Shown here one piece after another: positions 1 to 64,000 of a stretch of 64,000 bases of DNA (the stretch's first letter is position 1; the number at the start of each line of letters is the position of its first letter). The translations under genes and the position numbers were made by a program. The DNA comes from Arenibacter sp. F20364 (GTDB lineage Bacteria > Bacteroidota > Bacteroidia > Flavobacteriales > Flavobacteriaceae): the NCBI RefSeq assembly GCF_023015905.1, contig NZ_JALKBD010000008.1, positions 1-64,000 on the forward strand, written 5' to 3'. The notes below the pieces were generated by a model. The model was given only the letters and a program-made list of their open reading frames with translations, ran no database searches and was not told where the DNA came from.

Positions 1-150
1 TTCGGGTGCTTAAAAAACAAAACCACCTTAAAAAGCAGTTATCGAGGTCGTTGTTTTAATAATTACGGGGTTGTGCAACGGTTACTATTGTTGGGAGGCT
101 TGTTTGTGCTCATTGTAGCCATCTGTATCCTGGGCTACGCCAACTATTAG
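1..150 (+). CDS. C-terminal end of a membrane protein, possibly a sugar transporter (partial)
   Basis: Frame 1 is open from the first base and ends at the TAG at 148-150, giving a 49-residue C-terminus. The end is one strongly hydrophobic stretch (about residues 28-45, rich in L, V, I and G) after a basic segment, so it is a final transmembrane helix with a very short tail. That ending is common in Na+/solute symporters and similar carriers, and a carrier would fit the sugar-catabolic genes starting 44 bp downstream in the same direction. The family cannot be fixed from this fragment. The stop and frame are seen; the transporter role is inference from context. Confidence 0.5.
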   Translation, partial: FGCLKNKTTLKSSYRGRCFNNYGVVQRLLLLGGLFVLIVAICILGYANY

Positions 151-194
151 AAATGCACCTTATTTTAAGATAATAATTTTTTAGACATAGAATT

Positions 195-1328
195 ATGAAT
201 ATTAGCAACATAGAACCTTTTGTCATTACCCATAAACTGGATACTCCTTTTTATTTTTCGCAGTGGCAATACGATACCAGGAAGATCTGTATCGTAAAAA
301 TAACCTTGGAAGATGGCACTTATGGCTGGGGTGAAGGATATGGGCCAGCCGGTGTCATCAAATCAGGAATTGAGTTTTTAAAGCCATTTTTATTGGACAA
401 GAAGGCATTGGAACATGAGGTTTTGTGGCAAGAAATGTATCGACGATCCATGGATTATGCGAGAAGTGGCACACTGCAGGCCGCCATTAGTGCCATAGAT
501 GTAGCTTTATGGGATATTAAGGGGAAGATTTTCGGCCAGCCGGTATCCGTTATGCTTGGTGGTATCAAAAATCCCATCATCCAGCCCTATGCGACGGGGT
601 TGTATTTTACGCGGGAGGGCGATTTGGAGCAAAAATTGGTCGAGGAGGCATTGTTGTACAAATCCCAGGAATTTAAGGCTACGAAGATGAAGGTTGGACT
701 TGGTATTGAAACCGATGTTAAATACGTGGCTGCCATAAGAAAGGCAATAGGACCAGATATGAAATTGATGATCGATTCCAACCATGCCTATAGCTATAAG
801 GAGGCCATTGAATTGGCTAGAAAAGTTGAAAAATATGATATTTCTTGGTTTGAAGAACCTGTTTCTCCGGAGGATTATGAAGGGTACCGCCGTTTAAGGG
901 ATAATACATCTATTCCAATAGCCGGAGGGGAGTGCGAATATCTAAAATTTGGCTTTAGGCGTTTGTTTGAAAATGAGTGCGTAGATATTGCGCAACCTGA
1001 TATATGTGCTACGGGAGGTCTAACGGAGGCTAAAAGAATAGCTGCCTTGGCCCAAGCCTACAACAAGGATGTAGTGCCACACAGCTGGGGAACTTGGATT
1101 GCCATAAGCGCAGCGGTGCACTTTGTAGGAAATCTAGATCAGAACCCGGGAAGAATGTATAACGAACTACCTACCATGGAGCTGGATAGAACGGAAAATG
1201 CCTTACGTGATGAGGTTACCAAACACCAAATTCCAATCAGTAAGGGTCTGCTGCAGGTGCCACAATTACCTGGGCTAGGAGTGGAAGTGGATATGGATGC
1301 ATTGGAAAAATATTTGGATAAAGAATAG
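195..1328 (+). CDS. Enolase-superfamily enzyme, probable 3,6-anhydro-D-galactonate cycloisomerase (DauB-type)
   Basis: This 377-residue protein belongs to the mandelate racemase/muconate lactonizing branch of the enolase superfamily. Seen residues: KxK base motif (K164/K166), metal ligands D194, E220 and E246, and the D269/H296 dyad (in QPD and PHSWGT). It has no signal peptide and is cytoplasmic. It lies 6 bp before an aldehyde dehydrogenase and is followed by a KDGal kinase and a KDPGal aldolase. In the known D-AHG pathway of carrageenan degraders, the dehydrogenase makes 3,6-anhydro-D-galactonate and a cycloisomerase of this superfamily converts it to 2-keto-3-deoxy-D-galactonate. Context makes this the cycloisomerase. 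A dehydratase for another sugar acid remains possible, since the superfamily is broad and residues alone do not settle substrate. Confidence 0.75.
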   Translation: MNISNIEPFVITHKLDTPFYFSQWQYDTRKICIVKITLEDGTYGWGEGYGPAGVIKSGIEFLKPFLLDKKALEHEVLWQEMYRRSMDYARSGTLQAAISAIDVALWDIKGKIFGQPVSVMLGGIKNPIIQPYATGLYFTREGDLEQKLVEEALLYKSQEFKATKMKVGLGIETDVKYVAAIRKAIGPDMKLMIDSNHAYSYKEAIELARKVEKYDISWFEEPVSPEDYEGYRRLRDNTSIPIAGGECEYLKFGFRRLFENECVDIAQPDICATGGLTEAKRIAALAQAYNKDVVPHSWGTWIAISAAVHFVGNLDQNPGRMYNELPTMELDRTENALRDEVTKHQIPISKGLLQVPQLPGLGVEVDMDALEKYLDKE

Positions 1329-1334
1329 TCAATA

Positions 1335-2780
1335 ATGGAACAAAACTTAAAATTCGGACATAAAAGACTATATCTGGACGGACAATTGATAGAGGCGTCG
1401 AACGGGAAATCATATGAGGTTATTTGTCCGGCGAATGAAAAACCCATTGCCACTATTGCTTGGGCCCAGAAGGAAGATACGGAACGCGCACTGGAGTCCG
1501 CCCAAAAAGGATTTGAAACCTGGTCCAAATTGCCACTGGAAGAAAGGTTGCACTGGATAGAAAAACTAAGGCTTAAATTATTGGAGAATGGGGACTTGCT
1601 GCGTGAAAGTATTATGTACGAAATGGGCAAGACCTGGGAAGGAAGTGAAGAGGATCTTACAAGTATTACCAATTCGTTGAAATTCTATTCAGAGGAGATA
1701 AAGCAACGCCATGACATTGAAATAAAAGACACGGAAGGCACTCATGAACACCGAATTATTTCACAGCCTTTGGGTGTGGTCGTTGCATTTTTGGCCTATA
1801 ATTTTCCACTGTTGAACCTTGGATTTAAATTGGGCCCTGCCCTGGCTTCAGGTTGTAGTATCATTTTAAAGCCCTCGGAGTTCTCTCCCTTATCGGCCTA
1901 TATCATTGGGGAAATATGTGACGAGATTAGGTTTCCTAAAGGAGTGATCACCATCCTATGTGGAGATCTTAATAATGTTGGGATTCCGCTTTGTGAGAGT
2001 AAAATTCCAAGATTGATTACTATGATCGGCTCTACGGAGACCGCTCAAAAACTTATTGAACAGAGCAGTAGGACCTCTATTAAGAGATACAGCATGGAAT
2101 GTGGAGGCAACGCCCCTTTTATTGTTTTTCCCGATGCAGATCTGGAAGTGGCCATTACACATGGGGCAGCTTTGAAAACTGGAAATTCTGGCCAGATCTG
2201 TGTGGCGCCTAACCGCTTTTTTATCCATGAAGCCGTTATTGATGAATTTGTCACTGGAATTATAGATAGATTTAAGCGTGCAAAGATTGGTTTTGGAAGG
2301 GAAAATAAACCGGATATGGGACCATTGACAAATAGGAGGTCCGTTGAAAAGGTTCATGGAATAGTTCAGGAAGCTATAAGACAGGGAGGATCGGTACTTT
2401 ATGGAGGTGATCCTATCACAGGTGAGGGCTACTATTTTCAACCTACCGTTATTCGCCTTAGCAACAAAAAAGCCGAAATATTACAACACGAAATATTTGG
2501 TCCGGTAGCCATTATCGTTCCTTTCAGCACCCAGGAAGAAGTCCTGGAATTGGCCAACAATACCAATGCCGGACTTGCGTCCTACGTATATTCTATGGAT
2601 GAAAAAAAATTAACGTATTTTTCAGAAAAATTGGAATTCGGTGAAGTGCATCTGAACGGACTTAAATTTGATATTTACTTGCCCCATGGGGGAATAAAAA
2701 ATAGTGGTATTGGAGTGGATTGTTCAACGTACGCACTTGACGATTATCTGATTAAAAAAAGAGTAACCAAAGCTTTGTAA
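1335..2780 (+). CDS. NAD(P)-dependent aldehyde dehydrogenase, probable 3,6-anhydro-D-galactose dehydrogenase (DauA-type)
   Basis: This is a full-length 481-residue ALDH-superfamily enzyme. The catalytic cysteine is C289 (GQIC), the general base E255 (MECGGN), the oxyanion Asn N156 (YNFP), and the cofactor-binding Lys K179 (LKPSE). There is no signal peptide. It sits 6 bp after the cycloisomerase gene and 5 bp before the KDGal kinase gene, so all are almost certainly co-transcribed. In carrageenan degraders the enzyme in this position oxidises 3,6-anhydro-D-galactose to 3,6-anhydro-D-galactonate. Family assignment is firm; the anhydrosugar substrate is inferred from the operon. Closest alternatives are succinate-semialdehyde or lactaldehyde dehydrogenases, which share the fold. 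Confidence 0.82.
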   Translation: MEQNLKFGHKRLYLDGQLIEASNGKSYEVICPANEKPIATIAWAQKEDTERALESAQKGFETWSKLPLEERLHWIEKLRLKLLENGDLLRESIMYEMGKTWEGSEEDLTSITNSLKFYSEEIKQRHDIEIKDTEGTHEHRIISQPLGVVVAFLAYNFPLLNLGFKLGPALASGCSIILKPSEFSPLSAYIIGEICDEIRFPKGVITILCGDLNNVGIPLCESKIPRLITMIGSTETAQKLIEQSSRTSIKRYSMECGGNAPFIVFPDADLEVAITHGAALKTGNSGQICVAPNRFFIHEAVIDEFVTGIIDRFKRAKIGFGRENKPDMGPLTNRRSVEKVHGIVQEAIRQGGSVLYGGDPITGEGYYFQPTVIRLSNKKAEILQHEIFGPVAIIVPFSTQEEVLELANNTNAGLASYVYSMDEKKLTYFSEKLEFGEVHLNGLKFDIYLPHGGIKNSGIGVDCSTYALDDYLIKKRVTKAL

Positions 2781-2785
2781 TAAAC

Positions 2786-3739
2786 ATGGGACTACCCGAA
2801 AAATTTATCAGTTGTGATTGGGGGACATCCAATTTTAGGCTGCGTTTAGTGGATTCAACTACATTAAAAATACTTTCCGAATATAAGACCGATTTTGGGA
2901 TTAAAAAGTGCTATCAGCTGTATAAACAGCAAAAGGAACAGACCCAGCAAGCCTTTTTTGCAGATTATTTGTTGGCACAATTGGACAAATTGGATGTAAA
3001 CGAAGCTGAAAATAGCTATATAGTGGCATCTGGAATGCTGTCATCTTCCATAGGCATGCAGGAATTGCAGTATTGTGAAATGCCCATCGCTTTTACCGGG
3101 GAAGATCTAATTAGTAATTGGATTTCAATGGACAATAATATAAATCTGCTATTAATTTCCGGAGCTAGAACCAATGGCGATGTAATGCGGGGGGAGGAAA
3201 TCCAGGCCATTGGTCTTTCGGATTACTTGCCCAAGACGGAAAAGGGGGTTCTTTTGTTGCCCGGAACCCACAGTAAACATGTCCAATTCGATAAGGGGCG
3301 ATTTATGGATTTCACGACCTATATGACCGGAGAATTATTTGAGGTTATTGGGAAGCACAGTATTCTATCGGCCTCTCTGGACCAAGTGAAGTGGAGCCCT
3401 TCATTTAAGGATGTTTTTGTGGAAGGAGTTATAAAGGGAGTTGCGAACCAACAGATGGCTTCGCTTTTTTCAATCAGGGCAAATAGTTTAATACATAAAA
3501 TTTCCAGTTCAGAAAATTATTATTTTCTATCCGGATTGTTAATAGGGGCCGAGTTGGGCCATTTGAAAGAAAGTAGCGAAACCGTATACCTGGCCGTTAC
3601 GGGAATACAGAACGAATTGTACCAATTGGCTTTGAAATCGTTCCTTCCAATGGACCGAATCGTTTGTTTCGAGTCAAAAATTATAGAAAAGGCCTTATTG
3701 GTTGGGCAACAAAAAATTTTAGAACAACATGTCAAATAA
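2786..3739 (+). CDS. 2-dehydro-3-deoxygalactonokinase (DauC/DgoK-type)
   Basis: This 317-residue protein starts with the phosphate-binding signature CDWGTSNFRLR (D11-N16 region), typical of DgoK in the ASKHA kinase fold. Further family-like segments are SGARTNGDVMRGEE and LLLPGTHSKHV. It would phosphorylate 2-keto-3-deoxy-D-galactonate at O6 using ATP, in the cytoplasm. Its last 11 bp overlap the start of the aldolase gene, which implies translational coupling with the next pathway step. Length matches the family. The same enzyme could serve both D-AHG and D-galactonate breakdown, because both routes meet at KDGal and a galactonate-dehydratase-type gene lies at 8063. Confidence 0.87.
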   Translation: MGLPEKFISCDWGTSNFRLRLVDSTTLKILSEYKTDFGIKKCYQLYKQQKEQTQQAFFADYLLAQLDKLDVNEAENSYIVASGMLSSSIGMQELQYCEMPIAFTGEDLISNWISMDNNINLLLISGARTNGDVMRGEEIQAIGLSDYLPKTEKGVLLLPGTHSKHVQFDKGRFMDFTTYMTGELFEVIGKHSILSASLDQVKWSPSFKDVFVEGVIKGVANQQMASLFSIRANSLIHKISSSENYYFLSGLLIGAELGHLKESSETVYLAVTGIQNELYQLALKSFLPMDRIVCFESKIIEKALLVGQQKILEQHVK

Positions 3740-4370
3740 CGAATCATTTTCTTGGGAACTTTTCAATAGTGCCCCAATTGTTGGTATAGTAAGAGGGGTG
3801 TCCATAGAGGTTATGAGGGATATCGTCAAAGCTTATTTAAAGGCGGGTCTGCATACCATTGAAATAACCATGAATACCCCAGGAGCCACCGAAATAATTT
3901 CCAAACTTAGGACAGAATTTCACAACCTAAACGTGGGTGCGGGGACAGTCTGCAACATGGAAGATTATAATATGGCCGTAAAGGCGGGAGCTCAGTTTAT
4001 AGTGACCCCGATCATAGACGAAGCCGTTATTAGAAGTGCTGTGGGACAAAATATACCAATTTTTCCCGGAGGCTATTCTCCAACAGAAATATACAAAGCA
4101 TGGAGCTTAGGGGCATCCGCGGTTAAGATATTTCCAGCCACCCAACTGGGAGTCCAATTTATTAAAGATATCTCTGCTCCGCTTAACCAAATAAAACTTT
4201 TGCCAACTGGAGGGGTTTCACTGGATAATATAAAATCCTTTTTCGAGGCCGGTGCCGTCGGGGTGGGTATGGGAAGTTCGCTCTTCGATAAAAAGTTGAT
4301 TCAGGAAAGAAATTTTGAAGGCCTTGCCGATCACTTTGCAAAAGTAAGAATGGCAGTAAAGGGATCTTAA
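3729..4370 (+). CDS. 2-dehydro-3-deoxy-6-phosphogalactonate aldolase (DauD/DgoA-type, KDPG aldolase family)
   Basis: This is a 213-residue class I aldolase of the KDPG/KHG family. The Schiff-base lysine is K133 in the AVKIFPA motif; the catalytic E45 (IEIT) and phosphate-binding R22 (IVRG) are present, as is the LLPTGGV strand. It cleaves 2-keto-3-deoxy-6-phosphogalactonate to pyruvate and D-glyceraldehyde-3-phosphate. Its ATG lies inside the end of the kinase gene (11 bp overlap). Family is firm; the galactonate rather than gluconate epimer is inferred from the DgoK-type neighbour. Confidence 0.86.
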   Translation: MSNNESFSWELFNSAPIVGIVRGVSIEVMRDIVKAYLKAGLHTIEITMNTPGATEIISKLRTEFHNLNVGAGTVCNMEDYNMAVKAGAQFIVTPIIDEAVIRSAVGQNIPIFPGGYSPTEIYKAWSLGASAVKIFPATQLGVQFIKDISAPLNQIKLLPTGGVSLDNIKSFFEAGAVGVGMGSSLFDKKLIQERNFEGLADHFAKVRMAVKGS

Positions 4371-4456
4371 AATCGATATTATTAAAAGACCAACAAAATT
4401 GTCAGGGTATAGAAATATACTTTGAAGGGGCAATTACACCAAAAAGTTAAAATATT

Positions 4457-6544
4457 ATGAAGAATCTAAAAGTATTGGGTAGCTTATTTACAATCTTACA
4501 GTTTGTTTTATTTACAGGTTTTGCCAGCACCGGCAACAGCACTATTAATAACGCTCACGTGGATCCAGTTGTGGTGGAAAACAACGATATCAAGGTGACC
4601 GTTAATTCAGTTAGTGGTTGTTTTACGGTGCTAGAGAAAAAATCTGGTCACCTATGGGAATCCGATCCTTGGGAAAAGGCTGCAGGCCTGCTTACCTTGT
4701 CCGATGCCAAAGGTAAAAAGCAGACTGTAAATATTTCCAAAAGTAAGAAGGTTCAGGTATTGCGGAAAGACGCGGCCACTGTGTCTATCCAATTTATGGA
4801 CCCTGTCCTTGAGGATGGGTCTGTTGCCAAGGGAGTAGTCATTGGTACCCAATTAAAACTAGATGACGATGCCGCTACTTTGAACGTACTTGTAAAGGAG
4901 TACAGCCAGGGAAGCTTCAAACTTTTGGATTTGCGCTATCCCTCTAGACAGTTTAGTCTCAAGACCGACGAGGATAAGGGGGCGGCTGTAATTCCACAAA
5001 AACAGGGGGTTATATGCCCTTCCTATATTTTTCCCATGAACGGTGGGCGTTTTTGTAAGTGGGATGACGCCACCTATAACAATAAATCGGTCGGTACTTT
5101 GGAACTGTTCAATAATGGGACAGGGTTAACAATGCCCTGGTGGGGAACCTATAATGAAAAATCAGCAGTCGTAGGTATTCTGGAGGAAGATGCTAGACCA
5201 GACATGATGTATAATATCAACAATAATGGGCAGTACCTGTTTAATCCAAAAGGGGAGATGTCTCCCTATCAAAGGGTTGTTTTTTTAGATCCCGTATGGA
5301 ATTTGGACGGGCAGGCAGGGAAAATGGCCATTAACTACCACTTCATTCCTGGAGGAGATTATGTAGATATGGCTAAAACCTATAAGATGGAAGCCATTAA
5401 AAAAGGCTATTTTGTAACGCTAAAGGAAAAGGCCGTGAGAAACCCGAATGTAAATAAATTACCTGGAGCTATATATTTTGGAGTATATGGCGGATATCCC
5501 CATTATGTGAACATGCCTGGAATGGCTTTTACCTTTGATGAGCTGAAGGAGATGATCAGAAGCATTCATGACGATTTAGGGGTTAACAAGGCCTTTGTAC
5601 ATGCTTGGGGCACTTTTTCCAATTTTGTACCGCATAACTTCCCCATTAGTGAGGAGTTGGGTGGTCCTGCCAATTTGAAAGCCGCAATAGATCTGGCAAA
5701 ATCATATGGCTACTTGTATTCTTCCTATCATGCCTATTCCCCTATGTTGGAAAACGACCCCGATTTTACTACAGATCTCATGCAGAGGGATGAAGACGGT
5801 AAGCTTATGAATACTGGCAGTCGCTGGGCACGTGTAGATCCCAAATTTCAAAAATCCCTGGCCCAAAAAAATATTGAAAATGAAATTTCATATCTGGGTC
5901 TGGAAGCGGACATAACCGATATCACTTTTGCTGCCTATCGTGAAAACGGTAAGGAGGGCAGGTTGGAGCTAGCAAAATACATCGATAGCTTTAACTTGGT
6001 AAACGGTACGGAACACGGTCAGGAACAATGGATTCCCTATTTTGATATGTTCGAGGGTATGACCTATCTCGAAGACCGCCCACTTTCTGTAATTTCCCAT
6101 CCAGCGCCTTTGTTTAATTTGGTATACCACGAGGCCATTGCCAATTTTGGGAAAATACAAGATCCGGACAATGAGGTTACCGCCAATGGTGATTTTAGGA
6201 TAAAGGCACTAAGGAGTATGCTATTTGGTAGGGGGACCACCATATTTTTTGCTCCTTATGAATTTGAAGGCATGCGGTCTATGATTAAAATGGCCCAAAA
6301 ATTAGTGAGTCCTGTACATGAGGAAACTTTCTTTGCGGAGTTGCTGAGCCATGAGTATCTAAGTGTCGATTATAAGGTACAGAGGAGCCGTTTTTCAAGT
6401 GGGACCGAAGTAGTGGCCAATTTGGGACCAGTGGCCCAAAAAATTGAAGGAGATATCAGCATCCCTGGTTATGGTTATAGAATCACTATGCAGGATGGAA
6501 GTGCAAAAAGTGGTCACTTTGAGGTGAGCTTAACGGTTGATTAA
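4457..6544 (+). CDS. GH129-like glycoside hydrolase, probable alpha-1,3-(3,6-anhydro)-D-galactosidase
   Basis: This 695-residue protein has an N-terminal signal peptide (about 1-24, ending near FASTG). A beta-sandwich region (about 36-310) follows, then a (beta/alpha)8-like catalytic part (about 335-620) and a C-terminal beta domain. The catalytic part contains VHAWGT (381-386), SYHAYSPM (423-430), ADITDIT (484-490) and NGTEHGQEQW (516-525). This layout fits the GH129 family, which includes an enzyme removing terminal 3,6-anhydro-D-galactose from carrageenan oligosaccharides in Zobellia. D485/D488 and E519/E523 are candidate catalytic carboxylates chosen by eye. It directly follows the four D-AHG pathway genes, so release and use of the sugar are encoded side by side. 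It could be a related alpha-galactosaminidase-type enzyme. Confidence 0.7.
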   Translation: MKNLKVLGSLFTILQFVLFTGFASTGNSTINNAHVDPVVVENNDIKVTVNSVSGCFTVLEKKSGHLWESDPWEKAAGLLTLSDAKGKKQTVNISKSKKVQVLRKDAATVSIQFMDPVLEDGSVAKGVVIGTQLKLDDDAATLNVLVKEYSQGSFKLLDLRYPSRQFSLKTDEDKGAAVIPQKQGVICPSYIFPMNGGRFCKWDDATYNNKSVGTLELFNNGTGLTMPWWGTYNEKSAVVGILEEDARPDMMYNINNNGQYLFNPKGEMSPYQRVVFLDPVWNLDGQAGKMAINYHFIPGGDYVDMAKTYKMEAIKKGYFVTLKEKAVRNPNVNKLPGAIYFGVYGGYPHYVNMPGMAFTFDELKEMIRSIHDDLGVNKAFVHAWGTFSNFVPHNFPISEELGGPANLKAAIDLAKSYGYLYSSYHAYSPMLENDPDFTTDLMQRDEDGKLMNTGSRWARVDPKFQKSLAQKNIENEISYLGLEADITDITFAAYRENGKEGRLELAKYIDSFNLVNGTEHGQEQWIPYFDMFEGMTYLEDRPLSVISHPAPLFNLVYHEAIANFGKIQDPDNEVTANGDFRIKALRSMLFGRGTTIFFAPYEFEGMRSMIKMAQKLVSPVHEETFFAELLSHEYLSVDYKVQRSRFSSGTEVVANLGPVAQKIEGDISIPGYGYRITMQDGSAKSGHFEVSLTVD

Positions 6545-6718
6545 TTTTAAACGAGGACTAGGATATTTAATGTAGACCAGGAATGCCCAACAGTTGTGAT
6601 ACACTTTCACTACCTTCCTCTCCAAATCCATAATGGGATAAATAAAATAGCCAATTAATAATGCTAGAATATTATAAAACACGTTATTTTAGATTTGTCC
6701 AATGAAACAACTATGTAA

Positions 6719-8035
6719 ATGAATTTTTCCAAAACTGCCAAACCCACAAAAAAGCGCTATAATATCTTAGCGCTGATTTTTGGTACGGTAGTAATAAATT
6801 ATTTGGACAGAACCAATATATCCGTTGCGGCATCGGCCATGAGCGAATCCTTGGAAATAAGTACCGTTCAAATGGGACTGGTATTTTCCGCATTTGGCTG
6901 GACGTATGTGGCGCTTCAAATTCCAGGAGGTATCATTGTAGACAAAATACGATTGCGAATATTATATGCCTTAATGCTCTTTCTTTGGTCTATTGCGACA
7001 TTATTGCAAGGGTTTGTAAATTCACTTGCCGTTCTTTTGGGCCTTAGGGCTAGTATAGGTGCATTCGAAGCACCCTCTTATCCCGCTAACAATGCTATAG
7101 TTACCAAGTGGTTTCCCGAAGAGGAAAGGGCGTCGGCCATAGCAATTTATACTTCCGGTCAGTTTATAGGTCTTGCTTTTTTGTTTCCCATTTTGACCTC
7201 CGTGCAAGATTGGGTTGGCTGGCGTGGGCTACTCATAGCTTCCGGTATCGTCGGCATCATCTGGGCCTTTGTCTGGTATGTTTTTTACCAGGACCCCGAT
7301 AGGCACGGAAGCATTAATGCAGCCGAGCTTTCACATATAGAAAAGGGTGGTGGACTTGTAAAGGCAGCCAAAAATTCAAAATCGTTGGAAAAATTCAATT
7401 GGGAGGATTTGGCCGAAGCGTTCAAGCATCGCAAATTATGGGGTGTTTACATCGGGCAATTTTGCGTTGGCTCTGTCGCTATTTTCTTTCTCACTTGGTT
7501 CCCCACATATTTGGTGGAGTACAGGGGTTTTGATTTTATTAAATCCGGTTTCCTGGCCTCCGTCCCATTTTTAGCGGCATTTCTTGGAGTTCTTTTGTCA
7601 GGTTTTACTTCGGACTACTTGATAAAAAAAGGGTACTCCATTGAATTCTCAAGAAAAACACCTGTTCTGATCGGTTTTTTTTTATCGTTCAGTATCGTCG
7701 GGGCAAATTATACGGATAGCACCTTTTTTATAATTTTATTCTTGACAATCGCCTTTTTTGGAAACGGGCTGGCCTCAATTACATGGGTGTTCGTTTCGTT
7801 GATTGCCCCTAAGAATTTGGTAGGGCTTATTGGTGGGGTCTTTAACTTAATGGGTGGTTTGTCAGCGGTTGTAGTGCCAGTGGTCATAGGTGCCTTGGTA
7901 GATAAGGACGATTTTAGCCCTGCACTTTTTTTTATAGGTGGTATCACCATAGTGGGCTTTCTCTCCTTTTTACTAGTAGTGGGTAAAATAAAAAGAATTG
8001 AACTAAAAACATCTGAGTTGCCGGTAGAAAACTAA
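6719..8035 (+). CDS. MFS sugar-acid transporter, anion:cation symporter type (DgoT/ExuT-like)
   Basis: This 438-residue membrane protein has about twelve hydrophobic helices. It carries ACS-family signatures: INYLDRTNISVA after helix 1, the GGIIVDKIR loop 2-3 segment, and a central cytosolic loop (about 195-235) between two six-helix halves. These carriers import galactonate, hexuronates or similar acids with protons. It sits 174 bp after the GH129-like gene and 27 bp before a galactonate-dehydratase-type enzyme, so a sugar acid or anhydro-sugar is the likely cargo. The Flavobacteriaceae carrageenan cluster also has an MFS carrier. The fold is certain; the substrate is inferred. Confidence 0.8.
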   Translation: MNFSKTAKPTKKRYNILALIFGTVVINYLDRTNISVAASAMSESLEISTVQMGLVFSAFGWTYVALQIPGGIIVDKIRLRILYALMLFLWSIATLLQGFVNSLAVLLGLRASIGAFEAPSYPANNAIVTKWFPEEERASAIAIYTSGQFIGLAFLFPILTSVQDWVGWRGLLIASGIVGIIWAFVWYVFYQDPDRHGSINAAELSHIEKGGGLVKAAKNSKSLEKFNWEDLAEAFKHRKLWGVYIGQFCVGSVAIFFLTWFPTYLVEYRGFDFIKSGFLASVPFLAAFLGVLLSGFTSDYLIKKGYSIEFSRKTPVLIGFFLSFSIVGANYTDSTFFIILFLTIAFFGNGLASITWVFVSLIAPKNLVGLIGGVFNLMGGLSAVVVPVVIGALVDKDDFSPALFFIGGITIVGFLSFLLVVGKIKRIELKTSELPVEN

Positions 8036-8062
8036 TGGTATCCGAAAATAATAATAGAGAAG

Positions 8063-9220
8063 ATGAAAATAACCGACATAAAATCATTTCCGGTCAACAT
8101 TGCCGAAAGGAGCCAATTGAACATTAAAATAGAGACCGATGAGGGTATCTATGGTTGGGGCGCTTCCGGTCTCAGTGGCAGAGAGTTGGCTGTTATAGGT
8201 GCCATTGACCATTATCGCCCACTTCTAATAGGAAAAGACCCGTTTAAAATCGGCGCCATATGGCAGGATTTGTACCGTGGTCAGTACTTTGAAGGAGGTA
8301 GGGTATTGACTGCTGCGATTTCCGCCATCGATATTGCCCTCTATGATATTAAGGGAAAGGCATTGGGAGTTCCTGTCTATGAACTTTTGGGGGGGAAACA
8401 GCGCGACCATGTAGATTGTTTTGCTTCTTTACTTTTTCGTACTAAGGAAGAACTGATGGAAAAGGCCAGAAAACTAATTAAGGAAGAATGGAATGTGATA
8501 AGATTGGCCCCTGCCGAGTACTTAGGTAAGTCCGAATCAATATTTGAACCACGGGAATCTATCGCAATTGTTGCCGCATGGGTTACGCAACTTCGAAAGG
8601 AAATAGGATCGTCACCAACTATAGGCATAGATTACCATCACCGTCTTACGGCGGCGGAGACCGTATCATTTATAAATAGAATGCCAGTAGGAACCCTGGA
8701 TTTTATTGAAGAACCAATCAGGGATGAGACCCCTGAAGCATACGAAAGCTTGCGCAAAATGATTACTGTACCTTTTGCTATTGGGGAGGAATTTGCCAGT
8801 AAGTGGCAATTTTTGCCCTATTTGGAAAGAGGAATCACCCAATTTGCAAGAATCGATGTCTGCAATGTGGGAGGATTGACCGAGGCAATGAAAGTAGCCG
8901 CAATGGCCGAGGCCCATTATATTGATTTAATGCCTCACAACCCTATTGGGCCTATATGCACGGCGGCTTCCCTGCATCTTGCAGCGGCATCCCCTAATTT
9001 TGGTTGGATGGAAGAACTGCACACGCCAGTGGAAAACCCTGGTTTTGACAATCCGAAGTTTTACCCCCAACAACCGGTATTGGAAGGGTCGCGCTATGTT
9101 TTGCCTTCTGGCCCAGGTCTAGGGGTCGAATTCAATGAAGAACTGGCATCCAAAGAAGCTTTTAAAATTGTGGAAACGCCCCGATTAAAACGCAAAGATG
9201 GATCCTTTACTAACTGGTAA
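8063..9220 (+). CDS. Enolase-superfamily sugar-acid dehydratase, D-galactonate dehydratase type
   Basis: This is the second enolase-superfamily protein (385 residues) of the locus, but of a different subgroup from the one at 195. It has the DxH motif (D190, H192 in IDYHHR), metal ligands around E216/E217 and E242/E243, and PHNPIGPI with H292. The HNPxGP pattern is typical of D-galactonate and mannonate dehydratases. It lacks the KxK pair, having RLAP at the equivalent place. It could dehydrate D-galactonate to 2-keto-3-deoxy-D-galactonate, feeding the kinase and aldolase upstream. No galactose dehydrogenase is visible in the window to supply galactonate. Another hexonate, or a second cycloisomerase role, is possible. 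Confidence 0.72.
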   Translation: MKITDIKSFPVNIAERSQLNIKIETDEGIYGWGASGLSGRELAVIGAIDHYRPLLIGKDPFKIGAIWQDLYRGQYFEGGRVLTAAISAIDIALYDIKGKALGVPVYELLGGKQRDHVDCFASLLFRTKEELMEKARKLIKEEWNVIRLAPAEYLGKSESIFEPRESIAIVAAWVTQLRKEIGSSPTIGIDYHHRLTAAETVSFINRMPVGTLDFIEEPIRDETPEAYESLRKMITVPFAIGEEFASKWQFLPYLERGITQFARIDVCNVGGLTEAMKVAAMAEAHYIDLMPHNPIGPICTAASLHLAAASPNFGWMEELHTPVENPGFDNPKFYPQQPVLEGSRYVLPSGPGLGVEFNEELASKEAFKIVETPRLKRKDGSFTNW

Positions 9221-9282
9221 GGGTTTGGAGTATTTTCATTTTTGTTCAAATAATGGATACTGTTTAGGATATCCTGAAAATT

Positions 9283-11097
9283 ATGAATAATCCAAAAAAA
9301 ATAATAAAGATGAAATGGTTCGGCGCTAATTACGGGATATTTCCTTATAGATTGGGAAATCAACTCTCCATGGCTGCTTTAATGGCTATTTTTATATCCC
9401 ACTCAACGCTATTATCGCAAACAAAAAAACCAAATATCATTATCATGATGACCGATGATCAAGGTTACGGTGATATTGGTATGCATGGTAATCCATATCT
9501 AAAAACCCCGAACATGCAGGCTATTGCCGAAAAAGGTATAGAAATGACCAATTTCCTGGCTTACCCCAACTGCTCTGCATCCCGCGCTGCACTACTGACC
9601 GGAAGATACCCTTATCGCACTGGTGTTACTGCCGTTACGCAGGTCGATCATTTTATGAATACCTCAGAATTGACCTTAGCCGAAACTCTGAAAGATAATG
9701 GCTATCGCACAGGAATATTTGGTAAATGGCATTTGGGTGACAATTCCCCAATGCGGCCCACCGACCAAGGTTTTGAAGAGGCCCTTGTTCATAAAGGAGG
9801 AGGCATAGGCCAGGCTGCAGGGCCTGCCGGTAACACTTATTTCGATCCCATACTTGAGCATAACAACGTTTCAAAGAAGTACAAGGGCTACTGTGATGAT
9901 ATCTTTACCGAGGCGGCCTTAGAATTTATGGCTCAAAAGGACGGAAAGCCCTTTTTTACCTATTTGGCTACCAACTTGCCACATTTTCCATTGCAGGTAC
10001 CGGATGAGAGAGCCGAACCATATCGTAAGATAGGGTTGCACGAAGACAATGCGCTTACCTATGGCATGATTGACAATATCGACTATAACGTAGGTAGAGT
10101 ACTAAATCATATCAAAAGGCTCGGTATAGAAAAAAATACCATTGTGATATTTCTTTCGGATAACGGCCCTAGACATAGACGAACAAAAAATGATGTTTAT
10201 CCCGGTCGTTGGGTTGCCAATCTTAGAGGTACAAAAACTAGTGTTTATGAAGCTGGAATAAGGGTGCCCTTTTTTGTAAAATGGCCCAATGCCTTGTCTA
10301 AGGGCAAACAGTTCAAAAATATGGGTTCTGTTATCGATATTACCCCCACACTTTTAGAAATGGCCGAAATACCTGAACCGGTCAATATTAAGTTCGATGG
10401 CAAATCCTTGCTTGGTCTTTGGAAGCAAAATGACAGTTCCTTACTTCAAGATAGAGCATTTTTTATCCAAATGCATTATGGCCCCACGCCTTTTAAATAT
10501 ATGCATTTCGCAGTAAGAATGCAGAAATATAAATTGATTGGCCCCCATGATGACCCCCATAATATTTTATATCAGCCTAAAGATGGCGAATTGAAAGAAG
10601 TACTGGCCAATCTGGAGCTATATGATGTTGAAATTGATCCGAGCGAACGTGTAAATCGGGCCTCTGATCATCCAGAACTGGTAGAAAACCTATTGGAGCG
10701 ATACGAAACCTGGTTCGATGAAGTGACCGAAGAACGCGATGCAAAAGGCATACAGCGCATTTATTTGGGTAGTACAGATCAGCGAAATGTAAATTTGTCG
10801 CGTTTTGATTGGGGCGGACCAAGGGTGATTTCTGAAAACGAACTTGGGCATTGGCGTGTAAGCACAAAGGCCGGCACATATGAAATAAGCCTGGATGTGC
10901 CACCATTGGCGACAGATGGTACCGCACATATTAAATTTCTCAATGTTCATGTTGAGCTTCCTATTAAGAAAAATCAAGAGAGAGTCGTGTTCAAAAATGT
11001 TGTACTTCCCCACGGAGATGGTAATTTTCACGCTTTCCTGAAAACTGAAAGGCTGGCGACAGGCCCTCTCTTTGTTGATGTAAAACGGTTGGACTAA
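9283..11097 (+). CDS. S1-family sulfatase with C-terminal beta domain
   Basis: This is a 604-residue exported formylglycine-dependent sulfatase. A signal peptide lies at about 25-46 after an extended, basic N-terminus, so an internal start (M11 or M30) is possible. The metal-binding TDDQGYGD follows (D58/D59), and C97 in CSASR matches the C-x-A/P-S-R signature for conversion of Cys to formylglycine. GKWHLGDN and SDNGP complete the active site. After the catalytic domain there is an extra beta-rich tail (about 500-604), an architecture shared with the sulfatase at 46108. It lies between the dehydratase gene and GH127, consistent with exo-desulfation of carrageenan oligosaccharides. I do not assign an S1 subfamily. 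Confidence 0.85.
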   Translation: MNNPKKIIKMKWFGANYGIFPYRLGNQLSMAALMAIFISHSTLLSQTKKPNIIIMMTDDQGYGDIGMHGNPYLKTPNMQAIAEKGIEMTNFLAYPNCSASRAALLTGRYPYRTGVTAVTQVDHFMNTSELTLAETLKDNGYRTGIFGKWHLGDNSPMRPTDQGFEEALVHKGGGIGQAAGPAGNTYFDPILEHNNVSKKYKGYCDDIFTEAALEFMAQKDGKPFFTYLATNLPHFPLQVPDERAEPYRKIGLHEDNALTYGMIDNIDYNVGRVLNHIKRLGIEKNTIVIFLSDNGPRHRRTKNDVYPGRWVANLRGTKTSVYEAGIRVPFFVKWPNALSKGKQFKNMGSVIDITPTLLEMAEIPEPVNIKFDGKSLLGLWKQNDSSLLQDRAFFIQMHYGPTPFKYMHFAVRMQKYKLIGPHDDPHNILYQPKDGELKEVLANLELYDVEIDPSERVNRASDHPELVENLLERYETWFDEVTEERDAKGIQRIYLGSTDQRNVNLSRFDWGGPRVISENELGHWRVSTKAGTYEISLDVPPLATDGTAHIKFLNVHVELPIKKNQERVVFKNVVLPHGDGNFHAFLKTERLATGPLFVDVKRLD

Positions 11098-11308
11098 TCC
11101 TACAAGTATAACATTATTGCTTGTGTTAGAGGTTAGGCCATTCAACCGAAATACTTCTATCTATCCTGTAATCGATTCTATTAGGGTAAAATAATGCAAG
11201 CCTGAGGTAAATTTCGTTAATCCTTCAGCACTTTATTTTAATTAATTTGTTTGTTCCGGATTTGGAATTGATACAACCCTAAAAAAAACAAATCAATACA
11301 GCATAAAA

Positions 11309-13411
11309 ATGGGAAAGTTAACAATTGTCTTCTTTAGTTTAATAATGATCTTCTCCTGCAAGGATAAGATAGGGGATTCTGCAGGGTCACAACAGGAAAT
11401 AACCAGCAATAAGGATTATGCGGCCAATTTGGATAAAGGCCGGGGTATTTTGAACAATACCCATAGTCCTCATGTAAAATTGAGGAGTATAGACATGGGG
11501 GACTGTAAATGGACCGAAGGGTTTTGGGCAGATAAGTTTAAAATAACCGAGGAAAAAATGATTCCGTATATGCGCACCTTGCTTACAGGGGAAACAGGTC
11601 ATGCTCTAAACAATTTCAAAATAGCTGCTGGCCTAAAAGAAGGGGAACATAAAGGAATGCATTGGCATGACGGGGATTTTTACAAGTTTATGGAAGCGGC
11701 CATGTACGTCTATGCACAAAATGGGGATGAAAAGCTCCTTAAGGAACTCGATGAATATATAGATATTATTGGTAAGGCACAAGATGAGGACGGCTATCTA
11801 CAGACGCAGATTCAACTAAGGGACAATCTTAGCCGGTATGAAAATCGCAAATACCATGAAATGTATAATTCAGGACATTTAATGACCAGTGCCTGCATCC
11901 ATTATAGAATTACAGGCCAAACGAACTTCCTGGATATCGCAGTAAAACATGCCGACCTTTTGTACTCTCTATTTATGACTGATGATGAGCGCTATGGTCG
12001 ATTTGGATTTAACCAGACCCAGATTATGGGCTTGGTGGAAATGTATCGTACTACTAAAGATAAAAGATATTTGGAGCTGGCCGAACAATTCATCAACAAT
12101 AGGGGCAAATACGCTGTTACGGAAACCCCGGAAACAAAGGGTTACCCTATTGGGGATATGGTGCAGGAACGTACGCCTCTAAGGGAATCGGATGAGGCCG
12201 TAGGACACGCAGTATTGGCACTATATTATTATGCCGGAGCAGCCGATGTATATGCCGAAACAGGTGAACAGGCATTGATTGATGCCTTGGACAAGCTTTG
12301 GATGAATGTTACACTTAAGAAGATGTATGTGACCGGAGCCGTTGGTCAAACACATTATGGAGCCTCCACCAATAGGGATAAGATAGAAGAAGGTTTTATT
12401 GATGAATATATGATGCCTAATATGACGGCATATAACGAAACCTGTGCCAATATTACCAATTCTTTGTTCAGCTATAGATTATTGGGGGTACATGGAGAGT
12501 CCAAATATGCCGATATCATGGAAAAGGTATTGTATAACAGCGCGCTTTCTGGAATCAATATTGAAGGCGATCGCTATTACTATGCCAATCCTTTAAGAGT
12601 AATACACGGGTCTAGGGATTATGAAAAAATGAATACGGAATTCCCAACGCGCCAGGCGTACTTGGATTGTTTCTGTTGTCCTCCAAACTTGGTGCGGACC
12701 ATTGCACAAGCTTCGGGTTGGGCTTATAGTCTCTCCGATAACGGTGTTGCGGTAAACCTTTATGGGGGCAATTTACTGGATACGGAATTATTGGATGGCA
12801 CAAAAATCAAATTGACCCAGGAAACCCAGTACCCGTGGGATGGTGAGGTCAGGATTACAATTGATGAATCCAAAGAGGCTCCTTTTGATATGTTGCTAAG
12901 AATACCGGATTGGGCGGAAGGTTCTTCGTTGACCATAAATGGTACGGATGCCGGAGTTTCCGTAGTTCCGGGTGAATTTGCAACAATAAATAGAGCATGG
13001 AAAAAAGGTGATGTTGTTCAATTGACATTGCCTATGGAGGTCAATTTTGTAGAGGGGAACGATCGTATTGAGGAGGTTCGCAATCAGGTGGCCATACAAA
13101 GGGGCCCTGTTGTTTATTGCGTAGAGTCGGCAGATTTGCCTGAAGAAGTCGGTATATTGGATGTATACATCAAAGGGGATCCAAGTAAATTAAGGGCAGA
13201 CTATAAGCCCGATTTTCTAGGAGGGGTAACCACCTTGACCGGCGAGGTTTTATTGCGCAAGGAAGATGATAATAAGGGCAGTATGTATAATAAAATGCAA
13301 AAGCCCGATTGGAAATCTTATAAGACCACCTTTGTTCCTTATTTCGCCTGGTCCAATAGGAATGGAGGGAAAGAGGGTGAAATGACCGTGTTTTTACCAG
13401 TGGTTTGGTAA
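11309..13411 (+). CDS. GH127 (DUF1680) glycosidase lipoprotein, probable anhydro-D-galactosidase
   Basis: This 700-residue protein has a lipoprotein signal (cysteine about C17) and the (alpha/alpha)6-barrel of GH127. The zinc-cysteine centre is complete: E377 and C379 in NETC, then C456 and C457 in CFCCPPN. The C379 to C456 spacing (77 residues) equals that between C340 and the nucleophile C417 in the founding arabinofuranosidase HypBA1, so C456 is the likely nucleophile. GH127 members of the Zobellia carrageenan locus release 3,6-anhydro-D-galactose instead of arabinofuranose. The neighbouring sulfatases, GH129-like enzyme and D-AHG genes point to that activity here. A 211-bp gap before it shows no terminator. 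Confidence 0.85.
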   Translation: MGKLTIVFFSLIMIFSCKDKIGDSAGSQQEITSNKDYAANLDKGRGILNNTHSPHVKLRSIDMGDCKWTEGFWADKFKITEEKMIPYMRTLLTGETGHALNNFKIAAGLKEGEHKGMHWHDGDFYKFMEAAMYVYAQNGDEKLLKELDEYIDIIGKAQDEDGYLQTQIQLRDNLSRYENRKYHEMYNSGHLMTSACIHYRITGQTNFLDIAVKHADLLYSLFMTDDERYGRFGFNQTQIMGLVEMYRTTKDKRYLELAEQFINNRGKYAVTETPETKGYPIGDMVQERTPLRESDEAVGHAVLALYYYAGAADVYAETGEQALIDALDKLWMNVTLKKMYVTGAVGQTHYGASTNRDKIEEGFIDEYMMPNMTAYNETCANITNSLFSYRLLGVHGESKYADIMEKVLYNSALSGINIEGDRYYYANPLRVIHGSRDYEKMNTEFPTRQAYLDCFCCPPNLVRTIAQASGWAYSLSDNGVAVNLYGGNLLDTELLDGTKIKLTQETQYPWDGEVRITIDESKEAPFDMLLRIPDWAEGSSLTINGTDAGVSVVPGEFATINRAWKKGDVVQLTLPMEVNFVEGNDRIEEVRNQVAIQRGPVVYCVESADLPEEVGILDVYIKGDPSKLRADYKPDFLGGVTTLTGEVLLRKEDDNKGSMYNKMQKPDWKSYKTTFVPYFAWSNRNGGKEGEMTVFLPVVW

Positions 13412-13435
13412 TATACAATCATCAACACTTATATA

Positions 13436-15085
13436 ATGGGAATTAGAATATTCATACTGTCACTATTAACGATTGGCTTAGGTTGCAAACCGAAAGAGGT
13501 GGCCAATACAAAAGAAAGTCCAAAACCTAATATTCTCTTTATAGCCATAGATGACCTAAGGCCGGAATTGGGCAGCTACGGTTCGGAAATTGCCATTACA
13601 CCCCATATGGATGCCTTGGCAGCTGATGGCCTATTGTTTAACAATGCCTATTGCCAGGAAGCCATTTGTAGTCCCTCCCGAGCGAGTCTAATGACGGGGG
13701 CAAGACCGGAGTCTATACAGGTAATTGAGAATTTCACTTATTTCCGTGAGCAAAATCCCGATATTATAACCTTGCCACAGCACTTTTGGGCAAATGGCTA
13801 CGAAACGGTGTACGCTGGAAAAATATATCATAACAAAGAATTTGGTGATAGTGAACTTTCCTGGAGCAGAAAACTGGTTGAGACCAATAATCAAAAATCC
13901 CAATTTGGATTTAAGCTACCGGAAAACCAGAAAATGCAAAAAGAGAATGCTGCCGCCATGGTTGCAAAGTACGGAGAAAACGCATTGAGAAACGGTTTGG
14001 GAAAAGGGCCTGCCTATGAGTTTGCAGATTTTCCGGATAATGAATACGAAGACGGTCATAATACCGATTTGGCCATTGCTACTATGAAAGATATGCTCGA
14101 AAAAAATCCGGACAAGCCATTTTTTTTGGGTCTTGGTATGAAAAAACCGCATCTGGACTGGGTAGCTCCCAAGAAATATTGGGATCTGTACAACGAAGAA
14201 GAAATACAATTGGCGGAGCACGCAGAAGCACCTAAAGATGCTGCCACCATGGGCCTACACGCCTCATTCGAATTAAGGGCAAGGGCTGATGTTCCTAAAG
14301 AAGGCGCCATTGATAAAGAACTTGCAATTAACCTAAAACATGCTTATCTGGCATGTGTAAGTTATGTAGATGCCCAGATTGGGCGTATGTTATCAGCTAT
14401 GGACGAGGCAGGTGTTCGTGATAATACCATTATTATACTGTGGAGCGATCATGGATGGCACCTTGGAGACATGGGTATTTGGGGAAAGGCTACCAACTAT
14501 GAGATAGCAACACGAGTACCCTTAATTATTTCCACCCCAAATATGCCGGCCGCAATACGCGGAAAGAAGACCAATGCTTTGGTGGAGCTGGTAGATATGT
14601 ATCCGACTTTATGTGATTTGGCAGGTGTTTCCTTGCCAGCACATCTTGAAGGACAGAGTTTCGCCCCGTTACTTTCGGACCCAAATCGAGATTGGAAGAA
14701 GGCGGTTTTTAGCCAATTTCCAACACCCGCTTTGCGTGAATGGGCCGCCAACCCATTGTCAAAGGGAATGCGTGAAACTTCATTCGGGCCTTTAATAGAA
14801 GAAGTGGAAAGACGTATCAAAACACAACAAGGAGATAAATGGAACCGGGATCTGTTCGAAAATCGTCTTATGGGATATGCCATGCGTACCAATAATTATC
14901 GGTTTGTGGTCTGGAAGGATTACACCGAGCCCCAGGCAGAACCCGTATTTTATGAACTGTATGATCACCAGAATGACCCAAATGAAACAGTGAATATTGC
15001 TGAAGGTAATCCTGGTTTAGTAGAGGAGCTATTGGAGCAGTTCAATAAGGGGTGGCATGGAAATCTTGCGGCCATTTCCAAATAA
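13436..15085 (+). CDS. S1 sulfatase, S1_7-like (iduronate-2-sulfatase type)
   Basis: This is a 549-residue lipoprotein sulfatase (lipobox cysteine C17 in GLGCK). The metal motif is AIDDLRPELGSYG (D39/D40), the formylglycine site C78 in CSPSR, then the YAGKIYH segment typical of iduronate-2-sulfatase-like enzymes, and SDHGWHLGD near residue 340. The overall pattern fits the S1_7 subfamily, which occurs in carrageenan clusters. It lies 24 bp after GH127 and 56 bp before another sulfatase. It probably removes a sulfate ester from the end of imported carrageenan oligosaccharides on the periplasmic side. The exact position (galactose 4-O or anhydrogalactose 2-O) cannot be read from sequence. Confidence 0.85.
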   Translation: MGIRIFILSLLTIGLGCKPKEVANTKESPKPNILFIAIDDLRPELGSYGSEIAITPHMDALAADGLLFNNAYCQEAICSPSRASLMTGARPESIQVIENFTYFREQNPDIITLPQHFWANGYETVYAGKIYHNKEFGDSELSWSRKLVETNNQKSQFGFKLPENQKMQKENAAAMVAKYGENALRNGLGKGPAYEFADFPDNEYEDGHNTDLAIATMKDMLEKNPDKPFFLGLGMKKPHLDWVAPKKYWDLYNEEEIQLAEHAEAPKDAATMGLHASFELRARADVPKEGAIDKELAINLKHAYLACVSYVDAQIGRMLSAMDEAGVRDNTIIILWSDHGWHLGDMGIWGKATNYEIATRVPLIISTPNMPAAIRGKKTNALVELVDMYPTLCDLAGVSLPAHLEGQSFAPLLSDPNRDWKKAVFSQFPTPALREWAANPLSKGMRETSFGPLIEEVERRIKTQQGDKWNRDLFENRLMGYAMRTNNYRFVVWKDYTEPQAEPVFYELYDHQNDPNETVNIAEGNPGLVEELLEQFNKGWHGNLAAISK

Positions 15086-15141
15086 TGGCGGGCTAATTGA
15101 TATTGTAATTCTAAATCCTATTAATAAAAAAGATTTTTGAT

Positions 15142-16623
15142 ATGATGAATATCCTAAAGAATATAAAGTTGTTCTTTTTAATAGCGGCCTTGTTAATGGC
15201 CAATATGGTCGGGGCACAGGATAGTAGGCCCAATATATTAGTAGTTCTCTGTGATGATTTAGGATATAACGATGTTGGCTTCAACGGGTCTACGGACATT
15301 AAAACACCTGAACTGGATAAATTGGCCCGTGGTGGCACTATTTTCACTTCGGCCTATGTGGCCCATCCGTTTTGCGGCCCTAGTCGCTCCGCCATCATGA
15401 CGGGCAGGTATCCCCATTTTACAGGGACGGCCTACAACCTATTCCAAAATAGCAGTGAGGAAGATAAAGATAATATGGGTATTCCGGTAGAAGAGACCTA
15501 TATGTCCAAAGTATTGCAGGACGCGGGCTATTATACAGGTGCTGTTGGTAAATGGCACCTAGGTGCGGCGCCCAAATACCATCCCAACCATAGAGGTTTC
15601 GATAATTTTTACGGTTTCTTGGGAGGGGGACACGAGTATTTTCCTGGTAAATATCAGATAACCTATCAAGAACAGCTTAAAGCTGGAAATAAAAATATTC
15701 GGGATTACCTAAAACCTCTTGAGCACAACGGTAAGGATGTCAAGGAAACAGAATATCTGACAGATGCTTTCTCGCGGGAGGCCATACGCAATATTAAAAC
15801 AGCCGCTGAAAAAAAGAAACCATTTTTTGTCTATTTGGCCTATAACGCACCACATGTTCCTTTGCAGGCGAAGGCCGAGGACCTTAAAAAGTTCGCTAAT
15901 ATCAAGGACAAGGATAGACGGACATATGCAGCAATGGTTTATGCCGTGGACCGTGGAGTAGGGCAGATAATTAAAACATTAAAGGAAACCAAACAGTATG
16001 GGAATACCCTAATTGTATTCTTGAGCGATAATGGAGGCAATACCGATCATGGAGCCAATAACTATCCATTGAAAGGAACAAAAGGAGATACTTGGGAAGG
16101 CGGTTATCGGGTGCCTATGTTCTTTCATTGGCCCAATAAAATAGTTGGGAGGTCACATTTTGATTTTCCCGTATCAGCACTTGATTTGTATCCTACATTT
16201 GTTCAGATGGCAAAGGCCAATATTCCCCAAGGTAAGAGGGTAGATGGCAGGGATATAATGAGCGACGTACTTGCTGGTACTGATTTCTACAGCGATCAAA
16301 TGATCTATGCTTTGCGTTACCGTGAGGGGTATTCGGATGTTGGTGGAAGGAAAGGCGATTGGAAAATTACCCGAATGGGCAATGAGCCCTGGAGACTTCA
16401 TAATTTAAAAGAGGACATTGGGGAGAAGAAAAATTTAAGTGGCAAATATCCTGAACTACTACAAACCATGGTTTCTGAAATGGAAAATTGGACCCGGGAT
16501 TTTGTTCGGCCACTTTGGTTCTATTCCGAAAAAGATCTGGAATATTGGACCGATGGCAGAATGCCCCGATATGATGAGACCTTCGAAATAAATAAGTTGG
16601 TAACCCACCCCTATAAAAATTAG
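15142..16623 (+). CDS. S1 sulfatase, probably S1_19-like
   Basis: This is a 493-residue sulfatase with a cleavable signal peptide (about 1-25, ending VGAQ). It has the metal motif LCDDLGYNDVG (D38/D39), formylglycine precursor C78 in CGPSR, GKWHLGAAP, and SDNGGNTDHG. The FCGPSR context and a HPNHRGFDNFYGFLGGGH segment resemble S1_19 enzymes that act on iota- and kappa-carrageenan. It is the last gene before the 600-bp leader of the SusC gene. S1_19 is a by-eye assignment; another S1 subfamily is the main alternative. Confidence 0.8.
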   Translation: MMNILKNIKLFFLIAALLMANMVGAQDSRPNILVVLCDDLGYNDVGFNGSTDIKTPELDKLARGGTIFTSAYVAHPFCGPSRSAIMTGRYPHFTGTAYNLFQNSSEEDKDNMGIPVEETYMSKVLQDAGYYTGAVGKWHLGAAPKYHPNHRGFDNFYGFLGGGHEYFPGKYQITYQEQLKAGNKNIRDYLKPLEHNGKDVKETEYLTDAFSREAIRNIKTAAEKKKPFFVYLAYNAPHVPLQAKAEDLKKFANIKDKDRRTYAAMVYAVDRGVGQIIKTLKETKQYGNTLIVFLSDNGGNTDHGANNYPLKGTKGDTWEGGYRVPMFFHWPNKIVGRSHFDFPVSALDLYPTFVQMAKANIPQGKRVDGRDIMSDVLAGTDFYSDQMIYALRYREGYSDVGGRKGDWKITRMGNEPWRLHNLKEDIGEKKNLSGKYPELLQTMVSEMENWTRDFVRPLWFYSEKDLEYWTDGRMPRYDETFEINKLVTHPYKN

Positions 16624-17012
16624 ACTCAATAAAGGGATCGCTATTAATCTGGATCAATAGTTAAAACCTACGCGTATTCCTATGGTAGGAGAACTAATGA
16701 TATGGCGGCATCTAGTTTACATAATGTGGCTTGGATACAATTCTAGTTGTTATTTGCCTATAGAGGGGGTAATTAAGTCTTGGAGCCCCTATTAAGTAGT
16801 TTGATGATCATTCATTTTTATATCATTCTGATAAATCGGAAAACATCTAAACTCTATTAATCTTATTACTCTGCATCGGGCTGCTTTGACGGCCACGGTG
16901 GTATTGGTCATTAGTGAAATTTTAGAAATGATGAATGGGTAAAATAGTGTTATCTAGGGTTAATATAAGCAAATAGCCTTCCTTGTTTTTGCGCTTCTTT
17001 TGTTAAAAGGTA

Positions 17013-17049
17013 TTGATATTTATCAAAATGATAATTGACTAGATCAATT
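17013..17049. promoter_or_regulatory. Two adjacent inverted repeats upstream of susC (possible operators)
   Basis: TTGATA-TT-TATCAA (17013-17026) and AATTGA-CTAGA-TCAATT (17033-17049) are two dyads whose centres are about 21 bp apart, two helical turns. They could bind a dimeric regulator of this PUL. No cognate regulator for this locus is in the window. AT-rich DNA yields such repeats by chance, so confidence is limited. Confidence 0.35.
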
Positions 17050-17121
17050 TTAGGCATATCATTTCATCTAGCAAAAGGAAAAGTATTCTATCTAATTGAT
17101 TAAAGATGAAATGACAGAAAA

Positions 17122-17196
17122 AGGAGAGTGCGGTAACACCCTCCTAAAACTTCATGCAGTGCATGTGATAAAGGTAAATACCCCATTGGCGTGGGG
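17122..17196 (+). promoter_or_regulatory. Structured 5' leader of susC: two hairpins flanking a palindrome
   Basis: Three elements lie just before the susC start. AGGAGAGTG/CACCCTCCT (17122-17130 with 17137-17145, one mismatch, CGGTAA loop) is followed by CATGCAGTGCATG (17153-17165, an odd palindrome) and CCCCA/TGGGG (17181-17185 with 17192-17196). None has a T-tract, so they are not simple terminators. They are more likely leader-RNA structures affecting stability or translation, or a protein site at the palindrome. Confidence 0.45.
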
Positions 17197-17224
17197 CATG
17201 TTTAACTCTAACTAAATCAAATTT

Positions 17225-20200
17225 ATGAAAATTAAATGGTTAACCAATGTGGGAGGCAAGGGCTCTCCGAACAAAAAGTTTCGCTTATTAAAATTAACAA
17301 CAGCTTTTTTATTGACGATTACGGTAAACGCGAACCATTCTGCAATTAGTATTAAGTTTACCGATGCTGGAGAAAATTTTTCCACCAAAGAAATACAGCA
17401 AACCATATCCGGTTCCGTATCGGATGCTATGGGGCCTTTGCCTGGTGTAAGTATTGTTATAAAAGGGACTTCGCAAGGAACTACTACTGATTTCGATGGA
17501 AATTATAGCATAGAGGTAGCGGATAATGCGGCCATCTTGGTTTTTTCTTATTTAGGTTATAAATCTCAGGAAGTTCCTGTAGGTTCCAATACGGTATTGA
17601 ATGTAACCTTAACAGAGGATACTTCGGAGCTGGATGAGGTGGTTGTGTTAGGGTACACAACAAGAAAAAAGGGTGAACTTACAGGGTCGGTAAGCACGGT
17701 AAGTTCTGACGAAATAGAAAAGGCAGGGAATAAGGATCTGGCCAAATCACTTTCCGGTAGAGTGCCAGGTTTAATAATTTCGGATAGAGGAGGATTGCCG
17801 GGCTCCACAGATGGTAATGATATTACACTTTTGATAAGGGGTAAGTCGACCCTGAACAATAACTCTCCGCTAATCCTTATAGATGGTATTACAGCTAGCA
17901 GTTTTTCGCATTTAGCTCCGCAAGATATAGAATCCTTGACTGTCTTAAAAGATGGGGCGGCGGCCATATACGGGGCTAGGGCAGCTAATGGGGTTATATT
18001 GATCACAACTAAAAGAGGTAAGACGGGAAAGCCTAGTGTCAATTTTAGCTCATCCTACAACGTTTCTAGTTTTTCTGCCACTCCAGATTTGATGTCATCA
18101 GAGGAATATGCAATTTATAACAATGAAATTGCGGAAAGAAATGGAACCCCTTTGCCTTTTACCCAGGAGGATATTAATAATTATGCTTCTGGCACGGATC
18201 CTATCAATTATCCGAATACGGATTGGGCCGATCTTACATTTGTCAAATCTTCACCAGAATCCAGGAATTCACTTTCTATTTCAGGTGGTAGTGAACATGT
18301 AAACTATTTTGTTAGTGGTGACTTAGTGGAACAGGTAGGGATGTACCATTCAGGAGATTTGGATTTTAGTCAAAAACAGGTTCGTTCCAATATCGACATT
18401 GATCTAACCGATAGTTTTACCTTGGGAGTAGACCTATCAGGTAGATTTGGGGATAGAAATCAGCCAGGAGTAAGCGAAGGAGAAATATATAGTAGAATCA
18501 ATACCAATGAGCCAACAGAAGTAGGTGTTTATCCCAACGGGTTGCCTGGATGGGGAGGTGAAAATGGAGCTAATCCCTATGTCATGTCGACCAATGAGTC
18601 TGGTTTTATCAAGAGAATAGATAATGAGCTTCGCGGTAAGTTTTCCTTCGATTGGAGATTGGATAACCTTGTAGATGGTTTAAGGGCCAAAGGTTTTGCG
18701 GGCGTTACTAGAATGAACAACGATATTAAATCATGGTATACCCCATGGACCGTGTATACCTTTCAGGAAGGGTCTGGAGAGTATATTCCATCCCAAGGTT
18801 TCGCCCAGGGTCAAGGCAGACAGAGGACGCTGCGCGAAAGTTTTTGGAAGTATGATGAACTTTTGCTCAATGCTACATTGTATTATTCTAAAGTCTTAGG
18901 GGGTAATCATTCAATTAGTGGTTTTGTTGGTATTGAGCAATCTACTTCGAACCAACGTAGTTTCTGGGCAGAGCGCAGAGGGTTTCCAACGGACGATCAT
19001 CCTGAATTATTTGCAGGAAGCGATGACGGGCAACAATCCTATGGTGAATCACAAGAATGGGGCCGTCTAAATTATTTTGGTTCCTTTTCCTACGATTTTA
19101 AGAAAAAGTATTTTATCGATTTCACTATTCGCCATGATGGCTCCAGCAACTTTGGACCAGGTAAAAGATTTGGCACCTTTCCAAGTGTTGCTGGTTCTTG
19201 GGCAATACATCAAGAGTCGTTTATGGAGAATGTTGATTGGTTAAATACCTTGAAATTAAGGGCTTCATGGGCAAAAATGGGTAATGACCGAATAGCGCCA
19301 TTCCAGTACTTGACCCGATACAATTATGGTGGTCCCACAAATAATGCACAACCAAACTATGCCGTTTTTGGTTCGCCGGGCGTTAGTTATAATGGGTATA
19401 CTAGTGCAAACGTACCTAATCCCAATATTACTTGGGAAACAGCCTATATGAAAAATTTAGGGCTTAATTTCACGATGTTCGGTAATAAATTGTCAGGGGA
19501 CATTAATTATTTTTATCAAAATAGAGAGGATATTTTGGTAACAAGGGCCGCTGCAATTCCAGATGCGGCAGGAATTACCTTGCCTGCCGAGAACATTGGA
19601 AAAGTGGATAATTTTGGTCTGGAGTTGGAGTTGGGATGGAGAGACCAGGTCAATGACAATTTTAGTTACAATTTTGGAGCCAATTTTACACAGGCCAAGA
19701 ATGAAGTGGTCTATCTGGCCGAGGCGGCCGATGTTCCTGAATGGAGAAAAAGAGAAGGCCATTCCATGGATTCTTATGTTACCTATCCCACTGCAGGAAT
19801 ATTTCGTGACCAAGGACAGGTTGATGCCACCCATGTTAAATTGGCGGGCACCATTGAAGGTGAACCTATTTATTTGGATACCGACGGTAATGGTTCAATT
19901 GATGCCAATGATAGGGTCAGGGCCTATTCTTCCAATGTTCCTGAAATTCAATTCGGTGTTTTCGGCGGCTTTAATTATAAGGATTTCGACTTTAGTTTTC
20001 TGTTCCAGGGGCAGGCTGAGGCTGAAATGTTGATTTTCTTTGAGCGTCCTGGTGCACGTCCCGATTTTCTTTTCAATGAAAGGTGGACCCCGGACAATAG
20101 AAATGCAAGATACCCTAGGGCCTATAATACGGGAGATCCATACAGTACTAACCAAAGCGGTAGCTCCGCTAATTTTGAAGGTGCCGATCTATGGCTTCAT

Positions 20201-20431
20201 GATGCTTCCTTCATAAGGTTGAAGCAAGTGGAATTGGGATATACCTTTCGCAAGGAGGACATTAAACTCGGAGATTTAAAAGTGTTTTTGAGAGGATACA
20301 ATATCCTTACCATGTTCTCGGACGTTGCCGATTTAGGTCTGGATCCTGAAGCCAATGGCTATTATGATTTTAGGCAGAGCACCTATCCCTCTTTACAGAC
20401 CTATACCTTGGGGCTTAATTTTAGCTTTTAA
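17225..20431 (+). CDS. SusC-family TonB-dependent oligosaccharide transporter (PUL 1)
   Basis: This is a 1068-residue outer-membrane importer. The order is a signal region (about 20-40), a carboxypeptidase-like regulatory domain (about 60-130, ISGSVSD to NVTLTED), a TonB-box-like DEVVVLGYT, a plug domain with the SusC hallmarks DGAAAIYGARAANGVILITTKRG, and a long beta-barrel ending in an aromatic residue (LGLNFSF). It has no STN signalling domain, unlike the SusC at 54867, so it is probably not controlled by sigma/anti-sigma signalling. It works with the SusD lipoprotein 64 bp downstream to import the glycan fragments cut by PUL 1 enzymes, probably carrageenan. Confidence 0.93.
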   Translation: MKIKWLTNVGGKGSPNKKFRLLKLTTAFLLTITVNANHSAISIKFTDAGENFSTKEIQQTISGSVSDAMGPLPGVSIVIKGTSQGTTTDFDGNYSIEVADNAAILVFSYLGYKSQEVPVGSNTVLNVTLTEDTSELDEVVVLGYTTRKKGELTGSVSTVSSDEIEKAGNKDLAKSLSGRVPGLIISDRGGLPGSTDGNDITLLIRGKSTLNNNSPLILIDGITASSFSHLAPQDIESLTVLKDGAAAIYGARAANGVILITTKRGKTGKPSVNFSSSYNVSSFSATPDLMSSEEYAIYNNEIAERNGTPLPFTQEDINNYASGTDPINYPNTDWADLTFVKSSPESRNSLSISGGSEHVNYFVSGDLVEQVGMYHSGDLDFSQKQVRSNIDIDLTDSFTLGVDLSGRFGDRNQPGVSEGEIYSRINTNEPTEVGVYPNGLPGWGGENGANPYVMSTNESGFIKRIDNELRGKFSFDWRLDNLVDGLRAKGFAGVTRMNNDIKSWYTPWTVYTFQEGSGEYIPSQGFAQGQGRQRTLRESFWKYDELLLNATLYYSKVLGGNHSISGFVGIEQSTSNQRSFWAERRGFPTDDHPELFAGSDDGQQSYGESQEWGRLNYFGSFSYDFKKKYFIDFTIRHDGSSNFGPGKRFGTFPSVAGSWAIHQESFMENVDWLNTLKLRASWAKMGNDRIAPFQYLTRYNYGGPTNNAQPNYAVFGSPGVSYNGYTSANVPNPNITWETAYMKNLGLNFTMFGNKLSGDINYFYQNREDILVTRAAAIPDAAGITLPAENIGKVDNFGLELELGWRDQVNDNFSYNFGANFTQAKNEVVYLAEAADVPEWRKREGHSMDSYVTYPTAGIFRDQGQVDATHVKLAGTIEGEPIYLDTDGNGSIDANDRVRAYSSNVPEIQFGVFGGFNYKDFDFSFLFQGQAEAEMLIFFERPGARPDFLFNERWTPDNRNARYPRAYNTGDPYSTNQSGSSANFEGADLWLHDASFIRLKQVELGYTFRKEDIKLGDLKVFLRGYNILTMFSDVADLGLDPEANGYYDFRQSTYPSLQTYTLGLNFSF

Positions 20432-20495
20432 GGAAGTGTTCTAATAATTAACCTTGGAAATCAAAAGTAAGAAGATAAAAATAAAATATAAGGAT

Positions 20496-22199
20496 ATGAA
20501 AAATCTAAGATTAGCATATTTATGGGCGGTTTTGGCCCTTGTTATAGGTGCCGGATGTGAGGATGTATTGGATACTGAGGCATCTGATGCCTTCGCAGAG
20601 GATTTAATATACAGTGACCCCGTTCAAGTTGAAAGGTTGGTGTTCCCGGTTTATAATAGTACCGAGAGTTGGGGTTTGAACAAATTTCAATGGTGGTCCA
20701 GAAGGTTTAATATTGAAGTTGGTTCTTTTGAAGCGCGATTCAATTTTAATGATCTGGATCAACTTAGGCTAAGAGCAGGATGGACTCCAAGTAATGTGGG
20801 AGTTCTAGGTGAAAAGTGGAGTAATTATTGGAGTTATATAAGGTCGTCCAATGAGTTTCTGGATAAAATAGATGATTCTGAGGCCATGCAAGCCGATCCT
20901 GAAAAGGTGAGCCTCCTTAAGGCGGAAATGAAATTTTTAAGAGCCAATATTTATACGAAGTTAATAAAGTATTACGGTGGAGTTCCTATTTTGGAAAATG
21001 CCTTGGGACTGGATGATAATTTCGACTTGGTACGTAATAGTTATGAGGAGTGTGTGGATTTTATTGTAAAGGAATTGGACGAAGCTGCTGCTATATTACC
21101 TGAAACCAGACCGGCGAGTGAATTTGGAAGAGCTACTAAATTGGCGGCCCTGGCTGTAAAATCCAGGACTTTATTGTATGCGGCAAGTGAGCTGCATGAC
21201 CCAAGCACTGCACCTAACGGGCCTCTATACGATTATACCAAGTCCACCAAATGGCAAGATGCAGCCAATGCGGCTAAGGCGGTAATTGATCTCGTTGGGG
21301 CTAAAGACCTGATAGCAGTTTCGGATGCCACGGATTATCATAATTTATTTTTGTCCCCAAATGAGGACATATTGTTTGCCAGAGCTTTTAGCGGAGCCTA
21401 TTACGATTTTGGAACGGACGCCAATTCCCTTTGGAATCAGACCCAGGCCCCAAGTGGCTATGGTGGATGGGCATTGTCTTCCCCAACACATAATTTTGCT
21501 CTTTTGTATAATATGGCTGACGGAACCAGCACTTCCGAAGGGGGTTATGACCCTACGAGTCCTAACGAGAATAGGGAATTAAGATATTATGCCGACCTTA
21601 ACTATAACGGTGCCCAATTTAGAGATCGTGATGTACAATATTATTTGTCCGAGGATGTAGATGCTTATCCTCACGGTTTGGATTCTCCACAAGGCTTGGG
21701 AAATACAGGGCATTCTTCAAAGACTGGATATAATATTAGGAAATTTCAAGATGAAAGTGTGGGGTTGACCGATGTCTCCCCCAATCGTCCCTATATTCTG
21801 TATCGATTGGCGGAAATTTATTTGAACTATGCCGAGGCACAATATCATTTGGGCGAGGAAGGTATTGCCCGCGAATTTGTTAGTAAGGTGTCTACAAGAG
21901 CGCTTCAACCTGCAATTACTTCTTCAGGAGCCGAATTGTTGGAGGATATAAAAAGGGAAAGAAGGGTGGAACTTGCCTTTGAAGGGCATAACTTCTTTGA
22001 TGAAAGACGTTGGATGAACGAAGATCATCTAGGTTTTGAGGTAAAAGGACTTAAATGGACCAAAGCCTCGGATGGCACAGTGTCCAATGAAGAGTATACC
22101 GTGGTCAATAGGCCCTGGTTTGAACGTCAATACTATTTGCCAATTCCAGCTTCGGAGGTTGAAAAAGCCCCTTCAATGGTTCAGAATGATGGATATTGA
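20496..22199 (+). CDS. SusD-family glycan-binding lipoprotein (PUL 1)
   Basis: This is a surface lipoprotein of about 567 residues with lipobox GAGC (cysteine about residue 21) and the SusD helical TPR scaffold: WSNYWSYIRSSNEFLDKI, then LKAEMKFLRANIYTKLIKYY, and near the C-terminus ERRVELAFEGHNFFDERRW. A longer reading from a TTG at 20454 adds a charged 14-residue extension before the signal sequence; the ATG at 20496 gives a clean signal peptide and is preferred. It caps the SusC at 17225. It is followed by a strong terminator and so ends the operon. Confidence 0.92.
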   Translation: MKNLRLAYLWAVLALVIGAGCEDVLDTEASDAFAEDLIYSDPVQVERLVFPVYNSTESWGLNKFQWWSRRFNIEVGSFEARFNFNDLDQLRLRAGWTPSNVGVLGEKWSNYWSYIRSSNEFLDKIDDSEAMQADPEKVSLLKAEMKFLRANIYTKLIKYYGGVPILENALGLDDNFDLVRNSYEECVDFIVKELDEAAAILPETRPASEFGRATKLAALAVKSRTLLYAASELHDPSTAPNGPLYDYTKSTKWQDAANAAKAVIDLVGAKDLIAVSDATDYHNLFLSPNEDILFARAFSGAYYDFGTDANSLWNQTQAPSGYGGWALSSPTHNFALLYNMADGTSTSEGGYDPTSPNENRELRYYADLNYNGAQFRDRDVQYYLSEDVDAYPHGLDSPQGLGNTGHSSKTGYNIRKFQDESVGLTDVSPNRPYILYRLAEIYLNYAEAQYHLGEEGIAREFVSKVSTRALQPAITSSGAELLEDIKRERRVELAFEGHNFFDERRWMNEDHLGFEVKGLKWTKASDGTVSNEEYTVVNRPWFERQYYLPIPASEVEKAPSMVQNDGY

Positions 22200-22291
22200 T
22201 TTTTCTTGTTGAAATCTTTTAAATGAGATGTGATAAAAGGTAACTCCTAGGGGTATTTTAAGAATTTAGTTTTAATTGAGTTAGTGCAAAG

Positions 22292-22324
22292 GCCATCCAA
22301 TAATATCTGGATGGCTTTTTTTTT
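22292..22324 (+). terminator. Rho-independent terminator after PUL 1 susD
   Basis: GCCATCC (22292-22298) pairs perfectly with GGATGGC (22309-22315) across a 10-nt loop and is followed by nine T (22316-22324). It lies 93 bp after the susD stop and marks the end of the first operon. Confidence 0.9.
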
Positions 22325-22472
22325 ATGTTACAATGGTAGTTTTTTTAGAGTATATGACTAATAAGACTGTGCCATCATAATGTGTTGTTTGGGATGCTTT
22401 CATAATCCAGAGTGTGCAAGATCTGATTTTGGGGGTATTTATCAGTGGATAGACATATTGAAGCAATGGTTC

Positions 22473-22905
22473 CTATATGGAATTAATGTAGGTAGATAGG
22501 TTTATTTCCCGCCTGATATCCATTTTTTTTCTCAAGCGGTGTCTGGCTACATGGACGCTGCCTAGCGAAATACCTAATAAGTAAGCCATTTCCTTTCCGC
22601 TAAAATTGAGTTTGATGAGGGCACAGATTTTTAAATCGGCCGAACTTAAATCAGGGACTTTTTCTAGTAGTCGCTGGTAAAACCCTTCATTTTGGGATAA
22701 AAATCGATTGTTAAAATCGTCCCAGAGGTTAACGGAACGCTTTTCGATTGATTTTAAAAGGGTTCTGGTAGAATTGTTCAAGTCCGATTTTTCTATATGA
22801 TCACTTAGAAGTTTAATCAGTTTTTCGCGTTCAAAATAAAAATCGATTATAGTCTTTAGGACACAAAAGTGCGATTAGGGTGGTAAAAACCAATAGCAGA
22901 TTCAT
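22473..22905 (-). pseudogene. Remnant of a LuxR-type HTH regulator, frameshifted
   Basis: The intact part (22473 to about 22874) encodes the C-terminus of a Bacteroidota LuxR-like regulator. There is a coiled-coil lead (YFEREKLIKLLSDHIEK), then DLSSADLKICALIKL and the HTH segment MAYLLGISLGSVHVARHRLR. Upstream this frame is closed by a TAA at 22875-22877 and has no ATG. A second frame starts with ATG at 22905, encodes a hydrophobic helix (NLLLVFTTLIALL), and ends at a TGA near 22831. One base shift would fuse the two into about 145 residues with a membrane anchor. Full-length relatives carry a large sensor or TPR region that is absent here. It begins 13 bp after the lacI stop. A decayed regulator is most likely; a sequencing error in a small gene is the alternative. 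Confidence 0.65.
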
Positions 22906-22917
22906 TGTTGTTTAAAA

Positions 22918-23964
22918 CTATTTATTTTGGAATAGTAAAGAACTGTCAGCAAACTTTTCGTTGACAGAGGATTCCCTTATGTTGAGTTCACCATTAAGAA
23001 TAATCGTTTCTGGCTGGTCTGGCCCTTTGTCTATAAGTTGCAATAAAAGATCCGCTGTCTTTTTTCCCATTTCAAAAGTGGGTTGTTTAACACTGCTCAG
23101 TTGGGGAGTGTTTAATTCGGCCATTTGGGTTTCGGTAAAACCCATTACCGCAATGTCTTCGGGAACGCGAAACCCCTGGCTTTTAAGTCTTTTTATGACA
23201 CCAAAGGCCACAAGGTCGTTAAAGCAGAAAAAGGCATCCGGAAGATCATTGTTATAGATGAGGTCCTCAATGATGGCAATGCCATCCTTGGCCTGCAGGC
23301 CTCCTTCTATCACCTTATAATTCGCCTTTGGAATTCTATGTTTATCCATGGCCTTCAAAAATCCCTGGATTCGATCGTTGGAAACACTTAAATTCTTGTA
23401 TCCGGAAAGATGATATATTTTTGTATACTGCTGACGGAGGAGATGTTCGGTAGCGAAGAAACTCCATTTTTTATTGTCGAAGAGTACTTTGGAGGCTGGC
23501 AGGGATTCCTCCACTCGGCCCATAAATACTATAGGGTATCCGTTTTGGTATTGTTTTAAATAAAAACTCATATTATTGCTTTCAACCGTTGGGGCAATAA
23601 TAAGACCATCGACCATATTATGGATCAGGGTTTTAACATTCGCTAATTCTTGTACGGCATCTTCGTCAGATTGCATTATCAGAACTTGATACCCGTTGGA
23701 TATGAATACTTCCTGTATTCCAATAATGATTTCTGAATAGTATTCATTAACAAATTCCGGCACTACAATACCAATGTTGAAGGTTTTCTTTTGGCTGAGT
23801 TTTTGGGCAATGGGATTAGGATGATAGCCCATTTCCTCCGCGGTTTTTAAAATGAGTTCCTTGGTCTCCTTTTTGATGTCATACTTGTCATTGAACGCTC
23901 TGGAAACAGAGGAAATGGAAACATTTAATCTCTTGGCGACGTCTTTAATCGTGGTGTGTTTCAT
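22918..23964 (-). CDS. LacI-family transcriptional regulator
   Basis: This is a 348-residue regulator with an N-terminal LacI helix-turn-helix (TTIKDVAKRLNVSISSVSRAFN, about residues 3-24) and hinge region (to about 60, ending NPIAQKLSQKK). A periplasmic-binding-protein-like sensor domain follows (about 62-335, starting NIGIVVPEF). It is divergent from the susC at 24263, with 298 bp between them. That spacer holds two palindromes of the LacI/GalR type with the central ACGTT expected for this family. It is the likely regulator of PUL 2 and of itself, responding to a sugar or sugar acid from the substrate. Ligand and sign of regulation are unknown. Confidence 0.9.
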   Translation of the reverse strand: MKHTTIKDVAKRLNVSISSVSRAFNDKYDIKKETKELILKTAEEMGYHPNPIAQKLSQKKTFNIGIVVPEFVNEYYSEIIIGIQEVFISNGYQVLIMQSDEDAVQELANVKTLIHNMVDGLIIAPTVESNNMSFYLKQYQNGYPIVFMGRVEESLPASKVLFDNKKWSFFATEHLLRQQYTKIYHLSGYKNLSVSNDRIQGFLKAMDKHRIPKANYKVIEGGLQAKDGIAIIEDLIYNNDLPDAFFCFNDLVAFGVIKRLKSQGFRVPEDIAVMGFTETQMAELNTPQLSSVKQPTFEMGKKTADLLLQLIDKGPDQPETIILNGELNIRESSVNEKFADSSLLFQNK

Positions 23965-24118
23965 TATTCAATGCTGTTAAATCCTTTCCAAATAAACATT
24001 AGTAAGCCATGCGAAGCATTCCTAAATCAATAATTAAAGGGTGTGCCTGTTGCAATACTGCTAATTTCTTAATAGATAAATTTTTGATTTCCCAAAATTA
24101 CTTAAAATAATTACAATA

Positions 24119-24134
24119 TCGGAAACGTTTCCGA
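24119..24134. promoter_or_regulatory. LacI-type operator 1
   Basis: TCGGAAACGTTTCCGA is a perfect 16-bp palindrome with a central CG, the standard form of a LacI/GalR-family site. It lies between the divergent lacI and susC genes. Confidence 0.75.
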
Positions 24135-24149
24135 AAATTTAAACCGTTT

Positions 24150-24165
24150 TCGGTAACGTTTCCGA
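24150..24165. promoter_or_regulatory. LacI-type operator 2
   Basis: TCGGTAACGTTTCCGA differs from operator 1 at one base. The centres of the two sites are 31 bp apart, close to three helical turns, so two dimers or a tetramer could bind on the same DNA face. Confidence 0.7.
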
Positions 24166-24187
24166 TGATTTTTTTTCTTGAATCTGA

Positions 24188-24215
24188 TTTTGAAAACCAT
24201 TGATGAAATACTTTG
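24188..24215 (+). promoter_or_regulatory. Possible promoter of PUL 2 susC
   Basis: TTTTG (24188-24192) and TACTTTG (24209-24215) roughly match the Bacteroidota -33 TTTG and -7 TAnnTTTG elements, with one base short in the -7 box. They lie about 50 bp before the susC ATG and just downstream of the two operators. Weak match; not proof of a start site. Confidence 0.3.
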
Positions 24216-24262
24216 GCGTTAATTAACTCTAATTTAACATTTTAGTAATTAACTGATAACCA

Positions 24263-27200
24263 ATGAAAAGACTCAAACTTTTAATGATGATTTTTCTGAG
24301 CTGTGGCAGCCTGCTATGGGCTCAGGAGAAAACGGTAAGCGGATCGGTGACCGATTCGCAGAATGTACCCCTTCCAGGCGTAAACGTTGTGGAAGTTGGG
24401 ACCACCAACGGAACCCAAACCGATTTTGACGGAAATTATTCCCTTAGTGTAAATGCGGGGTCTTCCCTTCAGTTTTCCTATATAGGTATGGTATCCCAGA
24501 CCATTGTGATAGCAGGGAAGTCCACAATTAATTTGCAGATGGAAGAAGATGCTTCCCAATTGGATGAAGTCGTAGTGGTTGGGTATGGTACCCAAAAGGC
24601 GGTAAATCTTACGGGTTCTGTAGAAACGGTAAAGGCAGAGGAAATTGCCAGACAACCAGTAGCACAGGCTTCACAGGCCTTGGCCGGTCTGGTACCCGGA
24701 CTTACGGCAACACAATCCAGTGGACAGCCCGGTGAAGACGGTGCGGCCATACGTATACGAGGGATTGGAACCCTTGGTAGCGGGGCAAAGAATAATCCAC
24801 TAATTTTGGTTGACGGAATTCCGGATGATATCAATGGACTTGACCCCAGTGATATAGAATCGATTTCTGTTTTGAAGGATGCCTCGGCATCCGCCATTTA
24901 TGGTTCCAGAGCCGCGAATGGGGTTATTCTGATAACGACCAAGAGGGGTAAGGAAGGCAAACTGTCTACCAGCTTTAACTCTTATGTTGGTGTTCAGAGT
25001 ATTGCCCAAAACCTCAAATTTTTGGATGCTCTGGGTTATATGGAAGCGTTTAATTCTGCAGAACCAGGGGCATTCTCTGAGGAAACTCTCCAAGCGTACA
25101 GAGACGGTAACGGAGTGGGTACTGAAGCTTTGCCCGATACCGATTGGGTAGATCTACTGTTTTCCTCTGCAGCCATACAGCAGTATCATAGTCTGTCCGT
25201 ACGTGGCGGCTCAGAAAAACTGAAAGCGGCTACTTCAATTTCTTTTACGGATCAGGATGGAAACGTTCCGAACTTTAATTTTAAGCGATATAATGGCCGA
25301 TTTAATTTGGATTACAATCTAAGTGAGAAGTTAGATCTGGCCTTCGATTTAAATTTTAGAAGGGAACTGAAAAGTCAGCCAGCCGGATTAAATCTCCTGA
25401 CTAGGTCCGCATATCGTTTACAGCCCTTATTCATTGCGATTAACGACGATGGTACATATGGGTCCGGTTTTAACGGAAGTAATCCGGTAGCCCTGGCCAA
25501 CTCCACGGCCTTGGACCAAACTACGAACAATTATGTTAGGGCATTGGTGAAAGCCACCTATAGGCCTTTCAATAATTTTTCTATTTCTGCTACTTATGCT
25601 CCTCAGTATTTGGATGTTGATCAAGACGATTATAGGGCAAAATATACGTATTATGACGGATCCGGAGCTCCTCCACAGGTAACAGTGGGGGAAGGTTCTT
25701 CAGAAAGTTCAGTGTATAAGGAAACATTTACTTCCTTTCAGGACAACTTTAATGCTGTTGCCAATTGGGATAAGGACTTTGGAGACCATAGTTTGTCATT
25801 ATTGGCGGGATACGAATTCCTAAAGTTTAAGTCCGAGGTTTGGTCGGCCAGTAGACGGGGATTTGTGCTGGATGAATACAGAGGGTTGGACAATGGTCTT
25901 CCAGATACCCAATTAAATTCCGGAAGTTCCACATTAAATGGACTGGAATCATTATTTGGGAGGTTCAACTATGCCTACAAAAACAAATACTTATTGGAAG
26001 CAAACGTAAGGAAAGATGCTTCATCACGTTTTGCCAAAGGGTATAGATCAGCAACCTTTCCATCATTTTCACTGGGATGGGTAGTGTCCGAAGAAGGTTT
26101 TTTGAGCAATAGTGAAACTCTTAATTTCTTGAAATTTAGGGCTTCTTGGGGGCAATTGGGAAATCAATTTATTTCCTCAGGAAATAACTTTCCATATACC
26201 TCACTATTTGGCTTAGGAAATGCAAATGCCACTATTGGTGGTGTACCTGTAGTTGGCGGGGCCCAATTGGTGCTGGCCAATTCCCAATTAAGATGGGAAA
26301 CCGGAGAGACACAAAACATTGGTGTAGATGCCAAGTTTTTTGGGAGTAAATTATCGTTTACCGGAGAATATTATGTGCGTAAGACAAAAGATATATTATT
26401 AGGGGTTACTATCCCAACCTCTGTAGGTTTGGAGGCTCCGGTGCAAAATGCCGGGGAGGTATGGAATACTGGTTATGACCTCTCGTTAGGATGGAACGAT
26501 AACATTGGAGAGAATTTTAGATATGGATTTAACTTTAATTATTCTGATTTTGACAATGAAATCAAAAATTTAGGAGGTTTAAGCCAGTTGCCTCTCGGGA
26601 ATACTATTAATCGTGTTGGTAGTGAAATTGGAGCTATTTATGGTTTAAAGGTAGAGGGATTATATCAGGAAAGTGATTTTGATACCAATGGAAATTTGAA
26701 TTCAGGATTACCGGTGCCCGGATTTGGGGCTATACAGGCAGGTGATATTAAATATGCCGACGTTTCTGGACCTGACGGGGTTCCGGATGGGCAACTTACC
26801 AATGACGACCGTATGATAATAGGAAGTGATATTGCCAATAAAAACTGGGGCTTGGAACTTTTTGCCGAATATAAAGGGATCGATTTTTCAGTATCCTTTT
26901 TAGGTTCCGGAGGCAGGGATCTGGTACTTGAGGGAGATGCAGGATGGGCCTTTTACAATGCCGGGAAAATTCAAGAATGGCAGGCAGACTATTGGACGCC
27001 CACCAACACCACAGCTGCTTATCCCAGGTTGCACCCGTCCAGTGCACACCCTAATTGGCGTGTAAATGAAACTTGGATGCATGATGCTTCCTATACGCGT
27101 TTGAGAAATGTAACCCTAGGTTACCAATTGCCCAGAAACCTTGTGGACAGTATAAATATTACTAACGCAAGAGTCTATATATCCGGTCAGAATTTGGCCA

Positions 27201-27310
27201 CTTGGGACAATATGCCGGAGGGTATTGATCCCCTGACCCCACAGTTTTCTACTGGAGCTTTCTATCCAGTTACCAAAATATTTACCATGGGTCTAAATGT
27301 TACTTTCTAA
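24263..27310 (+). CDS. SusC-family TonB-dependent oligosaccharide transporter (PUL 2)
   Basis: This is a 1015-residue SusC with signal peptide (1-20, ending LLWAQ), carboxypeptidase-like domain (about 22-95), DEVVVVGYG TonB-box region, plug with SVLKDASASAIYGSRAANG, and a barrel ending MGLNVTF. No STN domain is present, in keeping with control by the LacI regulator next door. It is the first gene of PUL 2, and its stop overlaps the extended susD reading frame. It imports the still unidentified PUL 2 glycan; the enzymes downstream suggest a sulfated, anhydro-sugar-containing galactan. Confidence 0.93.
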   Translation: MKRLKLLMMIFLSCGSLLWAQEKTVSGSVTDSQNVPLPGVNVVEVGTTNGTQTDFDGNYSLSVNAGSSLQFSYIGMVSQTIVIAGKSTINLQMEEDASQLDEVVVVGYGTQKAVNLTGSVETVKAEEIARQPVAQASQALAGLVPGLTATQSSGQPGEDGAAIRIRGIGTLGSGAKNNPLILVDGIPDDINGLDPSDIESISVLKDASASAIYGSRAANGVILITTKRGKEGKLSTSFNSYVGVQSIAQNLKFLDALGYMEAFNSAEPGAFSEETLQAYRDGNGVGTEALPDTDWVDLLFSSAAIQQYHSLSVRGGSEKLKAATSISFTDQDGNVPNFNFKRYNGRFNLDYNLSEKLDLAFDLNFRRELKSQPAGLNLLTRSAYRLQPLFIAINDDGTYGSGFNGSNPVALANSTALDQTTNNYVRALVKATYRPFNNFSISATYAPQYLDVDQDDYRAKYTYYDGSGAPPQVTVGEGSSESSVYKETFTSFQDNFNAVANWDKDFGDHSLSLLAGYEFLKFKSEVWSASRRGFVLDEYRGLDNGLPDTQLNSGSSTLNGLESLFGRFNYAYKNKYLLEANVRKDASSRFAKGYRSATFPSFSLGWVVSEEGFLSNSETLNFLKFRASWGQLGNQFISSGNNFPYTSLFGLGNANATIGGVPVVGGAQLVLANSQLRWETGETQNIGVDAKFFGSKLSFTGEYYVRKTKDILLGVTIPTSVGLEAPVQNAGEVWNTGYDLSLGWNDNIGENFRYGFNFNYSDFDNEIKNLGGLSQLPLGNTINRVGSEIGAIYGLKVEGLYQESDFDTNGNLNSGLPVPGFGAIQAGDIKYADVSGPDGVPDGQLTNDDRMIIGSDIANKNWGLELFAEYKGIDFSVSFLGSGGRDLVLEGDAGWAFYNAGKIQEWQADYWTPTNTTAAYPRLHPSSAHPNWRVNETWMHDASYTRLRNVTLGYQLPRNLVDSINITNARVYISGQNLATWDNMPEGIDPLTPQFSTGAFYPVTKIFTMGLNVTF

Positions 27311-27329
27311 TTCTATAATTTATTATAAA

Positions 27330-29141
27330 ATGAAAAATATAAAATATATAATCGCATTTAGCATCGGTTTCCTCTTTCTTGGAGCCTGTGAAGATACTGT
27401 TTTGAACCTGGAAGATCCGGGTAGTCCAACGGACGCCACCTTCTTTAGAACCGAGGCGCAATTGGAGGTGGCCCTAACGGGAATTTATGAAAGTTTGAAC
27501 TATGTGGGAAGTGTGCCGTTTCCCCAAATGCTGGACCACACTACTGATTATGCCTTCAACAGGGGTAATGTAGATGGAACGGTACCGGCCACGACTGGTG
27601 GGTTGACCTCCACAGAGGGTATTGTCAACCGATTTTGGAATAACTTTTATACGGGTATCCAAAGGGCCAATAACCTTTTGACTAATATGAACAGGGCTCA
27701 AGAGGTAACAGAACCAAGTCGTTTTGAAGAGATTAAGGCAGAAGCCCTCTTTCTAAGGGCAATTTTCTATAGTTATCTGACCGAACTTTACGGGGATGTA
27801 CCCTTTAGGACAGAGGTTACCTCCTTGGAAGAGCTGGAAATAATTGCCAGAACTCCTAAGGCGGATATTGTTGCAAATATTATTCAGGATTTGGAGGAAG
27901 CGGCCAGTATTTTGCCTTTGACACAGACCGGCAACGCACGTGGAAGGGCTTCCGCAAATGCAGCAAATGCATTGATAGCGCGTATCGCGCTTTACAACAA
28001 CCAATTTGCTCTGGCCGAAAGCGCAGCCTTGAAGGTGATGCAATCGGATGAAAAACCGAGCTTATTTCCCAATTATGAAACTTTGTTTTCCGATGAGGGA
28101 GTGGGTTCTTCCGAAGTACTCTTGGATATGTCCTATACCACAGGAACTAAAACCCATGGATTGTCACAAAGGCAAGGCAGTAGGTTTGGTGGCTGGTGTC
28201 AATTGGTGCCCGCGCAACAAACCGTGGATAGTTACGAGACGATCAACGGGCTGCCTATTGATGAAGACCCCGATTATGATCCGGCCAATCCATTTGAAAA
28301 TAGAGATCCAAGACTGGCGGCCTCAATAGCATTGCCCAATAACGTATGGACAGGACACATTATACAACAGCACAGCGATAGTATTGCTACCTGGCGAGTA
28401 GAGAATGGAGTGAAGATAGAAAGGGTTTTTAATCCGAACGCTGCCAATCCAGGCGGCCGGAAAGTAGTGGATCCTTATGACGGTACCGAATATGTTGCCG
28501 GAGGGGCCAATAGATTTACCTCTTTTACCGGGTATTTTTGGAAAAAATTCTCTGATGCCCCTACTTTGCTAGGTGCACTTTCTGGGGGCCCCAGTCCGCT
28601 TAATTCTGAGGAGACCATTTATTTAATTCGTTATGCCGAAGTGTTATTGAATTATGCGGAAGCAAAAATAGAGGCAGGAACCATAGATGCCACTGTATTG
28701 GATGCAATCAATGAGGTTAGACAAAGAGCCTACAACAATAGTGGAATCACCTATCCGGCGGTAACGACCACGGATCAGGCCGAGCTTAGAAAAATAATTA
28801 GAAGGGAGCGCAAAGTGGAACTTGCCGATGAAGGATTGAGATTATTCGACATTAGGAGATGGGGCATAGCCGATAAGCTGATGAATACGACCCTTCTAGG
28901 TGGTCCGGCCAATGGATTCAGTAAAATTGGAGGGGAACTTGGATTTGTACCCGATATTGATGAAGATGGCTTTATTTCTTATGATGGAGCACCTACCATG
29001 CCCAGGGTAGAGTTGGGTAATTTGGATTTTAGGGAAGTGGAAGTAAGGACGTTTGACGCTGGGAAGCATTATTTATGGCCTATTCCCCAGGCCGAAGTTG
29101 ATGCCACTGGTGGAGTAGTAACCCAAAATCCCGGATATTAA
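27330..29141 (+). CDS. SusD-family glycan-binding lipoprotein (PUL 2)
   Basis: This is a surface lipoprotein of about 603 residues. Starting at the ATG at 27330 gives a normal signal with lipobox LGAC (cysteine about residue 20). An earlier in-frame ATG at 27297 lies within the end of susC and adds eleven residues before the signal, so it is less likely. The SusD hallmarks are EALFLRAIFYSYLTELYGDVP and, near the C-terminus, RRERKVELADEGLRLFDIRRW. It pairs with the SusC just upstream. A strong hairpin follows 45 bp after its stop. Confidence 0.92.
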   Translation: MKNIKYIIAFSIGFLFLGACEDTVLNLEDPGSPTDATFFRTEAQLEVALTGIYESLNYVGSVPFPQMLDHTTDYAFNRGNVDGTVPATTGGLTSTEGIVNRFWNNFYTGIQRANNLLTNMNRAQEVTEPSRFEEIKAEALFLRAIFYSYLTELYGDVPFRTEVTSLEELEIIARTPKADIVANIIQDLEEAASILPLTQTGNARGRASANAANALIARIALYNNQFALAESAALKVMQSDEKPSLFPNYETLFSDEGVGSSEVLLDMSYTTGTKTHGLSQRQGSRFGGWCQLVPAQQTVDSYETINGLPIDEDPDYDPANPFENRDPRLAASIALPNNVWTGHIIQQHSDSIATWRVENGVKIERVFNPNAANPGGRKVVDPYDGTEYVAGGANRFTSFTGYFWKKFSDAPTLLGALSGGPSPLNSEETIYLIRYAEVLLNYAEAKIEAGTIDATVLDAINEVRQRAYNNSGITYPAVTTTDQAELRKIIRRERKVELADEGLRLFDIRRWGIADKLMNTTLLGGPANGFSKIGGELGFVPDIDEDGFISYDGAPTMPRVELGNLDFREVEVRTFDAGKHYLWPIPQAEVDATGGVVTQNPGY

Positions 29142-29186
29142 TAAATAATACTGAGTTAGATAGTTTGTTTTTGTTAGTTTTAGAAA

Positions 29187-29210
29187 TAGGGGGCAGTTTA
29201 CTGTCCCCTA
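29187..29210 (+). promoter_or_regulatory. Intergenic hairpin after susD (RNA stabiliser or partial terminator)
   Basis: A 10-bp stem, TAGGGGGCAG (29187-29196) with CTGTCCCCTA (29201-29210), closes a TTTA loop and has one G-T pair. It has no T-tract on the + strand. It lies between susD and the enzyme genes, where it could protect the susC/D message or reduce read-through. Confidence 0.6.
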
Positions 29211-29256
29211 TAATTATCAAAAAACAAAGACATAGCATTTAAAAAAAACAGAAGTT

Positions 29257-31059
29257 ATGACGCATTCCCATAAAATATTGTTGGTACTTGGCTTATTTTT
29301 TTGCATTGCTTCCATCAAGTCGCAAAACTTATTGGTTGAGGCCGAAAGCTTTGAAAACCCTGGTGGGTGGGTCGTGGACCCACAATTTGTTGAACAGATG
29401 GGCTCGCCATACCTCATGGCCCATGGAATGGGAGAGAAGGTAAAGAATGCCACTACCAAGGTGAGTTTTGATAAAGCGGGACAATACCATACCTGGGTGC
29501 GTACCATGAATTGGGCGCCCGGCGATTGGGAGGCGCCCGGCAAGTTTAGGTTGAAGGTGGCCAATGAAGTGTTGGAAAAAACCTTGGGGCGGCGTTCTGG
29601 TTGGGGATGGGAATATGTTGGCCTGGCCAACATAGATAAAGCAAAAAAAGTCCCTCTGGAACTAATAGACCTCACCGGTTTTAATGGTAGATGTGACGCT
29701 ATTTATTTTTCGACCACTAAGGAGGAGCCTCCCACTTCCCCTAAAAAATTGGCGGAGTGGAGAAAAACGGTTAAGTCGGAAACCAATGGCCCTGAAGAAA
29801 CCAAAACCTATGACCTGGTTGTCGTTGGTGGTGGTATTGCAGGCTGTGCCGCTTCCATAGCAGCAGCAGAACAAGGGCTAAAGGTGGCCCTTATTCATGA
29901 TCGGCCCCTTTTGGGAGGTAATGCCAGTAGTGAGATCAGAGTACATACAGAGGGAATCTATGGAAATTTTGAGAGGATTTTGAAAATGTTGGATACTGAG
30001 CATTACCCCAATGGGCATGTTGATGCTGAAATAGATCAAGAAAAAAGGGACAATAATGTAAAGAGTTATGATAATATCGATTTGTTTCTGAACTGGAGAG
30101 CCTATGATGCCAAGGCGGAGAACAATATCATTAAGTACGTCGATGCCCGCCAAACGGCTACGGGCGAAAGAAAGAGGTTTACCGCACCCTATTTTGTGGA
30201 TTCTACAGGTGACGGCTGGATCGGATTTTGGTCAGGAGCGGAATTTTCCTATGGTCGCGAGAGTGCTGATACCTATGGTGAGACTTGGGAAGAACATGGG
30301 GAGCTGTGGAGTCCAAAAGTACCGGACAATGCCGTTATGGGATCATCCGTTCTTTGGGGTTCCAAAGAAATGGAGTCGCCACAGGAATTTCCCGAGGTGC
30401 CTTGGGCCATGCCGGTTGCAAAAGACTATTCAAAAGTAAAAGGGGAGTGGCAATGGGAATTTAGTAGAAACGACCTTAGCCAAATAGAGGATGCCGAAGA
30501 GATTAGGGACCATATGTTAAGGGCCATATACGGATCCTTTAGCAATGCCAAAAAAGAACCGGAAAATGTAAATCGTAAATTGGAATGGGTTTCTTATTTG
30601 GTAGGTAAGAGGGAGTCTAGAAGGCTTGTAGGTGATCACATCTTTACCTTTAAGGATGCAGTGAACGAAATTAAATTTCCCGATGCCGTAGTGGTTGAAA
30701 AAAGGGCTATAGATGTGCATTATCAAACCATCTTGGAAGATGAAAGGAATCCGGATTTTATTTCAGAAGCTTTGTTTTACAGGGGTATTCAATATTATAT
30801 TCCTTATAGAAGCCTTTATTCCAAAAACATAAATAATCTGTTTATGGCAGGTCGGAATTTTAGTTGTTCCCATATAGGTCTGGGCGGTCCAAGGGTAATG
30901 AGGACCACAGGGCAAATGGGGGCCGCAGTTGGCTTTGCCGCTTCACTTTGTAAAAAGTATGACGTAAATCCTAGGGATATTTATAAAGGATATCTACCAG
31001 AGTATTTGGAGCTGATAGAAGAACAGAAATATAGAAAAATTCCAGAATCCAAAAAATGA
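29257..31059 (+). CDS. Secreted FAD-dependent oxidoreductase with N-terminal beta-sandwich domain
   Basis: This is a 600-residue protein with a signal peptide (about 1-23, ending IKSQ). Residues about 25-155 form a carbohydrate-module-like beta-sandwich (VEAESFENPGGW and DAIYFST), followed by an FAD-dependent oxidoreductase domain of the PF12831 type. The dinucleotide motif is VVVGGGIAGCAAS (G191-G193, G196), then LLGGNASSEIR, GKRESRRLVGD, and a C-terminal NLFMAGRNFSCSHIGLGG. Such proteins are often misnamed xanthan lyase. Its stop overlaps the next start in ATGA, so translation is probably coupled to the SGAT-motif protein at 31056. It may oxidise a sugar or glycoside outside the cytoplasm and pass electrons to that partner. 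The reaction is not established. Confidence 0.8.
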   Translation: MTHSHKILLVLGLFFCIASIKSQNLLVEAESFENPGGWVVDPQFVEQMGSPYLMAHGMGEKVKNATTKVSFDKAGQYHTWVRTMNWAPGDWEAPGKFRLKVANEVLEKTLGRRSGWGWEYVGLANIDKAKKVPLELIDLTGFNGRCDAIYFSTTKEEPPTSPKKLAEWRKTVKSETNGPEETKTYDLVVVGGGIAGCAASIAAAEQGLKVALIHDRPLLGGNASSEIRVHTEGIYGNFERILKMLDTEHYPNGHVDAEIDQEKRDNNVKSYDNIDLFLNWRAYDAKAENNIIKYVDARQTATGERKRFTAPYFVDSTGDGWIGFWSGAEFSYGRESADTYGETWEEHGELWSPKVPDNAVMGSSVLWGSKEMESPQEFPEVPWAMPVAKDYSKVKGEWQWEFSRNDLSQIEDAEEIRDHMLRAIYGSFSNAKKEPENVNRKLEWVSYLVGKRESRRLVGDHIFTFKDAVNEIKFPDAVVVEKRAIDVHYQTILEDERNPDFISEALFYRGIQYYIPYRSLYSKNINNLFMAGRNFSCSHIGLGGPRVMRTTGQMGAAVGFAASLCKKYDVNPRDIYKGYLPEYLELIEEQKYRKIPESKK

Positions 31060-32174
31060 AGCTTGTAAAGGCATTCCTTTTCATGTTGGTTGTTTGTTTG
31101 GGGCGTGCCCAGTTCCCATTGCCCGTTCCTACCTTGAACGGGGTGCAGGAGGGTATTATGGACAGGCCTCCCGAATTTTATACAATGGGTTGGGAAAAAG
31201 GCCTCCAATTGGTAGCACGGGAAACAGGAATGTTCATAGAAGTAGATTCCATAGGCCAACAGGATATAGCACTTTTGGAAGACCGGGAACAGCAGCCAGT
31301 GTTGTATACCTCCGAAATTGAAACTCCCGTCTGTGCCGATGGGGAATGCAAGCTAATGCACATAAGGTTGTATTGGACTTTGTTGGGAGATTATGCCGGT
31401 TTTGACCGATATCCGCAACAACCGCTTACAAAACATGATCATGATGAATTTGTACAGGCAGATTATTTAAAATTACATCAGTTGCTTTTGGATGACAAAT
31501 CGATCTTTAGACAAAGAAAAATTGATGAATTGGTAAAGAAACCCAGCCCTTCCGATCACGGGGATGTTGATGCGTTGTCCGGGGCAACGATTGCCGAAGT
31601 GAAGGAGAGCGTTGTTTCGGGAGCACTTTACTCATGTTATGTGGCATGGCATCTGGTTCACGGAGAAATATCCGGGAAACTCAAGGAACATACACTGGCC
31701 CTTTTGGACAAGGAGCTGATTTTAAGGATGCTACAAAACGACGACCCAGATTATCAGATGTTCGCCCTGGAAAAACTAGATAAAGTGGAGTACCTGGGTC
31801 ATCTTGAGAGGTTGGCGGGTATTTTTAAATCCAGTATTCCTCTGGTGCGGGGCTATATCATTAAAAACTTACCAGAGGAATTTTGGAGAGACCCTGCTGT
31901 CCAGGTTCCTTTTTGGGATGCTTTTTCAACAATAGATATCAACAGTAGATCCTTAATGCTGGAGCATCTGGAGGAGGCTCCCAAATCCAGTATAGTAGAT
32001 ATTTCCATTAAATTGGGAAGTATGACCAAAAATCAATTACGGGCATTTTTGGACTTTTTGGCTGAAAGGAATAATGAAGGTGAAATAATTGAAAACCTGA
32101 AGGTTTTTGCCAATAGGGATAATGAAGTATATGCCTATTTGGTGTTACAATTTTTAGAGGGTTATAAACAATAA
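31056..32174 (+). CDS. Secreted protein with covalent-FMN (SGAT) motif and helical repeats, possible electron acceptor
   Basis: This is a 372-residue exported protein (signal peptide about 1-18). The middle contains DALSGAT (D172-T178), which matches the D-x-x-S/T-G-A-T sequence used by ApbE-type transferases to attach FMN to Thr, as in RnfG/NqrC and FMN_bind proteins. Ahead of it are a cysteine pair (C93, C98) and a conserved-looking LYWTLLGDYAGF. Residues about 205-370 are helical, HEAT-like. It overlaps the FAD oxidoreductase gene by four bases (ATGA). I infer a flavinylated redox partner of that enzyme. No ApbE gene is in the window. The motif is seen; flavinylation is a prediction. Confidence 0.6.
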   Translation: MKLVKAFLFMLVVCLGRAQFPLPVPTLNGVQEGIMDRPPEFYTMGWEKGLQLVARETGMFIEVDSIGQQDIALLEDREQQPVLYTSEIETPVCADGECKLMHIRLYWTLLGDYAGFDRYPQQPLTKHDHDEFVQADYLKLHQLLLDDKSIFRQRKIDELVKKPSPSDHGDVDALSGATIAEVKESVVSGALYSCYVAWHLVHGEISGKLKEHTLALLDKELILRMLQNDDPDYQMFALEKLDKVEYLGHLERLAGIFKSSIPLVRGYIIKNLPEEFWRDPAVQVPFWDAFSTIDINSRSLMLEHLEEAPKSSIVDISIKLGSMTKNQLRAFLDFLAERNNEGEIIENLKVFANRDNEVYAYLVLQFLEGYKQ

Positions 32175-32207
32175 GTTGTTGCATTTGCGACATCTAAAAA
32201 ATAACGA

Positions 32208-33875
32208 ATGAGTAAGATAGATATTGGGGTAATTATAGTTTTCACCCTGCTTGTTTTTATTTGTGGGTTAAGCTTTTCCAAATCCGGAAAGAACATGAAA
32301 TCCTTTTTTGCAGCAGGGGGTGCCCTGCCTTGGTGGATGAGTGGTCTGTCTTTGTTTATGAGCTTTTTCTCTGCCGGTACTTTCGTGGTCTGGGGATCCA
32401 TTGCATATAGCAGTGGATGGGTGGCCATTACCATCCAGTCTACCATGTGTATAGCCGGACTTATTATTGGCTTTTTTATTGCCCCAAAATGGCAGAAGAC
32501 CAAGGCCCTGACTGCAGCAGAATTTATAACGGATCGTTTGGGGTATGGTACCCAAAAAATATATACTTATTTGTTTCTTCTTATTTCATTGTTTACCACC
32601 GGAGCCTTCTTGTACCCCGTGGCAAAAATTGTTGAAGTATCTACCGGTATTCCTATTGGGACCAGTGTAATAGTCCTAGGCGTGCTAATCCTAATTTACA
32701 CGGCCGTTGGTGGTTTATGGGCGGTGATTGTAACTGACGTGCTGCAATTTGTGGTTCTCACAGCAGCCGTATTGATCGTGGTTCCCCTTTCCTTCGACAA
32801 GATAGGGGGAATGGATAATTTTGTTTCCCAAGCTCCTGAAAACTTCTTTGCGCTTGTTAATGAAGAGTATTCCTGGGGGTTTATGATTGCTTTCGGACTC
32901 TACAATCTCTTTTTTATTGCAGGCAACTGGGCATATGTGCAACGCTATACGAGTGTGGCCACGCCCAAGGATGCAAAAAAGGTAGGGTGGCTCTTTGGCG
33001 CGTTATATTTGATAAGTCCATTGGTCTGGATGTTACCACCCATGATTTATCGGGTGCTAAATCCGGAATTGGATGGTCTGGCAGATGAAGGGGCTTATCT
33101 GCTGATGTGCAAGGAAGTGTTGCCTGTGGGGATGTTGGGACTCATGTTGGGCGGAATGGTATTTGCCACTTCCAGTTCGGTGAATACTACCCTAAATATA
33201 TCGGCAGGGGTACTGGCCAATGATGTCTACAAACATTTTCGTCCAAACACCTCAGGGGATCATTTGGTCAAGGTTGGGCGTTGGTCTACTATAGCACTGG
33301 GTGTTATTACTATTATCGTTGCCCTATTGGTTCCTTATATGGGTGGGATTGTTGAGGTGGTAATGAGTGTGGCCGCCATTACCGGTGGAGCTATGTTTTT
33401 GCCCCCTATGTGGGCCTTGTTCTCCAAGTATCAGACCGGAAAAAGTGTATTGGCCATTACGATAGTTTCACTGTTAATCAATTCGTTCTTCAAATTTGTG
33501 TCCCCTAGTCTTTTGGGTTTTTCCTTGGACAGGGCCCAAGAAATGTGGCTTGGAGTAGGGGTTCCTGTTGTGATGCTATTTTTTTTCGAGCTCTACGCCA
33601 GGACTAAGAATGCTGGGTTTTCACAGTACACGGATTACCAAGTATTAGTTGCGAAAAAGGCCTCGGAACCAATTGAGGAAACAGGAGAAGGCAATAAACG
33701 GGGCGCAAAGGTCATCGGTATCGGTGTGGGCTCCACAGGGATTTTATTATTGATCCTGTCCTATATCGGAAAAACCGGTACTGCCCTTGTGGCCGGCATG
33801 GGGGTTTTGGTGGTATTATTAGGGACCTTCATAATTTACAGGAATTCAAAGAGTAAAAAAATACATAAGTCATAA
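32208..33875 (+). CDS. Sodium/solute symporter (SSS family)
   Basis: This is a 555-residue inner-membrane protein with about 13-14 hydrophobic helices. It starts at once with helix 1 and carries SSS features such as FFAAGGALPWWMSGLSLFMSFFSAGTF and a GGLWAVIVTDVLQF segment. It imports a sugar, sugar acid or similar solute with Na+. It is placed between the extracytoplasmic redox pair and a cytosolic-looking FAD oxidoreductase. It probably carries the product of periplasmic processing, perhaps an oxidised sugar, inward. Substrate is not readable from sequence. Confidence 0.88.
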   Translation: MSKIDIGVIIVFTLLVFICGLSFSKSGKNMKSFFAAGGALPWWMSGLSLFMSFFSAGTFVVWGSIAYSSGWVAITIQSTMCIAGLIIGFFIAPKWQKTKALTAAEFITDRLGYGTQKIYTYLFLLISLFTTGAFLYPVAKIVEVSTGIPIGTSVIVLGVLILIYTAVGGLWAVIVTDVLQFVVLTAAVLIVVPLSFDKIGGMDNFVSQAPENFFALVNEEYSWGFMIAFGLYNLFFIAGNWAYVQRYTSVATPKDAKKVGWLFGALYLISPLVWMLPPMIYRVLNPELDGLADEGAYLLMCKEVLPVGMLGLMLGGMVFATSSSVNTTLNISAGVLANDVYKHFRPNTSGDHLVKVGRWSTIALGVITIIVALLVPYMGGIVEVVMSVAAITGGAMFLPPMWALFSKYQTGKSVLAITIVSLLINSFFKFVSPSLLGFSLDRAQEMWLGVGVPVVMLFFFELYARTKNAGFSQYTDYQVLVAKKASEPIEETGEGNKRGAKVIGIGVGSTGILLLILSYIGKTGTALVAGMGVLVVLLGTFIIYRNSKSKKIHKS

Positions 33876-33922
33876 AAATAAATGGGTTAATACTCAAAAT
33901 CCAAAAAATACAGTTATACAAT

Positions 33923-36211
33923 ATGATATTAGAAAATTACAGTTCTGATAAAAGGGCAACTAAACTAGTAGCTCTAAATAGCAACCTAGTAGTGGTGGGC
34001 GGAGGCCTATCCGGTGTTTGCACGGCTATTACAGCGGCTCGTGCAGGGCTCAAAGTAGTGCTGTTGCAGGATAGACCGGTGTTAGGAGGTAATGCTTCAT
34101 CGGAGGTGCGACTCTGGAGTTTGGGGGCTACTTCCCATATGGGCAACAATAACCGCTGGAGTCGCGAAGGTGGATTGATCAATGAGATTTTATTGGAGAA
34201 TTTAAAGCGAAATAAAGAGGGAAACCCCTTAATTTTTGATACCGTCTTGCTCGAAAAGGTTTATGAGGAAAAGAATATTACCCTATTGTTGAACACCGCT
34301 GTCTATGAAGTGGAAAAAGGCGATGATAAAAAAATAAAAAGCGTTACCGGCTTTTGTAGTCAGAATTCCACCACCTACACAGCTACAGCACCCTTATTTT
34401 GTGATGCCTCCGGTGATGGAATCGTGGCCTTTATGTCTGGAGCCTCTTTTCGTATGGGTGCAGAAAGTAAAGAGGAATTTGATGAAGGATTTGCTCCTAA
34501 TTTAGAGGACTACGGGAATTTACTGGGCCACTCCCTTTATTTTTATACAAAGGATTTGGGCAGGCCGGTGTCATACACTGCCCCGTCGTTTGCCATAAAA
34601 AATGCCGAGGAATTACCCAGAATAAAAAATTATCAATTGGGAGACCATGGATGTAAATTATGGTGGGTAGAACACGGAGGTCGCCTCGATACCATACATC
34701 AATCCGAGGATATAAAATTTGAATTATGGAAGGTGGTCTATGGAATTTGGGATTATGTAAAGAACAGTGGTAGATATCCTGAGGCGGCCAATCTTACCTT
34801 GGAATGGGTGGGTACCATTCCCGGTAAGCGTGAAAGCAGGCGCTTTGAAGGTGATTATATGTTGGCCCAAAAAGACATTGTAGAACAAAGGGATCATTAT
34901 GATGCCGTGGCCTTTGGAGGCTGGGCAATGGATCTGCACCCGGCAGATGGTATATATAGCAAGCATAATTCGTGTACACAATGGCATGGCAAGGGGGTGT
35001 ATTCCATTCCCTATCGGTGTTATTATTCAAAAGATCTGGATAACCTTTTTCTTGCAGGCAGAATTATAAGTGCCAGTCACGTGGCTTTCGGGTCTTCAAG
35101 AGTGATGTTGACCTGCGCCCATGGAGCGCAGGCCGTGGGCAAGGCGGCGTCTATTTGTCTTGAACAAAATTGTTTGCCACGGGACTTATCAACAAAAGAG
35201 AAGATAAAGGAACTTCAACTGGCCTTGAATAGGGATGGTCAAAGCATACCCCGATTGGAGATCCCGGACAATGAAGATCTGGCGCAACAAGCAGTTGTTA
35301 GTACGAGTTCCACTTTTCAATTTAAGGGGTTTAATCCTGGAAATGATTGGCAGACACTTACGTTTGGAACTGCACAATTGTTGCCTTTAAAAGCCAATGA
35401 GTATTATAGTTTTGAATTTGAGGTGGAAGCGGAGGAAGGGACAAGCGTGGAAGTACAATTGAAAAGCAGTATTGCCCACACCCATTTTACTCCTGATTAT
35501 GTTGTTGATAGTCAAATATTTCAAATAAAAAAAGGAAAACAAAAGCTTGTATTCCAGACCACAAAGGTACAAAAAACCAAACACTACGCTTACTGTTGTA
35601 TCATGAAGAACGAAAAGGTGAAAGTAAGGCTTTCAGACGAACGTGTTACGGGGCTAATGACGGCACAGAACAAGGTGAATAAGGCAGTGTCAAATTATGG
35701 TAGACAAGATCCCCCAGCCGATATCGCCGTTGATAGTTTCGAATTTTGGACCCCGGAGAGAAGACCTGCCGGAAAGAATTTGGCATTGACACTAGATAGA
35801 CCAATTGCGGCCTTTGGGGCGGACAATTTGTTGAATGGTCAGCTTAGGCCCGAATCACATGGAAAAACCAATGCCTGGGTGGCAGCAATGGACGATGAAA
35901 CTCCAGAAGTAAAACTAAAATGGGAAACCCCTGTAGATCTAAAGACCATAAAGCTATTTTTCGATTCCGATTTTGATCACGCTTTGGAAACTACCCTCAT
36001 GGGCCACCCGGAAGAGGTTATACCTTTCGTGGTAGCCGATTATAGGATAAAAGACGGATCAGGTAATATTCTTAAGGAAGTTACAGGAAATTATCAGGCT
36101 ATAAATACCATTGAATTGGAAAAAGTAACAAGAACGGATTCACTGACTTTTGAGTTTGCCAAGAAGGAGGAAAACATACCGGTATCCTTGTTTAAAATTT
36201 CGGTTTATTAA
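33923..36211 (+). CDS. FAD-dependent oxidoreductase without signal peptide, C-terminal beta domain
   Basis: This 762-residue protein is related to the one at 29257 but arranged differently. The FAD motif VVVGGGLSGVC (G26-G28, G31) is close to the N-terminus, with no signal peptide, followed by LGGNASSEVRLW, GKRESRRFEGD, and NLFLAGRIISASHVAFGSSRVM. Residues about 445-762 are an added beta-sandwich region of unknown role. It is probably cytoplasmic. Next to the Na+ symporter, it may act on the imported sugar. An N-terminal signal lost through a wrong start is unlikely, because the Rossmann strand begins at residue 22. Confidence 0.75.
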   Translation: MILENYSSDKRATKLVALNSNLVVVGGGLSGVCTAITAARAGLKVVLLQDRPVLGGNASSEVRLWSLGATSHMGNNNRWSREGGLINEILLENLKRNKEGNPLIFDTVLLEKVYEEKNITLLLNTAVYEVEKGDDKKIKSVTGFCSQNSTTYTATAPLFCDASGDGIVAFMSGASFRMGAESKEEFDEGFAPNLEDYGNLLGHSLYFYTKDLGRPVSYTAPSFAIKNAEELPRIKNYQLGDHGCKLWWVEHGGRLDTIHQSEDIKFELWKVVYGIWDYVKNSGRYPEAANLTLEWVGTIPGKRESRRFEGDYMLAQKDIVEQRDHYDAVAFGGWAMDLHPADGIYSKHNSCTQWHGKGVYSIPYRCYYSKDLDNLFLAGRIISASHVAFGSSRVMLTCAHGAQAVGKAASICLEQNCLPRDLSTKEKIKELQLALNRDGQSIPRLEIPDNEDLAQQAVVSTSSTFQFKGFNPGNDWQTLTFGTAQLLPLKANEYYSFEFEVEAEEGTSVEVQLKSSIAHTHFTPDYVVDSQIFQIKKGKQKLVFQTTKVQKTKHYAYCCIMKNEKVKVRLSDERVTGLMTAQNKVNKAVSNYGRQDPPADIAVDSFEFWTPERRPAGKNLALTLDRPIAAFGADNLLNGQLRPESHGKTNAWVAAMDDETPEVKLKWETPVDLKTIKLFFDSDFDHALETTLMGHPEEVIPFVVADYRIKDGSGNILKEVTGNYQAINTIELEKVTRTDSLTFEFAKKEENIPVSLFKISVY

Positions 36212-36225
36212 ATAAGGTGATATAA

Positions 36226-38187
36226 ATGAAAATACCAAATAACCTTCGATTAATTGTAAATATGAGGGTTTACTTGACTCTATGCAGTGCATTGTTTTTA
36301 GTGAATTGTTCCAGCAAAACAGATCATATAGACATGGTCTATGGGCAAACGGGAACAAGCCTTTTTCAATTGAAAAACAAACAGTTGGCCTATACGGTTA
36401 AAAAGCAAGGGCAAATGGTTTTGGATACCTCCTTATTGGGTGTAAAAATAAATGGTAAAAACCTTGGAAGTAATTCTAAAATAAGCTTTCTGAGCCAAGA
36501 CCAAGTAGCCGTGAAATATACGCTTAACGGTATTAAACAAATGGCCGATTATAAAGGGAACATTCATCGCTATGAGGTTACGGAAGCAGATGGGTTTAAA
36601 TGGAAATTGGAATTTCAATTATCCAACGAAGGGGTGGCTTACCGCTATATCGTGCCAGGTGAGGGGAGCCAGGCCGTAATGGGTGAAGCAACTACCTTTA
36701 AATTGCCAGAAGAAACCAAGGTATGGTATTTTGAACGTGACAGTGATTGGAAGTTGAAATCGCATGCGGGAGAATGGCTTTCGGCCGACATTTCAAGAAT
36801 GCCCACGGTGTCCAAGATGGGCCCCGTTCAAGGACTGACCCTTACCTGTGAACTTCCCCAAGGCGGTTATGCACTTTTGGCAGAAGCAGCACTATATAAT
36901 TATAGCGGTCTGCGATTGGAAGCCATCGGAAATAACACCTTTAAGGCTAATTTCACGGAAGGCGATCAAGGTTTTGTTGTGGATGGCATTGTAACCACGC
37001 CTTGGCGTTGTATTCTCTTGGCGGATGATTTAAATGCCCTGGCAAACAATACTATGGTAGCGTCCTTAAACCCCGCTCCAGATTCGGAACTATTTGCCGA
37101 TACCAGTTGGATAAAACCGGGGAAATCGGTTTGGCATTGGTGGTCGGGAAAATATGTGAATTTTGGGGAAGAGCACGATATGGTGGATGACGCCGTAGCA
37201 CTGGACTTTGAATACAATATGGTAGATGACGGCTGGGAAGCCTGGGAAGACAAGTGGAAAAAAATAGCCAAGCTCTGTTCGTATGCCCAGAATAAGGGAG
37301 TAGGTATTTTTGTCTGGAAACATTCCAAAGAGATCAATTTTCCAGAAAACGATTATGCCGTTATGGGCCATTTTCTGGACAGTGTAAAGCAAGCTGGGGC
37401 CGTTGGGGTAAAGGTCGATTTTATGAACGGACAGGACAAGGACATCATCGACTTTGATGAAGCCCTGCTTAGAAAAGCGGCGGAGCGTAGACTTATGGTC
37501 AATTTTCACGGCTGCCAACAGAGTTCTGGGGAGTACCGTACTTACCCAAATGAAGTAACAAGGGAAGGAATAAGAGGTTTGGAAGTAAATCATATGCCGG
37601 AAGGCCCTTTGCCTGCTTCCCACAATGCAGCCTTGCCTTTTACCCGTTATGTTACGGGGCATGGGGATTATACTCCGCTAGGCTTCACCGAACCAGGCGA
37701 AACCTCATGGGCGCATCAATTAGGTACTCTGGTTGCCTTTTATTCCCCTTTTAATTGTATTGCCGAAAATACCCAATTTCTATTGAACAGCGGTGACCTT
37801 AATCCGGCACTTCAGTTTATAAAGGAAATACCCACTGTTTGGGATGAAACCTATGTGTTGCCCCAGAGCAAAATAGGCGAACTGGCTGCCATTGCTAGAA
37901 GAAAAGGCAATGATTGGTACTTGGGTATTTTGAGTAGTGGCAGTTCTAAAGAAATGACTGTGGACTTGAATTTTCTAAAAGACGGGGATTATAATGCAGA
38001 AATACTGGCGGACGATATTGAAGCCAAACCTATCAATTTGGAAGGATTGAACAAGGAAGCCAACCTACTCCAATGGAATTCAGCGATTCCCTTTAAGAGA
38101 TTTATGGACAGGGTTTCATCCGATGGTAAGATTACCCTTCAACTGGCCGCTAATGGTGGTGCAGCCTTACGATTTGTAAAAATATAA
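36226..38187 (+). CDS. GH97 glycoside hydrolase, retaining (alpha-galactosidase type) lipoprotein
   Basis: This is a 653-residue lipoprotein (lipobox LVNC, C28 from this start). An in-frame ATG at 36262 gives a tighter signal sequence and may be the true start. It has an N-terminal beta-sandwich (about 40-280), a (beta/alpha)8 catalytic barrel (about 295-560) and a C-terminal beta domain. D398 in VKVDFMNG fits the nucleophile of retaining GH97, and E453 in IRGLEVNH the acid/base. Their 55-residue spacing equals D415-E470 in the characterised retaining GH97 alpha-galactosidase of B. thetaiotaomicron. It would remove terminal alpha-galactosyl or similar residues in the periplasm. Confidence 0.85.
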   Translation: MKIPNNLRLIVNMRVYLTLCSALFLVNCSSKTDHIDMVYGQTGTSLFQLKNKQLAYTVKKQGQMVLDTSLLGVKINGKNLGSNSKISFLSQDQVAVKYTLNGIKQMADYKGNIHRYEVTEADGFKWKLEFQLSNEGVAYRYIVPGEGSQAVMGEATTFKLPEETKVWYFERDSDWKLKSHAGEWLSADISRMPTVSKMGPVQGLTLTCELPQGGYALLAEAALYNYSGLRLEAIGNNTFKANFTEGDQGFVVDGIVTTPWRCILLADDLNALANNTMVASLNPAPDSELFADTSWIKPGKSVWHWWSGKYVNFGEEHDMVDDAVALDFEYNMVDDGWEAWEDKWKKIAKLCSYAQNKGVGIFVWKHSKEINFPENDYAVMGHFLDSVKQAGAVGVKVDFMNGQDKDIIDFDEALLRKAAERRLMVNFHGCQQSSGEYRTYPNEVTREGIRGLEVNHMPEGPLPASHNAALPFTRYVTGHGDYTPLGFTEPGETSWAHQLGTLVAFYSPFNCIAENTQFLLNSGDLNPALQFIKEIPTVWDETYVLPQSKIGELAAIARRKGNDWYLGILSSGSSKEMTVDLNFLKDGDYNAEILADDIEAKPINLEGLNKEANLLQWNSAIPFKRFMDRVSSDGKITLQLAANGGAALRFVKI

Positions 38188-38197
38188 AACTGGTATT

Positions 38198-40516
38198 ATG
38201 ACTAATTTTCAATTTCATATTTTCCTCTTGGTTTTATCCCTTATGGTTTCCTGTGATGATAATTCGACTAAAAATGAGGATGTTAACAATGGCCAAGAGC
38301 AAATATCCCTCAATGGGACATGGAAATTTATGGCATCCAACGATATTGACGAGACAGAGGTTTCTGGTTCCGATTTTGGGACATGGGATACTTTGGAAGT
38401 CCCGGGCAACTGGGACGTAGAAAATAAATATGCCCATTTTATAGGAAAAGGTTTTTATCAGCGGGAATTTAAAATTCCAGAATCATGGAAGGGCAAACAA
38501 ATTAGGTTAAGTTTCGATGCTGTTTACGAAACATCTAAGGTTTGGCTAAATGGAAAATTATTGGGGAAACACGAAGGGGGCTACACGCCGTTTGAATTCA
38601 ATATTACGGGACAGGTCAATTTGGGACAAACCAACTCATTGGTGGTTATGGCTGATAATACATTTAAACGCGGAGCTTGGTGGGCATGGGGGGGAATAAG
38701 TAGGGATGTAACCTTGACGGCCAACAGTGATGTTCGTATGGTATGGCAGCACATTGTCGCAATACCCGATTTTAAGACCAACAAAGTTAATTTTAAGATT
38801 ACCTACAAAATCGAGAACAACTCGGATGAAGGGAAGTCGGTCCAAATTGAAGCAAACTTATCAGATTCCAAAACTGGACCCTGGCGATCCGAGACGTTTA
38901 CCGCCCAGATCCCTGCACAGGCTAGCAAGGAAACCTCCATATCATTTGAAGAGGATCTGTCCGTTGTAAAATTATGGCATTTTGACCACCCTTATCTGTA
39001 TCTTTTGGATAGTGAAATGTTTATCAATAATTTAAATGTACATCAACTATCGGATAAGTTCGGTATTCGGAAACTGGAAGCGGTGGGTGAGGAATTGGTG
39101 CTGAACAACGAACCTGTTCGCTTAAATGGCTTTAACCGTGTACACGATCACCGTTTGCATGGTAACACCGAACCTTACGAATTAATAGCCAACGACATTT
39201 TGGATATAAAATCCCTTGGGGGTAATTTTTCCAGAATAATGCATGCCCCTGCTTCAAAAAAGCTACTACAATTCTGCGATAGCATAGGATATATGATCAT
39301 AGAGGAAATTCCAGTGTGGGGGCGAGGAGCGCCAAACGCAGTACCGAACAATCCAAGAACAAAGAAATGGTTGAGTGAAATGATTACTCGCGACTTTAAC
39401 CATGCCAGTGTAGTGGGTTGGAGTATGGGCAATGAAATTGGCAATTCGGAAGAGAGCTGGGAAGATATGACGATGACGTCTGAACAATACAATTATGTAA
39501 ACGATATGTTGGACCATGTGAGCGGCTTGGATTCTACCCGCTTAAAAACCTATGTAAGTTTTACTTCCCATCTTCCCTTGGCAAAAATAGGCAACGAGCC
39601 CTATGAAAAGTTAGATTTGCTATGTATGAACTCTTATGGGGAAACTTATGAAAAAGTAAACAGGGCCCATCGTAAATTTCCTGGTAAACCCATTTTTATT
39701 TCTGAAATAGGAGACAATCAAATAGGATTGACCCCAGATTCAAAACTGACGGATAGACTTGTTGACGAATTGGAAAAAATACGTAAACTACCTTTTGTAG
39801 TAGGGTCTTCATTGTGGACGTACAACGATTATCGCAGCAACTATAAAAATACGCCCCCATCAGAGAATAGGGCTTGGGGCGTGGTGGATGTATGGCGAAA
39901 CAAAAAAAAGGCCTTTACACAAATTCAAGATATTTATGCACCGGTCCAAACATTAACATGTTCCTTGAGCGAAACAGAGTTGACGATAAAACTTCTGCCC
40001 AGAAAAAAACAGGATGTTCCGTCTTTTATTCTCAATGGCTATGTATTAAGATACCAGTTGTTTGATGGAAAAGGGGCAACTATTTCTGAAGGAACCATAG
40101 AACTACCTACAATCAAACCCGGCGATACTGCATTGAATTTTGATCTAAAAAATGAACAGAACGCCAAAGGTATTAGGGTTGCCTTATTATCCCCAATGGA
40201 TATTGAAGTTAAAACCTCTAGCTGTTATGGCAGTCAGGACATCTTGAACAGAGAGGATATAGTGGTAGCATCGAATGTGCCGGCCATAGAATTTTTGGGG
40301 AGACAGGGGGAGAGTGTTGGCCTCGGTTATTCGGTGAGTGAAAGGGATTCCGTGTTTACTATTAGGTATGGGAACAGTGCGGATAATCTTTCGGAAGAAA
40401 TAAATACCGAGCTTAAAGGGGCCATTAAAATTCCCTGGCCTTCTTCAGAACTGTTTTTTGTTAAAATAAAATCTGACGCTACAGAGTGGTCGGGTATCAA
40501 GGAACTTAAAAAGTAA
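38198..40516 (+). CDS. GH2 beta-galactosidase-like lipoprotein
   Basis: This 772-residue lipoprotein (cysteine C19 in VSCDD) has the GH2 order: jelly-roll sugar-binding domain (about 35-180), immunoglobulin-like domain (about 185-295), and TIM barrel (about 300-590). The acid/base is E413 in GNEIG and the nucleophile E503 in ISEIGD. A further beta region of about 180 residues follows. It lies 10 bp after the GH97 gene. In red-algal PULs, GH2 enzymes typically remove beta-linked galactose from oligosaccharide ends after desulfation. Beta-galactosidase is the likeliest activity; beta-glucuronidase is the main alternative. Confidence 0.85.
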   Translation: MTNFQFHIFLLVLSLMVSCDDNSTKNEDVNNGQEQISLNGTWKFMASNDIDETEVSGSDFGTWDTLEVPGNWDVENKYAHFIGKGFYQREFKIPESWKGKQIRLSFDAVYETSKVWLNGKLLGKHEGGYTPFEFNITGQVNLGQTNSLVVMADNTFKRGAWWAWGGISRDVTLTANSDVRMVWQHIVAIPDFKTNKVNFKITYKIENNSDEGKSVQIEANLSDSKTGPWRSETFTAQIPAQASKETSISFEEDLSVVKLWHFDHPYLYLLDSEMFINNLNVHQLSDKFGIRKLEAVGEELVLNNEPVRLNGFNRVHDHRLHGNTEPYELIANDILDIKSLGGNFSRIMHAPASKKLLQFCDSIGYMIIEEIPVWGRGAPNAVPNNPRTKKWLSEMITRDFNHASVVGWSMGNEIGNSEESWEDMTMTSEQYNYVNDMLDHVSGLDSTRLKTYVSFTSHLPLAKIGNEPYEKLDLLCMNSYGETYEKVNRAHRKFPGKPIFISEIGDNQIGLTPDSKLTDRLVDELEKIRKLPFVVGSSLWTYNDYRSNYKNTPPSENRAWGVVDVWRNKKKAFTQIQDIYAPVQTLTCSLSETELTIKLLPRKKQDVPSFILNGYVLRYQLFDGKGATISEGTIELPTIKPGDTALNFDLKNEQNAKGIRVALLSPMDIEVKTSSCYGSQDILNREDIVVASNVPAIEFLGRQGESVGLGYSVSERDSVFTIRYGNSADNLSEEINTELKGAIKIPWPSSELFFVKIKSDATEWSGIKELKK

Positions 40517-40561
40517 CCAACTACAAATAATAGCGCTACCGCCAGAAAAACGAATAGTAAT

Positions 40562-42001
40562 ATGAAACCGATTAGAATCCTTTGCTTAGTAATAATTTTT
40601 ATTTCGAATAATTTAATGGCGCAAAACATTCCAGTGGATCGCCCCAATATTGTTTGGATTATGCTCGAGGATTGGGGGCTCGACTTGGGGTGTTACGGAA
40701 CCAAGGGAATTGAGACCCCTGTTACGGATCAATTGGCAACGGAAGGTATGCGATATACCAATGCGTTTTGTACTTCCCCGGTCTGTTCCACATCCCGATC
40801 GGCAATGATCACAGGTTTTCATCAAAATTATATAGGGGCCGAACAGCATAGAACGGCAAAAGAAGATAGAAAATCTTTACCGTATGGAATTAAGCCTATG
40901 CCCTTACTTTTACAAGAGGCGGGGTACTTTACTGCCCTGATGCTCTACAACAAGACGGATGCCAATTTTAAAGGAGATCTGGGCTTTATGGGCAAGGATT
41001 GGAAAGAACGCGAAAAGGGACAGCCGTTTTTTGCTCAGATTACTTTGGGAGGAACCCATAGACAATGGAATAGGGATGCCAAAAACCCTATAGATCCGAA
41101 TGATATTGAGTTACCTCCATATTATGTGGATACACCATTTGCAAGACGCGATTGGGCCAATGGCCTGGAACAAATGCAGATATGTGACCGGGAAATTGGG
41201 GATATTCTAAAACGCTTGGACAAAGAAGGCCTTTCAGAGAATACACTGGTATTCTTAATTGGAGATAACGGACGCTGCCATATTAGGGGCAAGCAGTTCT
41301 TATATGACCCCGGCTTACAAGTTCCGCTCATCATTAAATGGCCTGGCAAAGTGGCTCCAAATCAGGTGATTGAGGATATGGTACAGACCATAGACATAAC
41401 CGCTACCATTTTAGAGGTTGCCGGCGCGAAACCCAAACATCCATTGCAGGGGAAAAACCTCTTTGAAGAAGCCTCAAAAAATAGGGAGTACATTTTTGCG
41501 GCAAGAGATCGGATGGGGGGAACACATGACGCAATGAGAACCATTCGCTCCAAAAAATACAAGTTGATCCATAATCTAATGCCAGAGCGGGCTTGGTTGC
41601 AATACAGTGGATACAAGGAGGATATGTACCCTATGTTGGCCGAGATGAACGTAATGTATATGGAAGGCAAGCTCAATAAGGATCAGGCAAAGTTTTTTGC
41701 ACCCAATAAACCCGAGTTTGAGTTATATGACATCGAAAAAGACCCCTATGAATTGAACAATCTTGCCTATGACCTCCATTATGGCGATATAAAGGACAAA
41801 TTATTGGCAGAATTGTACAATTGGAGAGAACAGATCAAGGATAAAGGGGTTTCACAAGATTTTAGGGAAGGCGGATTATCATCAAAATACCCAACCAGAA
41901 CTTTGGAAGAATGGAAAGAACGTTACGAAACATGGAAACCTTGGGTGTTTCGTGAGCCAAAATCTAAAGAGAAACATCCGTTTGTAAAAAAGGATTACTG
42001 A
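40562..42001 (+). CDS. S1 sulfatase with unusual C-S-T-S-R site (S1_8-like)
   Basis: This is a 479-residue sulfatase with signal peptide (about 1-20, ending NLMA). The metal motif is MLEDWGLDLGCYG (E36/D37 in place of the usual DD). The formylglycine precursor is C75 in CSTSR, with Thr where the consensus has Pro or Ala. A GDNGRCHIRGK segment supplies the later active-site residues. The LEDW form and size resemble S1_8. It stands between GH2 and a truncated gene. Whether the Thr variant is matured by the cell's formylglycine system is not known from sequence. Confidence 0.8.
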   Translation: MKPIRILCLVIIFISNNLMAQNIPVDRPNIVWIMLEDWGLDLGCYGTKGIETPVTDQLATEGMRYTNAFCTSPVCSTSRSAMITGFHQNYIGAEQHRTAKEDRKSLPYGIKPMPLLLQEAGYFTALMLYNKTDANFKGDLGFMGKDWKEREKGQPFFAQITLGGTHRQWNRDAKNPIDPNDIELPPYYVDTPFARRDWANGLEQMQICDREIGDILKRLDKEGLSENTLVFLIGDNGRCHIRGKQFLYDPGLQVPLIIKWPGKVAPNQVIEDMVQTIDITATILEVAGAKPKHPLQGKNLFEEASKNREYIFAARDRMGGTHDAMRTIRSKKYKLIHNLMPERAWLQYSGYKEDMYPMLAEMNVMYMEGKLNKDQAKFFAPNKPEFELYDIEKDPYELNNLAYDLHYGDIKDKLLAELYNWREQIKDKGVSQDFREGGLSSKYPTRTLEEWKERYETWKPWVFREPKSKEKHPFVKKDY

Positions 42002-42017
42002 AAAAGATACTATTACA

Positions 42018-42218
42018 ATGCATTTAAGACTTGTCATATATAGAGCTTTACTTTTAGTGATCGGATGCTGCTCCGCCCAAGAAATGGAGATGGACACCCA
42101 TGGGGAAGATTTATTTATGCTTAGTGGGGATTGGAAATTTCATGCCATTTATGGAGAAGGTTCCAATTATATAGATATATATCTACCGTCTAAAAGGATT
42201 CTAGGTATAAGGTCATAA
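42018..42218 (+). pseudogene. Truncated secreted-protein remnant
   Basis: A 66-residue reading frame has a good signal or lipoprotein start (cysteines about 17-18) and then LSGDWKFHAIYGEGSNYIDI. That looks like the start of a beta-sandwich domain in a large glycan-active enzyme, after which the frame loses any family character and stops. The start lies only 16 bp after the sulfatase stop. The next 56 bp are gene-free. Most likely a larger gene was deleted internally, leaving its 5' end. A genuine small secreted protein is less likely. Confidence 0.55.
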
Positions 42219-42274
42219 AAAACGGCAACAGGCGAACCTCAAAAATGTAAACTACAAGTAAATATCAGAACATT

Positions 42275-43384
42275 ATGAAAAAAATTAATTTTTTAATTCT
42301 TTTTCTCATTTTATTAATCTCCTGTAAACAGGAAAAGAAAACAGCTTCCTTGGAAGTGGAAAAATCCTCTGATTTTAAAATAGAATTTGGTAAGGTATCC
42401 CCTAAATCTGTATTTAGAAACGATAGCCTTAGTATATGGGGTGGGTCATTGGTAAAAGGCGAAGATGGTCTTTACCATATGTTTTATTCCCGTTGGCCAA
42501 AAAAACTAGGATGGGAGTGGGTAAATTACTCCGTAATCTCCCACGCGGTTTCAGAGTCTCCATTCGGTCCTTTCCAACCCAAGGACGATGCCTTACCAGA
42601 TCGTGGTGCTGAATTTTGGGACGGTTCTACTACTCATAATCCTACAATACATAAGTTTAACGGCAAATATTATTTGTACTATATGGGTAATACAGGAGAC
42701 AAAAAAGTTGTAAGTGTTCCCGGAAAACCGAAGATCAACTGGTTGCATAGAAACAACCAACGTATTGGGGTGGCCGTTGCTGAATCGCCCAACGGACCAT
42801 GGAAACGTTTTGATAAACCAGTTTTGGATGTTTCACCCAATGAAGATGCTTATGATGCCTTAATGACCTCAAACCCTTCTGTATGCCAGATGCCAGATGG
42901 TAAAATATTGATGGTCTATAAGGCGGTAGGTAAAAAACATCCCTTACCAGGAGGTGGTCCGGTAGTACATATGGTGGCCATTGCCGACAGTCCCACTGGA
43001 CCTTTCAAAAAATATCCCGATCCGGTCTTTACCTTCAAAGGTGAACGTTTTCCTGCCGAAGACCCTTATATCTGGTATCAAGACGGGAAGTTTCGGGCTA
43101 TTGTAAAACGTATCAAGCATGAGGGAGGGGAAAGGAAATTTTCTTTGGTGCACTATGATTCTGAAGACGGAATTCAATGGAATAAAGCCAAAAATTTTGA
43201 GATTTCGGAACGTATCGTTACCTGGGAGAACGGACGTACCCAACAATTCACTCACTTAGAACGGCCTCAGGTGTATCGGGAAAATGGAGAACCCATAGCC
43301 CTTTTGTGTGCCGCGGATACGCTTGATGCAAACGGAGTCCGTCAATCGTTTAATCTCCAGATACCGCTAAAGATTTACAAATAA
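42275..43384 (+). CDS. GH43-like five-bladed propeller glycosidase lipoprotein
   Basis: This is a 369-residue lipoprotein (cysteine C17 in LISCK). It has repeated beta-propeller blades, each with an SPxGPF/W signature (95-100, 171-176, 239-244) next to YYLYYMG-type strands. This is the GH43/GH32/GH117 fold. Candidate acidic residues are D116 (FWDGS), and E262/D263 in PAEDPYIW. The N-terminal helix region and RRDPS motif of GH117 are absent, so it is not a third GH117. It may be a GH43 relative or unassigned exo-glycosidase working with the two GH117 enzymes that follow. Confidence 0.7.
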   Translation: MKKINFLILFLILLISCKQEKKTASLEVEKSSDFKIEFGKVSPKSVFRNDSLSIWGGSLVKGEDGLYHMFYSRWPKKLGWEWVNYSVISHAVSESPFGPFQPKDDALPDRGAEFWDGSTTHNPTIHKFNGKYYLYYMGNTGDKKVVSVPGKPKINWLHRNNQRIGVAVAESPNGPWKRFDKPVLDVSPNEDAYDALMTSNPSVCQMPDGKILMVYKAVGKKHPLPGGGPVVHMVAIADSPTGPFKKYPDPVFTFKGERFPAEDPYIWYQDGKFRAIVKRIKHEGGERKFSLVHYDSEDGIQWNKAKNFEISERIVTWENGRTQQFTHLERPQVYRENGEPIALLCAADTLDANGVRQSFNLQIPLKIYK

Positions 43385-43453
43385 ATTTGTGGGTTTGGCC
43401 TGCTGTTTTGGTGCAAAAAGAATATGATTATCAATTTTTTAAAATATGCAAAC

Positions 43454-44746
43454 ATGAAAATACCATTCGACTTAGGTACTGCCCGATTTTGCTTTGTATG
43501 GTGTGTACTGACTTTTTATGGTGGAATAGATGCGGCAAACGCACAACAAACGCCATTTCCCTATAACCTTACCGATAGTACAAAGAACCAAGAAATGAGT
43601 GAGGCGATGCGACGCGTTTTTGACAATCATCCGTCGCCGTTGAATCCTGAGAACGAACTGTATTCCCAATTTAAATACACCAAACTAAAAGGTTTTGACT
43701 ATGGTGGGAAAGATGGTACTGTTACGCGACGCGACCCATCAAAAATACTCTTTGAAAATGGCAAATATTATGTTTGGTATACCAAGCGACATACGGTAGT
43801 CCCTCCAATTGGATGGAATCGGGCAGCGGAAGCCACTGATGAGATACCTTCTACCGATTGGGACCTGGCCGATATATGGTTCGCCACAAGTACCGACGGA
43901 TTTACATGGGAAGAACAGGGCATAGCGGTAAAGCGACCACCGAAACCACAGCCTGGCTGGCGGGCCGTGGCCACACCGGATATTCTAAAATTCAAAGGAA
44001 AGTATTACCTCTACTATCAGTCATTCGTAGAAGCTAGTGGCTTAAGGGGCGACTACTGCCCCATTGGCATGGCGTACTCCGATTCGCCCAATGGGCCATG
44101 GAAGGTCGTGAACAAAGAAGTGCTACCCACGGGAAGCAAGGGCGCATGGGATCAATTCGCGGTTCAAGATCCCACGCCACTGGTCCACGATGGTAAGATA
44201 TACATGTACTACAAATCTGCCTTTAACCGACCGGGTACGGTTTGGAGTGGTATCGGTCTGGCCATTGCCGACAATCCTCTGGGGCCATTTAAAAGGCATC
44301 CTTTAAACCCTGTTCAGAACTCGGGCCATGAAATCTGTTTCTTTCCGTATAAGGAGGGTGTGGCCTCTTTGGTCATTCGCGATGGACCTGAACATTTTAC
44401 CATTCAATATGCCGAAGACTGGGTGAATTTCAAAGTTGTGGCCATTACCGAAATGATGCCGATCGGTCCGAATGCATTTATACCTGATGCCTTTTTAGAT
44501 AATGGCAATGGAAGGGGAATAACTTGGGGCATTTCACATTTCAGGAATGTCAGAGGCGTCAACGGACGAACGTATTCAGAATTGGCCCGTTTCGATTGTG
44601 ACCTTAGTCTTGATGTTCATGACCCCGAAATGAAGGAGCACAATAACCTTTGGCCTCCCGAAGATTACTATCGTTGGGGCCTAAGCCAGTCCCAAAGGGA
44701 AAGAATCGAAAAAACGAGCCACAACCTTATAGAAAATCATAATTGA
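43454..44746 (+). CDS. GH117 glycosidase, alpha-1,3-(3,6-anhydro)-L-galactosidase family (copy 1)
   Basis: This is a secreted protein of about 430 residues with a signal peptide ending ANAQQ. The start at 43454 is preferred; an ATG at 43424 adds ten residues. It has the N-terminal helical segment involved in GH117 dimerisation (SEAMRRVFDNHPS) and YSQFKYTKLKGFDY. The catalytic markers are TRRDPS (D94), an aspartate in VQDPTP (D239), and NSGHE (H292/E293, where GH117 has its catalytic His and an acidic residue). Known GH117 enzymes release 3,6-anhydro-L-galactose from agar or related oligosaccharides, though some family members have no known substrate. It is separated from the second GH117 by 3 bp. 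Confidence 0.88.
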   Translation: MKIPFDLGTARFCFVWCVLTFYGGIDAANAQQTPFPYNLTDSTKNQEMSEAMRRVFDNHPSPLNPENELYSQFKYTKLKGFDYGGKDGTVTRRDPSKILFENGKYYVWYTKRHTVVPPIGWNRAAEATDEIPSTDWDLADIWFATSTDGFTWEEQGIAVKRPPKPQPGWRAVATPDILKFKGKYYLYYQSFVEASGLRGDYCPIGMAYSDSPNGPWKVVNKEVLPTGSKGAWDQFAVQDPTPLVHDGKIYMYYKSAFNRPGTVWSGIGLAIADNPLGPFKRHPLNPVQNSGHEICFFPYKEGVASLVIRDGPEHFTIQYAEDWVNFKVVAITEMMPIGPNAFIPDAFLDNGNGRGITWGISHFRNVRGVNGRTYSELARFDCDLSLDVHDPEMKEHNNLWPPEDYYRWGLSQSQRERIEKTSHNLIENHN

Positions 44747-44749
44747 AAT

Positions 44750-46057
44750 ATGAACGCAATGAAACTCAAAACAATTTTAACACAACTAATTATAGGCGGA
44801 GTGCTTATAAGCATAACAATTGCATGCTCCGATTCAAAACAAGAATCAAAGTCTGCGGTAACGGAAAATGCCGAGACACAGGAGCATCAAGTTTTTCCAC
44901 ATAAAATGCCGGAAGAAAAACCGGACTTCCCATTAAGTGCTTCGGCCGAACGAATGTTCGACTATCCCACACCAAGGGTTCAAGACAATGAACTCTATTC
45001 GCTTTTCAAGTACACCAAACTAGAAGGATTCGATTACAATGGTGGTGATGGAACTATTACCCGCCGTGACCCCTCAAGACCAATTTTTGTAGACGGAAAA
45101 TATTATGTGTGGTATACCAAACGTCACACTAAAACACCACCTATTGGTTGGGACAGGGCCAAGGAAGCTACAGATGAAATACCTTCGACCGATTGGGACC
45201 TGGCCGAAATTTGGTATGCCACGAGTGCCGATGGGATCAACTGGAAAGAAGAAGGTGTAGCCATCAAAAGACCTGAAAAACCCAAACCAGGGTGGCGTTC
45301 TGTTGCTACACCGGATATTTTGGTCTGGAAAGGAAAATACTACCTCTACTACCAAGCGTTTAACGAACCAAGTGGGTTACGTGGTGACTGGTGCCCGGTT
45401 TCCGTTTCTTATGCCGATGCACCTGACGGACCATGGATACATGGCGGCGATGCTGTAATCCCATTTGGGAAAAAGGGCGAATGGGATCAAGATGCCACCC
45501 ACGATCCCCAGCCCATTGTTTATAAAGGAAAAATTTACCTTTATTATAAAGCGGCCTATAATAAATGGCCCGATATTAGGGATAAATATGCGGTAGGTCA
45601 CGGTCTGGCCATAGCCGAAGACCCCTTGGGACCCTTTGAAAAGCACTCCTTGAACCCCGTAATGACTTCGGGGCATGAGACCACATATTTCCCTTTTAAG
45701 GAGGGCATTGCCAATATTACCATTAAAGACGGCAATGAAAGAGAGACCGTACAATATTCTAAAGACGGAGTCAATTTTGAAATTGCCTCGGTCATTTCTT
45801 TGCCTCCAATAGCAGGTGGACCCTATGCCGCTGATATGTTTGCCGATAGTGGGAATGGTAGGGGCTTTACCTGGGGGCTATCACATTTTATTAATGCCGG
45901 TGAACCGAAAAAGGGATATTCAATTATTGCACGGTTTGACTGTGACCTTAGTCTAGACCAGCATATACCCGAATATAAGAAAACAGGGGTATGGCACAAG
46001 CCAGAAGTCTATTTTGCCCAGAAGCCGAATATCAATAATCATCCGGAGGGGCGATAA
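44750..46057 (+). CDS. GH117 glycosidase lipoprotein (copy 2)
   Basis: This 435-residue protein is the tandem paralogue of the preceding gene, clearly similar along its length. It is a lipoprotein instead (cysteine about C26 in TIACSDS). An in-frame ATG at 44759 is an alternative start. Markers: TRRDPS (D107), THDPQP (D252), TSGHE (H309/E310). Small differences lie in the loops after blades, for example NEPSGLRGDWCPVS against VEASGLRGDYCPIG. This suggests a shared mechanism with altered substrate or placement, one soluble and one membrane-anchored. Both probably act at the non-reducing end of anhydro-galactose-containing oligosaccharides. Confidence 0.88.
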   Translation: MNAMKLKTILTQLIIGGVLISITIACSDSKQESKSAVTENAETQEHQVFPHKMPEEKPDFPLSASAERMFDYPTPRVQDNELYSLFKYTKLEGFDYNGGDGTITRRDPSRPIFVDGKYYVWYTKRHTKTPPIGWDRAKEATDEIPSTDWDLAEIWYATSADGINWKEEGVAIKRPEKPKPGWRSVATPDILVWKGKYYLYYQAFNEPSGLRGDWCPVSVSYADAPDGPWIHGGDAVIPFGKKGEWDQDATHDPQPIVYKGKIYLYYKAAYNKWPDIRDKYAVGHGLAIAEDPLGPFEKHSLNPVMTSGHETTYFPFKEGIANITIKDGNERETVQYSKDGVNFEIASVISLPPIAGGPYAADMFADSGNGRGFTWGLSHFINAGEPKKGYSIIARFDCDLSLDQHIPEYKKTGVWHKPEVYFAQKPNINNHPEGR

Positions 46058-46107
46058 CTTTTAAAGCAGTCTCTAATTTGTAATAAACAGAAATTATGGT
46101 TACCGAT

Positions 46108-47901
46108 ATGAACCGGAATAATAGTAAGAAGTACTTCATTTGTGTATTGGCACTATTTGTACAGTTTGGGTTTTCACAACAATCAAAGCCCAATGTCATA
46201 CTGGTGCTGACCGATGATCAGGGTATAGGCGATTTGGGCTGCCATGGCAACCCTTGGCTTAAAACGCCAAATATCGATGCCTTTTATAAAGACGCTGTGC
46301 GTATGACCGATTTTCATGTGAGTCCGGTCTGTACGCCAACCCGTGGGGCGATTATGACTGGTCGCTACCCAATCAATAATGGTGCTTGGGCTACTTACAA
46401 AGGCCGTGACGCCCTTTCGGAAGGGGCTACCACCATGGCCCGTTTATTTCAAAAAAATGGTTATCGAACGGGAATGTTCGGTAAATGGCATTTAGGGGAC
46501 AATTATCCGGTACGACCAATAGATCTCGGTTTTGAGGTTGCCGTGCACCATAAGAGTGGAGGTGTTGGGGAATTGTCCGATTATTGGGGCAATACCTATT
46601 TCAACGATACCTATTTCGTCAATGAAGAACCAAAACGATTTGAAGGGTATTGCACCGATGTTTGGTTCGATGAGGCCATGAAATTTATCGAAGATACCGA
46701 AGAACCCTTTTTTATTTATTTGCCTACCAATGCACCCCACAGTCCGCATTATGTGGACGAAAAATACGCCGAACCCTACAAGTCTTTGGTGGGAACCGAA
46801 ATACCCAATGCCGAGTTTTTTGGAATGATTGCCAACATAGACGAAAATTTCGGCAGGCTTGAAAAGTTCCTGAAAAAAAGAAAATTGGCTGACAACACCA
46901 TTTTAATTTTTATGACCGACAATGGGGCGACCGCCGGATTTGACAGCAAGAGGAACCTAGGGTATAATATGGGCTTCAGAGGGCGAAAAGGGGATGAACT
47001 GGAAGGAGGGCACAGAGTGCCTTTTTTCATCCGATGGAAAGAGGGAAAGGTAACGGGAGGATGGGACATCAATGCAACTACAGCCCATGTAGATCTGATT
47101 CCCACCCTTGCGGGTTTGTGTGATATAGAAATTTCCGAGAAACTGAAGCTCGATGGCCTAGATTTTTCGCCCTTACTCCTGAAAAAGGACAACGAATTGG
47201 GTGAAAGAACGCTGTTCGTTCATAGCCGTCAAGATTGGCGACCACCCCATGATATCGCACAAACCTGTTTGATACTGGATAAGTGGCGCTTGGTGAACGG
47301 TACGGCCTTGTACGATATTGAAAATGACCGCCGACAAGAGAACGATATTGCCGCGCAGAATCCCGAATTGGTGCAACGACTGCTATCGAACAACAGCAAC
47401 TTTTTGAATGAGGTAAAGACCAATACCGAGTATTATGAAGTTCCTACAGCGATTGTGGGCAATCCTAATCAAAAAGAAATAAAATTGACCATTCAACATG
47501 CCATTGGTGATGATAGTCCTATTTGGAAAAGCGAACAAGTGGCTGAAGGACTAAAGAACCAAAACAACAGACATGCTATCAACGTAGAGCAAGAGGGTAC
47601 TTATCGCATATCCTGTAGAAGATGGCCTAAAGAATGTTCGGGCCCCATCCTTGGCGTGCCAAAACAAAACCCTAAAAATTGGTTCGAGTACAAACCCATT
47701 TCACCTAATAAGGCACGAATTCAGATTGCCAATCAAATTGTGGAAAAAGATATTAAGTTGGAAGAGGAAGAAGTGACCTTTGAAGTGTATCTGGAGAAAG
47801 GAAAAACATTTTTAGTAAATGACTTTATCGAAGGGGACGAAAAATATGGGGTATATTATACTTATGTTACCTTTTTGGAAAGCGGTAAAAACAATGATTG
47901 A
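46108..47901 (+). CDS. S1 sulfatase with C-T-P-T-R site and C-terminal beta domain
   Basis: This is a sulfatase of about 597 residues. The ATG at 46108 puts a signal peptide first (ending GFSQQ); an ATG at 46096 adds four residues. The metal motif is LTDDQGIGDLG and the precursor cysteine C75 in CTPTR (Thr in place of Ser), with GKWHLGDN and MTDNGAT. A beta-rich tail follows about residue 455. In N-terminal wording (CHGNPWLKTPN) and architecture it resembles the sulfatase at 9283. It lies just after the GH117 pair and may desulfate the sugar that blocks GH117 action. Confidence 0.85.
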   Translation: MNRNNSKKYFICVLALFVQFGFSQQSKPNVILVLTDDQGIGDLGCHGNPWLKTPNIDAFYKDAVRMTDFHVSPVCTPTRGAIMTGRYPINNGAWATYKGRDALSEGATTMARLFQKNGYRTGMFGKWHLGDNYPVRPIDLGFEVAVHHKSGGVGELSDYWGNTYFNDTYFVNEEPKRFEGYCTDVWFDEAMKFIEDTEEPFFIYLPTNAPHSPHYVDEKYAEPYKSLVGTEIPNAEFFGMIANIDENFGRLEKFLKKRKLADNTILIFMTDNGATAGFDSKRNLGYNMGFRGRKGDELEGGHRVPFFIRWKEGKVTGGWDINATTAHVDLIPTLAGLCDIEISEKLKLDGLDFSPLLLKKDNELGERTLFVHSRQDWRPPHDIAQTCLILDKWRLVNGTALYDIENDRRQENDIAAQNPELVQRLLSNNSNFLNEVKTNTEYYEVPTAIVGNPNQKEIKLTIQHAIGDDSPIWKSEQVAEGLKNQNNRHAINVEQEGTYRISCRRWPKECSGPILGVPKQNPKNWFEYKPISPNKARIQIANQIVEKDIKLEEEEVTFEVYLEKGKTFLVNDFIEGDEKYGVYYTYVTFLESGKNND

Positions 47902-47922
47902 CAACCGAAAACAGAATAGATT

Positions 47923-49413
47923 ATGATCATTAAAAAAGTAATAAACCTTGTGGTGTGCCTTCTTCCCTTTTTGGTATTGGCACAAGAGAAGCAACCGAAT
48001 ATTGTATGGATTTTCTCCGATGACCATTCATACCAAACTATAGGTGCCTATGGAGGAAGATTGCAGGGCCTAAACCCCACCCCGAACATTGATCAATTGG
48101 CAACTGAAGGAATGCGTTTCGACAAGGCTTATGTAGAGAATTCTATTTGTGCACCTAGTAGAGCGGCGTTACTTACTGGGAAAATGAGCCATAAGCATAA
48201 GAAGTTCGACAATACCAAGAAATCGGTTTTTGATCATGATCAACAGCAATTCCAAAAAATACTTCAGAAAAATGGGTACCAGACGGCCATGATCGGAAAG
48301 ATTCATTTGCCAGGGAAAATGCAAGGTTTTGATTATTGGGAAGTGTTGCCCGGTCAAGGAAAATATTATCATCCTGATTTTATTACCGAAAATGGTGCAA
48401 CCAATTATGAAGGGGAATATGTTACCGATGTGATTACCGATCGTTCCCTAAACTGGCTAAAAAACGGAAGGGATAAGAATAAACCCTTTATGATGATGGT
48501 GCATCATAAGGCCCCGCACCGTAATTGGGATCCTGCGGAGCGTTACATGACAAAATATGAAGATATAGATATTCCTGAACCCGATAACCTTTTTGATAAT
48601 TATGATACCCGAGGTTCCGCGGCTCACAAACAGGAGATGGATATAGCAACGAGTATGAATTTGGATAGGGATCTTAAGGCTTCGGGCGAGATGTATGCCA
48701 ATGATTTAAGATTTAGAGATCGCTATGAGAAAATTGCCACAGGACAGCTCAAGGGGAAGGAGCTTACCAAGTGGAAATATCAAACCTATATGAAAGACTA
48801 CTTGCGCTGTATCTGGTCCGTAGATGAGAGTGTTGGGGAAATTGTCAAAGCCTTGAAAGAGCAGGGGCTGGATAAAAATACCATTGTGATCTACTCTTCT
48901 GATCAAGGCTTCTATATGGGTGAGCATGGATGGTTCGACAAGCGTTTTATGTATGAGGAATCGTTTCGCACGCCCTTGATCGTAAAATGGCCCGGTACAG
49001 TTAAAGCGGGAAGTGTAAATACCGATCTAGTTCAAAATATAGATTTTGCAGAAACTTTTTTGGATATGGCCAGAGCACCTATTCCCCATGATATGCAGGG
49101 CAAAAGCATTGTCCCACTGTTATTGGGAGAAACTCCCGATAATTGGCGAAAATCCTTGTATTACCATTACTACGAATACCCTGGTGCACATTCTGTACGC
49201 CGCCACGAAGGAATAGCCAATAAACGCTATAAACTCATACGTTTTTACGGAGAAGATGTTCCTGATGGGGAGGAATGGGAGTTCTACGATTTGGAGAACG
49301 ATCCTGCTGAAATGAACAATGTTTATGGGTCGATACTTTTGTCCAGTACCATTTCAGAATTGAAAAGTGAGTTGACCCGGTTGCGGGTACAGTACCAGGT
49401 TACAAAACAATAA
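47923..49413 (+). CDS. S1 sulfatase, S1_11-like
   Basis: This is a 496-residue sulfatase with signal peptide (1-20, ending LVLA). The metal motif is FSDDHSYQTIGAYG (D33/D34), with C76 in CAPSR as a canonical formylglycine site, IGKIHLPG, and SSDQGFYMGEHGWFDK. The DDHSYQ start and HGWFDKRFMYEESFR segment resemble N-acetylglucosamine-6-sulfatase-like S1_11 enzymes, which also act on O-6 sulfates of other sugars. 6-O-sulfated galactose is plausible in an agar/porphyran-type substrate. Subfamily is by eye. Confidence 0.83.
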   Translation: MIIKKVINLVVCLLPFLVLAQEKQPNIVWIFSDDHSYQTIGAYGGRLQGLNPTPNIDQLATEGMRFDKAYVENSICAPSRAALLTGKMSHKHKKFDNTKKSVFDHDQQQFQKILQKNGYQTAMIGKIHLPGKMQGFDYWEVLPGQGKYYHPDFITENGATNYEGEYVTDVITDRSLNWLKNGRDKNKPFMMMVHHKAPHRNWDPAERYMTKYEDIDIPEPDNLFDNYDTRGSAAHKQEMDIATSMNLDRDLKASGEMYANDLRFRDRYEKIATGQLKGKELTKWKYQTYMKDYLRCIWSVDESVGEIVKALKEQGLDKNTIVIYSSDQGFYMGEHGWFDKRFMYEESFRTPLIVKWPGTVKAGSVNTDLVQNIDFAETFLDMARAPIPHDMQGKSIVPLLLGETPDNWRKSLYYHYYEYPGAHSVRRHEGIANKRYKLIRFYGEDVPDGEEWEFYDLENDPAEMNNVYGSILLSSTISELKSELTRLRVQYQVTKQ

Positions 49414-49431
49414 TCATTTAAGTCTTAAATA

Positions 49432-51381
49432 ATGAATTTAAAATCTGCCATAATTTATCTATGCTTATTTCTTGTCTATAACGTGGTAGGACAAGAAAGT
49501 TTAAACGGGAAGATGGTCTATAAGCCTTATGTAAACCAATTGGGTTACAACCTAGGGGAATCCAAACGTTTTGTTTGCTATGGGGCCCAAGATGGGACAC
49601 CCTTTCAAATTGTTGATGACCAAAACTCTAAAATTGTTTTTGAAGGCCAAATGTTGAATCAAGAAGGGTGGTTCACGGAATTTGATCCAAAAGGGGATAG
49701 CCATGAATATCGCATAAAAGTCAAAGGTCATGGGGAGTCTGTTCCATTTTGGGTAGCGGACCATCTTTTGGAGACGGCATCCTCTAAATTGGCCTATGAT
49801 TTTTTTGTGGATGCAAGAGGTTTTTCCGATTTAAACAATTACCAAATGAGTGAGGTCTACGGAGGTGGACCAACGCGTGATGGAGGTGCCTATGGCCTTG
49901 AAACTATTTTTGAAATATTGCAATACGCCAGTAATCCTGCCCTCTTCGATAACTGGAAAACGGAATTGGGTGATAAAAAGGTGTCCGATTTAATTGAGCT
50001 TATCCTTTGGCACGCCGAATTTGCTTATAGGCATTTAGATTATAATGGTCCGGTAAAGAACCGTCATGGGTCCTTGGGGTATCAGGGACACCCCAGAATG
50101 ACCTACGATTATTGGAACACATTGGACCAATTAGCGGCTGTTTGTGCCGCTTATCACGCCTTCTTAAAACCATATTTACCAGAAGAAACCTATCAAAAAT
50201 ATAGGAAGGCCTGTTTGGATAATTGGGAAAAATATGACCGGCACAAAGTGGTACGGTTTTGGACCTACAGCACCAAATGGGTAGATCAAGGTTTTCAGGA
50301 ATTTAATGAAATGGGTAATGCATACGGACAGTCGGTTTTTCGAAATTTGTTTATGTATTGGTGTGAAAAAAATGAGAAGGACGGCTCACCAACTAAATTC
50401 TTGCAATGGGCCCAATCTGGAGCAGAAGACATTATTGCCAATTGGGATTTTAACAATCCACGCCATATGTGGTGGATCCGCAATGCAGAACACATTACTC
50501 CCCAAGCCCTAGCTTATTTTATGATATTGCTGCCCGATAAAGCTCCGTCAGCTTCCAAAGATAAATTGGAGGCTTGGGCACTTCATATGAAACAAAGGAC
50601 CAACAATTTTTGGAAATATCGCAAGCATAGTGAAACGGAATGGGCGCACCCAAAAACTAAGGAATTGGGTGGGGCTCCAGCCTTGGGAGGCTCAATGTTT
50701 GCAGTGGCCCACCTACTAAACGACCCTGAATTAAGGGCTATAGGATGGGCCCAGACCGATTTTGTTTTTGGGGTTAATCCGGTAGGGGCCCATTTAAGCA
50801 ACAAAAGTGAGGACAGACTTAGAATTAACGGTTATTGGAAAGGCGTAGAAAATGGTTGGCCCCAATCTCACCCCCACGGATATGGGGAGTTGGGTGAAGT
50901 TAGGGGGACTTTGGATGGTTCTCCCTTGGACTCACAGTTTCCAATAGCGGGAATAGTGGAAGTTGTAAAAGGAGAAAATGAAGGCCAGGTTTTTGGAAAG
51001 AATGCCTATGCCACTGAAGGTTGGGGAATTTCCAACCGTGGTTGGCAAGCAACCTTGACCTTTTCAACCTTAGGGAGTCACAGCTTATGGGTGTTGGATG
51101 CCCACGGCAAGGAGCAACTGGAGAAAGCAAAGCCCGGGGAAACAATAATGGTGCAACTCAAGGCTGCCCTAAATTTAAATCCCGATAAAATGGAAAAAGG
51201 TTGGATATTGATCAATGACGGAAATGGACCCCGAAAAATGGAAGTATTGGAAACCGAGGTCAATTCTGGAATCTTTACCGCAGCCTATAAAATTCCCAAA
51301 AATATATCCGTATCTTTTTTAGAACTATCTTACGGGTATTTAGGCTTCGAAAAATCGCTTAAATTGAATATATTTAACTGA
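49432..51381 (+). CDS. GH9-like (alpha/alpha)6 glycosidase, divergent
   Basis: This 649-residue secreted protein (signal about 1-20) has an N-terminal immunoglobulin-like domain (KPYVNQLGYNLGESKRF, about 29-110). An (alpha/alpha)6 barrel (about 115-560) and a short C-terminal beta tail follow. The NQLGY start and FVFGVNPVGAHLSNKS (444-458) are typical of GH9. The catalytic DAGD motif is missing: the matching place reads YGGGPTRDGGAYG with one Asp (D150), and the usual PHHR region reads HPHGYG (480-485). E529 in ATEGWG may be the acid. A standard cellulase role is therefore unlikely. Its place among galactan enzymes suggests another exo-activity. Confidence 0.65.
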   Translation: MNLKSAIIYLCLFLVYNVVGQESLNGKMVYKPYVNQLGYNLGESKRFVCYGAQDGTPFQIVDDQNSKIVFEGQMLNQEGWFTEFDPKGDSHEYRIKVKGHGESVPFWVADHLLETASSKLAYDFFVDARGFSDLNNYQMSEVYGGGPTRDGGAYGLETIFEILQYASNPALFDNWKTELGDKKVSDLIELILWHAEFAYRHLDYNGPVKNRHGSLGYQGHPRMTYDYWNTLDQLAAVCAAYHAFLKPYLPEETYQKYRKACLDNWEKYDRHKVVRFWTYSTKWVDQGFQEFNEMGNAYGQSVFRNLFMYWCEKNEKDGSPTKFLQWAQSGAEDIIANWDFNNPRHMWWIRNAEHITPQALAYFMILLPDKAPSASKDKLEAWALHMKQRTNNFWKYRKHSETEWAHPKTKELGGAPALGGSMFAVAHLLNDPELRAIGWAQTDFVFGVNPVGAHLSNKSEDRLRINGYWKGVENGWPQSHPHGYGELGEVRGTLDGSPLDSQFPIAGIVEVVKGENEGQVFGKNAYATEGWGISNRGWQATLTFSTLGSHSLWVLDAHGKEQLEKAKPGETIMVQLKAALNLNPDKMEKGWILINDGNGPRKMEVLETEVNSGIFTAAYKIPKNISVSFLELSYGYLGFEKSLKLNIFN

Positions 51382-51409
51382 ATCAAACTGAACCAATTCC
51401 ATCAATATT

Positions 51410-52555
51410 ATGAAACATACTTCCTGTTGCCCATTGTTTTTTATGCTGCTATTAATAACCATAGGGTGTAAAAACCAGCCTAAGAATACCGGTTCGGAGG
51501 GTCAACAACCAGTTCAAAAAGACGGCCTTAAACTCCTTGTAGGTACTTTTGCCGAGGGAGAGGAACAGGGCATCTATCAGGTCGACTTTAATACTGAAAC
51601 GGGAGAGCTGACCAATAGGCAACATGTGGTCAAAGAGAACAAGCCTGGATATTTATATCTCTCCAAAGACGGGGAAAGGGTCTATTCTTCAAACGGAACC
51701 AAGCCAGGGAGTGTTTCGGCATTCCAATGGAACGAAGATAAATCGGCCTTGGAGAGAGTGGCCAACCGGCCCAGTATAGGGGATGGCGCCTGTTATATTG
51801 CGTTGAACTCCAATGAAAACCTCCTTGCCGCTGCCAATTATGCCTCTGGCGGTATAGTCTTATATCCCGTAAACGAAAAGGGAGCTGTTTTGGATGCCCC
51901 ACAGGCGATACAACACACTGGCAATGGGCCTCATCCCAACCAAAACTCCGCACACGCCCACTGCGTAAAATTTTCGGATAATGGTGAATTTTTGTACGCT
52001 ATAGATTTGGGTATAGATCAGATTTTGACGTATCCAATTGATTCTGAAAATAAATTGGGCAAAGCCGAGGTGGGTCTACAATTGGATCCCGGCGACGGTC
52101 CAAGACATCTTATTTTCCATCCGTCAAAGAATATGGCATTTGTAATCAACGAACTTTCCAGTACGGTAGTTTCTGCCACCATAGACCCCGCTACTGGACA
52201 ATTTCAGCGGATTGATAAGCTAAGTACGCTTCCTACTGATTATGATGGAAAAAATGCCTGTGCGGACATTCATTTAAGTCCCAACGGAAAATTTCTCTAT
52301 GCCTCCAATAGGGGTCACAATAGTTTAGCTATTTATTCTGTTTCTGACAGTGGGCATCTCAAACTTGTGACAATTGAATCTGTTCAGGGAGATTGGCCGC
52401 GGAATTTCACTTTATCTCCAGACGGGAAATTTTTATTGGTGGCCAATCAAAAATCCAACAATATTACCGTGTTTAAAGTCGATCAACAAACTGGGCTTCT
52501 AGAGTTTACAGGAACTGAAATAAGCATTTCACAACCCGTGTGTTTAAAGTTTTAG
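51410..52555 (+). CDS. Lactonase, seven-bladed propeller (6-phosphogluconolactonase-like) lipoprotein
   Basis: This is a 381-residue lipoprotein (cysteine C20 in IGCKN) of the PF10282 lactonase family. The repeated blades include LLVGTFAEGEEQGIYQ, GPHPNQNSAHAHC, GDGPRHLIFHPS and YASNRGHNSLAIY, matching the family pattern. Cytosolic relatives open 6-phosphogluconolactone; this one is exported, so its substrate is an outside lactone. In the same operon as a secreted FAD oxidoreductase, it may open a sugar lactone made by that enzyme before uptake. Lactonase family is firm; the pathway is inference. Confidence 0.82.
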   Translation: MKHTSCCPLFFMLLLITIGCKNQPKNTGSEGQQPVQKDGLKLLVGTFAEGEEQGIYQVDFNTETGELTNRQHVVKENKPGYLYLSKDGERVYSSNGTKPGSVSAFQWNEDKSALERVANRPSIGDGACYIALNSNENLLAAANYASGGIVLYPVNEKGAVLDAPQAIQHTGNGPHPNQNSAHAHCVKFSDNGEFLYAIDLGIDQILTYPIDSENKLGKAEVGLQLDPGDGPRHLIFHPSKNMAFVINELSSTVVSATIDPATGQFQRIDKLSTLPTDYDGKNACADIHLSPNGKFLYASNRGHNSLAIYSVSDSGHLKLVTIESVQGDWPRNFTLSPDGKFLLVANQKSNNITVFKVDQQTGLLEFTGTEISISQPVCLKF

Positions 52556-52659
52556 GCAAAGGCCCAATGTAACAAACCATGCCAAGAAGAACATAGAATC
52601 CCTAAGATAACTTTACTCGATAATCGAGATTATAATGCACCTACGCTTGCTTGCCCGAA

Positions 52660-52697
52660 TCCATTCAGGCGGGCCTGACCGTTCCATTCAGGCGGGC
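52660..52697. repeat. 15-bp direct repeat, possible dispersed intergenic element
   Basis: TCCATTCAGGCGGGC occurs at 52660-52674 and 52683-52697. The first copy follows TTGCCCGAA, so GCCCG (52653-52657) can pair with CGGGC (52670-52674). The style recalls REP-like elements between Flavobacteriaceae genes. Only this locus can be seen here. Confidence 0.5.
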
Positions 52698-52729
52698 GTC
52701 GAAATGTTATTAGTAGTTTCCTTCTGATG

Positions 52730-52750
52730 CCTCAAGGGCTTGCCCTGAGG
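52730..52750. terminator. Strong hairpin without T-tract after PUL 2
   Basis: CCTCAAGGGC (52730-52739) pairs with GCCCTGAGG (52742-52750) around a TT turn, with one bulged A. No run of T follows on the + strand, so it may be a weak terminator, the 3' end stabiliser of PUL 2 mRNA, or part of the repeat element. Confidence 0.4.
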
Positions 52751-52911
52751 TAATTGATTAAAAGCGAATTGCCCCATTAAGTACATTAAATACTGCATAG
52801 AACGATGGGTTGCAAATCTTTTTTTAACGCGTAAATTTTACATTTAATAAAAATGTGTATATTTAGCTGCTAAATACTCAGCTAGCTAAAGTTAAATTTG
52901 CGTAATCTATA

Positions 52912-53517
52912 ATGGAGAAAGAGCTTATAAGTTCGGCCGATTTTCGCTTCCTTCAATTTAAGGAAGGTGATCGCCGTGCTTTTGAGTATTATTTTAAGGA
53001 ATACTACAATAGTATCGTTGGGTTTAGTATTCAATTTATAGGCGATCAGGATAAAGCTAGAAGTGTGGCTCAAGATGCCTTCATTAAACTTTGGGAGAAC
53101 AGGAAAAAAGTTCAAAAAACCAATGGAATTCAAGCCTTTTTGTACCGCTCGGTGAAAACTGATTGTTTAAATCTACTTAGACACAATAAGGTAGTACGCA
53201 AATATAAATCCAGGAAATTGCAGGAAAGGGAAAGCAATTTGCATGCTGAAATTTTGAATTCCATGAATTTTGATTCCGTTACCTTTTCGGAATTGGAAAG
53301 TCTTATTGAAAAATCAATAGCGGAATTACCGGACAAATGCAAACAGGTATTTGTAAAAAAGCGTTTTGAAAATAAGAAGAATAGAGAGATTGCCGAGGAA
53401 CTTGGTATTACTATTAAAGCGGTAGAGGCCAATATTACAAGAGCTACGAAATTCCTTAAATTACGACTTGTAAACTACGTTATCACTATTTTGATTTATA
53501 CTTTTTTGCGGTTTTAA
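52912..53517 (+). CDS. ECF-type RNA polymerase sigma factor (Bacteroidota expansion family)
   Basis: This is a 201-residue sigma factor. Region 2 is at about 18-85 (FKEYYNSIVGFSIQFIGDQDKARSV, then AFIKLWENR). Region 4 is at about 125-185 and carries the HTH NREIAEELGITIKAVEANI. A C-terminal hydrophobic stretch (LVNYVITILIYTFLRF) is a little unusual. A FecR-type anti-sigma gene follows 74 bp later, then an STN-domain SusC, the usual signal chain that turns on a PUL when its glycan binds outside. It probably drives the susC promoter at about 54730-54866. Confidence 0.92.
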   Translation: MEKELISSADFRFLQFKEGDRRAFEYYFKEYYNSIVGFSIQFIGDQDKARSVAQDAFIKLWENRKKVQKTNGIQAFLYRSVKTDCLNLLRHNKVVRKYKSRKLQERESNLHAEILNSMNFDSVTFSELESLIEKSIAELPDKCKQVFVKKRFENKKNREIAEELGITIKAVEANITRATKFLKLRLVNYVITILIYTFLRF

Positions 53518-53591
53518 CAAAAAAAATCAAAAATCAATGTAGGGTAAAGTACTTCTAAGGTGTACTTAATTGGAACACAAAATTCCAGTTA

Positions 53592-54725
53592 ATGGATCAT
53601 CAGTTAATTTCAAAGTATCTTTTAGGAAATGCCACAGAAGAGGAAGTAGAACGAATCTTCCAATGGATAGATGATTCTCCCGAGAATAAAAGAGTCTTTA
53701 TTCAATTTAAAAAGGCCTGGGCTTTGGGCGCCAAAAGTGATGAAGATGGCGAGAAAGCTTGGCGGGAATTGGACTCAAAACTGGGTGATAACAAGGGGAA
53801 GTCCGGGTTTACAGGACTTATAATGTATGCCGCTATCTTCGTACTTCTTGTTGGTACAGGGTATTTCTTTACACTTCAAAAATCAAATTCCAATCTACCG
53901 GTAATTGATAAAAACGCCATTACCTTGCAATTGGGCAACGGAAATATTCAGGTGATAACCGAGGATGGTGAACGTACCTTTTTGGACAAAAAAGGAAAAC
54001 TGGTAGGAAAACAGAAAGGAAATGTTTTGAATTATAAGAGTGTAGCAAGTGACCTTACTACATTGTCACTTATTTATAATGAATTGACCATACCCTACGG
54101 GAAAACTTTTCAGTTAGTGTTGTCGGACGGCACCACAATTCATCTTAACTCCGGTAGTTCCATAAAATATCCCGTAAAATTTATTGAAGGAACAAAGAGG
54201 GAAGTTTTCCTTAAGGGTGAGGCCTTTTTTGACGTTACTAAAGATCCGAACAATCCTTTTGTAGTTAATGTAAATGACTTAAACGTCAGGGTTCTGGGAA
54301 CTAAATTCAATGTTTCTTCATATCCTGAGGAGGAGAATATCAATACTGTGCTGGTTGAAGGGTCTGTTGCACTACATGGAAAAAATAAGGAGTTCAATTC
54401 TTCCAATACGGTTTTATTGGAGCCGGGAGAGAAAGGCGAATGGAACCAGGAATCTGAAAAAACATCCGTAACCAATGTGGATACAAAAATGTATACAAGT
54501 TGGGTGGAAGGAAGAATGGTCTTTAGGAACACCCCCTTTAAGATCATCAGAAAAAAATTGGAAAGGCACTATAATGTCTCCATTAAAAACAATAATGAAA
54601 TATTGGAAGACAAGACTTATAACGCGGTATTCGATGTAGAAAGCATAGAACAGGTATTGCAAACCTTAAACGAAATTTATTCCATTGAATACAAAATTGA
54701 TCAAAATGAAATAATCATCAACTAA
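53592..54725 (+). CDS. FecR-family anti-sigma factor
   Basis: This is a 377-residue inner-membrane protein. The N-terminal cytoplasmic part (1-70; EEVERIFQWIDDSPEN) would hold the sigma factor. One transmembrane helix (about 73-95) follows, then a periplasmic FecR domain (about 165-260, with LSDGTTIHLNSGSSIKYP and GEAFFDV). Last is a C-terminal DUF4974-type domain (about 300-377), which contacts the STN domain of the partner SusC. It releases the sigma factor when the transporter signals. Order sigma, anti-sigma, susC is the standard one. Confidence 0.93.
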   Translation: MDHQLISKYLLGNATEEEVERIFQWIDDSPENKRVFIQFKKAWALGAKSDEDGEKAWRELDSKLGDNKGKSGFTGLIMYAAIFVLLVGTGYFFTLQKSNSNLPVIDKNAITLQLGNGNIQVITEDGERTFLDKKGKLVGKQKGNVLNYKSVASDLTTLSLIYNELTIPYGKTFQLVLSDGTTIHLNSGSSIKYPVKFIEGTKREVFLKGEAFFDVTKDPNNPFVVNVNDLNVRVLGTKFNVSSYPEEENINTVLVEGSVALHGKNKEFNSSNTVLLEPGEKGEWNQESEKTSVTNVDTKMYTSWVEGRMVFRNTPFKIIRKKLERHYNVSIKNNNEILEDKTYNAVFDVESIEQVLQTLNEIYSIEYKIDQNEIIIN

Positions 54726-54788
54726 TCTTAACACCACTAAATATGAACTGAAACTTTCAAAACTAGGACAAACTCGACTAAAAAAAAA

Positions 54789-54815
54789 CCAGAAAATGCT
54801 TGCGACATTTTCTGG
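54789..54815. promoter_or_regulatory. Perfect 10-bp stem-loop before PUL 3 susC
   Basis: CCAGAAAATG (54789-54798) and CATTTTCTGG (54806-54815) form a perfect stem with a CTTGCGA loop. A run of A precedes it, so only on the - strand would it look like a terminator. On the + strand it lies in the leader between the anti-sigma gene and susC. It may block antisense reading or stabilise the susC leader. Confidence 0.6.
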
Positions 54816-54866
54816 CAAATTAAAGTGATTAAAATTTTTATTAACCACCAAACGTATTACTAAATT

Positions 54867-57800
54867 ATGAAAAAAATTAACAAACCGAGGAATCGTAATG
54901 GTTGTTCATGGCGATTCGATTTAAAGATGAAATTAACAACACTATTTTTATTGGTTGCACTATTTCAAGTTAATGCAAGTACCTATTCCCAAAACACTAA
55001 AATAGACTTGAATCTCAATAACGTTAAGGTGCATGAAGTTCTCAATAAGATTGAATCCCTAACGGAATTTAAATTCTTTGTGGACACGAAGGAAGTGGAT
55101 TTGGAAAGAACGGTTTCCATTAAGGTAAAAAGGGAAACAGTCTCGGAGATATTGAAGAAAGTATTTAGAGGAACCGATATTGTTTATAAGGTGTTGGACA
55201 AACAAATAGCCTTAAAACCAGGGGTAAAAGAAGAAGTTGATCAAAACAGTATCCAGAAGATAGGTATGCAACAACCTACTATTACTGGTACCGTTGTGGA
55301 TAATACCGGGACACCTTTGCCTGGGGCCAACATTGTGGAAAAAGGAACCACGAATGGGGTAACAGCCGATTTTGACGGTAATTTTTCTATGGAAGTTGCA
55401 GATCTCAACGCTATTGTTGTAGTTTCCTATATTGGATTTTCCACTTTGGAAGTACCGATTGGTGGTGAGACAAATCTGAACATTACTTTAGAGGAGAGTG
55501 CTGCAGGGTTGGATGAGGTAGTTGTTGTAGGTTATGGTGTCCAAAAGAAGATTAACGTAATTGGCTCCATATCCCAAGTGTCCTCCGAGGATATAGAAAA
55601 TAGGCCAGTAACACAGGCATCCCAAGCAATAACAGGACAGATGCCCGGAGTTACGGTAATCCAGAGGTCGGGAAGACCAGGACAGAGTGGAGGGGACATT
55701 AGTGTAAGAGGGGTTGGTTCCTTTGGTGCCACTCCAAATGCACTTGTTTTGATCGATGGAATTGCAGGTACCTTGAATGATATAAATCCAGACGATATTG
55801 CTTCGATCTCCGTTCTTAAGGATGCTTCCTCTGCAGCAATCTATGGAGCCAGATCTGCCAACGGGGTCATATTGATTACCACCAAAAGCGGAAGCAATAA
55901 AAAGTTTTCCGTTAGCTATAACAGTTATATTGGTGTCAATGAGGCCACGGAACTACCTGAATTTGCCAACTCTTGGGAATACGCGGAAATGTACAATATA
56001 GCTTCAGGAAGCAATAGTTTTAGTGCCGAGGACATTGAAAATTACAGGGCGCAAAACGATCCTGACAATTATCCGAATACCAGGTTCTTGGAAGATCTGT
56101 TTTCTAGAAGTGGAATACAGACCTCACATACCCTTACCATAAATGGGGGAGATGAAAGAAACAAATACTATGTTTCTGCAGGTATGCTGGACCAACAGGG
56201 CATTGTACCTAAAAATAGCTTTAATCGCTATAACTTTCGTATGAACCTAAATAACAAGTTAGGTGAAAAATTTGAACTTAACAGTAGATTTTTTGGCGCT
56301 TTGGAAGAACGAAAAGAGCCTCAGGCCACTGCGAATAAAGGAGGTGGATTTTTGGATCAACTTGTTCAAAATGCAGTGCGTTATCCAGCAACTTTTTTAG
56401 GTCAGGATTCTCAAGGAAATTACGGAATAGGACCTGAAAGTGGTGGGACTCCCGTAGCTTGGTTGGATTCCAAGTCATATTTAACCAATCCAACAACAAG
56501 GGTCGGGGTAAATGTGAAATTGGATTGGAAGCCTTCTGATGATTTGGTGTTTTCCGCGATCGGAGGGTATAATTTTACGCTTTATGAAGAGCGTTCGTAC
56601 TTAGCCTCCCAAAGATTAAACGAGGATGTATTTTTAGGGCAGTCGTACCTAAACCAACAGAGCAACAAAACTATTTTTAAGACCATGCAGTTTACCGGGG
56701 AGTACACCAAAGAGTTTGGGTCTCATGATTTTAGCTTGTTGGCAGGATATTCCTTTGAAAATGAGGAACTATCCCTTTTCAATGGTTATCGTCAAGATTT
56801 TGCGAGTAATGATTATACCGTCATGGATCTTGGTAGTGCCGAAAATCAGCAATCTGGAGGCTATGATGCGGAATGGGCCTTACAATCCTTTTTCTCCCGG
56901 TTAAAGTACAGTATTGACCAAAAATATCTTTTTGAGGCTACCATGCGTTATGATGGTTCATCGCGCTTTCCGGAAAATAATAAATACGCATTTTTTCCAT
57001 CCGCTGCCGTGGGATGGCGTGTATCCCAAGAATCGTTTATGGATGATGTTTCTTGGATATCCAATTTAAAAGTAAAGGCCTCTTGGGGTATATTAGGAAA
57101 TCAGAATATAGGTAACTATCCCTATCAAACGGTTTTGGCTTCCGGAAGGGACTATTCCTTGGGTGGAGGTCTTGCCACTGGGGCGGCCTATGCCAATTAC
57201 AAGGATGCCAATATAAAATGGGAGTCTACAGAAACCACGGATATAGGACTCGAAACCGGTTTTTTTGACGGGAAAGTAACTTTTAATGCCACCTATTTCA
57301 ATAGAAATACAACAGACGTGCTATTTAAGCCTTCTGCAAGTGTATCCTCGGTCTTGGGAGTTGGCATAAGTGAAACCAATACCGGAGAAGTTAAAAATAC
57401 CGGATGGGAATTTGACCTGGGCCATCGCGGAAAAGCTGGAGATTTTGGATATTCCATCAACACCAATTTTTCTATCATCAACAACGAGGTTATCACCTTG
57501 GGTCTAGGTAATGTAGAACAGCCCAATGGCTTTGTAGGTAATGGTTCCGACCTGTTTATTGGATACCCCATGCAGATGTACTACGGTTATAAGGCAGATG
57601 GGGTATTTTTAAATGATGGGGAAGTGGATAGCTGGCCAGATATGTCGGCGGTAAATCCTACAGCACAGGCCGGTGATTTTAGGTACAAGGATATCAGTGG
57701 CCCGGACGGAGTTCCGGACGGCAAGGTAGATCCAACATATGACCGCACCTACTTGGGAAGCCGTATACCAAAATATACTTTTGGCGCCAATCTAGGTATT

Positions 57801-58253
57801 AACTATAAAAATTTCGATCTGTCTGTTTTACTACAGGGAACGGCAGAGGTAAAAGGGCAATTGACCGGTTACGCAGGGAATGCTTTCTTTAATTTAGGAA
57901 ATATACAGCGTTGGCAAATGGACGGTAGGTTCGATCCTAACAACCCCGTACGGTACCCGGATTATCCTAGATTGGAAGTTTTGACCAACAGTGGATCGGC
58001 CAATACGGAAACATCCGATTTTTGGGTCATTGATTCAGGGTATTTACGTGTAAAGAATATTCAGCTCGGGTATAATTTTCCAAATTCTTTGACCGATGTC
58101 CTGAGTATAGACAGTTTAAGGTGCTATTTAGGGGCAGAGAACCTGCATTCTTTTAATTCCTATAGAAAGGGATGGGATCCTGAAATAATTGGAGGCGGAG
58201 CTTATTATCCCATATTAACTACCTACACTTTTGGTATAAACCTAAAATTTTAA
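54867..58253 (+). CDS. SusC-family TonB-dependent transporter with STN signalling domain (PUL 3)
   Basis: This is an 1128-residue importer, longer than the other two SusC because of an STN (secretin/TonB N-terminal) domain at about 45-120 (IDLNLNNVKVHEVLNKIE to KQIALKPG). A carboxypeptidase-like domain (about 140-215), DEVVVVGYG, a plug with SVLKDASSAAIYGARSANG, and a barrel ending FGINLKF follow. The signal region is preceded by a basic stretch (about 1-20). The STN domain contacts the FecR protein encoded just upstream, so this transporter senses as well as imports the glycan. It has its own leader with a perfect hairpin. Confidence 0.94.
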   Translation: MKKINKPRNRNGCSWRFDLKMKLTTLFLLVALFQVNASTYSQNTKIDLNLNNVKVHEVLNKIESLTEFKFFVDTKEVDLERTVSIKVKRETVSEILKKVFRGTDIVYKVLDKQIALKPGVKEEVDQNSIQKIGMQQPTITGTVVDNTGTPLPGANIVEKGTTNGVTADFDGNFSMEVADLNAIVVVSYIGFSTLEVPIGGETNLNITLEESAAGLDEVVVVGYGVQKKINVIGSISQVSSEDIENRPVTQASQAITGQMPGVTVIQRSGRPGQSGGDISVRGVGSFGATPNALVLIDGIAGTLNDINPDDIASISVLKDASSAAIYGARSANGVILITTKSGSNKKFSVSYNSYIGVNEATELPEFANSWEYAEMYNIASGSNSFSAEDIENYRAQNDPDNYPNTRFLEDLFSRSGIQTSHTLTINGGDERNKYYVSAGMLDQQGIVPKNSFNRYNFRMNLNNKLGEKFELNSRFFGALEERKEPQATANKGGGFLDQLVQNAVRYPATFLGQDSQGNYGIGPESGGTPVAWLDSKSYLTNPTTRVGVNVKLDWKPSDDLVFSAIGGYNFTLYEERSYLASQRLNEDVFLGQSYLNQQSNKTIFKTMQFTGEYTKEFGSHDFSLLAGYSFENEELSLFNGYRQDFASNDYTVMDLGSAENQQSGGYDAEWALQSFFSRLKYSIDQKYLFEATMRYDGSSRFPENNKYAFFPSAAVGWRVSQESFMDDVSWISNLKVKASWGILGNQNIGNYPYQTVLASGRDYSLGGGLATGAAYANYKDANIKWESTETTDIGLETGFFDGKVTFNATYFNRNTTDVLFKPSASVSSVLGVGISETNTGEVKNTGWEFDLGHRGKAGDFGYSINTNFSIINNEVITLGLGNVEQPNGFVGNGSDLFIGYPMQMYYGYKADGVFLNDGEVDSWPDMSAVNPTAQAGDFRYKDISGPDGVPDGKVDPTYDRTYLGSRIPKYTFGANLGINYKNFDLSVLLQGTAEVKGQLTGYAGNAFFNLGNIQRWQMDGRFDPNNPVRYPDYPRLEVLTNSGSANTETSDFWVIDSGYLRVKNIQLGYNFPNSLTDVLSIDSLRCYLGAENLHSFNSYRKGWDPEIIGGGAYYPILTTYTFGINLKF

Positions 58254-58257
58254 GATC

Positions 58258-59928
58258 ATGATCAAATTATATAACAAAAAGTCATCTAAACCCGGGTTCC
58301 TAGGTTTTCTTCTGCTGGGGATCCTATCCTTGGGAACAGTTATTTCCTGCGATAAGGAATTGGAGCAATTTCCCAGCAACGCTTTTGCTGCAGATAATTT
58401 CTGGACATCCGAGTCCAATGCCAATATAGCGCTTACAGGTGCTTATAGAGGGGCTGTGGAATACGGCACACAGGTGGTTCCCTCCGACTGGTGGACCTAC
58501 TGCGGTATCGTATTCATGGAATTTGCCACAGATAACGCCTATGATCGTAGAGGTGATAACTCAACCCAGAATCGATTGACGAACGGAACGCTTTTGCCCA
58601 ATAACAATGTTATAAACGGATATTGGCAAGGCTCCTACAAGAGGATCGCTATTTGCAACGATTTCTTGGAAAATATTGACAAGGTGGATATGGAACAGGC
58701 CAAAATAGATAGAATGAAGGCCGAAGTTCAGTTTCTAAGGGCCACACAATATTTTTACCTTTCACAGTTTTGGGGCAGTGCTCCTTTGGTAACCTCTACC
58801 TTGACGCCAGATGAGGCCAATAATGTGGATAAGGCTTCTAAAACGGAATTGGTGACTTTTGTAGAGAATGAGCTTAAGGCCGCTACCGCAGCGCTTCCGA
58901 CATTCGGGGAACTGAAAGCAGGGGAAGCCGGTAGGGCAAGTAAACAAGCGGCGCTTGCTTTTCTGGGAAGGTTGTATCTCGGGGAGAAGAATTTTCCGGA
59001 GGCTTCCACAACGTACAAACAGATCATAGATATGGGTGACAATATTATTGACCCAGATTACCAATCGCTTTTTATTCCTGCTAATGAGGGCAGTAGTGAA
59101 AATATATTTAGTTCGCAGTATTTTGGTGGGCAGGCAGGAAATGCCCTACCCCAGCATGCCTATCCGGCGGTTTCCTCGGGTTGGCATATCGTAAACCCTT
59201 TGGGAAGTCTAGCGGATGCCTACGGTTTTGACGATGGAACTCCATTGTCCTATGATGATCCAAAATTCGACTATGATGACATGGGAGCCAATAGGGACCC
59301 AAGATTTAGATATAACCTTATATGGGATGGTGCCACATTCGCAGGTAGGATCTATGATTGTCATCCAGACTCTTCTGGATCTGTAGATCAATTAACTTAT
59401 TCCAAGCAGGCAACCAGAACAGGTTACGGTCTGCGCAAGTTTTTTGATGAATCCTTTAGTGGTAACTTAAGGACGGATTATGGTGGAAATATTCCAATCA
59501 TCAGATACGCGGAAGTATTATTGAGTTATTTGGAGGCCGAGCTCGAAGCTGGCAATGCCATTACCCAACAATTATTGGACGAGACCATCAATGCCGTTAG
59601 GGGTAGGGCCTCAGTAGGATTGCCTCCTATTACCGAAACCAATGCAGCGGCCTTAAGACCTATTTTAAGAAATGAAAGAAGAATTGAGTTGGCCTTGGAA
59701 GGACAACGTTTATGGGATATCTTTAGATGGGGGATTGGTGATGAAGTGTTAGTAGGGGATTTTTGGGGGGCACCATTCCCCAATTCAACACTTTATCCAA
59801 CAACTTCCAAGAAAATAGACCCACAATTTAGGTGGTATGTTACCACTAAAGATTTCAGGGAAGGTGTGGATGACGTTTGGCCAATTCCAGAATCGGAAGT
59901 CAACGTAAATCCTAAATTAGGAAATTAA
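58258..59928 (+). CDS. SusD-family glycan-binding lipoprotein (PUL 3)
   Basis: This is a 556-residue lipoprotein (cysteine C31 in VISCDK) starting 4 bp after susC. SusD features: KAEVQFLRATQYFYLSQFWG, and RNERRIELALEGQRLWDIFRW near residue 480. It covers the SusC barrel and binds the glycan at the cell surface. No substrate can be read from it. Confidence 0.93.
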   Translation: MIKLYNKKSSKPGFLGFLLLGILSLGTVISCDKELEQFPSNAFAADNFWTSESNANIALTGAYRGAVEYGTQVVPSDWWTYCGIVFMEFATDNAYDRRGDNSTQNRLTNGTLLPNNNVINGYWQGSYKRIAICNDFLENIDKVDMEQAKIDRMKAEVQFLRATQYFYLSQFWGSAPLVTSTLTPDEANNVDKASKTELVTFVENELKAATAALPTFGELKAGEAGRASKQAALAFLGRLYLGEKNFPEASTTYKQIIDMGDNIIDPDYQSLFIPANEGSSENIFSSQYFGGQAGNALPQHAYPAVSSGWHIVNPLGSLADAYGFDDGTPLSYDDPKFDYDDMGANRDPRFRYNLIWDGATFAGRIYDCHPDSSGSVDQLTYSKQATRTGYGLRKFFDESFSGNLRTDYGGNIPIIRYAEVLLSYLEAELEAGNAITQQLLDETINAVRGRASVGLPPITETNAAALRPILRNERRIELALEGQRLWDIFRWGIGDEVLVGDFWGAPFPNSTLYPTTSKKIDPQFRWYVTTKDFREGVDDVWPIPESEVNVNPKLGN

Positions 59929-59941
59929 TCATTTTCGTAAA

Positions 59942-62467
59942 ATGGTCTTAAAAAGAAGAAAATTTATTCAAAAAGTAGGGTTGGCAATTCCAATAATTGC
60001 CAACCCATTTACTAATGTTTTTGCTCAGAGCGGTGCGATAAAGGAAAATGCAAACAATAGGTTGGTAGGACCCAAAGACTTCAGTTTTACAAAATTGAAC
60101 GATAGGGTCTGGATCGGAAAAGATTTCTGGAGTATTCCCATGGAAGACTGGGAAATTAAAAACAAACGACTGGAGTTTAAAGGGGCTATGAGAAACGCCC
60201 GTTTACATCTACTGACATATGTGCTTAAAAAGGACCAGGGAGATTTTAGGGTCAAAAGCAGTCTAGGGCTACTAAAAAACAATGCTGATAAAGGTTCCGT
60301 CGGATTTACCATTGGCATAAAGGATACTACGGATCCCAAAAGTGTAAAAGCGGCCTGTTATTTTGGGGAAGGTGTGTCAGCAGGTATTTCTTTGGATGGC
60401 AAAATATTTATGGCCAACAATGAAACGCCACTTCCCGAAAATTTTGATTATAACAATTTTGACATGGAGTTGGAGGCCTCTCCAAAAAATGGGGGTTATG
60501 AGTGTACCTTGACGGTGGTGGACAACAACGGTCTAAAAGGGGAATTGACTTATAATCACTCCGGAGAAATGGAAGGTTTGGTAGCCTTGGAGCAAAACAT
60601 CCAAGAAAAGGATGGGAGTACATTTTGGTCCAAATCCATTTCCCTTAAGGGCAATAAAATAGAATACATCCCGGACAATAGTTTTGGGCCAATTCTTTGG
60701 GCAATGTACACCCTTTCCAAGGGGACATTAAAATTAACGGCCCAGCTTCCCCCTATTGGAAATAAGGATTCTAAAAAGGTGGAGCTTCAATTTCTAAAGA
60801 ATGGCAAATGGGTGAAGGAAGGTAAAATGGAAATAGATACCATATCATTTACCACCATTTTCACTATCAACGAATGGAATTCAGATGAGGATATTAAATA
60901 TCGCCTGATGTATTCCATGGATAAGGAAAAGCAATACTATGATGGGGTAATCAGGGAAGAGCCCGCCGACAGACCACTGCGATTTGGTGGATTAACATGT
61001 CAGGAATGGGCAGGATATCCTTATCGGCCATTGGTGGAAAACCTGGAGAAATCCAACCCTGATATGCTGTATTTTTCCGGAGATCAGTTATATGAGGGCA
61101 ATGGGGGATATCCCATTAAAAGACAGCCAGAGGATAGCGCTATATTAAACTATCTTGGTAAGTGGTATATGTTTGGTTGGGCATTTGGAAATATTATGCG
61201 GGACAGACCTACCATTTGCACCCCGGATGACCACGATGTATATCAAGGTAATTTGTGGGGAGAAGGAGGCGAAGGAATCTCCTTTGAGGAATGGGAAAAA
61301 GTAAGGGATGCCCATGGAGGATTGGTGCAAACCCCAAAAATGGTAAATGTGGTTTACCGCACTCAATGTGGCCACCTGCCAGATCCTTATGATCCAACGC
61401 CCCTGCCATCGGGTATCACTAATTGGTATACCCAAATGGTTTATGGCAAAGTAAGTTTCGCTATTGTGAGCGACAGATTGTTTAAGTCCGGTCCGCAGAA
61501 GCTAAGGAGTGGGGAAGGTAGGATAGATCATCTTACTGCACCGGCAAAACCGGAGGAACTTGATTCCAAAGGCCTGAACTTTTTTGGAAATCGGCAAATG
61601 GAGTTTTTAAATGGCTGGATACAAGATTGGCAAGATGCTAATATGAAGGTACTGTTAAGTCAGACTTTATTTTCCAACGTAGGTACACATCATGGCCCTA
61701 AAAAGCAATTCTTATTCGGTGATTTGGACTCGGGAGGTTGGCCTAAATCCAAAAGGGATGAGGTAATACGGACAATTAGGAAGGCCAGTGCCTTCCACAT
61801 CAACGGTGATCAACATCTGCCTTTTATGGTGCAATATAGTGTGGATGAAGTGCGGGATGGGGGCTGGACCTTCTGTACCCCGGCTATTTCAACGGGCTAT
61901 CCAAGATGGGGACAGCCAGATTCGGTCAACGTACCTTTCACGGATAGACCGGCACATGGTTTGCCCAATACGGGTTGTTATCGCGATGGTTTTGGAAATA
62001 CTAATTATATATATGCCGTTGGGAATCCGACCGATGATTTTGACTTAGAAAAAAATAGATACTTAAAGGCTCAGAAAAAGGCATCCGGTTTTGGCATAGT
62101 TACTTTTGATACTAGAGCTAGGACAATAAAAATGGAAGCGATTCGGTTTTTGGCGGACCTTGATGTGGAATCGGATGAAAATACTTATCCCGGTTGGCCA
62201 TTGACCATTGGCCAAGATGATAACGATGGCAGAAGGGCCCTGGGCTACCTGCCGAGATTACAGCTTAAGGAATCCAACCAAGTGGTCAAGATTATTAATG
62301 AGGAGACCGGTGAAATAGTAAAATCGGTAAGAGTTAAGGGAAACGAGTACGTTCCTGCAGTATTCTCTTTGGCGAAGTACACCTTGGTCATAGGGGAAGG
62401 CCAAAACGAAAGGGTCTTTAAAGAAGTAGTAATAAGTACGGACCCTAAACAAGTTATGGAGGTTTAG
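59942..62467 (+). CDS. PhoD-like metallo-esterase (alkaline phosphatase D family), Tat-exported
   Basis: This 841-residue protein starts with a twin-arginine-type signal (KRRKFIQKVG, R5/R6), as usual for PhoD. A beta-sandwich part (about 45-330) precedes the metallophosphatase domain (about 345-730). That domain has the PhoD motifs SGDQLYE (G380-D381), PDDHDVYQGN (D429-D432) and NGDQH (G622-H625). A C-terminal beta domain follows. PhoD enzymes bind Ca and Fe and cleave phosphate mono- or diesters. In a PUL with a sulfatase next to it, the substrate could be a phosphorylated glycan, or an ester type not yet described. The long N-terminal domain is unusual and may bind glycan. Confidence 0.78.
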   Translation: MVLKRRKFIQKVGLAIPIIANPFTNVFAQSGAIKENANNRLVGPKDFSFTKLNDRVWIGKDFWSIPMEDWEIKNKRLEFKGAMRNARLHLLTYVLKKDQGDFRVKSSLGLLKNNADKGSVGFTIGIKDTTDPKSVKAACYFGEGVSAGISLDGKIFMANNETPLPENFDYNNFDMELEASPKNGGYECTLTVVDNNGLKGELTYNHSGEMEGLVALEQNIQEKDGSTFWSKSISLKGNKIEYIPDNSFGPILWAMYTLSKGTLKLTAQLPPIGNKDSKKVELQFLKNGKWVKEGKMEIDTISFTTIFTINEWNSDEDIKYRLMYSMDKEKQYYDGVIREEPADRPLRFGGLTCQEWAGYPYRPLVENLEKSNPDMLYFSGDQLYEGNGGYPIKRQPEDSAILNYLGKWYMFGWAFGNIMRDRPTICTPDDHDVYQGNLWGEGGEGISFEEWEKVRDAHGGLVQTPKMVNVVYRTQCGHLPDPYDPTPLPSGITNWYTQMVYGKVSFAIVSDRLFKSGPQKLRSGEGRIDHLTAPAKPEELDSKGLNFFGNRQMEFLNGWIQDWQDANMKVLLSQTLFSNVGTHHGPKKQFLFGDLDSGGWPKSKRDEVIRTIRKASAFHINGDQHLPFMVQYSVDEVRDGGWTFCTPAISTGYPRWGQPDSVNVPFTDRPAHGLPNTGCYRDGFGNTNYIYAVGNPTDDFDLEKNRYLKAQKKASGFGIVTFDTRARTIKMEAIRFLADLDVESDENTYPGWPLTIGQDDNDGRRALGYLPRLQLKESNQVVKIINEETGEIVKSVRVKGNEYVPAVFSLAKYTLVIGEGQNERVFKEVVISTDPKQVMEV

Positions 62468-62565
62468 ACCAAATTAAAAATATGTAGTAAGATGCGACCC
62501 AAAAAATAGAAGGGTTGTACCTTACGAACTGCTAAAACCAAAATCAGTTAATATGCTATTAGAAT

Positions 62566-64000
62566 ATGAAAATTATTAGAAAGAATTTGTTCCAAACCGC
62601 TCTGGTTGTTTTGCTTATGGTAGGATGCAAGTCCAAGGCAGAAAAAGAGGTCGCCGTTGTAGAGAATTCAAAAAAACCGAACATTGTCTTTATTTATATG
62701 GATGATCTGGGCTATGGGGATATGAGTGCCTATGGCGCCACCGAGATCAGCACGCCCAATATGGATGCCCTGGCAATGGGCGGAGTGCAGTTTACCAACG
62801 GTTATGCCTCCTCTGCCACCTGTACCCCCAGTAGGTATGCCATACTAACGGGCAGGTATCCTTGGCGTAACAAGGATGCTAAAATATTGCCTGGAACAGC
62901 TCCTTTGATTATAGACACGGCACAAATGACTGTGCCCAAAATGTTGCAGGGAGAAGGATATGCCACTGGTATTGTGGGGAAATGGCACTTGGGTCTAGGT
63001 AGTGGCATGGTGAATTGGAACGAAAGGGTATCTCCGGGGCCCAATGAAGTAGGTTTTGATTATTCCTATATTCTGGCAGCAACCCAAGACAGGGTGCCAA
63101 CGGTGTATATTGCCGATGGTCATGTGGATGGTTTGGACCCTAACGACCCAATAGAAGTTAGCTATGATAAAAATTTTGAAGGTGAGCCTACGGGATTGGA
63201 CAATCCTGAACTAACCACCATGAAATGGCATCATGGCCACAATAACAGTATAGTGAACGGAGTGCCGCGAATAGGCTTTATGAAAGGTGGGGAGGCTGCC
63301 AAATGGAGCGATGTGGATATGGCCGACCATTTTCTGGCCAAGGCTCAAAATTATGTGAAAGAGCATAAAAGCGAACCTTTCTTTCTTTATTATGCCTTAC
63401 AGCAGCCACATGTACCACGTACACCGCATCCACGTTTTGTCGGAAAATCTGGAATGGGCCCAAGAGGAGACGTTATTTTGGAAGCCGATTGGATGATAGG
63501 GGAGTTTATGAAGACTTTGGAAGACGAAGGAATCCTTGAGAATACTTTGATCGTCTTTTCCAGTGATAACGGTCCTGTTGTGAATGATGGCTACTATGAC
63601 GACTCTGAGGAAAAACTGGGCAATCATACCCCTGCAGGAATTTTAAGGGGAGGTAAATATAGTTTGTTCGATGCCGGTACAAGGGTTCCCTTTATCACTT
63701 ATTGGAAGGGTACTATAGCCCCTAGCAAGTCAAATGCCTTGGTATGTCAACTAGACCTGCTCACCTCCATGGCAGCCTTGGTCGGAAGCGATAAAACAGG
63801 GGAGGACAGCGAGAATCTTTTGGATGCTTTTCTAGGCAAGTCTACAGATGGAAGGGAAGAGTTGGTTTTGGAGGCAACTTCTAGAACAGCCTTTAGAAAG
63901 GGCAATTGGGCTATGATTCCACCTTACAAGGGAGCGGCGATAAACAAACAGGTAAATATTGAGTTGGGCAATGCTGAGGAATATCAACTTTATAATTTGG
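62566..64000 (+). CDS. S1 sulfatase lipoprotein, S1_15-like (cut by window end)
   Basis: The frame opens at the ATG at 62566 and stays open to the end of the window (478 residues seen). It begins with a lipoprotein signal (cysteine C21 in VGCKS), the metal motif MDDLGYGDMSAYG (D46/D47), C86 in CTPSR as a canonical formylglycine site, VGKWHLGLG, and SSDNGPVVNDGYYDD. The TCTPSRYAILTGRYPWR context resembles S1_15. It stands 98 bp after the PhoD-like gene and belongs to PUL 3. The C-terminal part lies outside the window. Confidence 0.88.
   Translation, partial: MKIIRKNLFQTALVVLLMVGCKSKAEKEVAVVENSKKPNIVFIYMDDLGYGDMSAYGATEISTPNMDALAMGGVQFTNGYASSATCTPSRYAILTGRYPWRNKDAKILPGTAPLIIDTAQMTVPKMLQGEGYATGIVGKWHLGLGSGMVNWNERVSPGPNEVGFDYSYILAATQDRVPTVYIADGHVDGLDPNDPIEVSYDKNFEGEPTGLDNPELTTMKWHHGHNNSIVNGVPRIGFMKGGEAAKWSDVDMADHFLAKAQNYVKEHKSEPFFLYYALQQPHVPRTPHPRFVGKSGMGPRGDVILEADWMIGEFMKTLEDEGILENTLIVFSSDNGPVVNDGYYDDSEEKLGNHTPAGILRGGKYSLFDAGTRVPFITYWKGTIAPSKSNALVCQLDLLTSMAALVGSDKTGEDSENLLDAFLGKSTDGREELVLEATSRTAFRKGNWAMIPPYKGAAINKQVNIELGNAEEYQLYNL

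Follow-up and report, generated by a model that had tools for sequence, protein, structure and literature searches.

The window considered here, that is, the whole stretch of DNA analysed, comprises 64,000 nt from Arenibacter sp. F20364 (assembly GCF_023015905.1, contig NZ_JALKBD010000008.1, positions 1-64,000, forward strand). ORFs were called mechanically, with the first residue always written as M, and the features on which the analysis is built are the following:

195..1328, plus strand, DauB, 3,6-anhydro-D-galactonate cycloisomerase (best PDB match 5olc)
4457..6544, plus strand, DagB-like 3,6-anhydro-D-galactosidase (best PDB match 5opq)
6719..8035, plus strand, MFS carrier near the D-galactonate transporter model (374.1 bits, cut-off 395)
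8063..9220, plus strand, enolase-superfamily dehydratase near the galactonate dehydratase model (278.8 bits, cut-off 311)
22918..23964, minus strand, LacI-type regulator
24263..27310, plus strand, SusC-like TonB-dependent transporter, upstream of FADox1
27297..29141, plus strand, SusD-like lipoprotein
29257..31059, plus strand, FADox1, FAD-dependent oxidoreductase of 600 aa (PF12831 at residues 186-576), exported as judged from a signal seen by eye
31056..31059, plus strand, ATGA overlap of the FADox1 stop and the SGAT gene start
31056..32174, plus strand, SGAT protein of 372 aa, with an export signal or N-terminal anchor seen by eye
31569..31589, plus strand, DALSGAT codons (residues 172-178), predicted ApbE flavinylation motif
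32208..33875, plus strand, SSF sodium:solute symporter (PF00474, E 3.9e-37)
33923..36211, plus strand, FADox2, PF12831 oxidoreductase of 762 aa, no export signal visible by eye
51410..52555, plus strand, lactonase-type beta-propeller (PF10282); by eye it has a lipoprotein-like signal, which the lipobox pattern did not flag

GH127 or DagB, dau genes, SusCD and sulfatases are found in the window, and on this gene content the locus is classed as a carrageenan PUL. Dau and dag genes, GH127, S1 sulfatases and SusCD are likewise features of carrageenan catabolism in Zobellia galactanivorans (Ficko-Blean et al. 2017, PMC5698469), a paper that, in the sections available, gives 5olc as the DauB structure; dauA, dauC and dauD were assigned here from Pfam family plus gene order. 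As an earlier note on this DNA had described, FADox1, the SGAT protein, the SSF symporter and FADox2 follow susC/susD directly, in that order and all on the plus strand. The same note took the first FAD enzyme to be exported and the second to look cytosolic: the flavoenzyme part is borne out, since both score well within PF12831 (FAD_oxidored, curated Pfam cut-off 27), FADox1 with 214.9 bits (E 3.2e-63) and FADox2 with 310.5 bits (E 3e-92), and the part about location still stands on signals judged by eye, by which FADox2 is probably cytosolic. FADox1 has, in addition, a conserved extra domain, assigned to no family, ahead of its PF12831 part (approximately residues 24-165), and its mean identity across a clade of 33 pairs is 77%.

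Conservation and surroundings of the gene pair

The four-base ATGA overlap reported for the first two genes recurs among their relatives. In a set of 25 loci, the upstream neighbour of the SGAT gene is a FADox1 homologue wherever upstream DNA is present (24/24), and the overlap measures exactly four bases in 23 of the 24 testable loci. The pairing is thus beyond chance, and the suggestion that both proteins work together gains from this conservation to the extent that FADox1 and the SGAT protein very likely form a functional pair. Neighbours were counted for 55 SGAT genes from 52 loci, the shortest of which (L088) measures 4.7 kb. Excluded from this count were L005-L034, 30 short loci of around 4 kb each, most of which coincide with longer loci by coordinates; in those with no longer counterpart (L016, L018, L019, L028 and L029) an oxidoreductase neighbours the SGAT gene in every case (5/5). 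Two phylum-level matches (L068, L069) and those in G605 cover just the HEAT-like part and were discarded. No description of the FADox1-SGAT pair was found in the portions available of the literature on flavin systems and carrageenan.

The quartet had also been proposed for a survey of recurrence across PULs, and as one unit it finds no support: an SSF symporter and a second oxidoreductase accompany the pair in 9/52 loci, many loci ending too early to show them, and CstA lies at most two genes downstream of the SGAT gene in 19 of 55 cases. Among the seven Arenibacter loci fetched, the pair is outside a SusCD locus in five, and in four it is outside one and beside CstA. Such surroundings would suit a FADox1 acting on some small acid or alcohol that is no carbohydrate but is associated with glycans or algae, such as lactate, glycolate or a lactyl or pyruvyl substituent, with the product travelling via CstA; the L072 CstA belongs to PF02554, and that of L146 resembles the pyruvate/proton symporter CstA model, albeit with 89.3 bits, far under the cut-off of 1188. 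We regard this as rather improbable, given that the extra conserved N-terminal domain of FADox1 would hardly be needed for a small acid, and that the window locus carries SSF rather than CstA.

Is the pair then specific for carrageenan? This was ruled out by a search of 149 genomes (FADox1 orthologues at 74% identity or above, dauB at 77% or above): 10 of the 16 genomes with a FADox1 orthologue are without a close dauB. Conversely, FADox1 is present in 6/6 genomes with dauB. Nor was a tight link with galactonate dehydratase found (orthologues at 69% or above), both being encoded in five genomes, FADox1 alone in 11 and the dehydratase alone in five (Fisher p 0.0014, among genomes that are related to each other).

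The SGAT protein as a predicted flavin carrier

The SGAT protein is laid out as a predicted FMN_bind-like domain (approximately residues 36-205) followed by a HEAT-like C-terminal domain (217-372), and the sole annotated member of its family encountered, WP_144077121.1, is named hypothetical. An [S/T]GA[S/T]-like motif with an invariant Thr or Ser runs through the family: among 64 homologues, the position of Thr178, the residue predicted to be flavinylated, is occupied by Thr in 63 and by Ser in one, so that the hydroxyl is never lost, Gly176 and Ala177 are kept in 61 each, and the first position of the motif is Ser (37), Ala (21) or Thr (6). A Pfam search with E values of up to 0.1 assigns the protein to no family, FMN_bind (PF04205) included; PF04205 is also missing from the results for eight divergent homologues at E up to 1, and the HEAT_2 matches seen in two homologues are weak and under the cut-off. 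By sequence, the SGAT protein is not filed as a PF04205 member, and since there is no family match, its putative FMN identity is drawn from the motif, the predicted fold and the gene context. When aligned by hhalign with an FMN_bind profile of 20 sequences (30 loci were tried, and 10 with no central long motif-bearing ORF were dropped), only the motif was aligned, towards which the profile is biased.

A structure search with the whole SGAT model gave mostly helical-repeat proteins, none of them significant, and the N-terminal domain was for that reason modelled alone. Foldseek found nothing significant for this domain (Rnf subunits appear from rank 17 downwards, starting with 9eri_G at E 1.7), and in VIA-align the covalent-FMN subunits of Rnf and NQR top the list, with modest scores. 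Likeness to RnfG/NqrC (FMN_bind, PF04205) lies in a predicted fold, matched over 126-145 of 180 residues, and in a shared flavinylation-type motif with a helix after it; unlike them, the SGAT protein has no sequence match beyond the motif and possesses the HEAT-like domain and a conserved Cys-x4-Cys hairpin. A genome search for ApbE, proposed at the outset, was fruitful: Arenibacter sp. F20364 has four copies, and apbE directly adjoins the pair in two relatives, L075 and L077. ApbE is found in 30/30 SGAT-bearing genomes, yet also in 6/6 without SGAT.

The missing FMN_bind match, the HEAT-like C-terminal half and the modest structural scores would also agree with a protein that is no flavoprotein at all, but a HEAT-repeat partner that serves FADox1 in assembly or as a chaperone, with a structural role for the conserved Asp-x-x-x-Gly-Ala-Thr. 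That covalent-FMN subunits lead the structural list, that no homologue has given up the Thr178 hydroxyl and that apbE can lie beside the pair make this very improbable. The bound FMN that the earlier note proposed has its support in the near-invariant motif and the predicted fold, and has none from Pfam, whose FMN_bind model misses the protein; with good confidence, the SGAT protein is predicted to carry covalent FMN.

Proposed role of the pair and its significance

Periplasmic FAD sugar dehydrogenases with cytochrome subunits, such as glucoside 3-dehydrogenase and FAD-glucose dehydrogenase, generally belong to the GMC family and have carriers with c-type haem. Like them, the pair combines an exported FAD enzyme with a second subunit for electron transfer; it differs in joining PF12831 to a predicted flavin carrier; no CXXCH haem motif occurs among the listed ORFs of the window. 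These bacteria presumably respire oxygen. A membrane electron acceptor was sought by eye in gene lists where many ORFs bear no annotation and Pfam was applied to a minority of neighbour genes: neither Rnf nor Nqr genes came to light next to the SGAT gene, and a DUF7133-cytochrome c protein adjoins the pair in Zobellia.

From the PF12831 assignment, the conserved pairing, the near-invariant motif, the FMN_bind-like predicted fold (with its modest scores), the HEAT-like C-terminus and ApbE, we infer, with moderate confidence, that FADox1 and its SGAT partner together make up an extracytoplasmic dehydrogenase feeding the respiratory chain. Exported FADox1 would oxidise a carbohydrate alcohol or aldose freed in glycan breakdown, its own FAD being reduced, and electrons would pass to the SGAT protein, a diverged carrier similar to the Rnf/NQR FMN subunits to whose Thr178 ApbE would attach FMN, and from there towards the respiratory chain. 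The HEAT-like domain may be a docking platform, and the oxidised product would be imported by the next-door carrier, SSF here and CstA in many relatives. FADox2, to which the earlier note assigned the further handling of the product, is a putative player in that step.

An exported FAD enzyme with a covalent-FMN carrier (the latter predicted here) is also the arrangement of the flavinylated extracytosolic oxidoreductases (Meheust et al. 2021, PMC8238504; mSystems 2024, PMC11334425). The terms FAD_oxidored, PF12831, polysaccharide, carbohydrate, sugar, HEAT and CstA are absent from the main text of the former, and polysaccharide, carbohydrate and sugar from the latter. The characterised extracytosolic fumarate-reductase-like enzymes named in the available part of PMC8238504 are reductases with FMN domains, for fumarate, urocanate and methacrylate, which invites the reverse flow, in which the FMN carrier would hand respiratory electrons to FADox1 for the reduction of an extracytoplasmic substrate. 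These enzymes belong to PF00890, a family that also matches the FAD motif of FADox1 (residues 186-222). Over its length, however, FADox1 is PF12831, its surroundings are those of a catabolic locus (SusCD, GHs, sulfatases, a carrier next door) and in Zobellia they include the cytochrome c protein, so that reverse flow appears unlikely. The pair probably works in the oxidative direction, and a carbohydrate as FADox1 substrate seems fairly probable.

Which sugar this might be is a more tentative matter. In the available part of PMC5698469, the Leloir pathway is the expected route for galactose and no secreted flavin dehydrogenase is named; the Fig. 9 legend lists AA3, FR/SR and OXR oxidoreductase classes in carrageenan loci with location unstated. 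By context, FADox1 is a candidate for converting galactose to galactonate in this PUL, a possibility to which we give a low probability; the De Ley-Doudoroff carrier and dehydratase both fall just under their cut-offs. Equally speculative is the wider notion of a new respiratory module in marine Bacteroidota glycan loci, made of an exported PF12831 flavoenzyme and an FMN_bind-HEAT carrier, often with CstA, that takes electrons from sugars before import. Here, periplasmic oxidation of galactose would yield galactonolactone, which the lipoprotein lactonase would open to galactonate; the galactonate-type MFS carrier would import this, and by way of the dehydratase at 8063 it would reach the kinase and aldolase of the anhydrogalactose route, both carrageenan sugars thus meeting in one pathway.

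As it stands, the pair suggests that part of the carrageenan sugar may be oxidised outside the cytoplasm. If true, an oxidative, energy-yielding extracytoplasmic step would join a pathway described as hydrolysis and desulfation, and the SGAT family, hitherto hypothetical in the one annotated member encountered, would gain a function class. Covalent flavin carriers would, moreover, extend to a domain that Pfam FMN_bind misses, and because of this, surveys relying on that model alone would have left the SGAT family uncounted.

The four genes and the family of the predicted carrier

All four genes described in the earlier note are present at the positions claimed there:

29257-31059, + strand: FADox1, a PF12831 FAD oxidoreductase
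31056-32174, + strand: the SGAT protein, a predicted FMN carrier with a DALSGAT motif and a HEAT-like C-terminus
32208-33875, + strand: an SSF sodium:solute symporter (Pfam)
33923-36211, + strand: FADox2, a second PF12831 FAD oxidoreductase

By eye, FADox1 has an export signal, together with an additional conserved N-terminal domain that bears no Pfam name, and no such signal was seen in FADox2. Among the named relatives found, Arenibacter palladensis stands closest (SGAT protein, 89%). Searches of Pfam and NCBIfam (E up to 0.1) returned no match for the SGAT protein, and neither did a comparison with sequences that have a solved structure (E up to 1). The original interpretation finds support in its flavin half, with a twist: the predicted carrier appears to be a member of a family missed by the standard FMN_bind model (PF04205). 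Its wider proposal, in which a glycan would be oxidised and FADox2 would act on the product, goes beyond this support. Flavinylated systems have been described (Meheust 2021, PMC8238504; mSystems 2024, PMC11334425), and the words polysaccharide, carbohydrate and sugar are absent from the main text of both papers; the accessible part of PMC9296495 holds nothing on the FADox1-SGAT pair. As for apbE, four genes are found in 12/12 Arenibacter genomes with the SGAT protein and two or three in 6/6 without it, a difference confounded by kinship.

Conservation of the oxidoreductase-SGAT pair

FADox1 and the SGAT protein form a real pair. Homologues of the SGAT protein occur in 22 of the 149 relatives; the species collection contributes 25 loci, and 10/395 phylum genomes and 10/395 class genomes carry them (the own genome is part of the genome figures, the phylum and class samples overlap, and two phylum matches and one class match cover the C-terminal part only). 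With neighbours labelled by phmmer similarity to reference proteins, not by Pfam gene by gene, a same-strand oxidoreductase of the FADox1 type adjoins 52 of the 55 SGAT genes in the 52 longer loci, and one lies at most two genes away from 53. The two exceptions are L054, cut by the contig end, and L084, with a short homologue (7840-8706) and no partner. Among five additional loci, two of which sit on Cytophagales plasmids, the oxidoreductase adjoins directly in L152, L154 and L156, lies within two genes in L153 and is absent in L155. The L155 homologue (9734-11044) is a 436 aa ORF of uncertain start, overlapping an opposite-strand DUF6607 gene at the latter's start.

The four-base gene overlap is retained in 23 of 24 species-collection loci with upstream DNA, and 42 to 73 bases separate the two genes in ten short same-genus loci. 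SGAT-protein distances track those of the partners (Spearman 0.81, 54 pairs, 0/2000 permutations, a value inflated by kinship; 0.56 inside a 33-pair clade), and divergent SGAT proteins accompany divergent partners, many of which have twin-arginine-type signals by eye. Within that clade, FADox1 is the better conserved (mean 77% versus 51%).

Genomic neighbourhoods of the pair

The quartet had been proposed for a co-occurrence survey, in which the pair recurs, but the symporter and second oxidoreductase accompany it in 9/52 loci (many loci are too short to show them, and L059 stops after the symporter). The oxidoreductase-SGAT-CstA block is commoner, CstA lying at most two genes downstream of 19/55 SGAT genes and directly adjoining 17. 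Regarding Arenibacter, two of seven loci (L146, L148) have SusCD, and in the other five (L144, L147, L149, L150, L151) the pair lies outside a SusCD locus beside a GFO/IDH/MocA-type protein, with CstA in four. One Maribacter paper (PMC11345257) mentions, close to a SusC/D pair, a FAD-dependent oxidoreductase.

The own genome holds a second SGAT-oxidoreductase pair with a GFO/IDH/MocA protein and CstA (L072, G000:C181:80000-99900), apparently at the chromosomal site of the FADox1 pair in other Arenibacter. L082 (G089:C54) clusters three PF12831-type oxidoreductases, one SGAT protein, a symporter, CstA and sulfatases, and large FG-GAP and UnbV_ASPIC proteins follow the CstA block in L146 (12643-16053) and L037 (12534-15941).

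Carrageenan setting and proposed function

The locus is a carrageenan PUL, which also holds an aldehyde dehydrogenase, a KDGal kinase, an aldolase, a GH127 and several sulfatases:

first gene of the window: best match DauB (5olc), the 3,6-anhydro-D-galactonate cycloisomerase
4457: best match DagB (5opq), the 3,6-anhydro-D-galactosidase
6719-9220: MFS carrier (6719) near the D-galactonate model and galactonate-dehydratase-like enzyme (8063), both just under NCBIfam cut-offs
51410-52555: lactonase with a lipoprotein-like signal

At 52912-62467 there is a third SusCD pair, preceded by an ECF sigma factor and FecR and followed by a PhoD-like protein that bears a twin-arginine-type signal.

In Zobellia, a DUF7133-HEAT-cytochrome c protein followed by a GH2 lies upstream of FADox1 (L050, 2744-5005; L059, 2755-5016), and proteins of the same size class occupy the corresponding place in L051 and L052. 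This fusion of cytochrome c to HEAT repeats suggestively parallels that of a predicted flavin domain to HEAT-like repeats in the SGAT protein. FADox1 would be an exported dehydrogenase and the SGAT protein its carrier; oxidation is favoured over reduction by the catabolic surroundings, the adjacent carriers and the cytochrome protein nearby.

Concerning the substrate, FADox1 is present in 6/6 genomes whose dauB reaches at least 77%, and 10/16 FADox1 genomes have no dauB at that level, so that the substrate is probably not anhydrogalactose alone. Of 149 genomes, 5 have both the dehydratase and FADox1, 11 have FADox1 without the dehydratase and 5 the reverse, a pattern that leaves the galactose route given below neither proven nor excluded. 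Ficko-Blean 2017 (PMC5698469) gives a carrageenan scheme in which galactose is expected to go into the Leloir pathway; no secreted flavin pair is named in the sections and passages covered, and the Fig. 9 legend gives AA3, FR/SR and OXR classes. Together in this PUL, the MFS carrier, dehydratase and lactonase point to a possible second galactose route of De Ley-Doudoroff type, which these three would complete: galactose would become periplasmic galactonate, and then enter a kinase and aldolase shared with anhydrogalactose.
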